In this document: positions 1 to 64,000 of the stretch, in pieces | Numbering within the stretch: position 1 is the first letter of the stretch | Layout of the letters: each line of letters opens with the position of its first letter | Source: Bryoerythrophyllum caledonicum | Taxonomy: Eukaryota; Streptophyta; Bryopsida; Pottiales; Pottiaceae | NCBI GenBank assembly: GCA_963971425.1 | Contig: OZ020519.1 | Span: 11,486,028-11,550,027 of the forward strand | DNA: 64,000 bases | Direction: 5' to 3' | Program-made: the position numbers and the translations under genes | The notes under the pieces: generated by a model | Databases searched by the model: none | Told to the model about the DNA's origin: nothing | Seen by the model: only the letters and a program-made list of their open reading frames with translations

Positions 1-102
1 GGTAGCTTGTTGTCTCACACCAGCAAACGTCGGCACAGCTAGGAACTGGGACAAAACCCATGAGTTGGAAACTAAGCCATGATTTCTTTGCATGTGAATT
101 AG

Positions 103-959
103 GGGCTCTCAAGTCGCCACTGGATCACAGCGAGTTGGACTGGGACGAAACCATGGCGGTGAACCTGAAGGCGCCGTGGCTGGTGGCGAGAGCGGTTGCG
201 CAACGTATCAAGGCAGCATCCACATCCAAAATGGGCTCCATAATCTTTGTGTCCTACATCTCGGGCCTTGAGAGAGGCTACATTCCCGGCGTCTCTGTGC
301 ACGGCGCCGCTTTGGCTGGCCTTCATCAGTTGACGAAGGTAATGCTATGACCCCATCTATGTGCTTCATTTTACAACTTATGCTTCTTCTTTCCTTTTTT
401 TTTTGCGCACACACAAGTTGCTATATTGGCAAATTTGTGGCAAGTGTTCCTGTCAAGAAAGATTTTACTTTCACACAACCACTCCCTCTCCACCATCATC
501 TTTGCACTTTCTTTTAATAAGTTATGAAAGATGTTATGGGAAGATCAGCAAGTACCTTATTCAAACCTTGGGTGACTTAATGAAGTTGGTCCTGTGATAA
601 TCCACCACACCTAATTTTCATTTATTTAATTTTTTGACCTTCTAGTAGCCATTAACTCATGATGCATTGGTGTCAATGGACAGTACATGGGGATGGAGCT
701 GGGGAAGTACGGGATAATGGTGGCAGCGGTGGTGAGGGGGTTGTCCGAGACTGACCCAATGCTGGCGTCAAAGACCGAGCAGCAGATGCAAGAGGCGGCG
801 AAGAAGATGCCGTTGCAGCGATGGACGCGTCCCGCGCGTGACATCGAGGCGCTCGTTGCGTTCCTCTCCAGCGACAACGGCCACTTCAGCACGTCTAGCA
901 TTTTCATTGCCGACGGCGGACAGTCTTTGCCCCGGACCCGGATGAAGTCCAGCTTGTAA
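103..959 (+). CDS. Short-chain dehydrogenase/reductase, 3' part (5' exons outside window)
   Basis: Two exons, 103-338 and 684-959, with a 345-bp intron (GTAATG donor at 339, CAG acceptor ending at 683). A pyrimidine-containing acceptor ends at 102, so the gene continues left of the window and the ATG at 60 is probably intronic. The product resembles classical NAD(P)-dependent SDRs from mid-Rossmann fold on: VNLKAPWLVARAV (helix E region), GSIIFVSYISG (strand 5 with the catalytic Ser position), a helix ending LHQLTK, and a C-terminal IADGGQSL, where SDRs have a DGG. The Y-x3-K active-site motif is not there: the region reads GVSVHGAALAG, so Tyr and Lys both appear lost. It may be a non-catalytic member or a decaying copy. 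The family call is secure; activity is doubtful. Confidence 0.8.
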
Positions 960-1259
960 GGAATGTTACATAGAAAAATTCTTGTTCCCGCAATTGTATG
1001 GTCAACTTTGGAAGAATGCCACCCTCAACCGTTTACACTATTATGCACAACTAAGGTAACCCCCTAACGAAAAGTTAAACAATGTGCTTATGAGGAGAGA
1101 GGAAAGAATTATACATTTATTTTTCAGTGATAGCGAATAGAATCACAATTTCAACCCGAGTGATTTCATATTTTTCCAATAAAATGTGAATTAGTTATGA
1201 ATTTTCAAAGTGTGCTGCCATGTTTACGCCACTAGATAACATACTAGAATTTGGTGTTC

Positions 1260-2931
1260 TCAAACATATCTTTCTTGATTGACAAGCGAGGGAGTGTCCT
1301 CCCAAGCTCTGTCAGGCTCCCGCCACTGACCGTCCACCGAGAGCTCCAAACCTTTGTTCTCCGGTTGCCACCAATTCGGGGGAATGCCGAGCGACTCCCG
1401 CAGCAGGTCGCCGTGCTTGTTCGCCAGCGCGTAGTCGCGCCCGGTGACGAGCTCGAAGCGCCTCCGCTGGCCTTGATCTCCGTCCACAAGATGTAAGTAG
1501 GCCTCCAAGTTGTGGCATTCCTTTGGATCCCGCGCGCCTTTCAAGTAAGGCGAGCGAGTATGATCGACGCCAAGCTCAACGCCGACGTGCTTGTAGTAAT
1601 CGAGTTTCCATGGGAAGTTATAGAGCTTCGGCATCGCCTTTGGGACGAGATCGTGCACTTCCACGACGCGCAGCGCCTTGATGTTCATCTCCTCGAACGT
1701 CTTCCTGAAGACGCCGTTGCCGACGTGAGGACTCCCAAACGTGAAGACCGTCACAGGGATGGCCAAACCTCGTGAAGCTATCTCGTAGGCCGTCAGAATT
1801 GCAAGCGCGCCTCCGAGGCTGTGTCCCGTGAGAGTGATGCTCAGATTCTCTCCGTCGTAGAGTGTCAGTAATCTTGTCAATTCCGCGATGACCTGCATTC
1901 CGAGATGAAAATTAGGTTACTTCGCGAGACGAAAGAGGCGACTGACCTGCGTCATGAGATGGAATCAAGCCGCGGCTATGGCAAACGAGATGAGAGCGAC
2001 GACTGACCTGCTCAGAGGCGCTCTTCTGGTTGAACTGCGATGTAGACCGCTTGCAAGAATAGAGACTCCAGAATCCTTTCTCAACTTTCGGAATCAACTT
2101 GGTGGAACCTGTCTTGGCGCCAATCTTGACAGGAACCATTTGGATTTCTGCATCGACCAGCCACTCGATCATCCTCACGGTCCCGCGCCAAGCCACAACG
2201 ATGTCGCGCCTTCCGAGCCGCTCTATCTCCCGCGCTTCCGTGGCGACCGCGACGTATCCCATCCAGTTCGACTCCACATCCCAATTCTCCGAGAATTGCA
2301 ACGCGCGCGGAAGTGGATTCTCGCTCGTCGCGTACAAGTAACGCGTCACCTGGTATCCATTCTCCCGCCTGTGAAGCTTCTCGAACATCCTCTGCTTCTG
2401 AAACCTCGCACTTCCCGCATACTTCGATCGCGTCTCGCTCTCGAAGTTGTCGTAGGTGAGTGCCGCGAAGTCGCCGTAGCGGAGGAGCTCTCTCCTGAGG
2501 TCGAGGTCCAGGGGCTCCAGGAGGCCGCTCCAGCTGTCAGCGCCTTGGATCTCTCGCCACCTGATCGAAAGCGGTGCAGCTCCAACAGGAGTCCTGAATT
2601 TGTAGCCCGTTGACACAATAAACTTCGCGAAATGAAGGCTCCTGCGCATACGCGTTGCAGAGGTGTCATCGTCTTTCGAAGAAGCGAATTCCAAATGGAT
2701 CGACGATGATATCTCGCTTTCAGAGGTACTAGAACTTGGAACTTCACATCGTCTAGAATTTGTCAATGATTTTCTAGCATTGTTCGAGAAGGCCTCCGTT
2801 TCGGTGCTAGATTGATCGAGGCAATTGTCGCGCCGATGTGCAGCTTTTCTCATCACTACAATACCACCTGTGGTTCCACACTGCACAGCCGAGTCACTCA
2901 CAATCTCCATAGCTTCCTGACTGAATGCCAT
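1260..2931 (-). CDS. Phospholipase A1, class I (DAD1/PLA1-Igamma-like)
   Basis: Two exons: 2931-2008 (308 codons, phase 0) and 1892-1260 (210 codons plus stop), giving a 518-residue protein. The intron of 115 bp (2007-1893) has a CAG/GTCAGTC donor. The core matches plant PLA1-I enzymes, which release the sn-1 acyl chain of phospholipids or galactolipids: WREIQGADSWSGLLEPLD, then WMGYVAVA, IVVAWRGT and WLVDAEI. The nucleophile is Ser about 333 in GHSLGGA, with the acid Asp in VHDLVPK and the base His in CHNLEAYLHLVDG, so the triad looks complete. The N-terminal 100 residues are Ser/Thr-rich without conserved domain. A plastid transit peptide is possible, as in PLA1-I proteins, but not shown. 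Length and triad suggest a functional gene. Confidence 0.9.
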
Positions 2932-2945
2932 GACTAGAGCTTCAA

Positions 2946-4132
2946 ATGCGTGGAGCTTTCAAGGTAACCTTCCTCTTCTCAAGCAAAATGAAAACAACTC
3001 AGACAGAGAACTGCTTTAGACCTCACTCTGCTCGTCAACTATGCATTAGTTTACCATTTATGCAGCTGGAAGGATACTTTATTTTCATACGGTGTTCCTT
3101 ACACAACAATAGCATGGAGAGGGAAAATGTAGTGTTCTGATGGAGCATGATTAGCATGCATCAAGCAACCATAACGTCAGTTTGCTTTGAGAGCCGAGTC
3201 ACTGATTTCAGTGCTTACATTGCTTAGAAATCTGCAAATTATTGAGCGATCGCCAGCGCTGGCCTTCCAGATTCAAGCAACAATTCGATGAATCACCCAA
3301 ACTTCGTGGCTGCAGACGCATCGAAGGATGAAGTACTCCATGTTTAGTCTGGGGACCGTGCACGGCAACGAAGGTCGGCTTTGGGCTTGCACCCTTCACG
3401 CATCGCTCAGGAGAAAGGAGATCATGGCAGAATGACAGGAGAAGTTCCAGCAGGTACTAATATGTGAGTTATTCATTTCTTATGGATTGATATGGTCGTT
3501 GTTTCTACACTCTACCCTCTTTTACGACACCTTTTATAACATCGCTTAACCTGTTGAGAGTGGGCGGCTCAATACGTTTACTACAACCCTATATTAAATG
3601 TGTGATTTATTACACCTGTAAAAACAACCTTCCACAAATGAAATCTTTCTTTCCATGAAGAGTCAAAGTTTTCTCACCTTGTTGGAGAAGGTGCAAAAAA
3701 CTTATGCATTAAAAATTATGAAGTCTTGATAGTTTTCCCCAGGTTTGAGTTTTTATGGTAATTTGACGTTGTTAGCTGAGGTTTTGGAGTTTCTTACTCT
3801 TTATTGGTAAGAACGAAAGAAGAAAAGAAAAGAACTCCGGTCTCTAGGGGAGGCCGGTGTGAATAGGGTGTCCGTTCATTCCGTTGCTAAAGCGATGCCC
3901 ACTGGACAAAGGCTTAGCAGGAAGCCCGAAATGGGACTCGAGAGGTGCTAGAACTCAATTTGCATGAAATCCATGAGGAATTAGGCTTTGAGATACGAGG
4001 TTCAGATATGTGCACACATTACATGAACACTCTCCAACAATCATATCATGATTTGGGTTTACAGAACTCTTGGAAAAGCTAGGAATACAACACAAGATAC
4101 ACCAAATACACTAAAATACAATGAATACCTTG
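2946..4132. other. AT-rich intergenic sequence, no gene seen
   Basis: This is the region upstream of the phospholipase gene. The short ORFs here have no recognizable motifs. The proximal 300 bases probably contain the lipase promoter, but I could not place a convincing TATA box. Confidence 0.5.
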
Positions 4133-4644
4133 AATACCATGCCACATACTATGTTGTATTTCACACACATGCACATTGATTTTGGTCTTAAATTTTGATT
4201 GAACTTTGTCTCTAAGACATTTTTCATTGTTTTGTGATTGTTGATCTCTCTCCTCACATACAAAACTTCCGTTTTGATTCGTTTAAGGTTGGAACATTTT
4301 TGTATACAATCAAGTAGATAAAAGCAAAAACATCACCAATAATTGTGTATACATATTTTCTTCACATATGATATGTCAATGCAAAGCTATCAACCTAGTG
4401 CACATGTGAACCACTCTAATTCAAAGTAAAAAAAATCTTGCAAGAATCTATTGATGGTTAAAGTAGTACACCCTCCAAAATCCACAGTTTTCACTACCAA
4501 AATACGGTAAGTTTACACACTATAATCTATTCCACGGACCATCAACCGTTGGATGTTGTGCAAAAGTTCCCCAAAGTTTAGATTTTGTTTCAATTTTGTA
4601 AGGTAATATATTACAAAATACAACATAGTATGTGGCATGGTATT
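4133..4644. repeat. Inverted-repeat-flanked segment (candidate MITE)
   Basis: A perfect 29-bp inverted repeat, 4133-4161 against 4616-4644 (starting AATACCATGCCACATACTA), flanks 454 bp of AT-rich non-coding DNA. The size and non-coding content fit a miniature inverted-repeat element. No target-site duplication is evident next to the arms (TTG on the left, AGA on the right), so either the true ends are elsewhere or the duplication has decayed. Confidence 0.6.
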
Positions 4645-5911
4645 AGATTTAAGTTCAATTTTGTAAGGTAAGATATTAATATTAGGCATTTTATTTCCAT
4701 CAAATCCGGTTCAAAGAAAAAAAATTAGTAGAAATCTTGGTTTTTCTAGAAACATCCCTGGGCAGTAAAGGGTTAATATAGATAGTACTGCTTCAATAAC
4801 CTAGTCAATGTGCATTGAAGCTTACATCATAGAGTCTCTCTTCACTAGTACACAGATGGGATACTGGGGGAGATGTCAGAGAGTCTCTCTTCACTACTAC
4901 ACAAACGGGATACTGGGGGCAAAGTCAAAGTCCTCTTGGGGGCTGAAAACGCAGGCGGCTCATCTCTTCAGTGTGAATGACCCACGCAGCCAATCACAGC
5001 CTTCATACAACTCCGTCATTCATTACCTCATGGGAGCACGATGTGATGGAAGAATCATTATATTGGGTTCTGTATACTGTATTAAGGGAGGGTTAATATT
5101 CGTGAATGCACATATTGAAAATGGTCTCCTAAAACTGCCATGCATCCTCCATATACGTTATACCTACGAGACCTTCTACTTTGTCAAGAACTAATCGTGT
5201 GCATTTGGCATTACTTTTTCTAGAATAAAGTTAATGTGATGTAGGTCATTTTCTTGCAGCAGCTCCCAAATTCTTCTCCATTTCGGAAAGTATTATGGAT
5301 CAAACTTCTCCAATTCCCACAAATTCCGCAAAGGTCATCATCTCAACAATGACAGTAGTAACTAAATTGGTGGTTTCTTCCAACGCCAACGCAAATTGCA
5401 TGTTTCATATGTACTGGGAAAAATTCAAAAAAATTCAAAAAAAATAACTTGCATGCACTCCTTATAGTTACAATAGTCCAATGTTATGTTCGTTGGCTCA
5501 CAAAATTGCTTCCTCAATACATGTTTGGATCATAGTCATTCTATGTACTAACTCTTGCATGTCCTAGGTTCAAGAATTGTAAGTCAACTTCAAGCGGTGT
5601 CATCAATTATAACATCAAACTAGTACTCTCCCCGCATTGTGAACTTGATGGTGTTACTTGTCTTGAATTTGTTGCTTTAAAAAAATCTGCCTAGTCTCTT
5701 GACAAAGTAGTGGTGGTCAAGTTAATATTCTTCATATATACCACGAACTTCACGGTGCTTGTACTACATGGTCCAACGAGGATATACCAATGCGGTTTAA
5801 ATCTGGCCTCTCTAATTGTTCTCCACAATGATGTAGTTTTGTCCTGCACATTGACATCCTCATTACGTCAGTGACTATCCACTGTGTCATATAAAAATCA
5901 TTAACTAGTAC
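4645..5911. other. AT-rich intergenic sequence with a local direct duplication
   Basis: Around 4831-4918 a segment of about 45 bp (AGAGTCTCTCTTCACTA ... GGGATACTGGGGG) occurs twice in tandem. A 128-codon ORF covers it (4808-5194), but its sequence shows no known motif and I do not call it a gene. The segment around 5750-5860, read on the minus strand, follows a plausible acceptor and could be another exon of the B3 relic to its right. Confidence 0.4.
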
Positions 5912-6480
5912 TCAAACTGAGCTTAGCGAACATACCAGCTTTGCACTCTTGTAGTGGGCATGATGGCTACAGCCAAAGAGTTTTGTGAAAGCAGCTCCGT
6001 TAAAGTTCAAGCCACCTCTAGAGAAGATATCCGCCACTGCACCATTTTGTGTCTTTTGGTGATACATTGTCACCGCTAATTTCATGTTGTCCACCAATTC
6101 AAAGACCAAAAAATTGCCATACATGACTGAATTATCTACCGCAAAATCTAGCCATCCTTCTGATATATTGTGAGCAAATCCAAGGTCAGAATTGTCCTTG
6201 ATGTGGTTGAACTCTAGCCACTACTCTTTATCACCTCCCTTGGTATTCACTAATGCAATTGCTCCCTTCGCATCATTGTCATAAAGTTTGACGATTGACT
6301 CCGGGAGCTCTTGCATGGCAGCGCAACATGAAAAAATGTCAGTCAACTACTACATAAACATATAAAACTACAACACCCAAAAATACAAATATTACTTGCA
6401 TCTTTATACAACTTACGAATGAAAACCCGTCGGGCTTCTCCAAGAACATTTCGCTGAAAAACGCAACGTTTGCTGCTGCT
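5912..6480 (-). pseudogene. Degenerate B3 DNA-binding domain gene
   Basis: Read on the minus strand, 6330-5912 gives a B3-type fold pattern: LPESIVKLYD (the LP entry to the domain), a strand ending in KE-stop-W, then GWLDFAVDNSVMYGNFLVFEL. The last segment corresponds to the B3 signature GWxxFVxDNxLxxGDxLVFE. Just upstream, near 6440-6400, a segment ending KPDGFSF runs into a GTAAGT donor, as in B3 genes with an intron between the FF and LP segments. There is an in-frame TAG before the conserved Trp. The minus-strand ORF also passes a GTATGT donor near 5935, so further exons may lie left. Known B3 proteins are plant transcription factors (ARF, LAV, RAV, REM); the subfamily is not resolved. 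Confidence 0.6.
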
Positions 6481-9140
6481 ATGATGGTCTACCTTCGAAC
6501 CATGATTGCAGAAAGAGCATCACCAGTTCCGCATTTTATGATTTTCCTCGACGTCCCTATTTTTTCATTACTTTTTCACTCCTTATCAAAAATATTAGAT
6601 TTTGTCTTGTGTTTCCTGATACATAAATGATCTTTGGAAACAATATTCAACACTAAAAAAAGTTGTGTCTCCGTTCACCTCTACAACTATTCCGCCAAAT
6701 CCTTTCATTATCTTTTCTTTCACACCATCTAATTTACTTTACCTTATGAATCACCGGCTTTCATGCTAAACAAAACTCCACATATCACTACAATGTACAA
6801 TATTCACAGATGTTTTACTACACTGCAAAACCTACATCAGAAGTTGTACTTGTTCATTGCCTTCCCATTCGATGTTTGAAACAACTATTTAACCTCATAC
6901 ATATTGATTTACCAAAGTTGAGAAAACGATACCAACATTCAGATGCTCGTTTACCCAATTTTTTCATATGTCCGTTCTTTGGCCTCTAACACATTCCCAG
7001 CTATTGACCTTTCAAATGATGTACATTCCATGTAGAGAGCGTCTTTTTCTCTGCACATACACCCAACACCACCTGAACACCTGCACTTTTCTTGCATCCA
7101 CATAATCCCATTTCCTCATTTGTTAGACATAAAGAAGCGATCGCTGCAAAGTAACCAATACTTTCATTAAAGCTGATGTGATTCTATACCCCACCATTCT
7201 ACAATTCCACCTTCAAGGCATTGTAAACAACCGCAACAATTGTGACTTTTAAATAGTGTATGTTCTATTCTTATGTCTACCTGAAGTCAGCATCCAACAC
7301 GATGCTCTGTACAAAGCGCTTCCAACTTTGCTATCAAGTAGTCCAACACAAAAACCAATGCACCCTTTACTACAACTATTATCCTCCTCAAATACAACAT
7401 CTTCCTCATTTCTATGGAAGTGAAAGGTTCGTTAATGGCTTTTGTCATATCCCCTCACCCTAATTTACACCATCAATTGAGATTTGTCAAAGTCATAGCA
7501 TGGATATGAAAACGATGTGAACATTCAAGCAAATATTACAGTAATATTAGGAACCACAAATAAAAAACATGTATGCACAAAGTTGATGATTTGTAATGAC
7601 CAATAGAAGTACACATTAAATTTACAAATAGCTGTGAAGGTTTTGGTATAGAATATATTCCTCACCATAGGTTGGTGATTGACATTATGACATAAATAGG
7701 GTATACTAGCAAAGATGTCAGTTACAAGCAGGGCAGAAGTTACTGGTATAAATAAATAATAGAAATACAAATCAACACCCTCGTAACGTAGTGAGATGTG
7801 GGATGTGGAAAAATAGATTAACTATCTATTGAACATGGGCAAAGAGGTATGGGGTTTGCACCCATGAAGGCCATGGACTCCAGTTTCGGTAGGAAAGACT
7901 GGCTACAGTTTTAAGACGTCAATGCAGAAGTTGCAGGCATCTCCATATTTTGGTTTGGGATAGAAGGGAGGAATGCAACTGGTGTAAATACTAAAGGTTT
8001 TCAAAGGAGGAGTGAAGGTTATGCATTCGACTAAACAACCAAATAGAGTCAAAACTCTTGATAATGTACAAAGCGTTGACACACCAAAGGATGCATATGT
8101 GATGTGGGGGGCCGAGTACCTAACCCTTGTTTCACCTCCAAAGAAAGATACAAAATGATAATGAGGTAACGTTCTCAACTTTCTGAACTATATGGCAATA
8201 TTTTCATGCTTAATATCCGTATGCAGTACTATAAATTTGAACTTCCACTAACTTTGTAGACAATGACATTCTATCTTGACGACAATAGGTAGGATGCATA
8301 GAAAATGATCATGGCATGTGTATTTGGAAAAACCCATGATCAAAAGGTCAAGAGGGTGCTTTTGAAAGAAAACGAAGGTGGAGAGGGATGTGTATATGTA
8401 TATGGCCACTTGAAGCATAAGTAAATGGTCAATTAATCGTGTATGGGAAGGAGGTTTATCAACACTTTCAAATGAAATTTGGATGAATCTAGATATTGCT
8501 CGGTGTTGATCTAGATATGTTTCTGTTAGTTTCGATCTAAGTCTTTGTTTCATTTGAGAACTAGTAACATGTGGTACATGAAAGGATCAGAATATGCTCT
8601 TACTGGTTGTTTTACTATGCCGATGAAGGAATCCATACATTGTACTACACAATTGACAAAGTTTTAGTTGTGAAAGTTGTCATGTTGCGTAAAGAATGTG
8701 AATTATGTCGGAGGAAGCGAAACAATGACGACCATGTAATGTTCAATGTAGCAAACTTAAGAGGCAAGCAAAGACATTGGAGTATATACAACAATTGTCA
8801 ATGTCCTCAGCAATATTTAGTACATAGTTTAGATAGACTCACATGTAAGAGAAACACTGAGTACATGGTTTAGATAGACTCACATGCAAGGTAAACATCT
8901 TGTAAAGTTTTTTCGTCATGGTTTGTGTAGGTGCAATTTGCATGGTGTAGTATTTTTACAAGTTTATCATGTCATTCCTAGGTTTTGAATTGCATTCTAG
9001 TTCTGGAAGATTGTGACAAGGTGGCCCAACTAATTTAGGAATTTCAAAATTCAAAATAATTTTGAAGATTGTAAAAATAATACGGGTGGAATATTCGTAA
9101 TATTATAATTTCAAAAAATAACTTAAATTGTACAAAAAGA
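6481..9140. other. AT-rich intergenic/repeat DNA, no gene recognized
   Basis: ORFs of 60-100 codons on both strands have skewed AT-rich composition and no motif. Near 8817-8885 a segment of about 42 bp containing GTTTAGATAGACTCACATG is directly duplicated. Nothing else is supportable here. Confidence 0.5.
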
Positions 9141-9152
9141 TCAACTACAGGG

Positions 9153-9215
9153 TTGTTCGGCCGTCCGTCCGTCCGGTAGTGTCCGTCCGTTCGGCTGTCC
9201 GTCCAGTAGAGGCTG
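9153..9215. repeat. GTCC/GTCCG short tandem repeat
   Basis: Imperfect tandem copies of GTCCGTCCG interrupted by GGTAGT and GGCT. It lies just left of minisatellite array A and could be its decayed margin. Confidence 0.6.
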
Positions 9216-9334
9216 TTGTTCTTCCGATAAGGGTCAACCCTGGTTTGACCATGACTCGAGGTAAATTAATTTACCCACTGCCACAAAGGTGACTACGTGG
9301 CTGACACGTCGATAACCGGGTCGCGCGCATTTAG

Positions 9335-9735
9335 ACTGGGGGGCGGGCGCGTAAAGGAGGCGGGCACGTACGGAGATGGGCCAGGCGCGTACCGTAATGG
9401 GCCGGGCGCGTACAAGAAAAGACCAGACGCATACAGGAGAGGACCAGGCGCGTACCGTGAGGAGCCGGGCGCATACAAGGAGGACCGCGCACGTACCGTG
9501 AGGGGCCGGACGCCTATAGGGAGGGATCGGGCGTGTACCGCAAGGAGCCGAGCGCGCGCGGTGAAGGGCCGGGGGCATACTTTGAGGGGTTGGCACGTCC
9601 GACCAAGTGCGCGCGCTCGAGATGAGGGTTGGGCGTGTTCGTGGAGGGGCTGCGCGCGTTCGTGGAGAAGGTTGGGCCGGGCCTGTGTCGTTTGGGGGCG
9701 TGCGCATACGGGTATTGAATTCAGAGGTCGCGCGT
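9335..9735 (-). repeat. CpG-rich 21-bp minisatellite, array A
   Basis: About 18 imperfect units with a 21-bp period. On the plus strand a unit reads like GGGCCGGGCGCGTACMRNAAN; on the minus strand it is the same CCCGGCCC-spacer-TACGCG consensus as arrays B-E. Because 21 is a multiple of 3, both strands carry long spurious ORFs with seven-residue repeats (GPGAYRN-like), which I do not call genes. It lies beyond the 3' end of the kinase-like unit and points left, as if it belonged to a further unit whose gene I cannot recognize. Confidence 0.85.
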
Positions 9736-9905
9736 GCTCTCTCACTGCTTAACATGCATGAGCTTCATGTCGCAATGTGTATGAAAAATGTTAATCTTTT
9801 ATTTATCACGAGATGGGCAAAACACATCATTACATCACAATGCTAGTACATATTGCAAAATGATCAACAATTTTCCTTCACTATCAATACGCTAAGTCAA
9901 AATTG

Positions 9906-11515
9906 CTATATCTCATAGCGGAAGCAAGCGTCCGGAACTTTAAAGTTGAATGGTTTAGCCATTAGCTCGTCAACCACTTTGTAGAGTGTTGGACGTTTGA
10001 TTGGATCTCGCTCTAGTAACTTCTCGATCTTCACTTGAAAAGCTGCGTAGTTGACGGTTGATTTGAAGAATGCTAAGTCAGATTCTTTCTCCCAAATCGT
10101 TCTAGCCATCCACCCAACGGAGTACAAATCGACGAGCTGGGTTTATTGGTGTCGCCGCTGCATCACATCCAATGCCGTTTCCGAATCTTGTGGGCCGAAT
10201 TTGTAAAACAACTCTGGAGCTACCCAATGTCGTCTACACCGTTGATTGTCAAGCTTCGTCTCAGTCCCAAATCCATATTTCGATGGCTCTTCGTATGATA
10301 CTCGGCTCGCAATTCTCCAATCACAAACACCAATGAAGACGGACCCTGGTTTCTCTAAAGGAAAGTGGAGAAGCACGTTTGTGGGAGCGATGTCATTGTG
10401 AATGACATTTGCCTTGTGGACTTGGGCCATGGTGCACATCAGAGCCCAGGAAAGTCTTGCTCTATTCTTCCAAAAGGCTAAGATTTGTACAGTATCCTCC
10501 GCCGAAATGTATGGAGCTGAAAGGATTGAGTTGCTCGAACCGTTGGATTTACCTTTGAATCGACGGTTTTAAAATGGGCCCAACTACCACCATTCCACCA
10601 CAATGTGTACGCCTCCATATTCTTCGTATTCACCGCCCAAAACATTATAACTCCTGGGTGTGCAACATGACATATCATCGCCTCGTGAGACCGTTGTCAA
10701 AATTTCTCCTTCGGATGAGACGCCGTTGGCATTTTCCTTGCAAACTCCATGTATGCCAAAATGGCTCTCACACCCACAATGCGGACCTTCCGAACCTTTC
10801 CGTATCCACCAACGGCGTCATATCCAGAGAGTCCATAAACTCTGATATCATCTGGAAGGAATTGCACGTTATGCAACATATGCGCCTCCATGGCCGACTT
10901 CATTGCTTGTTCATTCCAAGGCATGCCTCTTGTACGAGAGCTTGAAAACCTGCCGATGGTGGTCTTCACACCTTCGAGGAACTTGCGGAGTTCCAAGTCT
11001 CAAGGCTGATACTCGCCCCCACGAGGTTTTTTCACCTCACAATCGAATACATGCGAGGCATTACTTGTGCATTGAGTGATTACTCTCTCCATGAATGAGG
11101 CATAGTGGTACATGCTGTATGCATCCTTGAACGATTCAGAACTCTCCAGAACGCGCTCGAATTTTGACTAGAGGTCGGTCTGTAGGCACATGATTCCTGG
11201 CTTTCCCTTCTCCAAATAAACTTGACGGAATCGCACCACATCAGTTTCACACCATCGACGGTAATATTGTATTGCCACACCTCGAAGAAATGCAGTATAC
11301 TCCTTTGGTGGATAACCGGCATCCTTCTCGTGCGTAGACATTTTTTGCTTCGCCTTCTTCGACGGTGCCTTTGGTTCATCGGAAGGATTGCGGCTCGACT
11401 CTACAACGCTAGTAGGTGGAAGCTCAGATGCATCTGGAGCATCTAAATCAACATACATGGGCCGCTTTCCAGTATTACGATCAGTGGCCATTGCAATAAT
11501 CACAACCCTACACAA
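9906..11515 (-). pseudogene. Unit 0: protein-kinase-like gene, decayed
   Basis: The likely start is the ATG at 11491 (product begins MATDRNTGKRP); an ATG at 11515 is also possible. An acidic/basic N-terminal part precedes a kinase-like half: a glycine loop (DAVGGYGKVRKV, near 10800), a catalytic loop VIHNDIAPTNVLL near 10390 (HND in place of HRD, with Asp and Asn kept), a CDWRIA segment where DFG is expected (Gly replaced by Arg), WVAPELFY (APE) and YSVGW (subdomain IX). The frame is broken by stops at 11168 (TAG), about 11000 (TGA), 10697 (TGA) and about 10143 (TAA), and by one frameshift near 10515. Conserved kinase motifs mean it was once coding. It faces a TATA box at 11664-11658. Confidence 0.7.
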
Positions 11516-11657
11516 ACTAGAATTTTTTTAAAAATCAAAACCTCCCCCGGACCCAATGTGTGGTGGCCCCCCTCTTAGTTCCTAACAAAGTACGAATAGT
11601 ACTAGGACAAGGAGCCACTTGAGAGGAGCCTATATGATTGAGATTAGAATCTGTTCC

Positions 11658-11664
11658 ATTTATA
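11658..11664 (-). promoter_or_regulatory. TATA box of unit 0
   Basis: TATAAAT on the minus strand, about 170 bp upstream of the unit 0 ATG and about 30 bp from the edge of minisatellite array B. The mirror-image arrangement exists on the other side of the array (12063-12069). Confidence 0.6.
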
Positions 11665-11689
11665 GTGAAATGAAAAACCGTAGCCTCGC

Positions 11690-12060
11690 ATGCGCGTGAC
11701 CCAGACGCCACGTGCCCGGCCCGTTCCCGCTCGAGCCCGACCGGCTCCCGTACGCGCCCGACTTGTTCCCGTACGCGCCCATCCCGTTCCCGCACGCGCT
11801 TGGCCGTTCCCGCTTGGGCCTAGCCCGTTCCCGTACGCGTCCGGCCAGTTCCCACATACGCCCAACCTTTTCCCGCACGTGCCCGGCTGTTTCCGCTCGC
11901 GCCCGGCCCCAAATTCCACGCGCCCGACCCTAGATCATACACGCGAGACCCCTGATCCTACGTGCGAGGCCCCCAATCTTACGCCCGAGACCCCGAATCG
12001 TACGCGCGAGACCCTAGCATACGCACCCGGTCCCCATACGGCATGCACGCCCTTACCAGA
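11690..12060. repeat. CpG-rich 21-bp minisatellite, array B (between divergent units)
   Basis: About 17 units of 21 bp with consensus CCCGGCCNGTTCCCGTACGCG on the plus strand; the right third drifts to CGAGACCCC-spacer-TACGCG. It is flanked on both sides by TATA boxes pointing outward (unit 0 to the left, unit 1 to the right). Long ORFs inside it are repeat artefacts. Confidence 0.85.
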
Positions 12061-12062
12061 GG

Positions 12063-12069
12063 TATAAAT
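12063..12069 (+). promoter_or_regulatory. TATA box of unit 1
   Basis: GGTATAAATGGCC directly follows array B, 285 bp upstream of the unit 1 ATG (12348). The 5' leader that follows (near 12105-12165) is recognizably related to the leaders of units 2 and 3 (TGGCCT-CAACT core). Confidence 0.6.
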
Positions 12070-12347
12070 GGCCGCGCGCGCCCAACCCATCTCACAAACT
12101 CCAATTGGAAATGGTGGCCTTCAACTATCTTTTTAAGGTGGCTGATTGCGTGATCTTCGATTGGAGCTCCAGATTTGCACACATTACTACAACGTATTGC
12201 ATCACCTTTGTTCACCGTTTGAATTAATTAACATCACTACCTTGGATTATTTTGAAATCCAAGGTGGTAATTTTCGTTTGTTTTTTTTGAGATAGAGCTT
12301 AGCGTAATTAATGGACATTTTGGTAGATTTTTTTACTGTGTTCCGCT

Positions 12348-12431
12348 ATGGAAAGTGAGAGTGAGCCGGAAGCCCAACAATAGCCACCAATGTCCACAAC
12401 GCTAAGAAAGAGGGAGAAAGACAAAGATAGG
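12348..12431 (+). pseudogene. Unit 1 gene, 5' fragment split by the gypsy insertion
   Basis: The ORF starts MESESEPEAQQ, has a TAG after the glutamines, then a Lys/Arg-rich stretch (TLRKREKDKDR). It breaks at the target duplication ATAGG (12427-12431) and resumes at 33132. The basic stretch corresponds to the KKRQRDAGRVRNHKQKKR segment of unit 2. Confidence 0.65.
12427..12431. repeat. Target-site duplication ATAGG, left copy
   Basis: ATAGG precedes the TG of the left LTR and recurs directly after the CA of the right LTR at 33127-33131. A 5-bp duplication is the norm for Ty3/gypsy integration. Confidence 0.9.
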
Positions 12432-14417
12432 TGTAGAGTGATTTTTCACCACTCTAATAAAACACCCAAGTGTACCCACACCTCATAGGATTCGTTACGG
12501 GGATGATTATACGCCTAGTTTTAAGTAATTGGAGATTAATTGTGTCGTTAAGCTATCTTTTTGGTTAATTCTTAAGGTTATCTATCTATTTTTAGGAAAT
12601 TAGGGCTGTTAGCATCACTCTTAAGGGATCCACAAACAAAGTCTAAACCCCAAGGATCTCTCGTGCCTTAAGACGGAACATTAGTCCTTTTAAGATTGTG
12701 CTTATGCCACTAATCCTTAAACACTTGCCACACTGGGCTAATGGAAGTTTCCATTAAGTCTCATTGCATTGGTTCTTTAATTACACTCTTTAAGAATTCA
12801 AATTCTTACCTCATGCAAAAACGTTCCACTTTTCACGTCCGTCCACTCGGTCCACGTGATCACGTTCTTAAGACAATGGTTAGTCTCAAAAAATCACACA
12901 CACAAGTTAACTTAAGTCTTAAATAGTTCACCTCTTAAGTCTCCACTTAAGTTCACTTACCCACAATTATCCCTTAAAGACCACGGTGTTCCACACTTAC
13001 TCGTACCACTTAGTCTTTAAGATGTCTGAATTTTACTTAAGACTTCTCTCTCGGTCGGGTCCATGTTCTTAAGAACACAGTTTCTGTCCTTGAGTTCTTA
13101 AGCACTCACTTTCTCACTTAGGACTGATTCTTAAGAACCTGCACTGTCTAGACCAATTTAGTCCTACAGTGTTCTTAAGTTTCTGTCTTTAAGACTTCCA
13201 GAACCGGGAGTGCATCTCACTGAATGCAAATATTGTCCCGTATTCTCAATTATACGAACCTTTAAGTCCAAGCCCTTAAACTTAAGGGTCTCATGGTACT
13301 TAAGGTCTCACTCTTCATAAGCTTATGTATCTAAACTTGGACTTAAGATTCTTAAGTTTCTATGTTTTCTTCTTAAGTCTTTCTTTGGGATTTGTTCTTT
13401 ATTCTCTCTCTTATGATAGATTCTTAAATACTCACAACTTAGCCTACCTTAGAGAATTCCTTCTATTAAGGTTAGACTTAATGCCAATTTTTTGTATGCA
13501 TAATATGACACTCTTGCCATGCATTAAGGTATGCCACTCTTGATGTTTATTGCATAAATTGCATTAACACGAATAAGATTTCCACTCTTATTCTTATGAT
13601 ACTCAAGTTATGCTCACTCACACTTGAGATCTTATTAAGTACTTATGCATCACACATCTCATGCACTAAGTCACTTAATTTCACATTATCTCCATTAATC
13701 TTCACACTCATGATTAATGCTCCAACACACACACACAAGGTCACACCCACGACCTTAGTAGTTAGGGTATTTCCCTAACTTATTCCATGAAGAATAAATA
13801 TACAATGCATTCATGCATAGGAATTTTATCCACAATTAATACCTAATGCATGCAATTGCATTTACAACACACAATGTCAAATTTATGCAATGAAGTTCAC
13901 ATAATATTGCAATTATACATATGACTCAAGTCACAAGACTCTACATATGCAAATTCAATAACAATTATATATTCATATATAAAATTAAATACTCTTACAA
14001 CATTAAGAGTCATCAACTAGCTCTTTCACCTAAAGCCAGGGCTCACTCCAATCTTCCTCCAAGGAATTTCTATGGTAATGGCCAAGAATGCTAAAAATTC
14101 AAGCTAGTCATTCTACTCAACATCCAAGAGGTACACCTCTTGACAAGAGATTTTCCCTAGTATTAACCATTAAGATTAATTCCACTAAATCTTCACATCT
14201 CTTCATATCCATTTATGAAAAGGTACAACCTATCCAAAAGGTGCGAGTTCAACCCTTTTCCCATTATTTCCTTATTCTTGGATATGAATAGGTACTTTCC
14301 AATTAATTAAGTACTTAGTGTAAACTTGATCATTAATTTTTTAATTCTCCGTATATCTACAACTCTTTTTACACTTAATTTTCGGAAAAAATCTATTTTT
14401 ATCATTTTGGCTCTACA
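12432..14417 (-). repeat. LTR (3' LTR in element orientation)
   Basis: 1986 bp, TG...CA ends, collinear with 31141-33126 at an offset of 18709. By eye the two LTRs differ at four positions: 12433/31142, 13159/31868, 14037/32746 and 14239/32948. It contains a dense field of the palindrome CTTAAG. Confidence 0.95.
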
Positions 14418-14418
14418 T

Positions 14419-14431
14419 AGCCCTCCTCTTA
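14419..14431 (-). other. Polypurine tract
   Basis: On the minus strand AAGAGGAGGGCTA immediately precedes the TGTAGAGCC start of the 3' LTR. This is where plus-strand DNA synthesis is primed in LTR elements and confirms the minus orientation. Confidence 0.75.
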
Positions 14432-15170
14432 GCTTGGAGACGTCCTCGTCGACTTCAACAACCTTTGTCCTTGAACTTGATCTTTCGCACTCCATCTTCC
14501 TTTCTATTATTCTCTTTTAGTCTCCTTAAGCTCCATATAGATTTCTTCTTACTTGTTTTTCTTCTCTAAGAATTGTTGATTTTTTTGCATTTGCTTTCCA
14601 TTGTTCTCCTCTTTAATAAGTATGTCTCATACATACTTGGCTTCAAGTTTTTCTTTTTAACTTAACTATTTTAGTTAAGTCTTCCATTGTAGATTTCCAT
14701 AATTTTTTTCATTTTAGCTTTGAATTTTTCCATTCTCTTTTAAATCTTCATTTTTAATTTTCATTGCTTTTCAAATATCTCTCTTTAATTTAATTTTTCT
14801 TCCATATCTTCCTTTACACTCCACTTGCAATCATTTTTTATTTTTATTTTTTTTCTTTTTACTTCATTCATCATTTTTTTCTTATTTTTTTTTTTCAAAT
14901 TTAGAAAATTAGCACTCATTAGTCCTCACATCTCTTGATTAGTAAATTAGTAGTGCATCCTCACAACTAATTACTAATCCTAGATTACTAATTTTCTTTC
15001 CACACTCTTTTATTTCTATTTTTCTAACTTGTGTGAGCTACCCTATCATACAATTCAAGTAGTGTGTGTATTACTTCACCACTAATCGTCTTATCTACAT
15101 CACTCACATTGTTTTCCATAGCCTTTTTGCTTTATCTCTCAATATTATCATGTTCTTTCTTATTTTTCCC

Positions 15171-15390
15171 TTTCATGATACTCTCTCATTAGAATTATCA
15201 TGTTCTCTCCCTCTTATTTTTTCCTTTCATGATACTCTCTCATTAGAATTATCATGTTCTCTCCCTCTTATTTTTCCCTTTCATGATACTCTCTCATTAG
15301 AATTATCATGTTCTCTCCCTCTTATTTTTTCCTTTCATGATACTCTCTCATTAGAATTATCATGTTCTTTCTTATTTTTCCCTTTCATCA
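15171..15390. repeat. 54-bp tandem repeat, about four copies
   Basis: Units start at 15171, 15225, 15279 and 15333 (TTTCATGATACTCTCTCATT ... ), spacing exactly 54. Since 54 is divisible by 3, an ORF runs through it with an 18-residue repeat; I treat that as an artefact. Confidence 0.9.
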
Positions 15391-15426
15391 ATATGCCTTA
15401 ATTTTTTATTTTTTATTTTTTATTTT

Positions 15427-15428
15427 TA

Positions 15429-15475
<47 letters not shown>
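15427..15475. repeat. (ATT)n microsatellite
   Basis: An uninterrupted ATT run of about 15 units following T/A homopolymers. Confidence 0.9.
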
Positions 15476-15477
<2 letters not shown>

Positions 15478-16841
15478 TTTTTAAATTTTTTTCAAATTCA
15501 ATTGTATTTGCTCTTTCCTTAAGACACTATCCCTCTACATATTTTTAAAACTCTCACTACATGTAAGTCTTAAGATTTTTGTTTTATCCAAAGTGTAACT
15601 GACTTTGGTTTTTAAGGGAACTAACTCAGAACAAGTTTTTAAAGAACTGATTTACTTAAGGAAAATAAGGATCTATCCTATTTGTTCTTTTTCCTTAAGG
15701 GACTAAATTTCTCTTGCTCGTCTGGTTCTTAAGGTTCTAGTCTGCTCAAGGTTGTAATTCAAACTCTCACTTTCCTTAAGGTCACTGAAAGAGATGATCT
15801 CACTCAAAACAGGAATCTTACAAACTTGTACTTAAAGAGATCTTCTCTAAAATTTTGATTTGAGGAGTTTTACTACGTACTGTTTTTTTAAGTAGGAATT
15901 TTATGCAGTCCTTCATCTTGGTTGTTTCTTCTTCAGCTTATTCTTAACCACGTACCGACAGAGCTCTGTCTGTATTGACAGGTTTCTTATGTTGTAAGTC
16001 ACAGACTCCGAATATCAGTCTTCTATTTTCATTCTTCCCTAAATTCCTAATAATTTTTCCTTCATTGTGATTCATCACGCTTCAGATTGTGAAAATAGGT
16101 TGTGCATATGTCTCCAAATAATCGAAACAGTGAGAGAAGTTATTATTTTTCTGTATACTAGGTTCAGCATTTGTCCCATATCGTTTAGTAAGGCTCCTGC
16201 GGCTCACAATATATAGGCTGGCTAACCCCTGGCTTTCATCTAGCAGGCCTTGGTGGTCGGTTGACGTGTGCCGCGGGTACATACTGTCGTGGCAACCTCC
16301 GGGTGCTAGTGCCGGGTATGTATCCATCACACGTGGCTTATCCCACCACGCTTGACTAGAGTGCTGACTCCTGTAGTTACAGGTAGTTCAACATGGTTTT
16401 TTTTTTCTTCATAACTTACTGCTTAGTATTTCCTTCTTTGTGTGTACACTTCCAAATCACCGAACCTCCTTTCAGCTGACTTCCACTTGTATATATATAT
16501 ATATATATATATTTATTTTTTTCGTAGAACACTCCTAGAATTCTTCATTCCCAGACAGTTTCTCCTCTTAATTAGTTGTTGACTCCATTTCTTCGTGTTC
16601 ATAATCTTATGACATCGTATCATGCAGCTAATGTCATTCATATTTCCAGAAGATTGCAGCTTTACAGGTTTTTGTTCAGTCTTTCAAAATCAGCTATCAA
16701 CTCATTATCCTTGCTTCCACAATAAGCCATATCCTGAGTTCTCGAAGCTGCAAACTTCTAAACTCTAGCTGCAATCACAAAATTCCATTATATTATTTAC
16801 ATTGTCTGCACAGAGCTCCTCCTAAAAAACCTCATGTCTAC

Positions 16842-19800
16842 TCAAGATCTTGGTCTGGCTTCGAGTCGAGGACGCTTGTGCTTGTACGCATCCTTGAACT
16901 CACACTCCTGGAGAATCAGCTGCAGCTCAGCCATCTCCACATTACGACGAACATCCTCATCATGCTTGAAGAGATACGTCTCGTGTGCCTTCTAGTAACT
17001 CAACCAGGCAACCAGCTGCTCTTGACGCTTGCTGGAATTCTCCAAGGCAAACACCGAACTCGCACCGTGGAGGAAGTTGGTAATTACCATACACTCCAAA
17101 GTCTTCATATGGCGACTTGGCATCTGCTGCATCTTCGTCCATAGGTGAAACTCGGGCTTGGTCTTGTCAAATCTGTTGACATTCACCACGCACTTGTATC
17201 GCATACACATATGAGACAAAATGTTACAGAACACTGCAGCTCGAAAACACACAGGATCCGTGTGTTTGCGGTGAATCTCAAAAAAGGCCCGGTAGGAATC
17301 ACTACATTCTTGGGGAGAAGAAAAACTCCCTGGAATCTGTGGCCAGTTGTAAGGCACTGTGTCGAGCTTACTCCAGGGCGCCCATTTATAACGCCGATAT
17401 CCCTTCAAGGGACACTGGTGGTAGCTCATCGTGATCGCTGCTGGTGGCACCGTTGACCATGTCTGGGATGCCTTGGGATATAGTTGATCCCACTGTCTCC
17501 AAACCTGCGGTCACAAGCCGAAGTCCTCCAACAGCCAATCTATGGCTTGCCATGAGGGAAATGGCACCTCCTCCTTGCTGTTAAACAGATTCTCGTACTC
17601 TCTGAGAAATCGCTGCTTGTTCAACGATCCGGTCACTGGTAGTGGCAAGCCTCCCCAGATCGTGTGTCTATAATCTGGAGGTGGTGATATGAAAGTGGCC
17701 ATCTGAACCGCATCTGCCACATCTACTGATTTCTTCTTTGCTCCCTCGATTGCACGCTTAAGTCGGTGGTGAGCTCGGACCTTGGCATAGAGGTACTGCC
17801 CCATGGTGATCTCACCCCTCTGAGCCAAGTCCTCGCGCTCTTGGACTTGAGTCATGCATCCCACGAAGCTCTGCTCATTTTGTAATAGTTTCATCAGCTT
17901 CTCCATCTGGTTCTTCCATTCTCCCAGGTAGTCCGTATAGAGGGGGACGGTCTTAAGATCAACCTCAGGAATGACTACCATTCGTTGAGCTACATCTGGT
18001 TGATCATATTGCCTCCGCATCTGCAGCTGCCCCTCCAAGTGCTAGTAATATAGTAGCACTCTGGCTTCAATATCACCGATCGGCACCAGCAACTGTCTGG
18101 CGTCCTCCAGCTGAAGGTCCTGCCTCACGATCATTTCGCAGATCAAATTCTGCATGTTGGCGAAGTTCGCCGCTACGGTCCACAGGTTTTGGAATTCCGC
18201 TCGGCTCAGCTTGTCTCCAGAGCTCAAGCACATCATGTTGAAACAAGCATTCCTTTGCAACTCGTAAGCTCTGAAGAGTGCAAAGGTTGGCGGACTATGT
18301 AAGTCCTGACGCCAAATTGCCTCTTGGAGTTTGCTCTTCACTCCTCTATATGTGGTCGTCTGTGGAGTCAACCGGGCATTAGCTTCGGTGACATTTTGTA
18401 CCTTCTCTTCCAACTCTGCTACCTGTGAAGAGTCGGGCGTAGCTACGGTCGACGCTTCCCTGCTCGCCTGCACCTCTCTCTTCTGTTGTGCTAGCAATGT
18501 CGCCAACTCCTTCGCCAGATTCTTCTCAGCTTGATACTGCTCCCTCACCAGCTGGTGTTGAGTCTTAAGACTCTCGATCTCAAGCAGATGTTCTTCCACT
18601 TGTCTCTCCTTCGCAGTGCAGAGGTCCTTCCAATGGGCAGCGCTACCGGAAGCTTGCCGGAGCTCTTCTTGCAACGTGTGCCAATCTCGCACCTATGCTT
18701 CCTTGTCTCCAGCTAGAGCCGAATTCTCCTTCTCCGATTCTGCCTTAAGGCGATGGTACTCCTGCTCCATGTGGCTCAACTTCTTCTGCAACTCCTCACA
18801 TTGTTGTGCCTTCGTCGTCTGCTCGTTGCACAAAGTCTTCCAGCGCTGAACCTCTTCAGTTGTTTGGGCCGACTTCCCTCGCAGTTCACCCCGCTCCCTG
18901 TCCAGCAGCTCTCTAGCTCACTCTGCTTCCAACAGTGACTTCTCCAACCTGAGCTTTTCGCGTTGGAAGTCCTTCTCCATCTGATCCTTGGCCAATACGA
19001 TATCCTTGTTGGTGGCTTGATATTGAGCTACGAGATCATCCTTTCGGATCACCATCAGCTCGAGATTCGCCTTGTTCAACTCTCGTACCTCACCATGTTT
19101 GGTGCCCTCCACTCCCTGCGATTTCTTCCCTGTTTGCTTGGTAGGAGCTTCATCTTCAGGGTCCTCCATTGTGGCAACCTCGGGAGCAGCGTACGGAATA
19201 ATCTGCTTGGATGGTGTCTTGGACAGCTTCGCTGCTGCTGGTGGACGTGGTTCCTGTCCTGAGGTGATACTCAAGACACCTCCAGTGGAGATCGAGGGCT
19301 TCACCTTCTTCTTCTGCACTTCCGCCAACGGTTTCTTCCCCTTGTCTTTTGCTGGTGCAGGGGCTTTAGGTGACCCTGGCGTCTCCTCTTCTACGTCCTC
19401 CCTTGCTGGACTGGTCATGTCTTCATCTCCTACGTCTTCTTCTTCTTCAGAAGCCTCTTCCGGTTCCTCTTCTTCCTCCGGTTCCTCCACCATCTTGCGC
19501 AATCTCTTCTTCTTGGAACTCCTCCCTGATTCTTCTTCCACCTCCTGTGCTCCTCCAGTCAAGCTCTTCCTCAGTGGGGGACAGATTGCTGAGAAGTATG
19601 TGGTCCCATGGAAAAAGATGTTGTAGCGGGTATTCTTCCCTGCTAGCTCCAGTCGGAGATGCGCGTACATGATCTTGGACCAATTGAGTCGCTCTCCATT
19701 CCAGCTCTTGTAAGCTGCAGCCAATGCGCTGGGTGATAATACCTCCGTTCCATCAAAAGCCATCAAAAGTCGAAGGTTGATAAATTTCAGCCATTCCTTC

Positions 19801-20260
19801 CACGAAGCCTTGGCCTTCCTGATCGAATATCCCCGTCCCACCTTGGCGTCGTCTGGCCTCTCGAACACCTGACTGAGCTCAGTCTTGGTTAGCAAAGGCA
19901 ATCCCACCAGCGTAGGTCCCGTCTTTGGCAAGCTTGGGCAATGCTGCTGGACGACCTCTACGTCGAAGCGAACCACTTTACCATTGATCAAAAATTCGTC
20001 TTGTGCGCCTCGCTTGGAGCTCAGCATGAAGGCCAGCACTCGCGGTAGATCCGCCTCCGGCCATTGCTGCTCGATGAATTGCAGGAGACCTGCCTTCTCC
20101 AAATTCTTGCGGTTGCCTCATACACCTTCTTTGGCAACTCCCTCAGCGGAGAAGGATCGATCTCGAAATCCTTCTTCGTCTTCCGTTTCTGGCTCATCTT
20201 GATCTCTCTATCTGCTGTTCTCTTACAACCAACGCCACTCTGTGAATTTGGATTCACCAT
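16842..20260 (-). pseudogene. Extra ORF downstream of integrase in the gypsy element (coiled coil, plant transposon-protein-like)
   Basis: One reading frame of about 1100 codons, same strand as gag-pol. Likely start is ATG 20260 or 20198 (MSQKRKTKKDFE, basic). A globular N-terminal part includes ERLNWSKIMYAHLRLELAG, resembling from memory the putative plant transposon proteins found in Tat-type elements. It is followed by an acidic low-complexity linker (EEEEPEEASEEEED, about 19450) and a long heptad-rich coiled coil. Stops interrupt the frame at 18918 (TGA), 18693 (TAG), 18042 (TAG), 17511 (TGA) and 16992 (TAG), and a 1-bp frameshift lies near 20120. The position matches the env-like or extra ORFs of Athila/Tat elements. 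I see no signal peptide or membrane segment, so no envelope call. Confidence 0.75.
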
Positions 20261-20269
20261 TTCGCACCT

Positions 20270-21777
20270 GTTTTTAGCAAGAAAACAAAGTTCTTCTCCC
20301 TGTAATGTCTACTTCGTTTGCGCAGTCTTCTTCACGCTACAAAACACTCTTAAGACATGCATCTACACTCATAGAATTTCCTTTCATCTGTGCAGACTTA
20401 TGTCTGAAGATTACATGCAAAGTGGTTACAACGGTTATGCCGTTTCTTGATTTTCCTTAATAAACTCTTCTGATTTTACTCTCGTAGATAGTTATCTACT
20501 CTCAGTAAATTCTATTCCGTTAATTTCGCACCTTGGCAAGGAAGACCAGTTAAATTATGCGGTCTTAAGCAACCTCATTCACCACGAAATGGCATAATTC
20601 AACAATCCTCTGTTCTGTGAACTCACATTCAGAATAACTTAACGACAAACTTACCAACAAAAGTGTGACAACTTCTTCTCCGCTCTTGGTGACACCTCGC
20701 TTCCCGAATACAGAGCCACCAAACTCACGACTTGCAACAATTCTTCACAATACACTCCAACTCTCAACAATGCAACTGTCCTCTCAACTTCTGTTTCAGC
20801 GACTGAACAATGCACTTGTGAATACTCTCTGATGAGCCATAGCCAAGTTTGGTAGCTTGTTTTCTTAACGGCTCATCAAGTTTTGCCACTTGGTTTTAAG
20901 TCCCGTCCCCACTCGTCCTTATCATCACGTTTTTCCAGTCATTGCAATGATCTTTTGACATGATTGATTATTGTTCCCTCGAGTGAAGTGTCTATTTTTG
21001 TCCCTTCCATGTCACTTTAGTTTGATCTTTCAACATGATGAGATTTCTCCACTTTATGACAAGGTCGCTTCTCACAGATTTCCTACCAACTTAATCATCA
21101 TTTTTATTTTCTTAAGTTTTTCCATTTTCCATAATTTGCTTCGGCTTACTTCTGTCTTAAGACATCTCCTTGCTTAAGTTTATTATTGTCTCACAATTTT
21201 ACTTTTTAAGATGAACTTCAGGGACAAGCCCAGACTTACTGTCTTAAGGTGTTCACTCAAGTTCTTAAGACAACTGGATTTCTGACATCCTCGCAAATAA
21301 GACACTCAAGTTCTTAAGTCATTTGTGTCTTTAAGACTATTTTGAGTTCTTAAGACAACTGTAGATTTGACGTTTCTTGACTGCTTGAAGACGGCTTAAG
21401 TTCCTTAAAACAGCTGTGTCTTTAAGAGCACTGAAGTTCTTTAAGACAACTGACATAATATCACACTTATGACCTTAATTCTGTGACTTAACTTGAGATG
21501 ACTTCTTAAGTACTGTTCCTTTATGCAAAATGATTTAGCTCTTAAGAATTTTTATTTTTTCAATAATACCTTATGACAAGGTTTCTCTCAAGAAAGTTTT
21601 TTGTGAATGTTTTTTATGAATGATCATAAATTAACTATGACTTAAAACACAAAATTTTAAACTTTCCCTTTGGTAGTTTAGTGTCGTTCCGGACTACTTA
21701 AAAACTTTTTCTTAAGATTTTCTTAAAATTTCCTTTAAGTAGGGGTATAGCCCCCCTCTTTAAAAGGTAACTTGCCC
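20270..21777. other. CTTAAG-rich spacer between pol and the extra ORF
   Basis: Non-coding. From about 21100 to 21730 the palindrome CTTAAG recurs around eleven times, mostly as TTCTTAAGACAACTG-like phrases. The same motif fills the LTRs. A promoter for the extra ORF could be here, but none is evident. Confidence 0.6.
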
Positions 21778-24776
21778 TCAAGTTACGTACTTTTTGAGCC
21801 TGTAGCCATTATAGCGTGTTGCATGCACATTACCTGCAAAATCTTGTAATTCCACAGAACCATTAGAATAAGATTTAAGTATTTTGTATGGTCCAAACCA
21901 TTGCATTTTAAATTTTCCGGGAAATTTCTGGAATCTACTGTCATAGAGTAAGACTAAATCATTTTCTTTTAGAGTTTTGGTTGTAATTTATTATCATAAT
22001 AAGTTTTCCTTTGCTTTTGTATAGCTTCCATATTCATGTAGGCTTGACCTCTAATTTCATCTAGACGTTCTAGATTATCTAATCTTTCTCTTAGAGATTG
22101 TTCATCATCCAATCTTTCAGAAATTGCCACACGTAGAGAAGGTAATGCCACTTCTATTGGGAGCATGGCTTCCAATCCATATACTAATTGAAACGGAGTT
22201 GCTTTAGTTGTAGTTTTTATTGTACATCTATATGCCCATAATGCATTATTCAACTCATAATCCCAATTGGATGCATTGCCTTGTAATGTCTTAGTGATAA
22301 ACTTGCAAAGAATACCATTAGACTTCTCAGTTTGTCCATTAGCTCTAGGGTGATAGGGTGACGACTTACGGTGTTTAATAAAATACTTTTGCAACATTTT
22401 CTCAATAGTATCATTGATAAAATGAGTCCCTCTATCACTTACAATTTCTTTTGGACACCCAAACCTAGTGATGATATGTTCATAAATGAATTTTGCCACA
22501 GCGTCTGCGTCATCATTTCTAGTGGCAAGGGCCTCTATCCACTTAGTCACATATTCGGTTGCAACCAAGATATAGCGTTTTTGACCCTCACGACTAAGTG
22601 GTTTAATGGGACCTACAAAGTCAATTCCCCATTTTTCAAAAGGAATTTGTGCTAAAATTGGTGTGAGTGGCATAGCCTTAGTGGCTGTCGGTTTACCAAC
22701 TCGCTAGCAAGGATCACATTTTTTAACATAATTAGTGGCATCGGCAAAAAGAGTGGGCCACGAATAGACTGCTCGCAATGCTTTTGGAGCTGTAGCCCAG
22801 CCCGCAAAATGCCCTCCACAGACATCATCATGACATCCTACTAAAATCATGGATACTTCACTAGGATTTACACATCGTCGAAGTACATCATCTTTGCCTC
22901 TCTTATAGAGAACACCACTAATCATGGTATAAGGCAAAGATTGATGGACTAGTTTAATTTTAACTTTGCTAGTGTATTCAATAGGAAAAGTAGCCTTAGT
23001 TAAATAGTAGATGATGTCGGCATATTCTTTTGGAATTATATCAAGTACCTCCACACCCTCTTTAACAGAAAAGATGTGTGCATCTGGAAAGTTATTATCT
23101 ATGGACTGTGGATTTATAGTCTCACTAAGTCTTGATAAAAAATCTGCATTTTGATGTATTTTCCCCAGTCTGACATTAATGGTAAAATCAAACTCTTGTA
23201 ATAATAAAACCCATATTGCAATTCGACCACTTAATTGAGGCTTATTGATCATATACTTCAAGGCATCATGATCAATATGAAAAGTGAATTTATATCCCAA
23301 TAAATAATGTCTATATTTTTGAACAGAGAAAATCATGCCAAGACTTTCTCTTTCAGTTACAGAATAATTCCTTTCTGGGGCACTCAGCTGTCTACTTGCA
23401 AAGTAAATTGGTCTATCATGACCTTTGGAATCTTTCTGGCTTAACACACTTCCAATTGCCATATTAGAAGCATCAACATATACTTCAAAGGGTTTTGTCC
23501 AATCTGGGGGAATTAGAACAGGTGCTTTACTAAGACGACGTTTTAACTTGTTAAAAGCTTTAGTGCAATCATTTGTCCATACCCCCGGTAGTAAAGTTTG
23601 TTTTGTTAAGACATTCAAAGGTGCTGCTATAAAAGCAAACTTATAAATAAATCTTCTATAATAACCTGTTGCACCTAGAAAGCCTTTTAGTCCCGTGAGA
23701 TGTTTGGGAATTTCCATTTTAGTAATAATGTCTACTTTGTCTGGGTCAACCGATATTCTCTCTTTTGAAACAACATGACCTAATAATTTACCACATACAA
23801 TGGCAAACTCAGACTTAGCAGCATTTATGGAGATGCCATACTTTCTACATTGATCAAAGCATTTCTTTAAATTTTGTGCATGATCTTTCTTAGAACCAAA
23901 CACACAAAAATCATCTAAAAATATCTCCATAAATTTTCTAAGATATTTTGTGAAGGCTTGAGTCATAACTCTTTGGAATGTTGCCTGAGCATTGCACAAT
24001 CCAAATGGCATGACATTATATGCAAAAGTCCCCCAGTCCGTACTGAAAGTGGTCAATGGTTTATCTTCTGGGGCAATCTGCACTTGATTATAACCCGAGA
24101 ATCCATCAAGGAAGGAATAACACTCATGACCTGCTACACCATCTAGGACTGCATCAGAAAATGGTAAAGGAAAGAAATCTTTCTTGGTGACTTTGTTCAA
24201 CTGTCTAAAATCCTGACAAATACGGATCTTACCATTCTTTTTAGGTACTATGACAATAGGTGACATCCACTCACTAAATGGCACGGGATAAATGAAATTA
24301 CACTACAATAATTTATCAATTTCCTCTTTAACCATTAGAGAATACTTAGGGTTCATCCAATATTGCCTTTGCCTAACAGGTTTAGCATCCGCTTCTAGGA
24401 TAATTCGATGTTGACAAACATCAGGAGGTATGCCTTTCAAATCTTTATAAGTCCAAGCAAAGGCATCTTTCTCCTTCTTAAAGAATTCCAACCATTCTTC
24501 ATATTCTTTAGAACTTAATTCATCATATATTTTAATAGGCTTAGGATCTTCCTTAGTGCCTAAATTTATTTCTATAGTATTTTTTACTAAAGGTCGAACA
24601 TTAGGTGTTTTCTTATCACCTAGCAACTCATCCGAGTCTGACACATAAGGAATTTCCTTATCTGACTCTCCCTCAGTAGTAATGTTAAAAATAGGAGCAT
24701 TTTGCCATGCTTCAATATGTAATGTAGTATTTTTACCCAAGTCGTGATTTAACACAATTGGATTCGAGTTCGTTCG
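21778..24776 (-). pseudogene. pol: pol: reverse transcriptase, RNase H, integrase
   Basis: Read from a candidate acceptor at 24778-24777. RT: FSEWMSPIVIVPKKNGKIRI, then EIFLDDFCVFG near 23910 with the catalytic DD. RNase H: VYVDASNMAIGS, ERNYSVTERE and FHIDHDALKY. Integrase: zinc site H-x6-H...CDPC (about 22840-22710), catalytic D-D-E in GIDFVGPI, VSDRGTHF and NGQTEKSN, and a C-terminal GPY module (WFGPYKIL near 21890). TAG stops occur at 24303 (after DKLL) and 22704 (after CDPC). A 1-bp frameshift near 21970 separates the GPY module from the core, and the frame ends at 21778. Domain order is that of Ty3/gypsy. Confidence 0.93.
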
Positions 24777-25884
24777 CTAGGGAGGTAGATTATAAGATTT
24801 GATAAAGTTGTCACTATTGAATACTTAAATTAATGGAACATATAAATGTAAGCCACAACGTCTTCTAAATTCCCATCGTCATAACATAAATTGTACTTGC
24901 AATGTAATATCACCGGTTGAATATTCTTAATTCATACAATATAAAAATAGTCTTGCTAAGTCATAACCACTTAGTTCAATTCTTTCTTCAATTCTTTTTA
25001 ATAATCAAATTATTGTCCACGTATTAAATTCCTAATCGCATAATTTCTAATTATCACCCATGCACACATTCATAGTGGAATTCCAATATTTCCAAGTTAA
25101 TTGTCTCACAATTGGTACAATTCATACCAACAATTTATTCCATCACTTTACATTTCCAATCTGGTTCTTATCAATTTCATAATTCCATAACTAAATTTCC
25201 AACTACCACCAACTTCAAATCACAGTCTTCTCCAATTTGATCTATTCACAGCATCATCTCACATACGCCCCATTGGCGATTTTCCATACAACACATGCAC
25301 CATTCCATCAATAACCAATTGCTTCTCAAATCAACCACAATTCTCTCTACAATTAATTTTCCAATCGGTACACACACCATTCCTCAAATCACATATAGTC
25401 ATTTTAATTCCACCAATTATCATTATATAATATATCAACATATAAATTCGGCAATTTCCAATCGTCTACAAGTTCTCACACAAAATCTTTGTATCTCTAA
25501 TTCTATCAACTCTAAACTTAACATAAACTTCCTATCGGCGAGGAAGGAGTTCCAGCTCTCTCGGCATGGTCAACTAATTTCCAATCGGTCTATCTCCAAT
25601 ACTTGTACTCCCTATTGGCATGACGTTCCAAATCACGATCCATATCCACCGATTGGTATCTATCCGTTACCAACTGCCCTATCGGAACGTAACTCACTAA
25701 CATGGTCTATTAACACTAAGGATCTACTCCCATTGGCAAGTTCATACGTTCTAACCAAAAAATTTACTAATTGGAAAATTCCTACCGGATTATCCTACCA
25801 CACAATAGCTGCATCCGAGTCATCAACTTGACTAGGAGGGACAAAATACTCTCCAGGACTTAAACCTTTAAACGTAGGCATGTC
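24777..25884 (-). other. Intron-like spacer between protease and reverse transcriptase
   Basis: About 1.1 kb of AT-rich DNA separates the gag-protease frame from the RT frame, which are not in phase (1129 nt apart). Just before the RT frame the minus strand reads TCTACCTCCCTAG, a good pyrimidine-rich 3' splice site. Ogre elements are known to splice an intron at this position. The donor could not be fixed. After the TAG at 25885 the frame stays open for about 28 codons, so coding may extend to about 25800. The segment has repeated ATTGG/CCAAT-like words. Confidence 0.5.
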
Positions 25885-28800
25885 CTAGATAACATTAGTA
25901 TCTTCACGTTGAGATTCTGAGTTTGGATCAGTAGTCCAATCTGAAGCATCATCTTGAGTCTCACCATGATAGTTTGCAGGAAATATGGGAAGAATAATTT
26001 TACTTTTGCCCTTCCCAATTGTCAAAGTTCCCTTGCCCCAATCGTCCTTGGCTTTAGCTAATGACAACCAAGGTCTGCGAAGGAGAATAGGATATGTGGA
26101 AATAGACTCACTCACCTTAAAGACAATATAGTCAATTTTATAATCAATTCCACCAATTATTGTATTTAATTGTATCAATTTTCCCAAAGGTTTGACTCTA
26201 CTTTGATCGGCCATTCTTAAAATAATAGGAGTAGGTGCTATGTTAGTTATGCCTAACTCTTCCATAGTATCAACACTCATAAGGTTGACACTACTCCCAC
26301 TATCAATTTGGACTCCATCAATTAAAGTTCCATCTATAATTACATCGATTGTAGGTGCACCTGGATCTAGAGAGATATCATGAACGTTCACAATTTCGGG
26401 TTGAGATTTACTTGTTTTCTTATTTATTTTTTGTTTAGTTTTTTTAACATTGTCCTCCTCTTGTATTTTTGCTCTCTTTCTAATTTGAGAAGAGGTTAAC
26501 TCATTCTTACAATAAGGTGACAATGCAAGTAATTGTCTCAAAGAAATTTGAGGTTGTAATCTATCTAAATCTGTGAGAATATCATATGGATGCATACCCA
26601 TTGCTAATCTCATAATTCTATTATGTTTTATCTTTTTTAAAGACATAGATGATTCTTTCATTATCTTTTTTGAAGGCTTATAAAAAGTAGGTTGTTCCAA
26701 CGGTTTCATGGAAGTACTTGGTTTTTCCACATTTGGAATTATAGGTACAACTTTTTCTAGCGAAGGAGGTGTTATAGGTACTTGAGTAGGATTTTCCTGA
26801 GAATCACTATTTGTCATCTCTATTATTTGTGGTGATGGTTTAAGAATTTCTCGTATTTTTAGTATAGCTGGCATATCTCTAACAAGCACATGATTAAGTT
26901 TTACTTTGCTATAATCACTCTCTGAACTACTAACGGGTTTTTTTTCAAGGGCCTTCTTGGCTTGTGATCTCGTGATAAAGACATCTTGAGGTGTATCAAT
27001 TGCCATATAGTTTACATTTCTAGTATTAGAAGACTCTACTTCTTGAATTTGAACTTGTTTCCTAACATTAGGAAACTCAGTAATTATGGCTGTGCAAAAG
27101 GTAGAAACATGCCCTGTTTGCCCACATCTTCCACATAAGGGATTAAAACCAACTTGTTGGCGTGCATTTGTGCATTCCCTAGAATAATGACTTGGCTCTC
27201 CACATTTATAACATACTACTTCTTTGTTTCTATCTTGGTTAGGTCCTCTCCAAACTTGGTGTTGACTATAACCATTATTTCCTCTCGGATGGTTATTATT
27301 GTTTCCCGGCCTGGTAAAAGGTTGTTTGGATGTAATTCTATAGGGTTGTTTTTGGTTATTATTTTGAGAAGGTTGCTCATGTACTAGGGCCTTAACTTCC
27401 TTGATATTTCTACAAGTAGTTATATCATGGCCCTTTGCACCACAATAAGCACATTTAAGCTTAGATGTTCCTCCTATAGGATATTTACACTCGGTGGCCA
27501 AGTGTCCATGTCCCTTACAATTACTACACCAAATATTAGTTCGTTGATTAGTAGCCTTAGGTCTCTTATTTCTACCTTCATTAACTTGGACTGACAATTC
27601 TCTAAATTGTTTTTGTAAGGCTTGGAGCTCATTTTCCTCATGACTTGGAGGCATCAACGCCAGTTGTTGCTCTCTAGGATGAGGTGGTCCTTGTATAGTT
27701 AATTGGGGTTGACTAGATATTGACCTAGGATAATAATCTCTTCCACTATTATCCATCCCATATTGAGTAGTTACAGGCAAAAGATATGGATCCTGATATG
27801 GAATCCTTTTTGTCTGTAACAACATATTAGATCGCTGCATAGCAGCTTCCCAATTTCTAGCAGCTTCATATGTTGCATTTAAATTTGCCGGGTTGGAAAG
27901 TTTAACCTGGTATATACACATGGGATCTAATAAACCTCTGGTAAAGGTATTAGTGATCCATGCTTCTGGCATATTATGATCTCGCCATCTATTCAATAAG
28001 TTTCTAAGCCGAGTATAATATCCGGCTATAGTTTCTGTGGGATACATTTGAAAACTTTGCAACTGATCCTGCAAAGTATTATGATAAGATTGGGGTCTAA
28101 ACCTGGTCAAAAATGTTTCTTTTAAAGCATCCCAGTTTATTGGTTGAGGATCTAATGCCGCATACCACCTCTGAGCTTCCCCTAGTAAATTACCAGGAAA
28201 ACTAGTGATATATTTATCAATTGTTAAATTATTAGCTATTGCTACTACTTGAAATCTTTCCAAGTAGGAATCCGGATCTTCTCCCAAATCACCATAGAAT
28301 ATGGGAAATGGAGCTATATTAAGCATCCTATGATGCGCCATAGCAAGGGGATTAACCAAAGGGTTGTCAGGAGTAGGAGGGATTGAAGGTGGTGAGGATA
28401 ATGAGGACGTGCTAGAGGTAGAACTAGCAGAAGAAGAGTCAAAAGGAGAAGTCCTCCCAGAAGTATGTGAGGAGAGTCCAGCTGGACTCTCTTCTCGCAC
28501 TGATGGTTCTGAGTGCTCTTCTTCTTTACTTTCACTATTAAATAAACTTTCACCTTCTTTAGGCTCACTTTGTTCACCTACATCTAACTTTTCCTCTTTA
28601 ATAGGATTATACTTAAATTCCTCTCCTTCCACACTAGATTGGTCAATCTCTTCTTGTATGTCAAAGTTTAAAGTGGTAGGTCTAAGAATTTGGCTAAAAG
28701 CTTCTAATAACTCCTTACGAAACTTATGCTTTTCTTCTTCATTTTCCAATGGTCTATCATTCAGAAAATGGTCAATAGATTCTTTTGCTTCACTATGAGT

Positions 28801-29454
28801 AAATATTGGTATTTCCAATTTTGACTCAAATTCTTGGGCAAAAGGACTTGGATAGGGAGTTTCAAAGTTTGTTTGGTTTGAGGAGTTACCTACTTCATAT
28901 GTACGATTTATTAAAGATTGGGGTATGGGGATTCTAAACAATCGCTCTAACTCATCAAGTTGTTGATCATGAATGTTAGGTTTTTCATCCACTTCTTCCT
29001 CTTCTGAGGATCCTTCCTTTTCTAAGGATTTAGACCAAACTTTCTCACTTTGGATCTCCCAATTTACTTCTTCCGGGCTACTAGAACAACAAGAGTGACT
29101 GGTATATTTTTTATCTTTTCTTTTTCCTATATATTTCTTCCTAGGATTTTTTAATGCTACGAATACTAACTCTTCTGGGGTAAATTGTGGTGTCTTTGTG
29201 TCTGACTGAGGAGAATTTGGAGGATCGGGTAGTGTTTTACATGTTGTCTCCCTTTTTGTTTGTCTCAATGCCTTTTCTAAGGCTATTTCTATTTCCTCAT
29301 TTAGTTTAAAGGGAGAAGGACTTGTAACAATATTAAAGGTAGGATTATGTACTCCTAACAGTATAGTTGGTTGTTTCCTCTCTACCATTTTCTTATAACG
29401 TTGAGCTCTCTCGACTTTTTGTTTTTCTCTTTTCTCTTTGTCTTTTCCTGACAT
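25885..29454 (-). CDS. gag: gag-protease polyprotein
   Basis: A 1189-codon frame starting MSGKDKEKREKQ. A charged N-terminal part (acidic and Ser-rich to about residue 370) precedes a retrotransposon gag core (residues about 380-500, FPIFYGDLGEDPDSYLERF to FLTRFRP). Four CCHC zinc knuckles lie at about 640-780 (CSNCKGHGHLATEC, CAYCGAKGHDITTC, CYKCGEPSHYSREC, CGRCGQTGHVSTFC); one or two is usual in plant gypsy gag. The aspartic protease domain follows, with active site IDSGSSVNLMS near residue 1048. The frame ends in a TAG at 25885, where CAG would continue it. Confidence 0.92.
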   Translation of the reverse strand: MSGKDKEKREKQKVERAQRYKKMVERKQPTILLGVHNPTFNIVTSPSPFKLNEEIEIALEKALRQTKRETTCKTLPDPPNSPQSDTKTPQFTPEELVFVALKNPRKKYIGKRKDKKYTSHSCCSSSPEEVNWEIQSEKVWSKSLEKEGSSEEEEVDEKPNIHDQQLDELERLFRIPIPQSLINRTYEVGNSSNQTNFETPYPSPFAQEFESKLEIPIFTHSEAKESIDHFLNDRPLENEEEKHKFRKELLEAFSQILRPTTLNFDIQEEIDQSSVEGEEFKYNPIKEEKLDVGEQSEPKEGESLFNSESKEEEHSEPSVREESPAGLSSHTSGRTSPFDSSSASSTSSTSSLSSPPSIPPTPDNPLVNPLAMAHHRMLNIAPFPIFYGDLGEDPDSYLERFQVVAIANNLTIDKYITSFPGNLLGEAQRWYAALDPQPINWDALKETFLTRFRPQSYHNTLQDQLQSFQMYPTETIAGYYTRLRNLLNRWRDHNMPEAWITNTFTRGLLDPMCIYQVKLSNPANLNATYEAARNWEAAMQRSNMLLQTKRIPYQDPYLLPVTTQYGMDNSGRDYYPRSISSQPQLTIQGPPHPREQQLALMPPSHEENELQALQKQFRELSVQVNEGRNKRPKATNQRTNIWCSNCKGHGHLATECKYPIGGTSKLKCAYCGAKGHDITTCRNIKEVKALVHEQPSQNNNQKQPYRITSKQPFTRPGNNNNHPRGNNGYSQHQVWRGPNQDRNKEVVCYKCGEPSHYSRECTNARQQVGFNPLCGRCGQTGHVSTFCTAIITEFPNVRKQVQIQEVESSNTRNVNYMAIDTPQDVFITRSQAKKALEKKPVSSSESDYSKVKLNHVLVRDMPAILKIREILKPSPQIIEMTNSDSQENPTQVPITPPSLEKVVPIIPNVEKPSTSMKPLEQPTFYKPSKKIMKESSMSLKKIKHNRIMRLAMGMHPYDILTDLDRLQPQISLRQLLALSPYCKNELTSSQIRKRAKIQEEDNVKKTKQKINKKTSKSQPEIVNVHDISLDPGAPTIDVIIDGTLIDGVQIDSGSSVNLMSVDTMEELGITNIAPTPIILRMADQSRVKPLGKLIQLNTIIGGIDYKIDYIVFKVSESISTYPILLRRPWLSLAKAKDDWGKGTLTIGKGKSKIILPIFPANYHGETQDDASDWTTDPNSESQREDTNVI

Positions 29455-29845
29455 TAGTAATCCCCATAGGTTTTTTATTTTTATCCTTATTCTGAACTTA
29501 ATTTTTAAATTTTAAATTTAAACAAAGATAAATTGCTTCCTCTGTAAGCTTCATTCCCTCAACTTCCCATGCAATGTTTCGTGGATACTTATACATAGTT
29601 AATAAGGCTCCCATTTCATTTTCTCCCAACCATTCACTGGCTATACCTATTAAAAGGTCTATCTAATTTTCGGCTATTTTCAAATATTCCCCATCATAAG
29701 GACCTATACGGTGATACGCACAAATTGTAGTGATTAATCTCCTAATTATTTTCCCACCATTAACTCGGGTACATAAAGGATCACTCTCTCGGTTCATTTT
29801 GTCATTGGGGTACTTGTATAGTATTTCAAGGAATTATAAAGAATT
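29455..29845. other. Spacer between leader ORFs and gag
   Basis: AT-rich; no ORF or motif recognized. Confidence 0.4.
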
Positions 29846-30127
29846 TTAACTTGAACAAAGGTGGAGAGCCTCCATAGATAGGTTTAATTCCTTCTCTTTA
29901 TTTATGGGGTAACCCAAATATGCCAACAATTCCCCTATCTCAAGTTCACTCAACCATTCTTTTGCTTGTTCAATTAATCTTTCTATTTCAATTTCTATTA
30001 TATCCGAATATTTCCTATCCTGACTAATAAAAGTTTCATAATAAGCTATTCTTGCATATAAGAATTTAAGAGATTTATTTCTTTCACTTTTAGAATTTTG
30101 GCGTTCAATTTTTCTCATTTTCTCCAT
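29846..30127 (-). CDS. Gypsy leader ORF c (93 aa, unknown)
   Basis: Begins MEKMRKIERQNSK and overlaps the end of the preceding ORF by 23 bases in another frame. Charged and helical in appearance with no known domain. It is one of three consecutive small ORFs between the 5' LTR and gag, where Ogre elements carry their ORF1. It may be separate, spliced or frameshifted from its neighbours. Confidence 0.4.
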   Translation of the reverse strand: MEKMRKIERQNSKSERNKSLKFLYARIAYYETFISQDRKYSDIIEIEIERLIEQAKEWLSELEIGELLAYLGYPINKEKELNLSMEALHLCSS

Positions 30128-30413
30128 TGAGGTAACAATAGTGACGCCAATCAGTCAGGGTAAATGGTTCTATCTTAAATTCTCGTGACAATGGTTCTAT
30201 TATTAATTCTCTTGGGTAATTGAATTTTTGTAAAAAAATATTGATGATCTTTTTCCTATTAATGGAATGTTGGTTGTTTTCTTTAATACGTTCTATTTCT
30301 TTCCCCAAAAGTCTAAATAATTTCCCTTCATTGTATTGAATTTTAGAATAAATTATTAACAATCTTTTCAACCTTGTCCGTTGTTCCTTAAAAGTTTCAT
30401 TTGAGGAACTCAT
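30105..30413 (-). CDS. Gypsy leader ORF b (102 aa, unknown)
   Basis: Starts MSSSNETFKEQRTRLKR three bases after the stop of ORF a. Charged, probably helical, with no recognized domain. It may be part of a single ancestral ORF1 with the neighbouring frames. Confidence 0.4.
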   Translation of the reverse strand: MSSSNETFKEQRTRLKRLLIIYSKIQYNEGKLFRLLGKEIERIKENNQHSINRKKIINIFLQKFNYPRELIIEPLSREFKIEPFTLTDWRHYCYLNGENEKN

Positions 30414-30416
30414 TTT

Positions 30417-30932
30417 TTAAATACATAATAAATCAAAGGCTACACTCACGGGAACTTCTGGATCTTTAGATAAGAAGTCGGGAAAGAATACTTTGCTCTC
30501 TAAGTTTTGTTTACTATAAACAAAGATATAAGTTTCTTGATTAAACTTGTATCCGTTCCAAGCCCCTATACCTCTAGAAATTAATGGTTGTGTTTGAAGT
30601 TTCAATCTACCATATTGAGCAAAAAGGTAGTGTAGTTGATATTTTAAATATAAAGTCTTTTTCTTGACAATTACTTCATTAAAACCCTCACCCTTATTCC
30701 ACACTTTGTTTAAAATTAATTGTTTAATTTCTAAGGGTAGTTGATCAAATTTTTCATTAAATGATTGATTAATTTTTAGATGAGCCCCATAAAATTGAAA
30801 TCCTTGTCCGTAATACGCACCTCTATAGACACGATAAAGGGCGCTAAACAAATATGGACCACTAAAGAAGTCACTCAATGCTTCTTCAGAAACCTCCCAT
30901 GGAAAAGTAGACATGTTGTAACATGTCTTCAC
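30417..30932 (-). CDS. Gypsy leader ORF a (171 aa, unknown)
   Basis: First ORF after the primer site; starts MKTCYNMSTFPWEV or, more likely, at the internal Met seven residues in. It is aromatic-rich (FFSGPYLFSALYRVYRGAYY), suggesting a globular domain. No family recognized. Its position equals ORF1 of Ogre/Tat elements. Confidence 0.45.
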   Translation of the reverse strand: MKTCYNMSTFPWEVSEEALSDFFSGPYLFSALYRVYRGAYYGQGFQFYGAHLKINQSFNEKFDQLPLEIKQLILNKVWNKGEGFNEVIVKKKTLYLKYQLHYLFAQYGRLKLQTQPLISRGIGAWNGYKFNQETYIFVYSKQNLESKVFFPDFLSKDPEVPVSVAFDLLCI

Positions 30933-31116
30933 TCTTTACTAAAAGTTTTTTTTTTTTTTTTTAATATAAATTTTTAATTTTTAATAAACTTTTTCAGTAA
31001 TTCCAAAGTTTATAACTTCACACAAAACTAAATGCTATGATAGTTTACTTAAATAATTGACTTAAGTTTGACAACTTTCCTATATTAGAAAAATACTTAA
31101 AAACTTGACGGTACCA

Positions 31117-31134
31117 TCCCCAGCATGGTCGCCA
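31117..31134 (-). other. Primer binding site
   Basis: On the minus strand TGGCGACCATGCTGGGGA starts six bases after the LTR edge. The TGG pairs with a tRNA 3' CCA. By memory it matches the tRNA-Asp primer sequence used by several plant gypsy elements at about 14 of 18 positions; the tRNA is not certain. Confidence 0.65.
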
Positions 31135-31140
31135 AAAAAA

Positions 31141-33126
31141 TATAGAGTGATTTTTCACCACTCTAATAAAACACCCAAGTGTACCCACACCTCATAGGAT
31201 TCGTTACGGGGATGATTATACGCCTAGTTTTAAGTAATTGGAGATTAATTGTGTCGTTAAGCTATCTTTTTGGTTAATTCTTAAGGTTATCTATCTATTT
31301 TTAGGAAATTAGGGCTGTTAGCATCACTCTTAAGGGATCCACAAACAAAGTCTAAACCCCAAGGATCTCTCGTGCCTTAAGACGGAACATTAGTCCTTTT
31401 AAGATTGTGCTTATGCCACTAATCCTTAAACACTTGCCACACTGGGCTAATGGAAGTTTCCATTAAGTCTCATTGCATTGGTTCTTTAATTACACTCTTT
31501 AAGAATTCAAATTCTTACCTCATGCAAAAACGTTCCACTTTTCACGTCCGTCCACTCGGTCCACGTGATCACGTTCTTAAGACAATGGTTAGTCTCAAAA
31601 AATCACACACACAAGTTAACTTAAGTCTTAAATAGTTCACCTCTTAAGTCTCCACTTAAGTTCACTTACCCACAATTATCCCTTAAAGACCACGGTGTTC
31701 CACACTTACTCGTACCACTTAGTCTTTAAGATGTCTGAATTTTACTTAAGACTTCTCTCTCGGTCGGGTCCATGTTCTTAAGAACACAGTTTCTGTCCTT
31801 GAGTTCTTAAGCACTCACTTTCTCACTTAGGACTGATTCTTAAGAACCTGCACTGTCTAGACCAATTCAGTCCTACAGTGTTCTTAAGTTTCTGTCTTTA
31901 AGACTTCCAGAACCGGGAGTGCATCTCACTGAATGCAAATATTGTCCCGTATTCTCAATTATACGAACCTTTAAGTCCAAGCCCTTAAACTTAAGGGTCT
32001 CATGGTACTTAAGGTCTCACTCTTCATAAGCTTATGTATCTAAACTTGGACTTAAGATTCTTAAGTTTCTATGTTTTCTTCTTAAGTCTTTCTTTGGGAT
32101 TTGTTCTTTATTCTCTCTCTTATGATAGATTCTTAAATACTCACAACTTAGCCTACCTTAGAGAATTCCTTCTATTAAGGTTAGACTTAATGCCAATTTT
32201 TTGTATGCATAATATGACACTCTTGCCATGCATTAAGGTATGCCACTCTTGATGTTTATTGCATAAATTGCATTAACACGAATAAGATTTCCACTCTTAT
32301 TCTTATGATACTCAAGTTATGCTCACTCACACTTGAGATCTTATTAAGTACTTATGCATCACACATCTCATGCACTAAGTCACTTAATTTCACATTATCT
32401 CCATTAATCTTCACACTCATGATTAATGCTCCAACACACACACACAAGGTCACACCCACGACCTTAGTAGTTAGGGTATTTCCCTAACTTATTCCATGAA
32501 GAATAAATATACAATGCATTCATGCATAGGAATTTTATCCACAATTAATACCTAATGCATGCAATTGCATTTACAACACACAATGTCAAATTTATGCAAT
32601 GAAGTTCACATAATATTGCAATTATACATATGACTCAAGTCACAAGACTCTACATATGCAAATTCAATAACAATTATATATTCATATATAAAATTAAATA
32701 CTCTTACAACATTAAGAGTCATCAACTAGCTCTTTCACCTAAAGCTAGGGCTCACTCCAATCTTCCTCCAAGGAATTTCTATGGTAATGGCCAAGAATGC
32801 TAAAAATTCAAGCTAGTCATTCTACTCAACATCCAAGAGGTACACCTCTTGACAAGAGATTTTCCCTAGTATTAACCATTAAGATTAATTCCACTAAATC
32901 TTCACATCTCTTCATATCCATTTATGAAAAGGTACAACCTATCCAAAGGGTGCGAGTTCAACCCTTTTCCCATTATTTCCTTATTCTTGGATATGAATAG
33001 GTACTTTCCAATTAATTAAGTACTTAGTGTAAACTTGATCATTAATTTTTTAATTCTCCGTATATCTACAACTCTTTTTACACTTAATTTTCGGAAAAAA
33101 TCTATTTTTATCATTTTGGCTCTACA
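31141..33126 (-). repeat. LTR (5' LTR in element orientation)
   Basis: 1986 bp, the partner of 12432-14417. Its plus-strand left end reads TATAGAG instead of TGTAGAG, so the canonical terminal dinucleotide next to the primer site is mutated in this copy. Confidence 0.95.
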
Positions 33127-33131
33127 ATAGG
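33127..33131. repeat. Target-site duplication ATAGG, right copy
   Basis: Follows the CA end of the right LTR and equals 12427-12431. Confidence 0.9.
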
Positions 33132-35488
33132 CCGAGGCACGGGAAGCTCCAGAAGAAGCGGATGCACGTATTCAACAATCCAGCGAAAACTGCATTCGTG
33201 GGTTGGCAAGATGAGCCATGGCTTTGGTCGTCCGTCACTTGCGAGGACTACATCGAGTGGTGCTACCTGTCGAAGATGTTTCCTCCACATCGCCATTTAA
33301 TAAATCGCCGCATAAAGTAGGCGAATTTGAAGTATTGCATCAACGAGCAGTTTCGAGCTCATGTCCTCCAAGTACACTTATACTTATACGTGCTTGAATT
33401 CATGCCCCGCAATGATTGTCCCCTCTATCTCGCTTGCATGGTATATGCGGAGGTCATTTTCAATAAGCGAGTGGATTAGAGGACTATGCGGAAAACTCCA
33501 AAAATGCCGAGGGTGTGGATGTATGTCGATGTGCCTAGGAAGCAGCATCTGGTGTTTCATTTTACGGCACTAGGGCCACAAGAAACGGATGGCCTAAAAG
33601 AAGTACCTCCAGTCAAGTCAGATTAATCACCTGATTTGGACTCAGATGGACGTGTAGGTCGGCGTTCATCGACTTCTCTAGTGGCGCGTACTTTACAAAA
33701 AAAACGGCAACAAGTGAAGCTCCATCAAGCAGGACTTTTGATGGTTCAAGGAGGTGGCCAAGTAGATTTACCAATCGTAAATCTTGTTGGCGATGATGAA
33801 CCTATAGCGAGGCTTGGCGGTGTTGAAGATGAAGAACCCATCCATGTTATGGATGAAATGCCAATGATGGATGTCGTAGTCACCACTTCCAACACCAAGC
33901 ATGTAGCATCAGGGTTCGGAAGTATGACCGTCGATGCTCACCAAGAGTTTTTGGAAACTATAAGCTTGAAAGATGAGATGATTCAACGTCTCCAAGAAAA
34001 GATTCAAAACCTCAAGCTGTAATCCAGTGAAAAGGGTGACATTATCTGATTATCACCAAGCAAGCAGTCGAGATAGAAGAGTTGCGTCGAGAATGTGTTG
34101 CGAGTCACGCTAATATTGGCGATGTTGCTCGAGGTGTGGACGATACAATTCTCGACAATCTAGTTGGCAACATTATTAGCTGCTTGCTAGAGACCCCGAC
34201 AAGACCACCGCGTCACCGCTTTGCTAGTCGTCCGTCGATTTTTCTACCGCCGCTGGCTGTAGCAACGCAGCGATTAGTAGATTCCATCGGCACCGAGGAT
34301 TCTCTGTTGTTTTCCCTACCCAATCCAAGCACGGAACTAGTTCAGCTTCGCAGTGCAAACGACATCCTTCGAAAAATGATTAGATCGGTGAGCGAGCAGT
34401 ATTATCAATGGAAGGCGGCATGCATCTTGAATGTTGACCGTGCGAGGCAAATGGCAATAGAGGTCCAGAAGATTGACAACGAATATCTGACAAATAATAC
34501 ACGCCGTGATTTTGGACTCACATCTTGGGTACACTTCGATGAGATGTTTCCAACTGAATTGCTTCATTTGCCAGATGGTAAATCTATTGACTGGGCAAAG
34601 TTGGAGTAGGACCACACAGAGGCTATGTCTTCTCATGCCCTTCAACCAAGCGGAAACTTGGAAGCACGCAAGTTATGGCCAACACCAGCAAGCTTCACGC
34701 AAAATGAAGATGTTTGCCCGGTTTGTTTAAATCCTTTCGGGCCAGAAGGTGCATATGCTCTTGGCATGTGCCGGTGTTTATACCATCCGATGTGTCTCCT
34801 AGGTGGTCTCTTGACACGTAGGTTTTGCGCAAAGTGTAGAGCACCATTTTATAAGCGCTTGTATGATTTATTTGGCCTCACCACCTACATGCCACCTAGT
34901 TGGGAGTTGAACCCGGAGACTGAACCTGGGGACACCTATGCTGAAAAGTGGGGAGAAGATTTGGTGTAGAATTGGCGTGCAGGGTGCCACCAGCTACATA
35001 AGTCCATTGTAAGCTCACAATTTGGTTGGGAAAATGACCACGAAGAAATTATACGAGTGGCCAAGAAGCTCATATCGGGAACCACCGCTGACCATGTTGG
35101 TAAACGAAACTTCTTCTACCAAGTCATGGGCGGATATTGGAATGCGAGACGGAAACTATTTCAATTCAGGCGACATCCAGATGGGAAACTGTGGAATCAC
35201 CAGGGACATCTGGTGTCAGAATTGGAAGAGGCCACTGATCTTGACCTTCGCAATGCATTGCAATGGGAAGAATCGCAGTGGAAGGAAACTTTGAAGGAGG
35301 AAGCTATTGACTCCCTTCTTGAGGAACATAGTCCGGCGACTATGAAGACTCTCAAATCACTTCGAAACTCCAAAATGTTACGTGCTCTCATAAACTCGGA
35401 TGGGCCTCACCAGAGGACGCGAGCGACTCGTAGATTGCTTGATGATGGGGCTGGAGGAAGTGGTGAACCAAGTGGAGCTAATGCGTGA
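33132..35488 (+). pseudogene. Unit 1 gene, 3' part: shared N-terminal domain, coiled coil, RING-like finger
   Basis: It resumes at the basic stretch and continues with the domain shared by units 1-3: MHVFNNPAKTAFVGW ... CEDYIEWCYLSKMFPPHR ... NLKYCINEQFRAH, parallel to unit 2's IHIFIDCELKAFRGW ... CAKYIAWCHLGRMWPHSR ... NLNYCTNEVFKER. After a TAG near 33624 comes an acidic segment and a coiled coil (SLKDEMIQRLQEKIQNLKL, to 34019). A further frame runs 34082-35488 with TAGs at 34607 and 34967. It carries a RING-like cysteine pattern CPVCLNPF ... MCRCLYHPMC ... FCAKCRAPF (34714-34850), typical of E3 ligases, then a charged C-terminal domain. Removing the retrotransposon would join the two halves in phase around the basic stretch. 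Function unknown; degraded. Confidence 0.65.
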
Positions 35489-35689
35489 TGAAGTGGAGTA
35501 TAGGCACATAGAATGCAAGATGAAAGCGTTGCATTTATAACCATTTTGTATGTTGCGGCATTTGCATAGGCAATATAAGGACATCTTTAAAGCATTGACT
35601 CATTTCTGACAGCTCCTTTGAAACATTGAAATGATTTTGTAACATTTAAATCCCTCAATTTGCAAGAACTGAATTTTTCACGGCCCCTG

Positions 35690-36005
35690 TTTGCGCGCGC
35701 TCGGCCTCAAAGCGCACGCGCCTAGCCCGTGTTCGCATGCGCCCAGTCACTGTGCTTCGCGCGCCCGACCCCTATTCACGTGCGTTCGGCCGCTGTTCGA
35801 GCGCGCCTGGCCTCAAAGCGCACGCGCGCGGCCACTGTTTGCAAGCGTTCGGCCCCCATTTGCACAAGCTTGGCCCCCGTTCGCGCGCGCCTGGCCCCAA
35901 AGCGCACGCGCCCGGCCCCCATTCGCACGCGCCCGACCACGATGTTTGTACACGCCCGATCATGATTGGTACGCGCCCGTTACATCTCGTACGCGCGCGG
36001 CCTTT
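35690..36005 (+). repeat. CpG-rich 21-bp minisatellite, array C
   Basis: About 15 units of 21 bp, consensus near CCTGGCCCCNNTTCGCACGCG, ending 20 bp before the TATA-like box of unit 2. The long ORFs across it are repeat artefacts. Confidence 0.85.
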
Positions 36006-36026
36006 GGAGGGCATGCACACCAATAC

Positions 36027-36032
36027 TATAAG
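36027..36032 (+). promoter_or_regulatory. TATA-like box of unit 2
   Basis: TATAAG 157 bp before the ATG at 36184, in the same place as TATAAAT in units 1 and 3. Confidence 0.5.
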
Positions 36033-36068
36033 TTTGGAAATCGTAGCACCATGGGCCCACTTCTCAGG

Positions 36069-36136
36069 CGCTTTGGCCTGCAACTGCCACGTGGCGGCTG
36101 CTTGCTAAGCAATATTGGGAAGTGTTTTACGGTGTC
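36069..36136 (+). promoter_or_regulatory. Conserved 5' leader block (unit 2)
   Basis: Nearly identical to 49117-49185 in unit 3 (GCTTTGGCCTGCAACTGCCA ... TTTTACGGTGTCTA). It lies between the TATA box and the ATG in both, so it is probably a transcribed leader. It has better conservation than the coding parts I compared. Confidence 0.6.
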
Positions 36137-36183
36137 TATTGACACCCTTTTACTCCCGGCACTCTTTCACGCTAGTTTCAAGC

Positions 36184-36478
36184 ATGGACTCAAGTGGCCT
36201 TTCTGAGATTCGGGATTTCGAGAAGAAAATGAAGAAACGACAACGAGATGCGGGACGAGTACGCAACCACAAGCAAAAAAAACGCATTCACATATTCATC
36301 GATTGTGAGCTGAAGGCATTTCGAGGCTGGGGAAATGTACCAAGTGCGTGGACATTTATAGAGTGTGCAAAGTACATTGCCTGGTGTCATTTGGGACGAA
36401 TGTGGCCGCATTCGCGACTTTGGCCGTACGACAAGGGTAATTTAAATTATTGCACCAATGAAGTATTCAAAGAACGGT
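36184..36478 (+). pseudogene. Unit 2 gene, first fragment
   Basis: Begins MDSSGLSEIRDFEKK with a basic stretch KKRQRDAGRVRNHKQKKR, then the shared domain (AFRGWGNVPSAWTF, ECAKYIAWCHLGRMW, NLNYCTNEVFKER). It is cut by the 6.8-kb transposon inside the codons after KER, at AGAACGGT (36471-36478). Confidence 0.65.
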
Positions 36479-36492
36479 CCCGGGGGGAGCAC

Positions 36493-37319
36493 TATTCATG
36501 AGGGTTAATGATCACGTGCGTTCAAGGCTTCATTGGATGAGGGCTATGTAGGTAAATTCTTGCAATTTATCTAGGGCTTCATTTACCTAAATTTCTAAAG
36601 CGATGCAATTAAAAAGACCCTATCTTTCATTTTAAACAAACACGTAGTTCAAATAAATCTAGGCTACATTAATTATAAATGAAAAAACCTACAGAAGTAG
36701 ACACAGTTTAGGGTTTAGGGAAAAACGATGTTGAGAACCCATTCAAGCTCATTAACAAGGGTTTAGGGTTTAGATTGCTAGTTTGTATTAGAGAAGACAG
36801 AAATGCGTTTAGAAACACATTACAAAACTTAGTCTTGCACAAACACCAAGGAAAGTTGGGATTCAGAGTCTACTGTTTTGCCCAAGAACTGTAAAGCTCC
36901 TACTTACAATCTAGTTATTCCACAAAGTGATTTATGTACAGATTGTGCTCCCGAATTACAACAAAACTGCACTACATCAAAACTGCAGCCGCGCCTCTAT
37001 GCACACACATTGCTGCCAACAATCTGCACATAACAAACAGCACATAACAAACAGCACATAACACAATTAGATGCATCGTAGTGCAATTGGGTCTTCTCTA
37101 CATGTTAGAATGGCTGAAAATTCTGCATACAAGGCACACGCACAACTGTCCTACGGCTGATCATGCAAGCAAACAGATCACATGCTAGAATGGTGATAAG
37201 ATCTGCATACAAGGCACACTCACAACCTATGCAAAGGCTGGTGAAGCAAGCAAGCAGATCTCAGCTATGCAAAGTCGTAAGAATTCTTACCACCAGGATT
37301 CATTGACGCTTCGCTGGGG
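36493..37319. other. Transposon 3' non-coding region with telomere-like motif
   Basis: Contains TTTAGGGTTTAGG around 36708-36722 and 36770-36784 (two units each of the plant telomere repeat) and a triplicated ACAAACAGCACATAA-like phrase around 37028-37062. No gene recognized. Confidence 0.5.
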
Positions 37320-37826
37320 TCACCCAGATGTGCTCGAATGAAGAAGGACGCTGACAAGGCAATACTCACACGCGTCCAGCTCGTGCGGCCATCCTCGCCA
37401 AAGCAATCTTTGAAGCTCAGACAAATCCCTCGCATGGAGGTCGTCTAGCCGACGAGTTCGAAGGTGCTCCGGGATCACGCAACCCATCTTCCACGATCGC
37501 CGAAGCAGATCCACGTTGTCGTCAAAGCGCCGAAGGATAAACCTGTTCTTCCTCCTTGCAGACCACGCAACTTTCTTGGGAATCTCGTTGAAGTCCCACG
37601 AAGCTAAGCGCAGCGCCGCCCACTGCACGGTGCAGCCCATCACCACCTTCGTCACCTTGCTGCTGGCCGCCATCGCAGTCAAAATCTGCAAATAACCAGT
37701 GCGGTCTTCGTCGTAGCGCCCGAATGCAAGCCACGGATCGGCATGCAATGTACAAGAATCGAGGAGCCACGATACGAAGACCTCCGTGAGCTCCCACGCT
37801 CCATCAACTGGCCCTGCGCACTCCAT
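37320..37826 (-). CDS. GC-rich 168-codon ORF inside the transposon (possible captured host fragment)
   Basis: Starts MECAGPVDGAWELTEVF and ends VSVLLHSSTSG. Much richer in GC than the surrounding element, like the SDR and lipase exons at the left of the window. It is rich in Trp/Arg and looks globular; no family recognized. It lies 277 bp beyond the stop of the putative transposase on the same strand, and an 18-bp triplication sits at its start codon. Capture of host gene pieces by TIR transposons is well known; capture here is inferred from composition only. Confidence 0.4.
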   Translation of the reverse strand: MECAGPVDGAWELTEVFVSWLLDSCTLHADPWLAFGRYDEDRTGYLQILTAMAASSKVTKVVMGCTVQWAALRLASWDFNEIPKKVAWSARRKNRFILRRFDDNVDLLRRSWKMGCVIPEHLRTRRLDDLHARDLSELQRLLWRGWPHELDACEYCLVSVLLHSSTSG

Positions 37827-37828
37827 TA

Positions 37829-37883
37829 CAGCTGCAGAAACTAGACGGGCTGCAGAAACTAGACGGGCTGCAGAAACTAGACG
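37829..37883. repeat. 18-bp tandem repeat, three copies
   Basis: GCTGCAGAAACTAGACGG three times in succession, directly upstream of the start of the GC-rich ORF (minus strand). Confidence 0.9.
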
Positions 37884-38102
37884 GTACGTCTCTAATCATT
37901 CGCATCATTCTCTTTTGCCTAGGAGTGTTAGAATAATCATTGATGCTAGGCTAGTATACACACTAGTCTAGTATGCGGAGCTTATTTAGCCTAGTATCTG
38001 TTTTAGGTAGGTTAGTTTCTGAAGTAGTTTAGAATGTTCATACAAACTGAAAGGGCGAGGGATCTGAAATTCTGAGTCAAGATTAGAAGCCAAGATAGAA
38101 AA

Positions 38103-41100
38103 CTATACAAGATTGTTCAACACGTACTCATTCAGGTTTTCAGCGTCATCCAAATCTAAAGTGTAAATCTGACTGTCAGGGTTGAACGACAATGTCACAT
38201 TGGTAATTATAGAATCAAGGCCTATCCACTTGGAATCGGTTAGATCGTACCTGAATTTGTACTGTCCTGGTGCACAAGTGAAATAGTGCAACATTACTTG
38301 AATGTTACAAAGTGAGTTAGGATTCTTACCTGACGGCATGTCACGGTTTGCCAAATCGACTGGATGCTTTAGACACCCCCATGAGGTACCACCTAGCCGC
38401 CTTCGCATTTTTTGTATGCGACCCATCCACCAAGTTCCCTCGTCCACACCTTGTAATACCGAAGCAGCAGTACCGGCCTTTAAAGCTCGTGATCTGCCCC
38501 TCCTTTTGGCTGCTGTAACTGTCGACGGCCTCGAAATAGTAGACCGTTGTACAAAAAAAACACCAACATCCGACCCGATTCCCACAAAACAAGTATTCGA
38601 ACATTGCGCAGCACTAAGGTATGCATCACTATTGTTAAAGTACAATGAGTTCTTGACACGAGTTAAGCAGTCTTTTGATAAGAACGGATTTCCATTTAGT
38701 TGCCCAACTTGAATATTTTATGTCCATCAAATTCAACAAATGGTTCTACCTTAACTGGTTCCAAGGTACCCGCAATCTGGTTCTCATGTGTGCTTAACAT
38801 GTCTGAAATGGCATCACGAGCCTCACTCTCCACAACAGACAGATGTGGCACTCCATCGTCTAGTAAATCACTCTCACCTTGGTCAAGATCATACTCACCT
38901 CCCTCAGCACGCATATGAAATTCGAGGTCTTTGGCATGCAAATCCTCGCGCAAAACCTCCATGTCCCCGTCCTCGCCACGCACTGGTTTGGCTGAGGATG
39001 CGAATGCAAAGCACTGCTTGTCTGCTAGCTCCGCAGACCAAGGTTTTTCAAACCACTGTTTGGTCTTTGCTGTAGCTTGAGCACTTGGTGCCATGTTTAA
39101 ACTATTCAGCAGCCTCTGTGCCGATTTGAGACCCACCTTCAAGGCATCTACCACAAGATCGTTGGTTGCTACACTGCTGTAGTCTCCAAGATCATGTTCG
39201 GTTTCTGAACCTTCTAACCCATGCAGATTAGCCCAGATGTTATTCATTTTATTATGTGCCCTACCAAACTTGATGCCATTCCCACCGTACTCTATCTGGG
39301 ACAAGTGATTGACAGTGTTCGCACATGACAACAATTCGTGAAAATCATATGCTCTTTCCATGCCAACCATCCCCTCTACTTTACTGAATTTTTTTTGCAT
39401 GCATCGCTGCCGGTTAAATGGAACGAACAGTCAGGTGAAGGTACTTATCTCGGAAATGACACACAAATAGAACAATGAAATGACATGACAATTGTATGTC
39501 TATGAAGCATTGCTGACTAATGAAATTCACTTTTGCATTGACAGGTTCAGTGTTTCCCATTACCGCGTGATTACCATGCTTCATCCACAATTTCCAAATC
39601 CTGAAAAAGAAAGAAACCTTTGCAGCTTTCACAATTCGTTCACGTAAGTCATGCCTAAGAGAGAGGAATATGTCTATGTAATCTGCACATATCTCCAAAT
39701 ACACCTCAGTACCAAGAGTGCGTTCACGATGCACATCTTTTGACAATCATAGGGACCGCAAGCAATCTCGTACCTTCTGGGAACAAAGGCGCTGCGCGCT
39801 AGCCCAATTTTGGCGGTCTTTTCTGTCAAAATCCTCTTGAAGTAGCCCATGCTCATCAACCGTGAAGCGATTGAAAACCTGACAAATATGCTGGTGGAGG
39901 GCTAGATCCCCTCCTAACCTCAAAGTCCGCACATTGCTGTCAATAGGGTTAAGTAGCTTCGTACCATTGTGGATGTAGTCCTGGTCGTGTAGTCCTGTAG
40001 CTTCACCTTGCACATTCAAAGCAGAACTGAATATCCAACCCTCCCAGTCAATGGTTAGTCTTGGACCCTCTGACCCCCTGAAATCTTGTAACATCAGTTG
40101 CCTCCTCCGAGAGTCACCATCGCTGGCATGGCCAATAATCGGTCCCACAGCAGTATAGCAATGGCTCATCCATAACGCATCAATTCTTTCCCACTGTTGT
40201 CTAACCCAATCGGAATTGAAACATCCACACATACAACATGCAACAAGCACCAATCAAGGCAGTTTCTCATGCAAAGGGTTCACCATAATTACTCTAGCGA
40301 ACCCCCCTACCTTATCAGACTTGAAAGACTCAACCATTTTGTTGTATCCTACATCTCCAACACCTACAGCGGGTTTATAATGCGGGATGCAGATGTGATT
40401 CTCCCTTGGGCCACAAAACCCAACCATAGTATCCAATTGGGCCTCCCATGAAACACGACCTCTGACTTTGGTCTTGTCCTCGGCCAATATAACCGGGACA
40501 GGGCCAGTAATACCAAGGGCAGCCTTGGCATCAGCATAAATCAATGCTATAGACTTAAAGATTTCAGCATGCTCACCCACTATGAACTGCACCCCTTTCC
40601 TACATTCTCGGCGAATTGTGTCGTAACTTGGCCCTGCAAAGTTTAACGCAAACAGATCACAGAGACGACGTTCCCCATAGATGCACATAGCTCGAGCAAA
40701 GCATTTAGTATTCTCGCTATAACGATTCCCATGGTCATTTCTATTCAAATTTGCTGCCACGTCTTTCATGAAGTCCCACAGTCCAGGTTTGCCCCCGAAT
40801 GCACCTGTTCTGTGGGCACAAATAATATCATTACAAAATTTCATAAGATTTCCGTCAGCTGTGGCATTTCTTGCACTCTCACGCAAAGTAGGCCTCTTAA
40901 CCTTTAGTTGTACAATCCTCACTTTAGCATGCCAGTAATGTAATTTCTCTAGCCGGTACTTTCTATTGAGTTTCCTTGCAAATTTGGACATCTTGTATAT
41001 AGACAAATAGCCTAAGTGGATCCCTCCAGCAGTGCTTCTATGGCCCCTCTTGACCACTGCCTGGTCCTCTCTCCGAATCCTCATTCTGAAATCGTCAAGA

Positions 41101-42530
41101 TGAGGAATCTGAGCACAAAGAGGGCATGTCAGATTTGGGAACGGCTTCGAGTTCAAAGACAAACGTGCGCATTCCCTATGCCGAAACGTTCCACTCACCT
41201 GAACCACACCATCCTGCCATTCGACTGTGGCTGAAAGATGTGGCTCAGGGTACCACTGACTCCCAGAATGAGGATCATTTAGCAACGAAGATACTAAATA
41301 TGAGTTCCCCCCGTATTCAAGGGCTGGACCTCTAAAGCCATAACACATCATACGAGCACCAATTTCCTTATCCATGGATTGGGACATACCTTCCTGTTGA
41401 TTTGATGCACCCCGCAACAACCATGTATGGAGATCACTTTGATTGGAGTGACAGCTAGTGGTGCTGGAGGAAGTTGGTTGACCTGAACGCCCGGATCTGG
41501 CTGGCTCCCTGTTCAGCTTCTCAGCGTCTTGCACAGCCTTCTTGTACTTTGGCGCCCCGACATGGTTCGTCAGGTTCACTTTGAGGTTCAGCTTCATTGG
41601 GCACAACACGAGCAGATCTCGACAGTATTGGCACTTCACCCTAAACCAGTAGCACCTCGTATCTTCTGCTTCCAGATTTCCAAGGATTGTGAAATGTTTG
41701 TGTCCGCTTGGAAGAGTGGCATTCACTGATCGGACAATGTCAACACCTTCGGCAATCAACCTCTTATGATCCTCCGGCGTCACTACGGCAGACCTCCCAT
41801 TCTTTGCAGCACTCAGCGGATGATTATCGAAGTCCACCCCTTTGGCCGCACAGAAATTCCTCACATGCCCAGCATTCACAATGTGAGATCTACGGAAGTT
41901 GTTGAACAGATTGTCGATATGTGCTTTTGTGTGATCCTTGCTACCACCACCACAATCTTTCTTGCATTCTCCGCACCATAACTTGACCACTCCATTGCCA
42001 TTGAGGTCGAAGGTCTTCAGCCACCAGTCATGGTCAGACATGGCAACCTTCTTCAACTCTGCTCGCAGTTTCTTCGCTCGCTCGAGGTATCGGTCCATAA
42101 CCTCTGTCGGCAAGAGTACTGACTTGAGAGGGATCTCGTCAACTTCGCTACAATCTCCGCCACCGCTCACCCTAGACGAACCAGCAGCCAAAAGTGTGGG
42201 ATCTTCGGTTGGAAATTCCATAGCGGTGACAACCTCAACAGCAAGAACCACATTCTCGGCGGTTTTCGTTGACGAACGATCTTCCAGCCGGCGTCTCTTG
42301 CGACACTCTATCTCTCCTTCGCAGACCCGAATGACATGGACCTCCGCAGAGATCGACGTAAGACGCTCCAATTTCTTCCTCACGCGTCGGCGGACTTCAG
42401 GGTCCCAAAACTCAAATGGCCACTCCAGAATGTCGTTGATTTCTAGCTTAATCCGCAGGCTCCCCAACGTCAAAGCCTCTTCAATGTCGACTTTGCTGAA
42501 GTACTGTGGGTCTGCTTCGTCTTCCTCCAA
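38103..42530 (-). pseudogene. Putative transposase of the 6.8-kb element (about 1400 aa, decayed)
   Basis: First frame 42530-40254 (MEEDEADPQYFSKVDIEE), in-frame TGA, continues to 39747, another TGA, then to a 61-bp intron (39444-39384, GTACCT...CAG, phase compatible), next frame to about 38700, a frameshift near 38715, and a last segment to 38103. Notable segments: a cysteine site LWCGECKKDCGG (about 41990) and a second one CQYCRDLLVLC; VILAEDKTKVRGRV (about 40480) followed by DTMVGFCG, recalling the first catalytic region of P/THAP9-like RNase H folds; IIGHASDGDSRRRQLM (about 40130); DYIHNGTKLLNP; and WWMGRIQKMRRR plus KHPVDLANR near the C-terminus. Both TGAs fit CGA originals. I do not know the family name; transposase is inferred from size and from being the only long gene between the TIRs. 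Confidence 0.65.
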
Positions 42531-43231
42531 CGTCCATAGTGTGATTCTATTCGGAGAGCTCCCAGCAATACCTAAAATCTGAAATCACAACGACAAAACG
42601 AGGCTCAAAAAATGCAATGGTTCGCAAAACCCTAATGGACTCCAAAATGCTTGCATCGCTGTTCTCACTGCAATCTGCAATCTCCTGCCCTAGAATCGCA
42701 GGTACAAGAGCTTCAAAGCTTTGACAATGTAGAGCTAAACCAAAAATCGCAGCAACGACGGACATCAAGCAAGCATGATCCACAAATTTTGCACGGCAAA
42801 AAACCCTCAAACCCTAACATGCGCCTGAGAGAAGGACCTCACGCATACGAAGCAGAACTTTTCATCCACAGATATTCATCTCTTGCCGTTACATGGGAGG
42901 CCCGATCACCATTCTACAAATAATGCGTTCAGGATTAGAAAAAGCTGATTCACTCTGCAAATAACCACTTAGGATCCTTCATTTGTTTGCATACAGCCAT
43001 ACAGCCCATAATCCTACTGCTACTTTAGTTGAGCTTTTTTATTTTCAGCAATGCTATATTATATCTAAAAAATCAACAAATTTCAGTATTTTTCTATAGC
43101 CTTCATTCATTATACCTTTTTTTCCCTATTCTATAGAAGCTATTTTATTTCAAATTCTTTTATAAATTTTAGGTGCAAGGTAATTAAAATAACCCTTCAT
43201 TTGATTGCACCTAAACACTAAAGAAAATGGG
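42531..43231. other. Transposon 5' flank/promoter region
   Basis: No gene. The first 270 bases are GC-balanced with AAACCCTA words (telo-box-like) at about 42629, 42786 and 42811. The rest is AT-rich to the right TIR. Confidence 0.5.
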
Positions 43232-43246
43232 AGTGCTCCCCTCGGG

Positions 43247-43409
43247 AGAACGGTGCATCCAAGCGTACTAGCACATCTACAACATGGCAAAGGTTCACCG
43301 GAACGAGGTGAATCTATCCATTTTACGTATGGTGTATGCAGAAATTATACTCGGAGTAGTAGTCGATTTGAGGACGATGGAAATATAGCCAAACTCCAAG
43401 ATGACACCA
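43247..43409 (+). pseudogene. Unit 2 gene, second fragment
   Basis: Resumes after the transposon with GAACGGTGCATCCAAGCG and reads like unit 3: CIQAY-stop-HIYNMAKVHRNE, then LSILRMVYAEIILGVVVDL, RTMEI-stop-PNSKM. It is broken again at ACCA (43406-43409). Confidence 0.7.
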
Positions 43410-43429
43410 TGTGGGAATCCGTTCCCACA
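43410..43429. repeat. Perfect hairpin at the insertion's left end
   Basis: TGTGGGAA-TCCG-TTCCCACA: 8-bp arms with a 4-nt loop, starting at the first inserted base. Confidence 0.85.
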
Positions 43430-43855
43430 AGGTGCCGGAAGTTAATCTTAAAATCCGGCAAAAATAAATAAATTAGTTAAGTAGATACGATAGTCTGTAC
43501 TAGAATAAAACCTATAGTCGGTTTGCAAAAATAAAGACGGATGGACCCGACTGAAATCCCTAATTGAGCCTAAAAGCTACGAAATGGACAGCCAGAGTAG
43601 TTAACAAAATTTCGGGATAGTCTGTCATCCGGAGCTGTCATCCGGAACTACCATTCGGATTCCGGAGCTGTCACCATCCGCTGTCATCATGAGCCGTACT
43701 AACGGCCAGACTACAAAAGGCTGTGGCTCAAGGGGAAACTCTTTCTTTTCATTTCTTCTTTGCGTGTTGCGGTTTCACCCCAACCTTATCTCTCTCTCTC
43801 TCATTCTCTTAACTGCTGGCTGTTAGGGTTTGTAGTTTAGACGGTTAGAACGGAT

Positions 43856-45940
43856 GTGTGTCCGTTAGGGAGGGTTTTTGTGAGGTCGGTGCATGCAGGG
43901 ACAACATCAAGGGAAAGTGAGGAAGTAGGCACATTCGATGAAGACGATCTCCATGGCCAAGAAGAAGAGAACCGACATAGATGGGCACGAGAAAGAGAAC
44001 AAGAACCGGCCATTGCGCTTCCGCCCTTGACGCGGGTTCTTCTGGAGATCCATGCAGACCCGGACGAGTACAACCTTCTGAAGGAAAGTCTGAAGGTAAT
44101 GGGCTGCGACGGCTTTCTCGAAGTCGCTCGGGGCATTCAGGAGGAGACATATGTCCAGGAGTTGATCGGCACTCCGGATCCGAAGTTCGAAGGGTAGATG
44201 CGGGCCCATCCGGAACTCTAGGGAATTCCGGAATGGATGCAGGCGTACGACTTCTCGGCCGGCCGCACAAAGTTGGTGGAACGGCGGGACGAGTTCCTAG
44301 TGGAGGAATTCGGAGGGAAAGCCGATCCGAAGGAAGGCTACAGCATGCAAGACCTACTTCACCGGGATGCCCAACTGGTGCTAGGGTTTCTAAACCCTAT
44401 TTTCCATCCGGAAAAGCCGAAGCGAGTAGTGGCAAAGTGGGCCTGCACTTTCCTCGGTGCACTCTGGGGGAAAGATTGTCGTGGACTGGGAGACGCTCAT
44501 AAGCGAGATGATCAACCGACTCGTGGCCAACCTCCAGAAGGTGAAGAAATCGGCAACCCCACTGGCCTCCTATGTGGTGCACCTCTATTGTCACCACCAA
44601 CAACTCACTCCGGCGGAGGTGAGACTGTATGACGAAGTCCTCAGTCTCGAGAAGTACGGAGGTGAAGACTCAGAGGAAGAATCCGGAGGGGCAGCGGAAC
44701 TCGTGCCGGAAACAACAATTGCGGACACTCCGAAGGAAGACCGGAGGACTTAGAAGAGGCCTCGAGGGAAGGAGCTAGTGCCGGAGAGTCCGGACATCTG
44801 CAGTTCATCCGCATCGTCCGGAGAAGACGAGTCTGGGTCATCAGCAAAAGACTCCAGAGCTCAGCTGAAAGAGATGGATGATCTCCTGCGCAAGGTCGGC
44901 TGGAGAGTGGCCACCCTCAAGGAAACCAACTTCATCGTTACAATTGGTGTAGCTCAGGTCTTCCAAAATCTGGGAGTCAAACGGCTAGAAGACGCTATCA
45001 ACCGGGTGGAGGATCTTCGGAGAAGGGAGGGTGACATGAAGGCGTTGCACCTTCAGGTCTCCACCATGTACAAAGCCAACGCATCGGCAGTGGTGGCTCG
45101 GAAACAGGCGGAGGCAAAAGCCAACGCATCGCCAACTATCCTAACGGAGGTCGGGGGGCCTTGAAGTTTCCGGTAGACAGGGTCATCCGGAGCCTGCTCT
45201 TCACCAAACTAGTGGAGAATGAGAAGAAGGTGACTAGGGCCAACATCATCCAGTTTCTCCTTGATCAAGCGGAGAAGATGGGCCAGACTTGGGAACAGAT
45301 GCGGCTCCTGGTCGACAACATTAACCAGGTGGTTCCGGAAGACCAGGCACCCCAAGTACCGGAAGACTTCATGACCCCGGAACGGACCACGGCCTCCCCG
45401 GATCCACCGCAGCCCAAGTCAACTCCAGCTCCGGGTACCTCAGCGAATCCGGAGACCCTCGATATTCCGTCACCTCGGACACCGGCGGAGGGTATCGTAT
45501 CTTCCAACCCTAGTACGGGTGAGATACTGAAGAATCTCCCGGATCTGTTGACGCCACCAACCATGCGCCTATCAGGTTCTCCGGCAGCAGTTGACCCTGA
45601 GGCACCACCGAAGTCCGTGTCTCGGAGATTGGCATCCGGAACTGGGAGTCCCTTGAGAAGCTACCGAGACTTGGTCCAGGAGACCAAGTCAGCTTCTGAG
45701 CCAGAACGACAACCACCTCCAGTTCCGGAAGGTTCACCGGAGAAGCCACCTCCACCTCCGGATTCCAGAGCTCCAGCGGCAAGGGTTTCTCCAATGGCCG
45801 GACCATTGACCCGGAAGGGCAACTCTTTGCCGGCAACAGCGAAGAAGACAAAGGGCAAGCAGCGGGCTCCGGTGGAGATCTCCCCTCTCGCAGAAGTGGG
45901 AGAAATCGGGCACGAGATGCTCCGACTTAGGATAGTTTAG
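43856..45940 (+). pseudogene. Decayed transposon protein of the 3.8-kb insertion
   Basis: About 690 codons in pieces: 43856-44197, TAG, TAG near 44219, 44237 onward, frameshift at the G run near 44467, to TAG at 44751, 44778-45164, frameshift at a G run near 45156, then 45161-45940. Core: PEWMQAYDFSAGRTKL, FLNPIFHPEKPKRVVAKW, VVDWETLISEMINRL, SYVVHLYCHH. The VDWETLI segment has the look of LNWSKIMYAHL in the gypsy extra ORF. The remainder is a coiled coil and a Pro-rich tail ending KTKGKQRAPVEISPL. No RT, integrase or DDE motif, so not autonomous. Confidence 0.6.
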
Positions 45941-47214
45941 ATGTAGCATTTTTGGGCTTAGATTCCGGACTGGAAGCGATTAACTATGGGGCTCCAAGTG
46001 CACCCGGCTGTTGATGGAGTCGACGGCCAGTTTTGTAGTTAGAATAGAAATTCCGGAGTCGGAAACTTTTTTGAGATTATAGGATTTGAGATCCGATTTG
46101 GAACTTTTCCGGATTCCTCGGATCTTTTAGATAAGATCTAGCGGATTTCCAGTAGATATGGTAGGAAGGCTAAGTTTAGAAGGAACTTAGTTAGTACTTA
46201 TTAGAGGGATTTTGGGGAAAATCTACTCATCTTGTTCTTCTCACTCTCAATATACTTCGTACCTTCTTGCTAGACTTGCTTCTTTGTGATTTTGGTGTGG
46301 AGTGTAGACATTGTGTGAAACAGATCCATTCTTATAAGTATGATTGCGTGAGTATTCTTCCGGAGGTAGAGTGATAACTTTGTTCGCTAGAGGGAAACCG
46401 GTCAGATCCGTGTCAGGAGATCGCCTGGGAGAGTTGGAGGTATTGCAGAGGTGTGTCTGGTAGTCTCCAGGGTCCGGAAGTAGCCAGGAGGGGAAGAGAT
46501 GAACTGTAGAGGTGTTCCTGGTAATCTCTAGGTCACAGAAGTACCCGTGTTACTCTGGATTTTGATCAAGGCCGGAATTTTCCCCCAAGATAGGAGAAAG
46601 CCTGATACGTAGGTCTAGACGGAATACCCCTGGCGGGTGGTAACATCAGTTCCGGAGAATTACAATTGAACTTACCAGAATGTCGTTGTAGTCCGGGCTT
46701 GTCTCTGTGTAACCGTGTCCGGAAGGCCATCCAGATGTCGTGAGAGTCTAAGTCTAGCAGCAGCAATCAAATCACTGGTTAGCAAAGTAGGGAGAGTGAT
46801 GTCCGGTCACTATAAGTTCCGGGCACTGGGTGTCTAACCACTTAAAGTCACAAGGCAGTGGGAAATCCAGCCACTTACACAAAACATAATCAGTGGACTT
46901 CGGCCACTCGCTTAAAAACTCTGGAAGACTCTCTGAGGACGAAAAGAGACAAAGCAAACTACCCTCCGGACTTCCGGAAACTTTTTCCAGAAGCCGTTGC
47001 ACAAAATCCGGACTCCGAAAGGATTCGGATCCATAATACATAAGTAAAGAGAATAGCTAACCCTTGAACGATTGGTGTGGAAGTTTAGTTATTGGAAATA
47101 TTTGGAAAAGAACATTAGGTCTTTGTGGGAACGAAATCGGAGCGGTTACTTTGGAAGCATTTAGTGACGATTAGGTGCATTCCGGAGGAATACTGTCTCT
47201 ACAAACTGCAACTT
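45941..47214. other. 3' non-coding part of the 3.8-kb insertion
   Basis: Rich in CCGGA words. A phrase of about 60 bp (GTAGAGGTGTTCCTGGTAATC type) occurs twice, around 46448 and 46505. No gene seen. Confidence 0.5.
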
Positions 47215-47730
47215 ACCAATATCCACAGCGACACTACCAATACAGCGCAAGTTTCCGGGCGAAGCTCTAGGAAAAAAGGCGAAGGAGGTTGAAGTTCCAA
47301 ATGAAGAAGTTGTGTGGTCTGACACTTCCAGTGACGACTCGGACACTGGATGCGACCCATCTATTCGCAAGGAGATTGAAGGCTTTATTAAATGCCACTG
47401 GCTAGATTCTGCCCTCCAAGAAGATTCCGGCAAGGAAGAAGATCCGATTGAGATGGACACGGTTGCATACAAGAACATCAATGAAAACCTAGAGTATTCT
47501 GATGATGTTCCAATTGGCCGAGAGGCTCAACTTCAACTTCTTGCTAAATATTAGCAGAGTTTACAGGAAAACAAGAATCTAGTAGAAGAAGCCAATCGCA
47601 ACAAAGAAGAACTTCAAAAATTATGCGCACTACTCCAAGAAAAGGACGATCAAATCCAAGAATACGCGAAGTTGGTGTTTACTTTAAAGTCGGAGAATTT
47701 GATAGCAATGGAAGTAGTGCCATGAATGAT
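47215..47730 (+). pseudogene. Unit 2 gene, third fragment
   Basis: Continues with RKFPGEALGKK, an acidic segment (VVWSDTSSDDSDTGCDPSIR, matching unit 3's IEWSASSSDDSDTGC), a TAG at about 47552, and a coiled coil (QENKNLVEEANRNKEELQK) ending at 47724. It completes the unit 2 reading frame. Confidence 0.65.
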
Positions 47731-48816
47731 AAACGGGCAATTTTGTAATATTTTGAAATCATAGACCTTGTGAATTTTGAAAATTGCACTTCATTTGTAG
47801 ATGGCTTTAGTTCAAAACAATGTTGTTTTTCTCTGACGTTAATCAAGTTTGTATGGTTCATCATGTTTTTGAATTTGTATAATGTAATAAAGTGAATGTT
47901 CTGTACACTCTTGTATACGTTTAAATTAAATATTTGATGACTGTATTATGATCTTCCATGATTGTACAACTTCATGCACTCCAGTCAATAAATTAAATTT
48001 ACTTTTGTCTAATATTTGAAAACCCACTACAATACTTTGTAGAATCATCCAGAATTTTTTTGTAGTGGAAGTTTTAAGTGTTGTCTCAAACATGTAAATC
48101 ATAAGACTAAACAATAAAAATCATGTTACTTACTTGCATAATAAATGATTTGGGATGTAACAAAATCCCCAATATTAATGCAACATTATTATTCTTGGTT
48201 GAATTATATGTAACTAATTGCGACGGCCTTCCAAATGATAAGAGATGGCATTCTACCATACAAATTATCCATATTATATCTTAATATGAGTATAAGTTTG
48301 CCATACAAATCATTTTCCATGCTAATTGAAGGTACTAACTCTCCCCCAAAAATCATTAAGTATAAGTATTGTGTTAATAACATTTTTAGAAGATGTTTTT
48401 AAAACATTATAGTGTTTGACTACTTTCCTTGAACATTTCAAAAATATTGGATTGTTTATGATTTTTTTGTACGTAAATCAAATTTTCAGTACATGCTCAT
48501 AGATTTCTGGAAGATAGAAGTCAAATCATTTGAGCCAACCAAACAAATTCACTAAATTGTAATAGTGCCAAAATTGTAGTAATATATCGTAACATAGAAA
48601 AAAATTGCCATATACAAAACCAATCTATCCACTTTATGCAAATTTTACTTTTATAGAATTCATGGAAATTGCAAATTAGTAATTTTATGTAGATGACCCG
48701 TCATGTACACTTGATTGAAGTTGACATTGGCATTTCTACATGTCGGAAATGGAATTTTGGAAATTAGAGTATGTCAAGTTTTCTCCACTAGGTAGGTGCT
48801 TGATCCAAAAATGTGC
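47731..48816. other. AT-rich spacer between units 2 and 3
   Basis: Presumed 3' UTR and intergenic DNA; no ORF or RNA gene recognized. Confidence 0.5.
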
Positions 48817-49040
48817 GCGCCCGACCCTGCTCGAACGTGCCCGACCAGCCCCCCCGTGTACGCACGCAGCCCCATCTCGTACGCGCGGAGCCCCATCGCG
48901 ATCGCGTGCAGCCCCCTTGCGTATGCGCACAACCCTCTCACGTTCGCACGCAGCCTTCTCGCGTACGCGCGCAGCCCTCTTGCGTTCGCACGCAGCCCTC
49001 TCGCGTTCGCGCACAGCCCCCTCGCGTACGCGCGCCTCTT
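48817..49040 (+). repeat. CpG-rich 21-bp minisatellite, array D
   Basis: About 10-11 units of 21 bp, consensus CGCAGCCCTCTCGCGTACGCG, directly upstream of a TATA box. Reading frames through it are artefacts. Confidence 0.85.
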
Positions 49041-49074
49041 GGTTGTATGCGCCTGCCATAGGTCAGTGATTTTC

Positions 49075-49082
49075 TATAAATA
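49075..49082 (+). promoter_or_regulatory. TATA box of unit 3
   Basis: TATAAATA, 166 bp before the ATG at 49241, about 35 bp after array D. Confidence 0.6.
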
Positions 49083-49116
49083 TTGGATTTTCACATTTCG
49101 GGCCTCACTTCCTAGG

Positions 49117-49185
49117 GGCTTTGGCCTGCAACTGCCACGTGGCGGCTGCTTGCTTGGCACTATTGGGAAGTTTTTTACGGTGTCT
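49117..49185 (+). promoter_or_regulatory. Conserved 5' leader block (unit 3)
   Basis: Counterpart of 36069-36136; the CAACTGCCACGTGGCGGCTG core is identical and contains a CACGTG E/G-box. Confidence 0.6.
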
Positions 49186-49240
49186 AATGAGACCTTTGTA
49201 TTTCTCCACCTTCGTATTTCTCCACCTCGTCATGCCAATT

Positions 49241-50180
49241 CGAACCATGTATTCTGGACAGCCATCTACCACTAGCAGTTCCCATGGAAAACGACAACGT
49301 GATAAACATCACGCACGCAAAAAGTAGAAGAAGCGCCTTCACGTGTTGATGGATGAAAAGATGAAGGCCTTCTTTGGTTGGGAGGCAGTTCCAATTCCAT
49401 GGACATTTGCACAATGTGCAAAATACATTGGAATCTGGATGGTGTCATTGGGGGCACATGTGGCCATACTCGGGGTATACTCTAATGCGAAGTATAAATA
49501 GGGCCAACTTGGGGTACTGCACCAATGAGATCTTCAAGGAGCGTTGCATCCAAGCGTACCAGCACATTTATGACGTGGCGAAAGTGCACCGCAACTCGGT
49601 AAATTATTCAATTTTACGGATGATTTACGCAGAGGTGGTACTTGGCGTACGAGTTGATTGGAGGACAATGGAAATCCAAACAAACTCCAAGATGGCGCCA
49701 GTCATTGGATTAACAATACCATTTGTGTGGAAGTTTCCGGGAGAAGGTCTCGGAAGAACCATGGAAGTTGAACCTTCGGATCAAAAAATCGAGTGGTCCG
49801 CGTCTTCATCTGACGACTCGGATACTGGATGTCATCTGTCTGTGCGTAGGCAACAAGTATTTTCCTTCAAATCAAGCTTGAACAAAGAGCCGTCGGTTTC
49901 ACAACAAGAAGGGGATGCCACGAAGATGGATGCGGTACATGAGGAGGGCGTGGATAATAAAAAAAAGTCTACGGAGGGTGACTGGGTGAGTCGTGACAGT
50001 TATCTTCGAGTTGTGAATTGACTAAAAGAAAGCTTGAAGATAATCGAGGATCTAGGAGAAGAAGTTGATGAGAAGGAAAATGAAGTTGCGGAATGCCATG
50101 AAGAAATTCAAGACTTGAAGGAACAAGTTTGGGAGAAAGACCGTCTTCTTTCATTTTTGATTGGCTATAGTGGAGTTTAG
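49241..50180 (+). pseudogene. Unit 3 gene
   Basis: Begins MYSGQPSTTSSSHGKRQRDK, then a TAG near 49325, then the shared domain in shifted frames (AFFGWEAVPIPWTF, QCAKYIGI; NLGYCTNEIFKERCIQAY; HIYDVAKVHRN; YSILRMIYAEVVLGVRVDW; KMAPVIGLTIPFVWKFPGE), the acidic segment SDDSDTGC, and a coiled coil to the stop at about 50178 with a TGA at about 50019. At least two frameshifts (near 49430 and 49490). It is the only copy without an insertion in the coding part, so it serves as reference for the empty sites in unit 2. Confidence 0.7.
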
Positions 50181-50212
50181 AACTACAATAGTGCTAGAAA
50201 TGTACATAGAGC

Positions 50213-50216
50213 AATG
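50213..50216. repeat. Candidate target duplication AATG, left
   Basis: AATG precedes the left TIR and follows the right TIR (63563-63566). Four bases only, so coincidence is possible. Confidence 0.5.
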
Positions 50217-50248
50217 AACACGTAATTAAGCAATTATGCACTTGGCCA
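50217..50248 (+). repeat. Left TIR of the 13.3-kb element
   Basis: Overlaps a 16-bp perfect palindrome GCACTTGGCCAAGTGC at 50238-50253. Confidence 0.75.
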
Positions 50249-50813
50249 AGTGCACTGGTTGCTGGTAGAAAGCCGCAAGTTATTTGCTCATAACTTTTTT
50301 TTAAATCAAAATTTGGCAAAAGTTTCGTATGTTTTTTGTCAATTTTTTTTGGTGTTTGTCGTGTCATACCTTGGCATCTTCATGTTCATATCAGTAATAT
50401 ATTTTTTACATTTTCTACCTTTTTTTAGAAAATATATGATTTCTAATCTAGTTTACAAATCCTGCTACAAAATTATAATCATGTGCCCAAAGAGATTATG
50501 AATTTGTTATGAGTTATTATAGGATTTTAGAGTAGTGCACTACAAATACAATGTATAAGAGATACAAAAATATATATGCAATTTCCTAAGACAGTGTAAA
50601 GTACCTCACTGTATTTTATAATGCAAAAACATACATAATCAAGCAATTCCACACTATTGCTGAGGAATTCTAAAATCAAACATATCATATGGACCACCCA
50701 ATATATAATATATACCACCCACCGAACGATAGACACATCTCAAACTGCAGTATACTAACGTATTTGCCACCTAAACTACATGCATGCTCTACTATAGTAT
50801 ATAGCTCCAGGGC
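50249..50813. other. Subterminal non-coding region, left
   Basis: AT-rich 3' flank of the ParB-like gene; ORFs here carry no motif. Confidence 0.5.
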
Positions 50814-53800
50814 TCAGAGCTCATCTTCTGGCGGAACGACTCCCTCCACGTGTCCAATGGCGCTACCTACCATAGCGGACAGTTCATGATCCTGCACTGG
50901 ACGATCTCCCACATCTTCGATGCCAATGGACGCACACTCAACATATCGGTAATTGCCAGGAATACCCTCTTGCGTATCCCTTACCCTATCATCATTGTAG
51001 AAAAAACCATCCTCTTGATTGAAGGACATCTCTCGCTCTAACGAGAAGGCCCCCTGAAATGCAATGATGTCCTCGGATACGCTAGATCTTGGAACGGAAG
51101 GCAAACCTGGTCCGGTATCACTCTGAGTACCTCCGAACGTCTCTTGTGTCTCCGATACAGGCTCTGATTGAGAAGGCATCGAATGCTGTGGAATCTTCCT
51201 CTGCACCGAAAAAAATTCCAATGAATCCAATTCTTCTTCCTCCATCTCCAGCCTAAGACCATCAAATGTACGCCCCCCTCCTGTCCCTGCCGCCAAACCA
51301 ACATCCACTACACGGATATCTTGCATCCTCTCTGTAGGTGTTGCAGACGTCTCCCCTGAAGTATTTCCCACCGCCTGCTGCGTTGATGGAATCCTCTCTC
51401 TTGGAGGAGACTGGTACACTCCATCTTCATCGACGTCTGAACCACTGCGAGATGAGAAATCGTCAGTGGTACCTGAATGTGGCAATCTCTCATGTAAACC
51501 ACCTCCATCCTCATTGTCGTATTCATTCCTCACTCCACCAACCGCCTCTTCAGTCTCAGGTACGATGTTGCAACCAGTACTTGTTCCACCAGTCCTGACC
51601 AACAGTTGTCCTTGGAAATTGTCGGACAACTCATTGTACAGAAATGAAACTCTGTCTGTACAATCGTCAATGATGAAAACCTCAGATCCCTGGAAATCTC
51701 CTTCAAGGATCGTGGGAATGGCCGTAGATATGTTACACGCCACTAAACCCCAACCACGGGGCAAGTAAGAGCCCACTAGTCTTGCCAGCTCTGATGGAGA
51801 TCTCTCGAGTGAATCAACTTCAGAGGGTTGGCGTGCCTCACTCCAGTGATCCAAGAATACAAGTGGAAGTGGAACGTCTCCAGAAACATAATTCGGGCCA
51901 GGAGATGTTTCCACAGGGTGCTGCATACAAATCACAACATCGCCAATCGGTTGTACTACTTGCTGCAGACGCCCATTCTCTGTAAAGTCGAGAGCATAGG
52001 GAATAACCGAGTTCGGATCAAACGCCCAACATCCACGGCGCATAGTACATCCCTCTGGAAGCTTCACCTTCGTGAAAAACTCTTCGTTGGCATAGACGGC
52101 CGCTGGTAACAAGAAGATGACGTTCCATCGTTCAATATTTGCCATCCATAATGACAGCTGTGCAAAAGCCGCGGATAACTGGGCGTCTCCCCAATGACCA
52201 TCTCCATGCCTCCCACCGCCACGTCGACAATCAATCACCCACAAACATGGTTTCCCCAACTCTATGTAGTCGGTGCGGAATAATCCTCTTCTACACCGAA
52301 TTGGAAGAAGATTCTCTGTGTCGCTCTGGCCTAGCCTCTTGACTTCCATCTGCCATTCCCAATTAGCAGTAGCATGTCCTCCCACATCCACGGACAATCC
52401 AATGTATCCACGCCCCCCTGCTGCAATGTCACCATAATGAAACCTGATGGAAGGAGGGATGAGGTAGCCTATGTCTTCCAGCTTAGACACCTTCCCCCGC
52501 ACAGGAGCAGTCCAAGTTTTTTTCGTGGTAGCATTCAAAAGCTTCCCAAAGGTATCAAGTTGTGCGTTACTCCTCGGAAAATACTTCCCTACTCGGATAC
52601 GAAAGAACTCCTCCATGGAATCAGGTGTACTTTCTTTGTTCTCCACCATCAACCAACGGATGGAATTGATCACAGCTTCTCGTCTCTGATATCGGTCACA
52701 AACACCGGCAATCGTACGAGGATGTGGATTCTTGTCTTTTACACCGTCAAAGTAGTATGCTTGACGAGGTCTTACTCCATCCTCTGTCACCGGCTTTGCT
52801 GTAGCAGACTTTGCCAACCGAAGATAATATGGAATCGGAACCCTATCTAACGGCCTCAACCAATTCTGGGTCATCTCCTTTCTTGTTGGTCGTATGTCCA
52901 CATTTGGATCTAGCTCTTTCTTCCTCGCCATGTCCTTCCACTTGTCCTCCTCCTCCTTGCTGTAAAAGAGAATGCCGTCTTCGTAGTCCTTGCAAACTTG
53001 AATGATAGCTTCGAAGCAGTCATTGCTCGGATTCCATGCATGATTGGTCAGATCCTCCATGTTTTTGGCTAACCTCTTCACCGTGACAACTCCATCCCCC
53101 TTGGGCAACTTATGTACTACACTTGCCGCACTCACCAAAGCAACAGCCCTACGTGCATCGTCCGCACGTAGTGTGCTGTCAGGCCTCCTGTATAGATCCC
53201 AAATCTGACGGAGCTTCCTCAAATCCTCCTCCATGGTAGAATAGGACTGTCTTTGGAACTCCGCCACATTGATCCGCGCAGACTTCTCAATGTAAAAGCG
53301 ACGATCATCATACACTACAAAAGACGCCTCCCGCTGCTCGAACGTGTCCAGATACTCATTTAAAGGCATAGTACCATCTCTCCACTACTGCTGTGCAAAC
53401 TTACAAGCTGCTACTATGTGTTGCCCATCCACGGGTTCCCAAATGATATGATCTTGAAGCCAAGAATACTGGGATCCCATAGCACCTTGTGCAGAAGCAC
53501 TCCCGTGTGCAATGAACATGCGTTCAAACTCTCGTGCGGTTCCTACCAACGGAAATGGCAGCTCCTCCTTCTCAACGACACCATCATCGGTGGTAGTATG
53601 CACGATGTATCTGATCGGTCGAAGTATCAATCTACTCACCCGAGTCGCGGATTCTGGGTCTCGTAAGCGGTTGAATACTTCTATGACCCTCTTCTGTGAT
53701 AAAACTCGGTGGTTGGTTTCGGGATTCTCCACAGAGACAATGCGGTCTATGTGTGCCTTAAACACAAAATTCCCCCACACTGATCCTTTCGCAATCTCCT

Positions 53801-54778
53801 CTATTGTAGGCACTGGTGCTTTTAAATTCATTGGACTTGGAAGATCCTGTGGTATCTCCGCATTGTCTTCAAAATCCTCTGGTATACTGTCTGGAAGGTT
53901 GTGAAATTCTTCTTCCTCCGGCGGCATGGCTGACACATCAGCTAAATCTCCCGGTGTAGATGTAGGAGCCCTACGATGACCATCAGACGTCCTGAGCCCC
54001 GACCTAGGAATCCTGCCACCCGATCTTGCACTTCTCCCAATCAACCTCCTCCCACTTGGATCCAAACTTGATGGGCCTTCTCTTGAACCAGAAGCTACAT
54101 CCTGTCAACACGCCGTGGCATCTTCGTAGGACGTCTACTCGTTAATGGAGGATTCGGTAATGTCTGTACCTCGGAAGTTGTAGTGGGATGTTGGCCTCCA
54201 CTTCCTCTCCCCCCCTCCAGTGGTCGCCAATCCAGTTGCAACGGCTTAGCAAGAATTCGATAAACTTCTGTTTCTTCTGGTTCCATTGGTGGGGCTTGAG
54301 TTGTCGCACGTGATGGGTCCCTCTCCCGAAATGCTTCATATCTAATATGTTCCTCCATAATCTTCTTAGCCTTCAGCACCATCTCCGGTGATAACGCTAA
54401 ACAAGCTAAGACGTTGTTGTATCTAGCAGTACGTACCGCAAGAGAGATGTTCAACCAAAATGTCTGCAATGATTTGAGGAATTTCACCTGACCTGGATTT
54501 TTAAGAAGATTCAAAGGGACAGGTGCCAAAAGCAACTTCTTCGAAAGAAAAGTCTTCACCTCCGATTGACCTGGACCCACTACGCATGTAACGTATACCA
54601 TATCATCACGTCGAAGAGTGAGTGCTTGGATTTTGCCAAAAGTCTTTCCCAACGCCGATGTACGCTTCCCCAGCTCAAAGGGATAATCCGTCACCCATAA
54701 GAAGGCGCTCGACTCATCCACTTCTGCGATCCACCAGCCGTGGCTCTCCCAGATTCTGTCAATATTTGGTGGTGCCAT
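50814..54778 (-). CDS. ParB/Srx-like protein with large C-terminal domain (about 1300 aa)
   Basis: Exon 1 54778-54170 (203 codons, MAPPNIDRIWESHGWW), 68-bp intron 54169-54102 (GAG/GTACAG ... TTGACAG/GAT, phase 0), exon 2 54101-50814. The N-terminal domain (WWIAEVDESSAFLWVTDYP) is unrecognized. Around residues 290-440: SQKRVIEVFNRLRD, ELPFPLVGTAREFERMF and IWEPVDGQHIVAACKFAQQ, where the last piece resembles the DGxHR element of ParB/sulfiredoxin-fold proteins. A TAG at 53382 follows and the same frame resumes (WRDGTMPLNEYLDTFEQR). A middle domain has CLWVIDCRRGGGRHGDGHWGD, a helix, then WNVIFLLPAAVY, which could be a degenerate methyltransferase-type Rossmann fold (weak). The last 300 residues are acidic and disordered. 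Possible DNA-binding accessory protein. Confidence 0.6.
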
Positions 54779-55615
54779 AACGCAACACTCAAAAAACCTG
54801 AATATCATTACAAAACGATAGTCACTATTAATATGGAATAAGAATTTTTGAACCACCACTCATTGCACAATATTTTTCAACATGCAACACCCCTTGTATA
54901 CCTCTAAAAACTTTTGCACTACACAAGATCTAAATCCAATACCATCGTGTTAAGCATGTTGTTAGTTCTTTGGTGAAATAGCATATTAATCCAAGGCAAT
55001 TATTTTCACACATTGTCACACATTTTCGGGGAGAGTACCAGAAAACTTCTACCTTTCCACATAAAATTTGAGAACTTCGTACGATTCACTTTTGATTTTG
55101 CCTATAGCATTATGCGATGTAAAACTTCTTATTGACCATTTGGATTCTCATTTAAAACAATGTCAATTTCACAAAAAAAATATAACGTGAATTGAGAATT
55201 TTGGAACCTCCACTCATTGCACATTTAAAAAAAATATGCTACACCCCTTGTCTACCTTCAAACATTATAATCTTTCAATCCGTGCGGTGAAACTTTATGA
55301 AATTTTGTGAGCATATTACTTAATAAGTCATCATTCAGATCCTACGGTTAAAACTAAAAAAAACATTAATTGTAGAGGCTTTCTAATTTCACAAAAACAA
55401 GCAATTTTAACAATATTTGGGTTAGATATTCACTACATTATTTATGGACCAAGGTATTTGGGGTATCAATATCTAGGGTATGACGACCAGGATATGAGCT
55501 CCTTGGTACCACAAGCGGTTATCAACCGGTGTATCAAATTAGGGTTTGGATTAGGGTTTGGATTTCCGGGTATCAATAAGGACATCAATCCTTTGCTCAA
55601 GTGGGTAGCCCAAGG
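54779..55615. other. Central spacer, left part, with a degenerate copy of the repeats at 57.4-59.6 kb
   Basis: 54840-55360 contains phrases shared in order with 57700-58230 and 58960-59470 (CACACATTGTCACACATTTTC, CCACTCATTGCACA, TATAATCTTTCAATCCGTGCGG, GATCCTACGGT). It is therefore an older, decayed relative in the same orientation. No gene. It includes the presumed promoter of the ParB-like gene. Confidence 0.55.
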
Positions 55616-56342
55616 AGGGGTGTGCGCGCGCACACCCCTGGTAGAAGTTGTGATGAGGCTGTGAGTGAGAGGGTAGGGTTAGGAGGAGAGAGACAATGTG
55701 TGGGAGGTGTGAGGAGATGTGTGGGAGATGTGTGGGAGAGATGGGTTTAAGTGGGCGGAGAAGGTGTGAGGGAGGGTAGTGAAGTCGTGGGAGGTGTGAA
55801 GGAAGTTGTGGGAGGTGTGAGTGAAGTTGTGGGCGGCAAGGGTTTAGGAGAGAGAAGGAGAGAGTGGGTGAGGGAAATTGTGTGTGGGTGAGTGGGNNNN
55901 NNNNNNNNNNNNNNNNNNNNNNNNNNNNNNNNNNNNNNNNNNNNNNNNNNNNNNNNNNNNNNNNNNNNNNNNNNNNNNNNNNNNNNNNNNNNNNNNNNNN
56001 NNNNNNNNNNNNNNNNNNNNNNNNNNNNNNNNNNNNNNNNNNNNNNNNNNNNNNNNNNNNNNNNNNNNNNNNNNNNNNNNNNNNNNNNNNNNNNNNGCTG
56101 CGAGCAGGGCTCGCGCATCGCTGCGCCTGCACCTGTGCGCGTAGGATTTAGGGTGTGTGAGGGTAGGATAGGAGGCCGCGGCAATGAAAAGGGAAGGAGG
56201 TGTCGCACCTGCAAAGCCGCGCAACAAGGAGGTTGACTGCCACACTTGATCACGGAGGAAGCTATTGTTTTGATTTTCGCCTCCATGTGTTTGGATTAGC
56301 TTGGTGGAGGAGTACCAGCAGTAGGGGGTGTGTGCGCGCACA
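55616..56342. repeat. GC/GT-rich segment bounded by inverted alternating-CG repeats, containing the sequence gap
   Basis: The left end is a 24-bp perfect palindrome (AGGGGTGTGCGC and its complement, 55616-55639). The right end (about 56318-56342) reads GGGGGTGTGTGCGCGCACA, near-complementary to the left. The inside is strongly G-rich on the plus strand (GTGGGAGGTGTGAGG phrases, 55680-55896). It may be a small inserted element; no target duplication seen. Confidence 0.45.
55897..56096. other. Assembly gap (200 N)
   Basis: Exactly 200 unknown bases between G-rich and CpG-rich sequence. The round length suggests a placeholder or a size estimate. Confidence 0.99.
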
Positions 56343-56404
56343 GCTCTAGCTCAAGGTTACTTTACGAGGCGTCACGCGATTTCCACGTCACGCGAATACG
56401 TTGA

Positions 56405-56570
56405 CTAGGGTTTGGATTTGTGGTTGTGGCGGCTAGGGTTTGATGGCGGCGGCTAGGTTTTGGCGGCGATGGCTAGGGTTTGGTGGTGGTGGCTAGGGTT
56501 TGGTGATGGCGGCTAGGGTTTTGGAACTACGGTTTGGGTTCTTGTGTGTAGAGGCTAGGGTTTCAAGTAG
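56405..56570. repeat. Array of CTAGGGTTT (telo-box-like) units
   Basis: Six or seven copies of a GGCGGCTAGGGTTTGGTG-type unit, about 21 bp apart in the best part. AAACCCTA on the other strand is the plant telo box known from promoters of growth-related genes. It could mark the 5' end of the transposase or ParB-like transcript. Confidence 0.65.
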
Positions 56571-57389
56571 TGCGCTGATGTGCCATATTGAGGATTTTGT
56601 GCAATACTACGAGCTGCTCTTTTGACTCACTTTATGAGGTTTTGGTGTCATATTTTCAGTATAACAATGCTTGCACTCTCTAGTTGTTGACTGCTATCAT
56701 GTTTTCTTTTTGAAATTGCAATTTTTGTACATTCTCCAGTTGGTGTTCTCATTTGTGTATTTAAACATTGGTACTCACCTACCACTAACCTAATTCTGTC
56801 TGAACTTCAATCATCATGAACACAACCCTAGAGTTCCTCAGATTCAGAATTAAAACGAAGTTAGAAACTTACCAAGATCGCTAAAATCTCCTCGATGTGC
56901 AAATTTCCTCCAATCTACACAGTATACAAATTTGACAGAAATTAGTGAATGAAGTAAAAATGCACATAGCCTTGAGGTTTTGATTATAAGAGTGCCCACC
57001 TTAGAAACTGCGAAGAGAAATGACCTCTAGGTTTGCATAGAAACCTTTTATCCATGTTGGAACCTTGTGCCTCAAGCTTACTAATAAAAATTTGACTTTA
57101 AGAACTTTGGACCTTTTGCTTTGTTTCTCCATATGTTAATTTTTTCAATATATTATATTAAAATTTCGGGCTATATGTAATACGAAGATACATATAGGAT
57201 TTTTTATCACATAGTTTACCATATAAACTTTATGCATGTGTTGCAGGTAAAGGGGGAAGGGTTGAGAAACATGTCCAACAACAACGACGGAATAGTGATA
57301 TAATGTTGAACGCCATCAAGCATCAGTGCGTGTACCGCTAACACCTACAACGTATCTTGAGGTAAACATTTGTTTTTATACAAGTTTAA
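56571..57389. other. Central spacer, no gene recognized
   Basis: AT-rich. A possible splice acceptor TTGCAG lies near 57246; nothing further can be supported. Confidence 0.4.
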
Positions 57390-58330
57390 CCCCTAAGGTA
57401 CCAAGTGTCCAAAAAGGGCTTTTTGAAAGTTCGGTCAGGTTCCTATTGTGTCAATTTCCAACATTCTTCTTTGAAATTTTTACAATAAAAAGACATTACC
57501 AAGACCTTAGTAGGAAAACAATTTTGACCTAAATTGGACATTTGATGAAAAAGTTATAGGGTTTTGAATTTTAATGGGGAGGGCGGGCACCTCGGGCACC
57601 TCCAAAAACTTTTGATAGGACACTCTATTGAAAGTGAGATTTTCATTACTTGCAAGTAATATTATTTCCCTTCATATTGTCAAAAAAAAGTTCTTGTCTT
57701 TAGTGAAAAATAGCATACCAACCCAAGTCAAACATTTTCACACATTGTCACTCATTGTCGGGCAAGGTACCAAAAAACTTCTTGTTTTCCAAATAAAACC
57801 TAGATATTTTCATATTTTTCACTTTTTATTTCTTCCACATCAATATGTAATGTAAACCTTCATATTAACCATTCGGATTGTCAATCAAAAACATATTAAG
57901 TTAAAATTAGTGAAACTGTGAATTAACAAATTTCAAGCCTCCACTCCTTGCACACTTGTTTTGAATATGCTACACCCGGTCTCTACCTCTAAAAAATGGT
58001 GTGTAAGGAGCTAACATCATGCTTAACAAGATGGTAATAGATTTAGACCTTTTGTAGTGAATTTTTTTGACATCAACTGAAGTCAAGGTCTGTTGATCCA
58101 CTAAACGCAGGGAAGAAAATGAACCATTTGGTTGACTTCAAACACTATAATTTTTAAACCGTGGGGACAAAGTTTTTGAAATTTTGTACATATATTACTT
58201 AATAAGCCTTTATTGAGATCCTACGGTCAGAACTCAAAATCAAAGTTTTGATTTCCTTCTTTATTTGTTGCACTAGAATCCATTTAGTTTGAAGTGGTTT
58301 TGGTGTAAAACTGTCACGATACCTTAGGGG
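57390..58330. mobile_element. TTAA-flanked 941-bp non-autonomous element, copy 1 (piggyBac-like ends)
   Basis: TTAA at 57386-57389 and 58331-58334 flanks ends CCCCTAAGGTA and TACCTTAGGGG (11-bp perfect TIR). TTAA target sites with C-rich ends are the hallmark of piggyBac. No coding capacity. Copy 2 lies 1239 bp to the right. Confidence 0.65.
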
Positions 58331-58334
58331 TTAA

Positions 58335-58624
58335 GATTGATTCTTGATTGATCTTTTGTACTATGTTGTTTGTATAATAACCTTTATGTGGACATACAAA
58401 TCCATTATTTAATTAGCGATTGTAACAAGTTCCAATGGTGTCAATCATAGCAAGTAGACAACATGGTTCATTTTCTTCCCTAGGTTCAGTGAATTCCCTT
58501 CGTTTCAGTTCACTTGGATTCAAAAGATTGCATCACACATGATCTAGGTTCATTATCATCATGTGAAGAATGATTAGTTCCATTATTCACCAATGTTTAG
58601 GAATGCAAAAGAGGTGTAGCATAT
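58335..58624. other. Spacer between the two TTAA elements
   Basis: 290 bp, AT-rich, no feature recognized. Confidence 0.5.
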
Positions 58625-58628
58625 TTAA

Positions 58629-59570
58629 CCCCTAATGGATCAAGTGTCAAAAATTGGCTTGTTGAATGTTTGGTCAGGTTTCTATGGTGTCAATGTCCAA
58701 CATTCCTCTTTGTAAATTTTACTTTAGAAAGGCATTACCAAAACCTTAGTGGGAAAACAATTTTTACCTAAATTGGACATTTGATCAAAAAATTATAGGG
58801 TTATAAATTTAAAATGGACCGAGCAAACAAATTGGGCACCTCCAAAAACTTTTGCTAGGACACTCAGTTGATTGTGAGATTTTCTGTACTCAAAAGTAAA
58901 ATTATTTCCCTTGATGTTGTCAAAATAAGTTCTTGTCTTTATTGAAAAATAGCATACCAACCCAAATCAAACATTTTCACACATTGTCAGTCAGTGATGG
59001 GCAAGGTACCAAAAAAACTTCTTGTTTTCCAAATAAAACCTAGATATCTTTTTATTTTTTCACTTTTTTTTTCCACAACAATATGTGGTGTAAACCTTCT
59101 TATTGGCCATTTCAATTACCAATCTAAAACATATTAAGTTCACAAAAAATTACAGTGTGAATTAACAAATTCCGAACTTCGACTCTTTGCACAGTTGTTT
59201 TGAATATGCTACACCTTTTTTCTCCCTCTAAAAATTGGTGTACAAGGAACTAACATCATGCTTAACAAGATGGTTAAGGATTTAGACCTTCTATAAAAAA
59301 AAAATTGACACGAAGTGAAGTCAAAGTGTGCTGATCCACTACACGTAGGGAAGTAAATGAACCATAAGCTTCACTTCAAACACTATAATCTTTCAATCCG
59401 TGCGGTCAAAGTTAATGAATGTTTTTTTAATTATTAATTAATAAGTCGTAATTGAGAACCTACGGTCAAAACTAGAAATAAAAGTTTTTGTTTCCTTTTG
59501 TGTTCGTTGCACTGGAATCCAACAATTTAGAAGTGTTTTTGGTGTAACACTATCATTGTACCTTCAGGGG
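58629..59570. mobile_element. TTAA-flanked 942-bp non-autonomous element, copy 2
   Basis: Same orientation and almost the same length as copy 1. Left flank TTAA (58625-58628), right flank TAAA (59571-59574, one change from TTAA). Ends CCCCTAATGGA and GTACCTTCAGGGG, slightly diverged. The interiors align throughout with copy 1. Confidence 0.62.
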
Positions 59571-59791
59571 TAAAGGCTCCGTGCAAGGAGTTCATGTTCT
59601 AAAAATTCTTAATTTTCTCATTTCAAAGCAGTTTTATTAAAAGGTCCAATATCATCATCATATATTGAACAGTAAATATGTGTTTAGAAACATACCTTTT
59701 ATCACATGAATGGTGCTTTGAAGGTTAACAATTAGTACATGTATTTTGACTAATGTGCAGCCATAATGTTCCTATTTTTTCAATAGTGATA

Positions 59792-62700
59792 ATGGAGAGC
59801 CGCACGATTCAGACTCCTTTGATACGGCCACACATCGAAAGGGACAATATGCCTTCTAATAGCTTTGTGGGGGCCCGATTAGTACGAGCAGCACGTGCAA
59901 GGCAAATTCAACAGAGATCTGTTGGGATCATGACTTCTGAATTGGAAAAGGCAGTAGAATTGCTTTCAGAAAGAGGAGATGTGGTGGGCTTAGCAACTAG
60001 GGAGCATGCATTCAAAAGTGGCATGGAATTGAATGGATCAAAGTTGTTCCCATTCGAGGTGGCGGTGCGTATCATTAGGGTAGATGATGCATTGCATTGG
60101 ACCGGAGAGATTGTAGGAGAACGCCTTGGCATATGTGTGGGCTTGATCATTCGTTGGCATCGATCTTTGCTACGTGTAGTGGCTGTAGAACCTGATATCA
60201 CAGGTGGCCATGGTGACATTGGATCACAGATAGCACCTGCAGAAGTGATGGCCCCAAAATTTGATTTTCCTGAGTTCATCAACACACTAGGATCCACCCA
60301 GAGGTCTCGACGCAGTAGTCATGCTTCAAACGCCATAGATGAAAATTCGCCGTTTTCCCAATCTACTCCCTCAAATATCCAAGATTTGCCCCATGTAGAT
60401 GGATTTGTGTATGTTAGACCAGCACGTCGTCCATATTCTATTCAAAATAGGAGAAGGAGATATTCAAGGGAGCCATCATTGACAGAAGCTGCACCATCTA
60501 AGGTATCGCTTAGAAGCGTGCAAATTGCAATGGCACAAGGAGGATGCAAACACAATTGTTTGAGGGACGTTCCAGCAAGGTATCTATTGGACATGCGATA
60601 TAATGCATGGGGTAGTGAGTTTTCAGTTCGAAGTACGTGGATGAGACAGATGCTGGTTTCTTTTTACACAAGGACGGAAAGAACTCGTCGAGACAAGTTT
60701 GTAACAAAGTTAGATGGGAAAGAAGTTTGCAATGCTTGCTACGCTCTTGGGGTTGGATATTCACAGAGGCGCTTTAAGCAATTGAAGAAGGACTGTCTAA
60801 TATATGGAAGAGTGACATCGATTCATGGCAATACGCTTTCAGATCCGATAAGAGAGAGTACTAGAATGTCTGCAGCAGAGGCTTGCTTTAAATCATTTGT
60901 CGATGAAGTTGGTTGTCCTCAACCTCATCGTTGTATTCGCCGTAAGAGTGACAACGAAGTGGTGCCTCTCATTCTCCTTCCTATGAATACAGCCAAATTT
61001 GATGTATTCAATTACGTGAACGAGGAGGTCAAGAGAATTTGTAATGGAGAAATCATTTCTATGAGTTCGTTCCGGAGGATGTGGCGCATCAAGTATCCCC
61101 ACGTTCAGGTACCTCCATTCTCGAGATTCTCAAAGTGTTATCATTGTTGGGAGTATAAATGTGCCATGGAGGGAACCACCAATGCGGATGCAAGGATAAA
61201 GATAAAGGAGTTGTTTATGTTGCATCTACGCAACCAGATGGAAGAACGTAGACATTATTGGATATTCAAGAGGTCGTGTTATATTAGCCCTGAGTTGTAC
61301 ATGTGCATCATAGTGGATGGCATGGACCAGAACACGACCATGGTACCGAGGATGCGTCAGACTGTGAAGAACATTGAACACCGGTTTGTGAAGACCCATT
61401 TGTGTGGTGCTCTTGTACATGGGATTGGTTTATATTGCGACGTGTGGTTCGGGGCTCACCACAAACACGATAGCAATCAAGTCGTGAGTACATTGTTGTA
61501 CGTGATTGGAGATGTGCTGCGGAGGAGGGGCTTTTTGCCACCAACACTGCGAATTCAGGCCGACAACTGCACGCGTGAGAACAAACACATTTATATGTTT
61601 GCTCTATGTGCTACATTGGTGGGATTGGGATTTTTTCAGGAGGTGGAACTATCTTTTCTTATAGTGGGCCATACACACGAAGATATTGATCAACGTTTCA
61701 GTTGTATATCAAATACGTTGAAGAGGTCGGACGTGGACTCGTTGAAGGAAATGATTGGTCTTATAGAACGAGGAACATCTCCTACGGAGGCATTTGTTAG
61801 CGCCCGGCTGCTAGAGAATGTATGGGATTGGAAATTGTTCATAACTCCTCACTTACTGACAGGTCAGGATTCATTGGTGGGCATAACATTTCCGCACCAC
61901 ATGCCATTCTATATGGACAATCGAGAAGGGACTCGTGAGGTTCGAGTACAACACAAGCATTATTGCAAGGATCCATGGGGACCGGAGGCAGGGACAAAAA
62001 CTTTGAGGTCGTTGCCAAATAGGGATGAACGACCATCGTTTGCGGAAGTATTTGCAGCGGACGAACGGGAGTTGAAGGCGTTGGATGACTTCATTGCATA
62101 TAAACAAAGGTGCATTCAAAGGTTGCAGCACGAGGACAAGAATCGTGAGGCAAAAGTAGAGGCTGAAAGATTGAAGCTCTATTTAGCTGAATTTCCACAT
62201 AAAGATCGTAGCAATGAGCATCGTTCCTCACAATTTTGGCCTTCAGAGTTCTCCAACACCGGACCTGTAGAGACTGCATCTTTGGATGTAATGGATGATA
62301 CAAGTGAAGAAAATCGCGAGATAGATGTCGTAGAGCAGGTAGTGGCCATGCTTCCAAATGCCGAGGCTCGAGGATACTTTGGTCTTCGTAGAGGAAGACC
62401 CTCTAATCAAGCACTGCGTAGGGCACAACGAACAGAGTGCAACTATGTTGAGGAAAGAGCCGAAGAAGGAGCATTGTATGAAGGTAATCACGACCCATTT
62501 CCACCATTTAATCCACAATCTGATATCTGTTGTGGACAATTTGTAGCCTTGAGTGTTGATCGGGCAGAAATAGAAGGCGGTGTACCATTCTATGTGGAGA
62601 AAGTGATTGAGGTCGGAAAAAACCGATGGAGACTTAAGATAAAGGTTTGTTGGTATTGGCCCAGCATGCAAAGGGGGGTTGTTGATGGATATGGGTCTTC

Positions 62701-62983
62701 TGCACAGCGGTATGCAAATTGCATGGACTCAATCTGGGAGCCATCTGGGGAGAGCCATAGTTGGGTAGAGAAAGATGCATGTATTTTTTCATGGGTAGTC
62801 TCTTCAGAAAGAACCATGTCAGGGGCCAGCGGGTGGAGAAAGCGCAATGTATTTGGAATGCATGTTGAAAGTAGGATTCGCATTCTTCAATCGGCAAAGG
62901 CTCACATACTGCAATATATTGCAATGCAAACCGAAGCTATCGATGACGACCGTTTGCAAGCAGCCCTAAGTTCTATGGAGTAG
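59792..62983 (+). CDS. Putative DDE transposase, GHTHEDID type (1063 aa)
   Basis: An open frame without interruption, start chosen at ATG 59792 (MESRTIQTPLIRP); an upstream ATG at 59753 spans a likely acceptor (GTGCAG). N-terminal region with basic linker (RRPYSIQNRRRRYSR). Then GGCKHNCLRDVPARYLLD and KEVCNACYALGVGYSQRRF, the cysteine/recognition segments typical of this family. Catalytic candidates are Asp in IIVDGMDQN (residue about 509), Asp in IQADNCTRENKH (about 590), and Glu/Asp in VGHTHEDIDQRF (about 625-633). From memory this matches the DUF7869-type proteins found in algal, moss and animal transposons. The C-terminal 150 residues (GQFVALSVDR, VCWYWPSM) could be a small beta-barrel. 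The intact frame contrasts with the other mobile genes here. Confidence 0.75.
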   Translation: MESRTIQTPLIRPHIERDNMPSNSFVGARLVRAARARQIQQRSVGIMTSELEKAVELLSERGDVVGLATREHAFKSGMELNGSKLFPFEVAVRIIRVDDALHWTGEIVGERLGICVGLIIRWHRSLLRVVAVEPDITGGHGDIGSQIAPAEVMAPKFDFPEFINTLGSTQRSRRSSHASNAIDENSPFSQSTPSNIQDLPHVDGFVYVRPARRPYSIQNRRRRYSREPSLTEAAPSKVSLRSVQIAMAQGGCKHNCLRDVPARYLLDMRYNAWGSEFSVRSTWMRQMLVSFYTRTERTRRDKFVTKLDGKEVCNACYALGVGYSQRRFKQLKKDCLIYGRVTSIHGNTLSDPIRESTRMSAAEACFKSFVDEVGCPQPHRCIRRKSDNEVVPLILLPMNTAKFDVFNYVNEEVKRICNGEIISMSSFRRMWRIKYPHVQVPPFSRFSKCYHCWEYKCAMEGTTNADARIKIKELFMLHLRNQMEERRHYWIFKRSCYISPELYMCIIVDGMDQNTTMVPRMRQTVKNIEHRFVKTHLCGALVHGIGLYCDVWFGAHHKHDSNQVVSTLLYVIGDVLRRRGFLPPTLRIQADNCTRENKHIYMFALCATLVGLGFFQEVELSFLIVGHTHEDIDQRFSCISNTLKRSDVDSLKEMIGLIERGTSPTEAFVSARLLENVWDWKLFITPHLLTGQDSLVGITFPHHMPFYMDNREGTREVRVQHKHYCKDPWGPEAGTKTLRSLPNRDERPSFAEVFAADERELKALDDFIAYKQRCIQRLQHEDKNREAKVEAERLKLYLAEFPHKDRSNEHRSSQFWPSEFSNTGPVETASLDVMDDTSEENREIDVVEQVVAMLPNAEARGYFGLRRGRPSNQALRRAQRTECNYVEERAEEGALYEGNHDPFPPFNPQSDICCGQFVALSVDRAEIEGGVPFYVEKVIEVGKNRWRLKIKVCWYWPSMQRGVVDGYGSSAQRYANCMDSIWEPSGESHSWVEKDACIFSWVVSSERTMSGASGWRKRNVFGMHVESRIRILQSAKAHILQYIAMQTEAIDDDRLQAALSSME

Positions 62984-63530
62984 ATAGTGTGCCTTTATGA
63001 GAGTATATTAGTTGTGTATGGTAATTGATATACTATAATAGTGTATGTGTAAGAGTAGTATATTCTAAGGGTGATGTAAGACGTTATGTCATTAATCCTT
63101 TAGAGTAAAGCTGTGTTTACTATTGGTGCTAAGTCCAATTGTTGAAGCATCTATATTTAGTTTTCACCATTGTATGCATTATATTCTATGTAGAATATCT
63201 TTTAATCAACTGCCAACCCTTGCATAAAATATGTTCTTTTGTAATTACGTCTGTTTATATACTACAATCCTTCAAATCTATCTTTGAAATATTGTGAAAC
63301 TATATTAAATACACATTTATCTAGTATTAACGAGGGGCCACCACAAATTAGTTGAAAATGCCAAAAAATTGCTTCCCATATGAACAACCATGATTGTACG
63401 TAATATTGTTGTAGAAGCTCAATTTTTTTTCCTTTGGAAAACATTTTTTTTCTTTGATTTTTTTTTTTTTTTTTCAATTTTGCGACTTTTGTTCGCAATG
63501 GCCGCCGTTGTACCCAAGTGCACTTTTAAA
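62984..63530. other. Subterminal non-coding region, right
   Basis: Transposase 3' flank, AT-rich with a long T tract (63420-63478). No gene. Confidence 0.5.
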
Positions 63531-63562
63531 TGGCCAAGTGCATAAATGCTTAATTGCGTGTT
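63531..63562 (-). repeat. Right TIR of the 13.3-kb element
   Basis: The reverse complement starts AACACGCAATTAAGCATTTA; differs from the left TIR at two positions. Confidence 0.75.
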
Positions 63563-63787
63563 AATGGTGAAACGTTTTGGAACAAGAGCTTTCGACAATT
63601 TTGTAACTGCCATTGAATATTGAGCGAAATTTTGTATATTTAATAAAACCTTGTATATTGAGTGGCATCATGTATATTTAGTGGAATTTTATCAGATTTT
63701 TTACATATCAAAATGTTAAGTGTTGCAATGTTTCAATATATTGACGAATTAGTGCAAACCTTGAAGTATTTTGGAAGAATCTAAAAC
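63563..63787. other. Resumed 3' flank of unit 3
   Basis: Begins with AATG. It includes CAATTTTGTAA, also seen in the 3' flank of unit 2 (near 47737), which supports continuity of unit 3 across the 13.3-kb insertion. Confidence 0.45.
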
Positions 63788-64000
63788 GTGCGCCCGACCC
63801 TTAGAGTGCGCGCCGGACTGCACAATGCGCGCGTCCGGCCCGAAATCGTGCGCGCCCGGCCCTAGAGCATGCGTGCACGGCCCTAGAGCATACGCGCACG
63901 ATCCTAGAGCGTATACACATGCCCCCACAGCGTGCGGGCCCGGCCACATAGAGTATGCGCACGGCCCCACATTGTGCGCGCCCGACCACATAGAGTACGC
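63788..64000 (+). repeat. CpG-rich 21-bp minisatellite, array E (start of unit 4)
   Basis: About 10 units of 21 bp, consensus CCCGGCCCTAGAGCATACGCG, reaching the window edge. By analogy a TATA box and another unit gene should lie just beyond. Confidence 0.85.

What the first reader, a model, noticed from the sequence alone, without database searches (positions are those of the whole stretch)
50217..63562. A 13.3-kb DNA transposon pairing an intact DDE-type transposase with a ParB-like partner
Seen: 32-bp ends matching at 30 positions in inverted orientation, AATG on both sides, two divergent genes that each stop about 0.6 kb from an end, and the whole unit lying in the 3' flank of a repeated gene. 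Known: GHTHEDID-type proteins are transposase-like in several eukaryotes; ParB-fold proteins bind or cut DNA. Inference: a large plant transposon whose movement or silencing escape uses a second DNA-binding protein. The transposase frame is uninterrupted, so the family may be young or active.
Basis: partly seen in the sequence, partly recalled or inferred. Interest (0 to 1): 0.87.

Follow-up and report, generated by a model that had tools for sequence, protein, structure and literature searches.

The report
Transposon carrying a degenerate DNA-methylase-like protein
A 13-kb jumping gene carries, beside its transposase, a second protein built from a bacterial-type DNA-binding (ParB) domain and a DNA-methylase fold whose catalytic signatures look lost, a new twist on an accessory protein recently reported from an algal transposon.

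The parts
50213..50216 (.). AATG, left copy of the 4-bp target-site duplication
   Evidence: read directly; mate at 63563-63566
50217..50248 (+). left terminal inverted repeat, 32 bp
   Evidence: 30/32 to the right end
50237..50254 (.). 18-bp perfect palindrome TGCACTTGGCCAAGTGCA at the inner edge of the left end; candidate transposase-binding site (inference)
   Evidence: exact 12-mer TGCACTTGGCCA occurs in the window only here (both strands) and in the right end
50814..54778 (-). partner gene: N-terminal part with a basic linker, ParB-like domain, helical middle, methyltransferase-like domain, acidic tail; broken here by a frameshift and a stop
   Evidence: ATG checked
54095..54104 (-). place of the frameshift in the partner gene (frames 54095-54859 and 53385-54104 overlap here)
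   Evidence: the two frames match P0012 residues 3-225 and 239-463 in turn
53385..53387 (-). in-frame TAG inside the ParB-like region of the partner
53250..53768 (-). ParB-type domain (model residues 113-285)
51600..52349 (-). beta-class DNA methyltransferase-like domain (model residues 586-835) with DCRR at 625-628 and NISTA at 791-795
54967..55257 (+). third, partial copy of the intergenic repeat
   Evidence: 73.9% to 57697-57988
55897..56096 (.). assembly gap of 200 N inside the element
57385..59575 (+). two tandem copies of a ~1.24-kb noncoding unit between the divergent genes
   Evidence: 81.9% over 957 columns; spacing 1238-1240
59792..62983 (+). transposase gene, 1063 aa, DUF7869 (PF25273), open
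   Evidence: Pfam E 7.2e-48; 11 relatives; start
63514..63523 (-). second GTGCACTTGG just inside the right end (this 10-mer also occurs at 50246-50255 and once outside, at 45994-46003)
63531..63562 (-). right terminal inverted repeat, 32 bp
63563..63566 (.). AATG, right copy of the target-site duplication

Best explanation
This is a large cut-and-paste type DNA transposon, most likely of the Sola1 kind (4-bp duplication). Its DUF7869 protein is the transposase: it would bind the palindromic/subterminal GTGCACTTGGCCA-like sites and cut at AACACG ends (inferred). The partner is a ParB-like/pseudo-methyltransferase accessory protein. It most likely binds element DNA, plausibly the noncoding repeats between the two genes, and helps the element by shielding or marking its own DNA or assisting the transposase, rather than by methylating DNA, since both catalytic signatures are missing in every relative that covers them. 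Shown here: ends, duplication, two genes, a conserved partner family, predicted folds, altered motifs. Inferred: all binding and mechanism. This copy probably cannot supply the partner function itself.
For: Ends and AATG. DUF7869 gene with 11 relatives; its 516-720 core averages 85% pairwise identity over 9 rows, against 76% for 301-515 and 48-58% for three other regions; D523, D605, E644, D645, D647 invariant in 12 of 12 rows. Partner: 14 distinct relatives over; ParB, helical and methyltransferase-like parts average 54-56% pairwise identity over 10 rows, the C-terminal end 44%, the linker and acidic tail 29-31%, which suggests selection on the folded parts (inference; no dN/dS was possible). 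All 50 listed Foldseek rows (of 393 matches at E<=10, 16 at E<=0.001) are DNA N6A/N4C or METTL/MTA-type methyltransferases; of the 50 VIA rows, 40 are such methyltransferases and 10 are ParB, Noc, PadC or KorB. Motif state; ten control enzymes keep [DS][PL]PY in 10 of 10 and GxG in 9 of 10. Published parallel of architecture and orientation: Sola1-1_Ec32.
Against: One copy only; no second insertion, no empty site, no taxon. Only one of five AlphaFold models of the partner was of use (mean pLDDT 54.4 against 43.6-46.1), and parts of the methyltransferase-like domain are below 50. Profile comparison of that domain with ten beta-class enzymes was not significant (probability 0.2%, E 0.28), so motif placement rests on predicted fold and inspection. 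Pfam gave only two chance-level matches at E<=1 for the partner, and no PDB sequence matched at E<=10. The transposase fold is unconfirmed. Sola1 membership by sequence was not testable. The two protein families were never seen together on another contig.
Confidence: 0.66

Rival explanations
1. The partner is an active but unusual DNA methyltransferase that marks its own element, with DCRR and NISTA doing the work of DPPY and FxGxG, as proposed in print for the Ectocarpus protein's activity.
For: The fold match is to beta-class DNA methyltransferases; the first acidic residue of motif IV (D625) is invariant; the published protein of like architecture is predicted to make N4mC or N6mA.
Against: PPY and FxGxG are absent in all covering rows (13 and 12 rows; P0019 keeps one glycine), while ten control enzymes keep [DS][PL]PY in 10 and GxG in 9.
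Confidence: 0.15
2. The partner is a second transposition factor (end-binding or synapsis protein) needed together with the DUF7869 protein, with no role in silencing.
For: Two-gene DNA transposons are known (autonomous Harbinger elements in Ectocarpus, passage); a ParB-type domain and a basic linker (RPSKRPR-like in several relatives) suit DNA binding.
Against: Does not explain why a methyltransferase fold was kept; the longest repeats that could be its targets lie between the genes, not at the ends.
Confidence: 0.3
3. The two genes are host or unrelated mobile genes that happen to lie between a chance or unrelated inverted repeat.
For: Only one copy was examined; flanks are repeat-rich.
Against: 30/32 ends with matching 4-bp flanks, both genes ending 0.58-0.60 kb from the ends, no comparable pair in five shuffles; gene orientation like Sola1-1_Ec32.
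Confidence: 0.06
4. The partner is passenger cargo with no benefit to the element.
For: It is broken in this copy while the transposase gene is open.
Against: Nine long relatives with conserved domains argue for selection.
Confidence: 0.1

Closest known systems
Sola1-1_Ec32 giant transposon of Ectocarpus (PMC12477816; passages seen)
   Same: Large DNA transposon; [quoted passage not shown] ParB-like domain plus N4C/N6A-type methyltransferase domain
   Different: 21.5 kb and brown algal; its methyltransferase is predicted in print to produce N4mC or N6mA. Here 13.3 kb, and the catalytic motifs look replaced. No sequence of it was available to compare
VANDAL elements with VANC anti-silencing proteins, Arabidopsis (PMC10398659; abstract and section list seen)
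   Same: Transposon-encoded second protein that binds noncoding, fast-diverging tandem repeats of its own element (their finding); here too the noncoding part holds diverged repeats
   Different: No relation between the proteins was shown or tested; no binding data here
Fungal DNA transposons encoding TET/JBP dioxygenases (PMC12730594; passages seen)
   Same: DNA transposon that carries a DNA-modification type protein besides the transposase
   Different: Dioxygenase, not a methyltransferase fold
Beta-class DNA methyltransferases such as M.BceJIV, M1.HpyAVI, CcrM
   Same: Predicted fold of partner residues 586-835
   Different: DPPY and FxGxG replaced
Viral proteins with long alignments to the partner model, one named ParB/Sulfiredoxin (row 13)
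   Same: 429 alignment columns suggest that ParB-like and methylase-like parts occur together
   Different: Domain make-up of that protein was not examined; weak score (E 3.6e-3)

Membership tests
DNA transposon with terminal inverted repeats | Matched inverted ends | tested here: met
   30/32
DNA transposon with terminal inverted repeats | Target-site duplication | tested here: met
   AATG both sides, one copy only
DNA transposon with terminal inverted repeats | Multiple copies or empty site | tested here: inconclusive
   no empty-site paralogue in window 1-46900 and no other copy in the window; genome search unanswered 18 times
Sola1 superfamily | 4-bp target-site duplication (recalled; defining paper not held) | tested here: met
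   AATG
Sola1 superfamily | Sequence relation to curated Sola1 transposases | not testable with these tools
   no reference sequence found; Pfam names only DUF7869
KDZ (Kyakuja-Dileera-Zisupton) | 8-bp duplication as stated for one member, Zisupton-1_PGr | tested here: not met
   4 bp here
DDE/D transposase | Three conserved acidic residues | tested here: met
   D523, D605, E644/D645/D647 in 12 of 12 rows; which of the last three would be catalytic is not known
DDE/D transposase | RNase H-like fold | tested here: inconclusive
   model pLDDT 37.9, no match E<=0.001
ParB | ParB-type fold | tested here: met
ParB | GERR-type CTP-binding motif (recalled) | tested here: not met
   DGQH in 13 of 13 rows covering all four positions
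Beta-class DNA methyltransferase | Fold | tested here: met
Beta-class DNA methyltransferase | Motif IV (D/S)PPY | tested here: not met
   DCRR in 13 of 13 covering rows; controls 10 of 10 keep [DS][PL]PY; placement by fold and inspection
Beta-class DNA methyltransferase | Motif I FxGxG | tested here: not met
   0 of 12 covering rows; controls keep GxG in 9 of 10; placement by fold and inspection

The most novel reading that the evidence does not exclude
A eukaryotic transposon family keeps a ParB-type loading/spreading domain fused to a dead DNA-methyltransferase fold that reads, rather than writes, DNA state. The protein would load at the fast-diverging noncoding repeats between the genes and coat its own element, keeping host silencing off or licensing transposition: an anti-silencing system of prokaryotic/viral origin, analogous to VANC but unrelated.
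Probability: 0.2. Interest if true: 0.82.

Novelty: new variant of a known kind. Interest (0 to 1): 0.58.

Why it matters
Transposon-borne ParB/methyltransferase proteins are reported in algae as possible self-marking factors. A family in which the methylase fold is kept while both catalytic signatures are lost would separate DNA binding from methylation, and gives a clean test of what these accessory proteins do. It also attaches a partner to the DUF7869 family, a name found in none of the library's papers.

Tried and rejected
Sequence routes to the partner's identity failed. Pfam: only chance-level matches, for three window frames and four relatives. PHROGs, four relatives: nothing for P0012 and P0019, weak families of unknown function for P0022 (best E 0.0018) and P0021 (E 0.067). 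PDB sequences: none. Phage tblastn with P0012: none. IMG/VR with P0012: none. The predicted fold gave the answer. Transposase relatives were not found in IMG/VR or in the prokaryotic genome collection. The transposase model was too poor to use; its fold search gave nothing at E<=0.001 and is not used as evidence.

An intron reading of the partner's broken frames was considered and rejected: of the 9 relatives, 7 run through both places in one frame (P0017 covers only the place of the stop, P0020 neither); the alignment shows no extra letters at the stop; and the two overlapping window frames match successive parts of P0012. LLPP of the relatives (model residues 665-668; LLPA in the window) was considered as motif IV and rejected: the strand/helix order of the model and the spacing to the motif I region fit D625-C-R-R better (inspection). 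In window 1-46900 no empty-site paralogue was found.

I make no claim that this arrangement is new to print beyond what searches show; these listed only PMC12477816 as a paper describing it, and only passages of it were read. Its references 50 (Iyer 2011) and 51 (Petroll, Bostrychia) were seen as reference entries alone.

Full report
Observation. The ends are as described. The 32-mer at 50217 matches the reverse complement of 63531-63562 at 30 of 32 positions, and the next-best place in the window reaches 20 of 32. A seeded scan found no inverted 32-mer pair at 26/32 or better with arms at least 1 kb apart in five of five dinucleotide shuffles; the real window holds three such pairs besides this one (28, 28 and 26 of 32), two of them inside the element's intergenic repeats and one joining 40.8 kb to 55.3 kb. 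AATG lies directly outside both ends. The genes are divergent and stop 597 and 579 bp from the ends. The element spans 13,346 bp in this assembly, but contains a 200-N gap at 55897-56096, so its true length is uncertain. It has no other copy in the rest of the window.

Ends. The left end continues into a perfect 18-bp palindrome, TGCACTTGGCCAAGTGCA (50237-50254). The right end carries the same 12-mer TGCACTTGGCCA once, plus a GTGCACTTGG just inside. In this window the exact 12-mer occurs only in the palindrome (once on each strand) and in the right end; the 10-mer GTGCACTTGG also occurs once outside the element. They are candidates for transposase-binding sites (inference).

Transposase. The plus-strand frame, 1063 aa from 59792, matches DUF7869 (PF25273, E 7.2e-48). 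The protein search gave 11 relatives, 8 of them over 1000 aa (only the 7988 candidates sharing most words were scored). The DUF7869 region is the best conserved of five regions, and D523, D605, E644, D645 and D647 are invariant in 12 of 12 rows, as are C327/C330 and C463/C466. The AlphaFold model is too poor to show an RNase H fold. That this is a DDE transposase is therefore inferred from its place between matched ends, the acidic residues and family conservation.

Partner. The minus-strand gene starts at 54778 and stops at 50814. Here it is split by a frameshift near 54,100 and an in-frame TAG at 53385-53387. The frame before the shift matches P0012 residues 3-225 at 59% and the frame after it residues 239-463 at 61%. 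One search gave 9 relatives; one search gave 13, of which 5 were new; in all 14 distinct, 9 of them of 1125-1488 aa. Of the 9 aligned, 7 run through both places in one frame. So the gene is a real, conserved family that is broken in this copy (an assembly error cannot be excluded).

Catalytic state. In the fitted order (motif IV first, motif I last) the expected DPPY falls on D625-C-R-R, kept in 13 of 13 covering rows of alignment A4 (15 rows; P0024 and P0025 do not reach). The expected FxGxG falls on NISTA-like letters; none of 12 covering rows has FxGxG, and P0019 keeps one of the two glycines. Ten control enzymes (YhdJ of E. coli K-12 and nine phage enzymes found by similarity to it) keep [DS][PL]PY in 10 of 10 and GxG in 9 of 10. 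Against this reading: a profile comparison between the partner and these ten was not significant (probability 0.2%, E 0.28; its best stretch did set the LERSPSEL...ISTA segment against the enzymes' motif I region), so the placement rests on predicted fold, spacing and inspection.

Noncoding core. About 5 kb lies between the two start codons. It holds two tandem ~1.24-kb units (57385-59575, 81.9% alike over 957 columns) and a third partial copy at 54967-55257 (73.9%), as well as short minisatellites. Diverging tandem repeats in the noncoding part are what VANC proteins bind in VANDAL elements (PMC10398659 abstract). That the partner binds these repeats is a proposal only.

Comparison. [quoted passage not shown] PMC9033089 lists Sola1 in Physcomitrella (table passage). 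The 4-bp duplication and the accessory gene make Sola1 the best guess for the superfamily; the sequence test was not possible. The novelty is the apparently dead methyltransferase, kept across relatives as little as 32% identical in that domain (lowest of 45 pairs).

Limits. No organism, no second copy, no co-occurrence of the two families on another contig, no expression. The genome search was sent 18 times and never answered.

Noticed in passing
21969-29511 (-): Gypsy-type retrotransposon: frame 22704-24302 has reverse transcriptase, RNase H and integrase zinc-binding matches; the neighbouring long frames 25885-29511 (1208 aa) and 21969-22703 were not searched and look gag/protease-like and integrase-like by eye
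   Followed up: partly
38103-42584 (-): Run of minus-strand frames (776, 168, 244, 204 aa); three of the four were searched and had no convincing Pfam match. Could be another, decayed mobile-element protein
   Followed up: partly
48836-49056, 63806-63987, 35882-35940: GC-rich stretches with about 21-bp spacing that recur in the window and lie on both sides of the element
   Followed up: partly
1260-2958 (-): Class 3 lipase-like frames: 1912-2958 has a weak, sub-cutoff Lipase_3 match (E 0.0032); 1260-1916 was not searched
   Followed up: no
55538-56563: Minisatellite stretches rich in TAGGGTTTGG (plant-telomere-like letters, recalled) inside the transposon on both sides of the assembly gap
   Followed up: no
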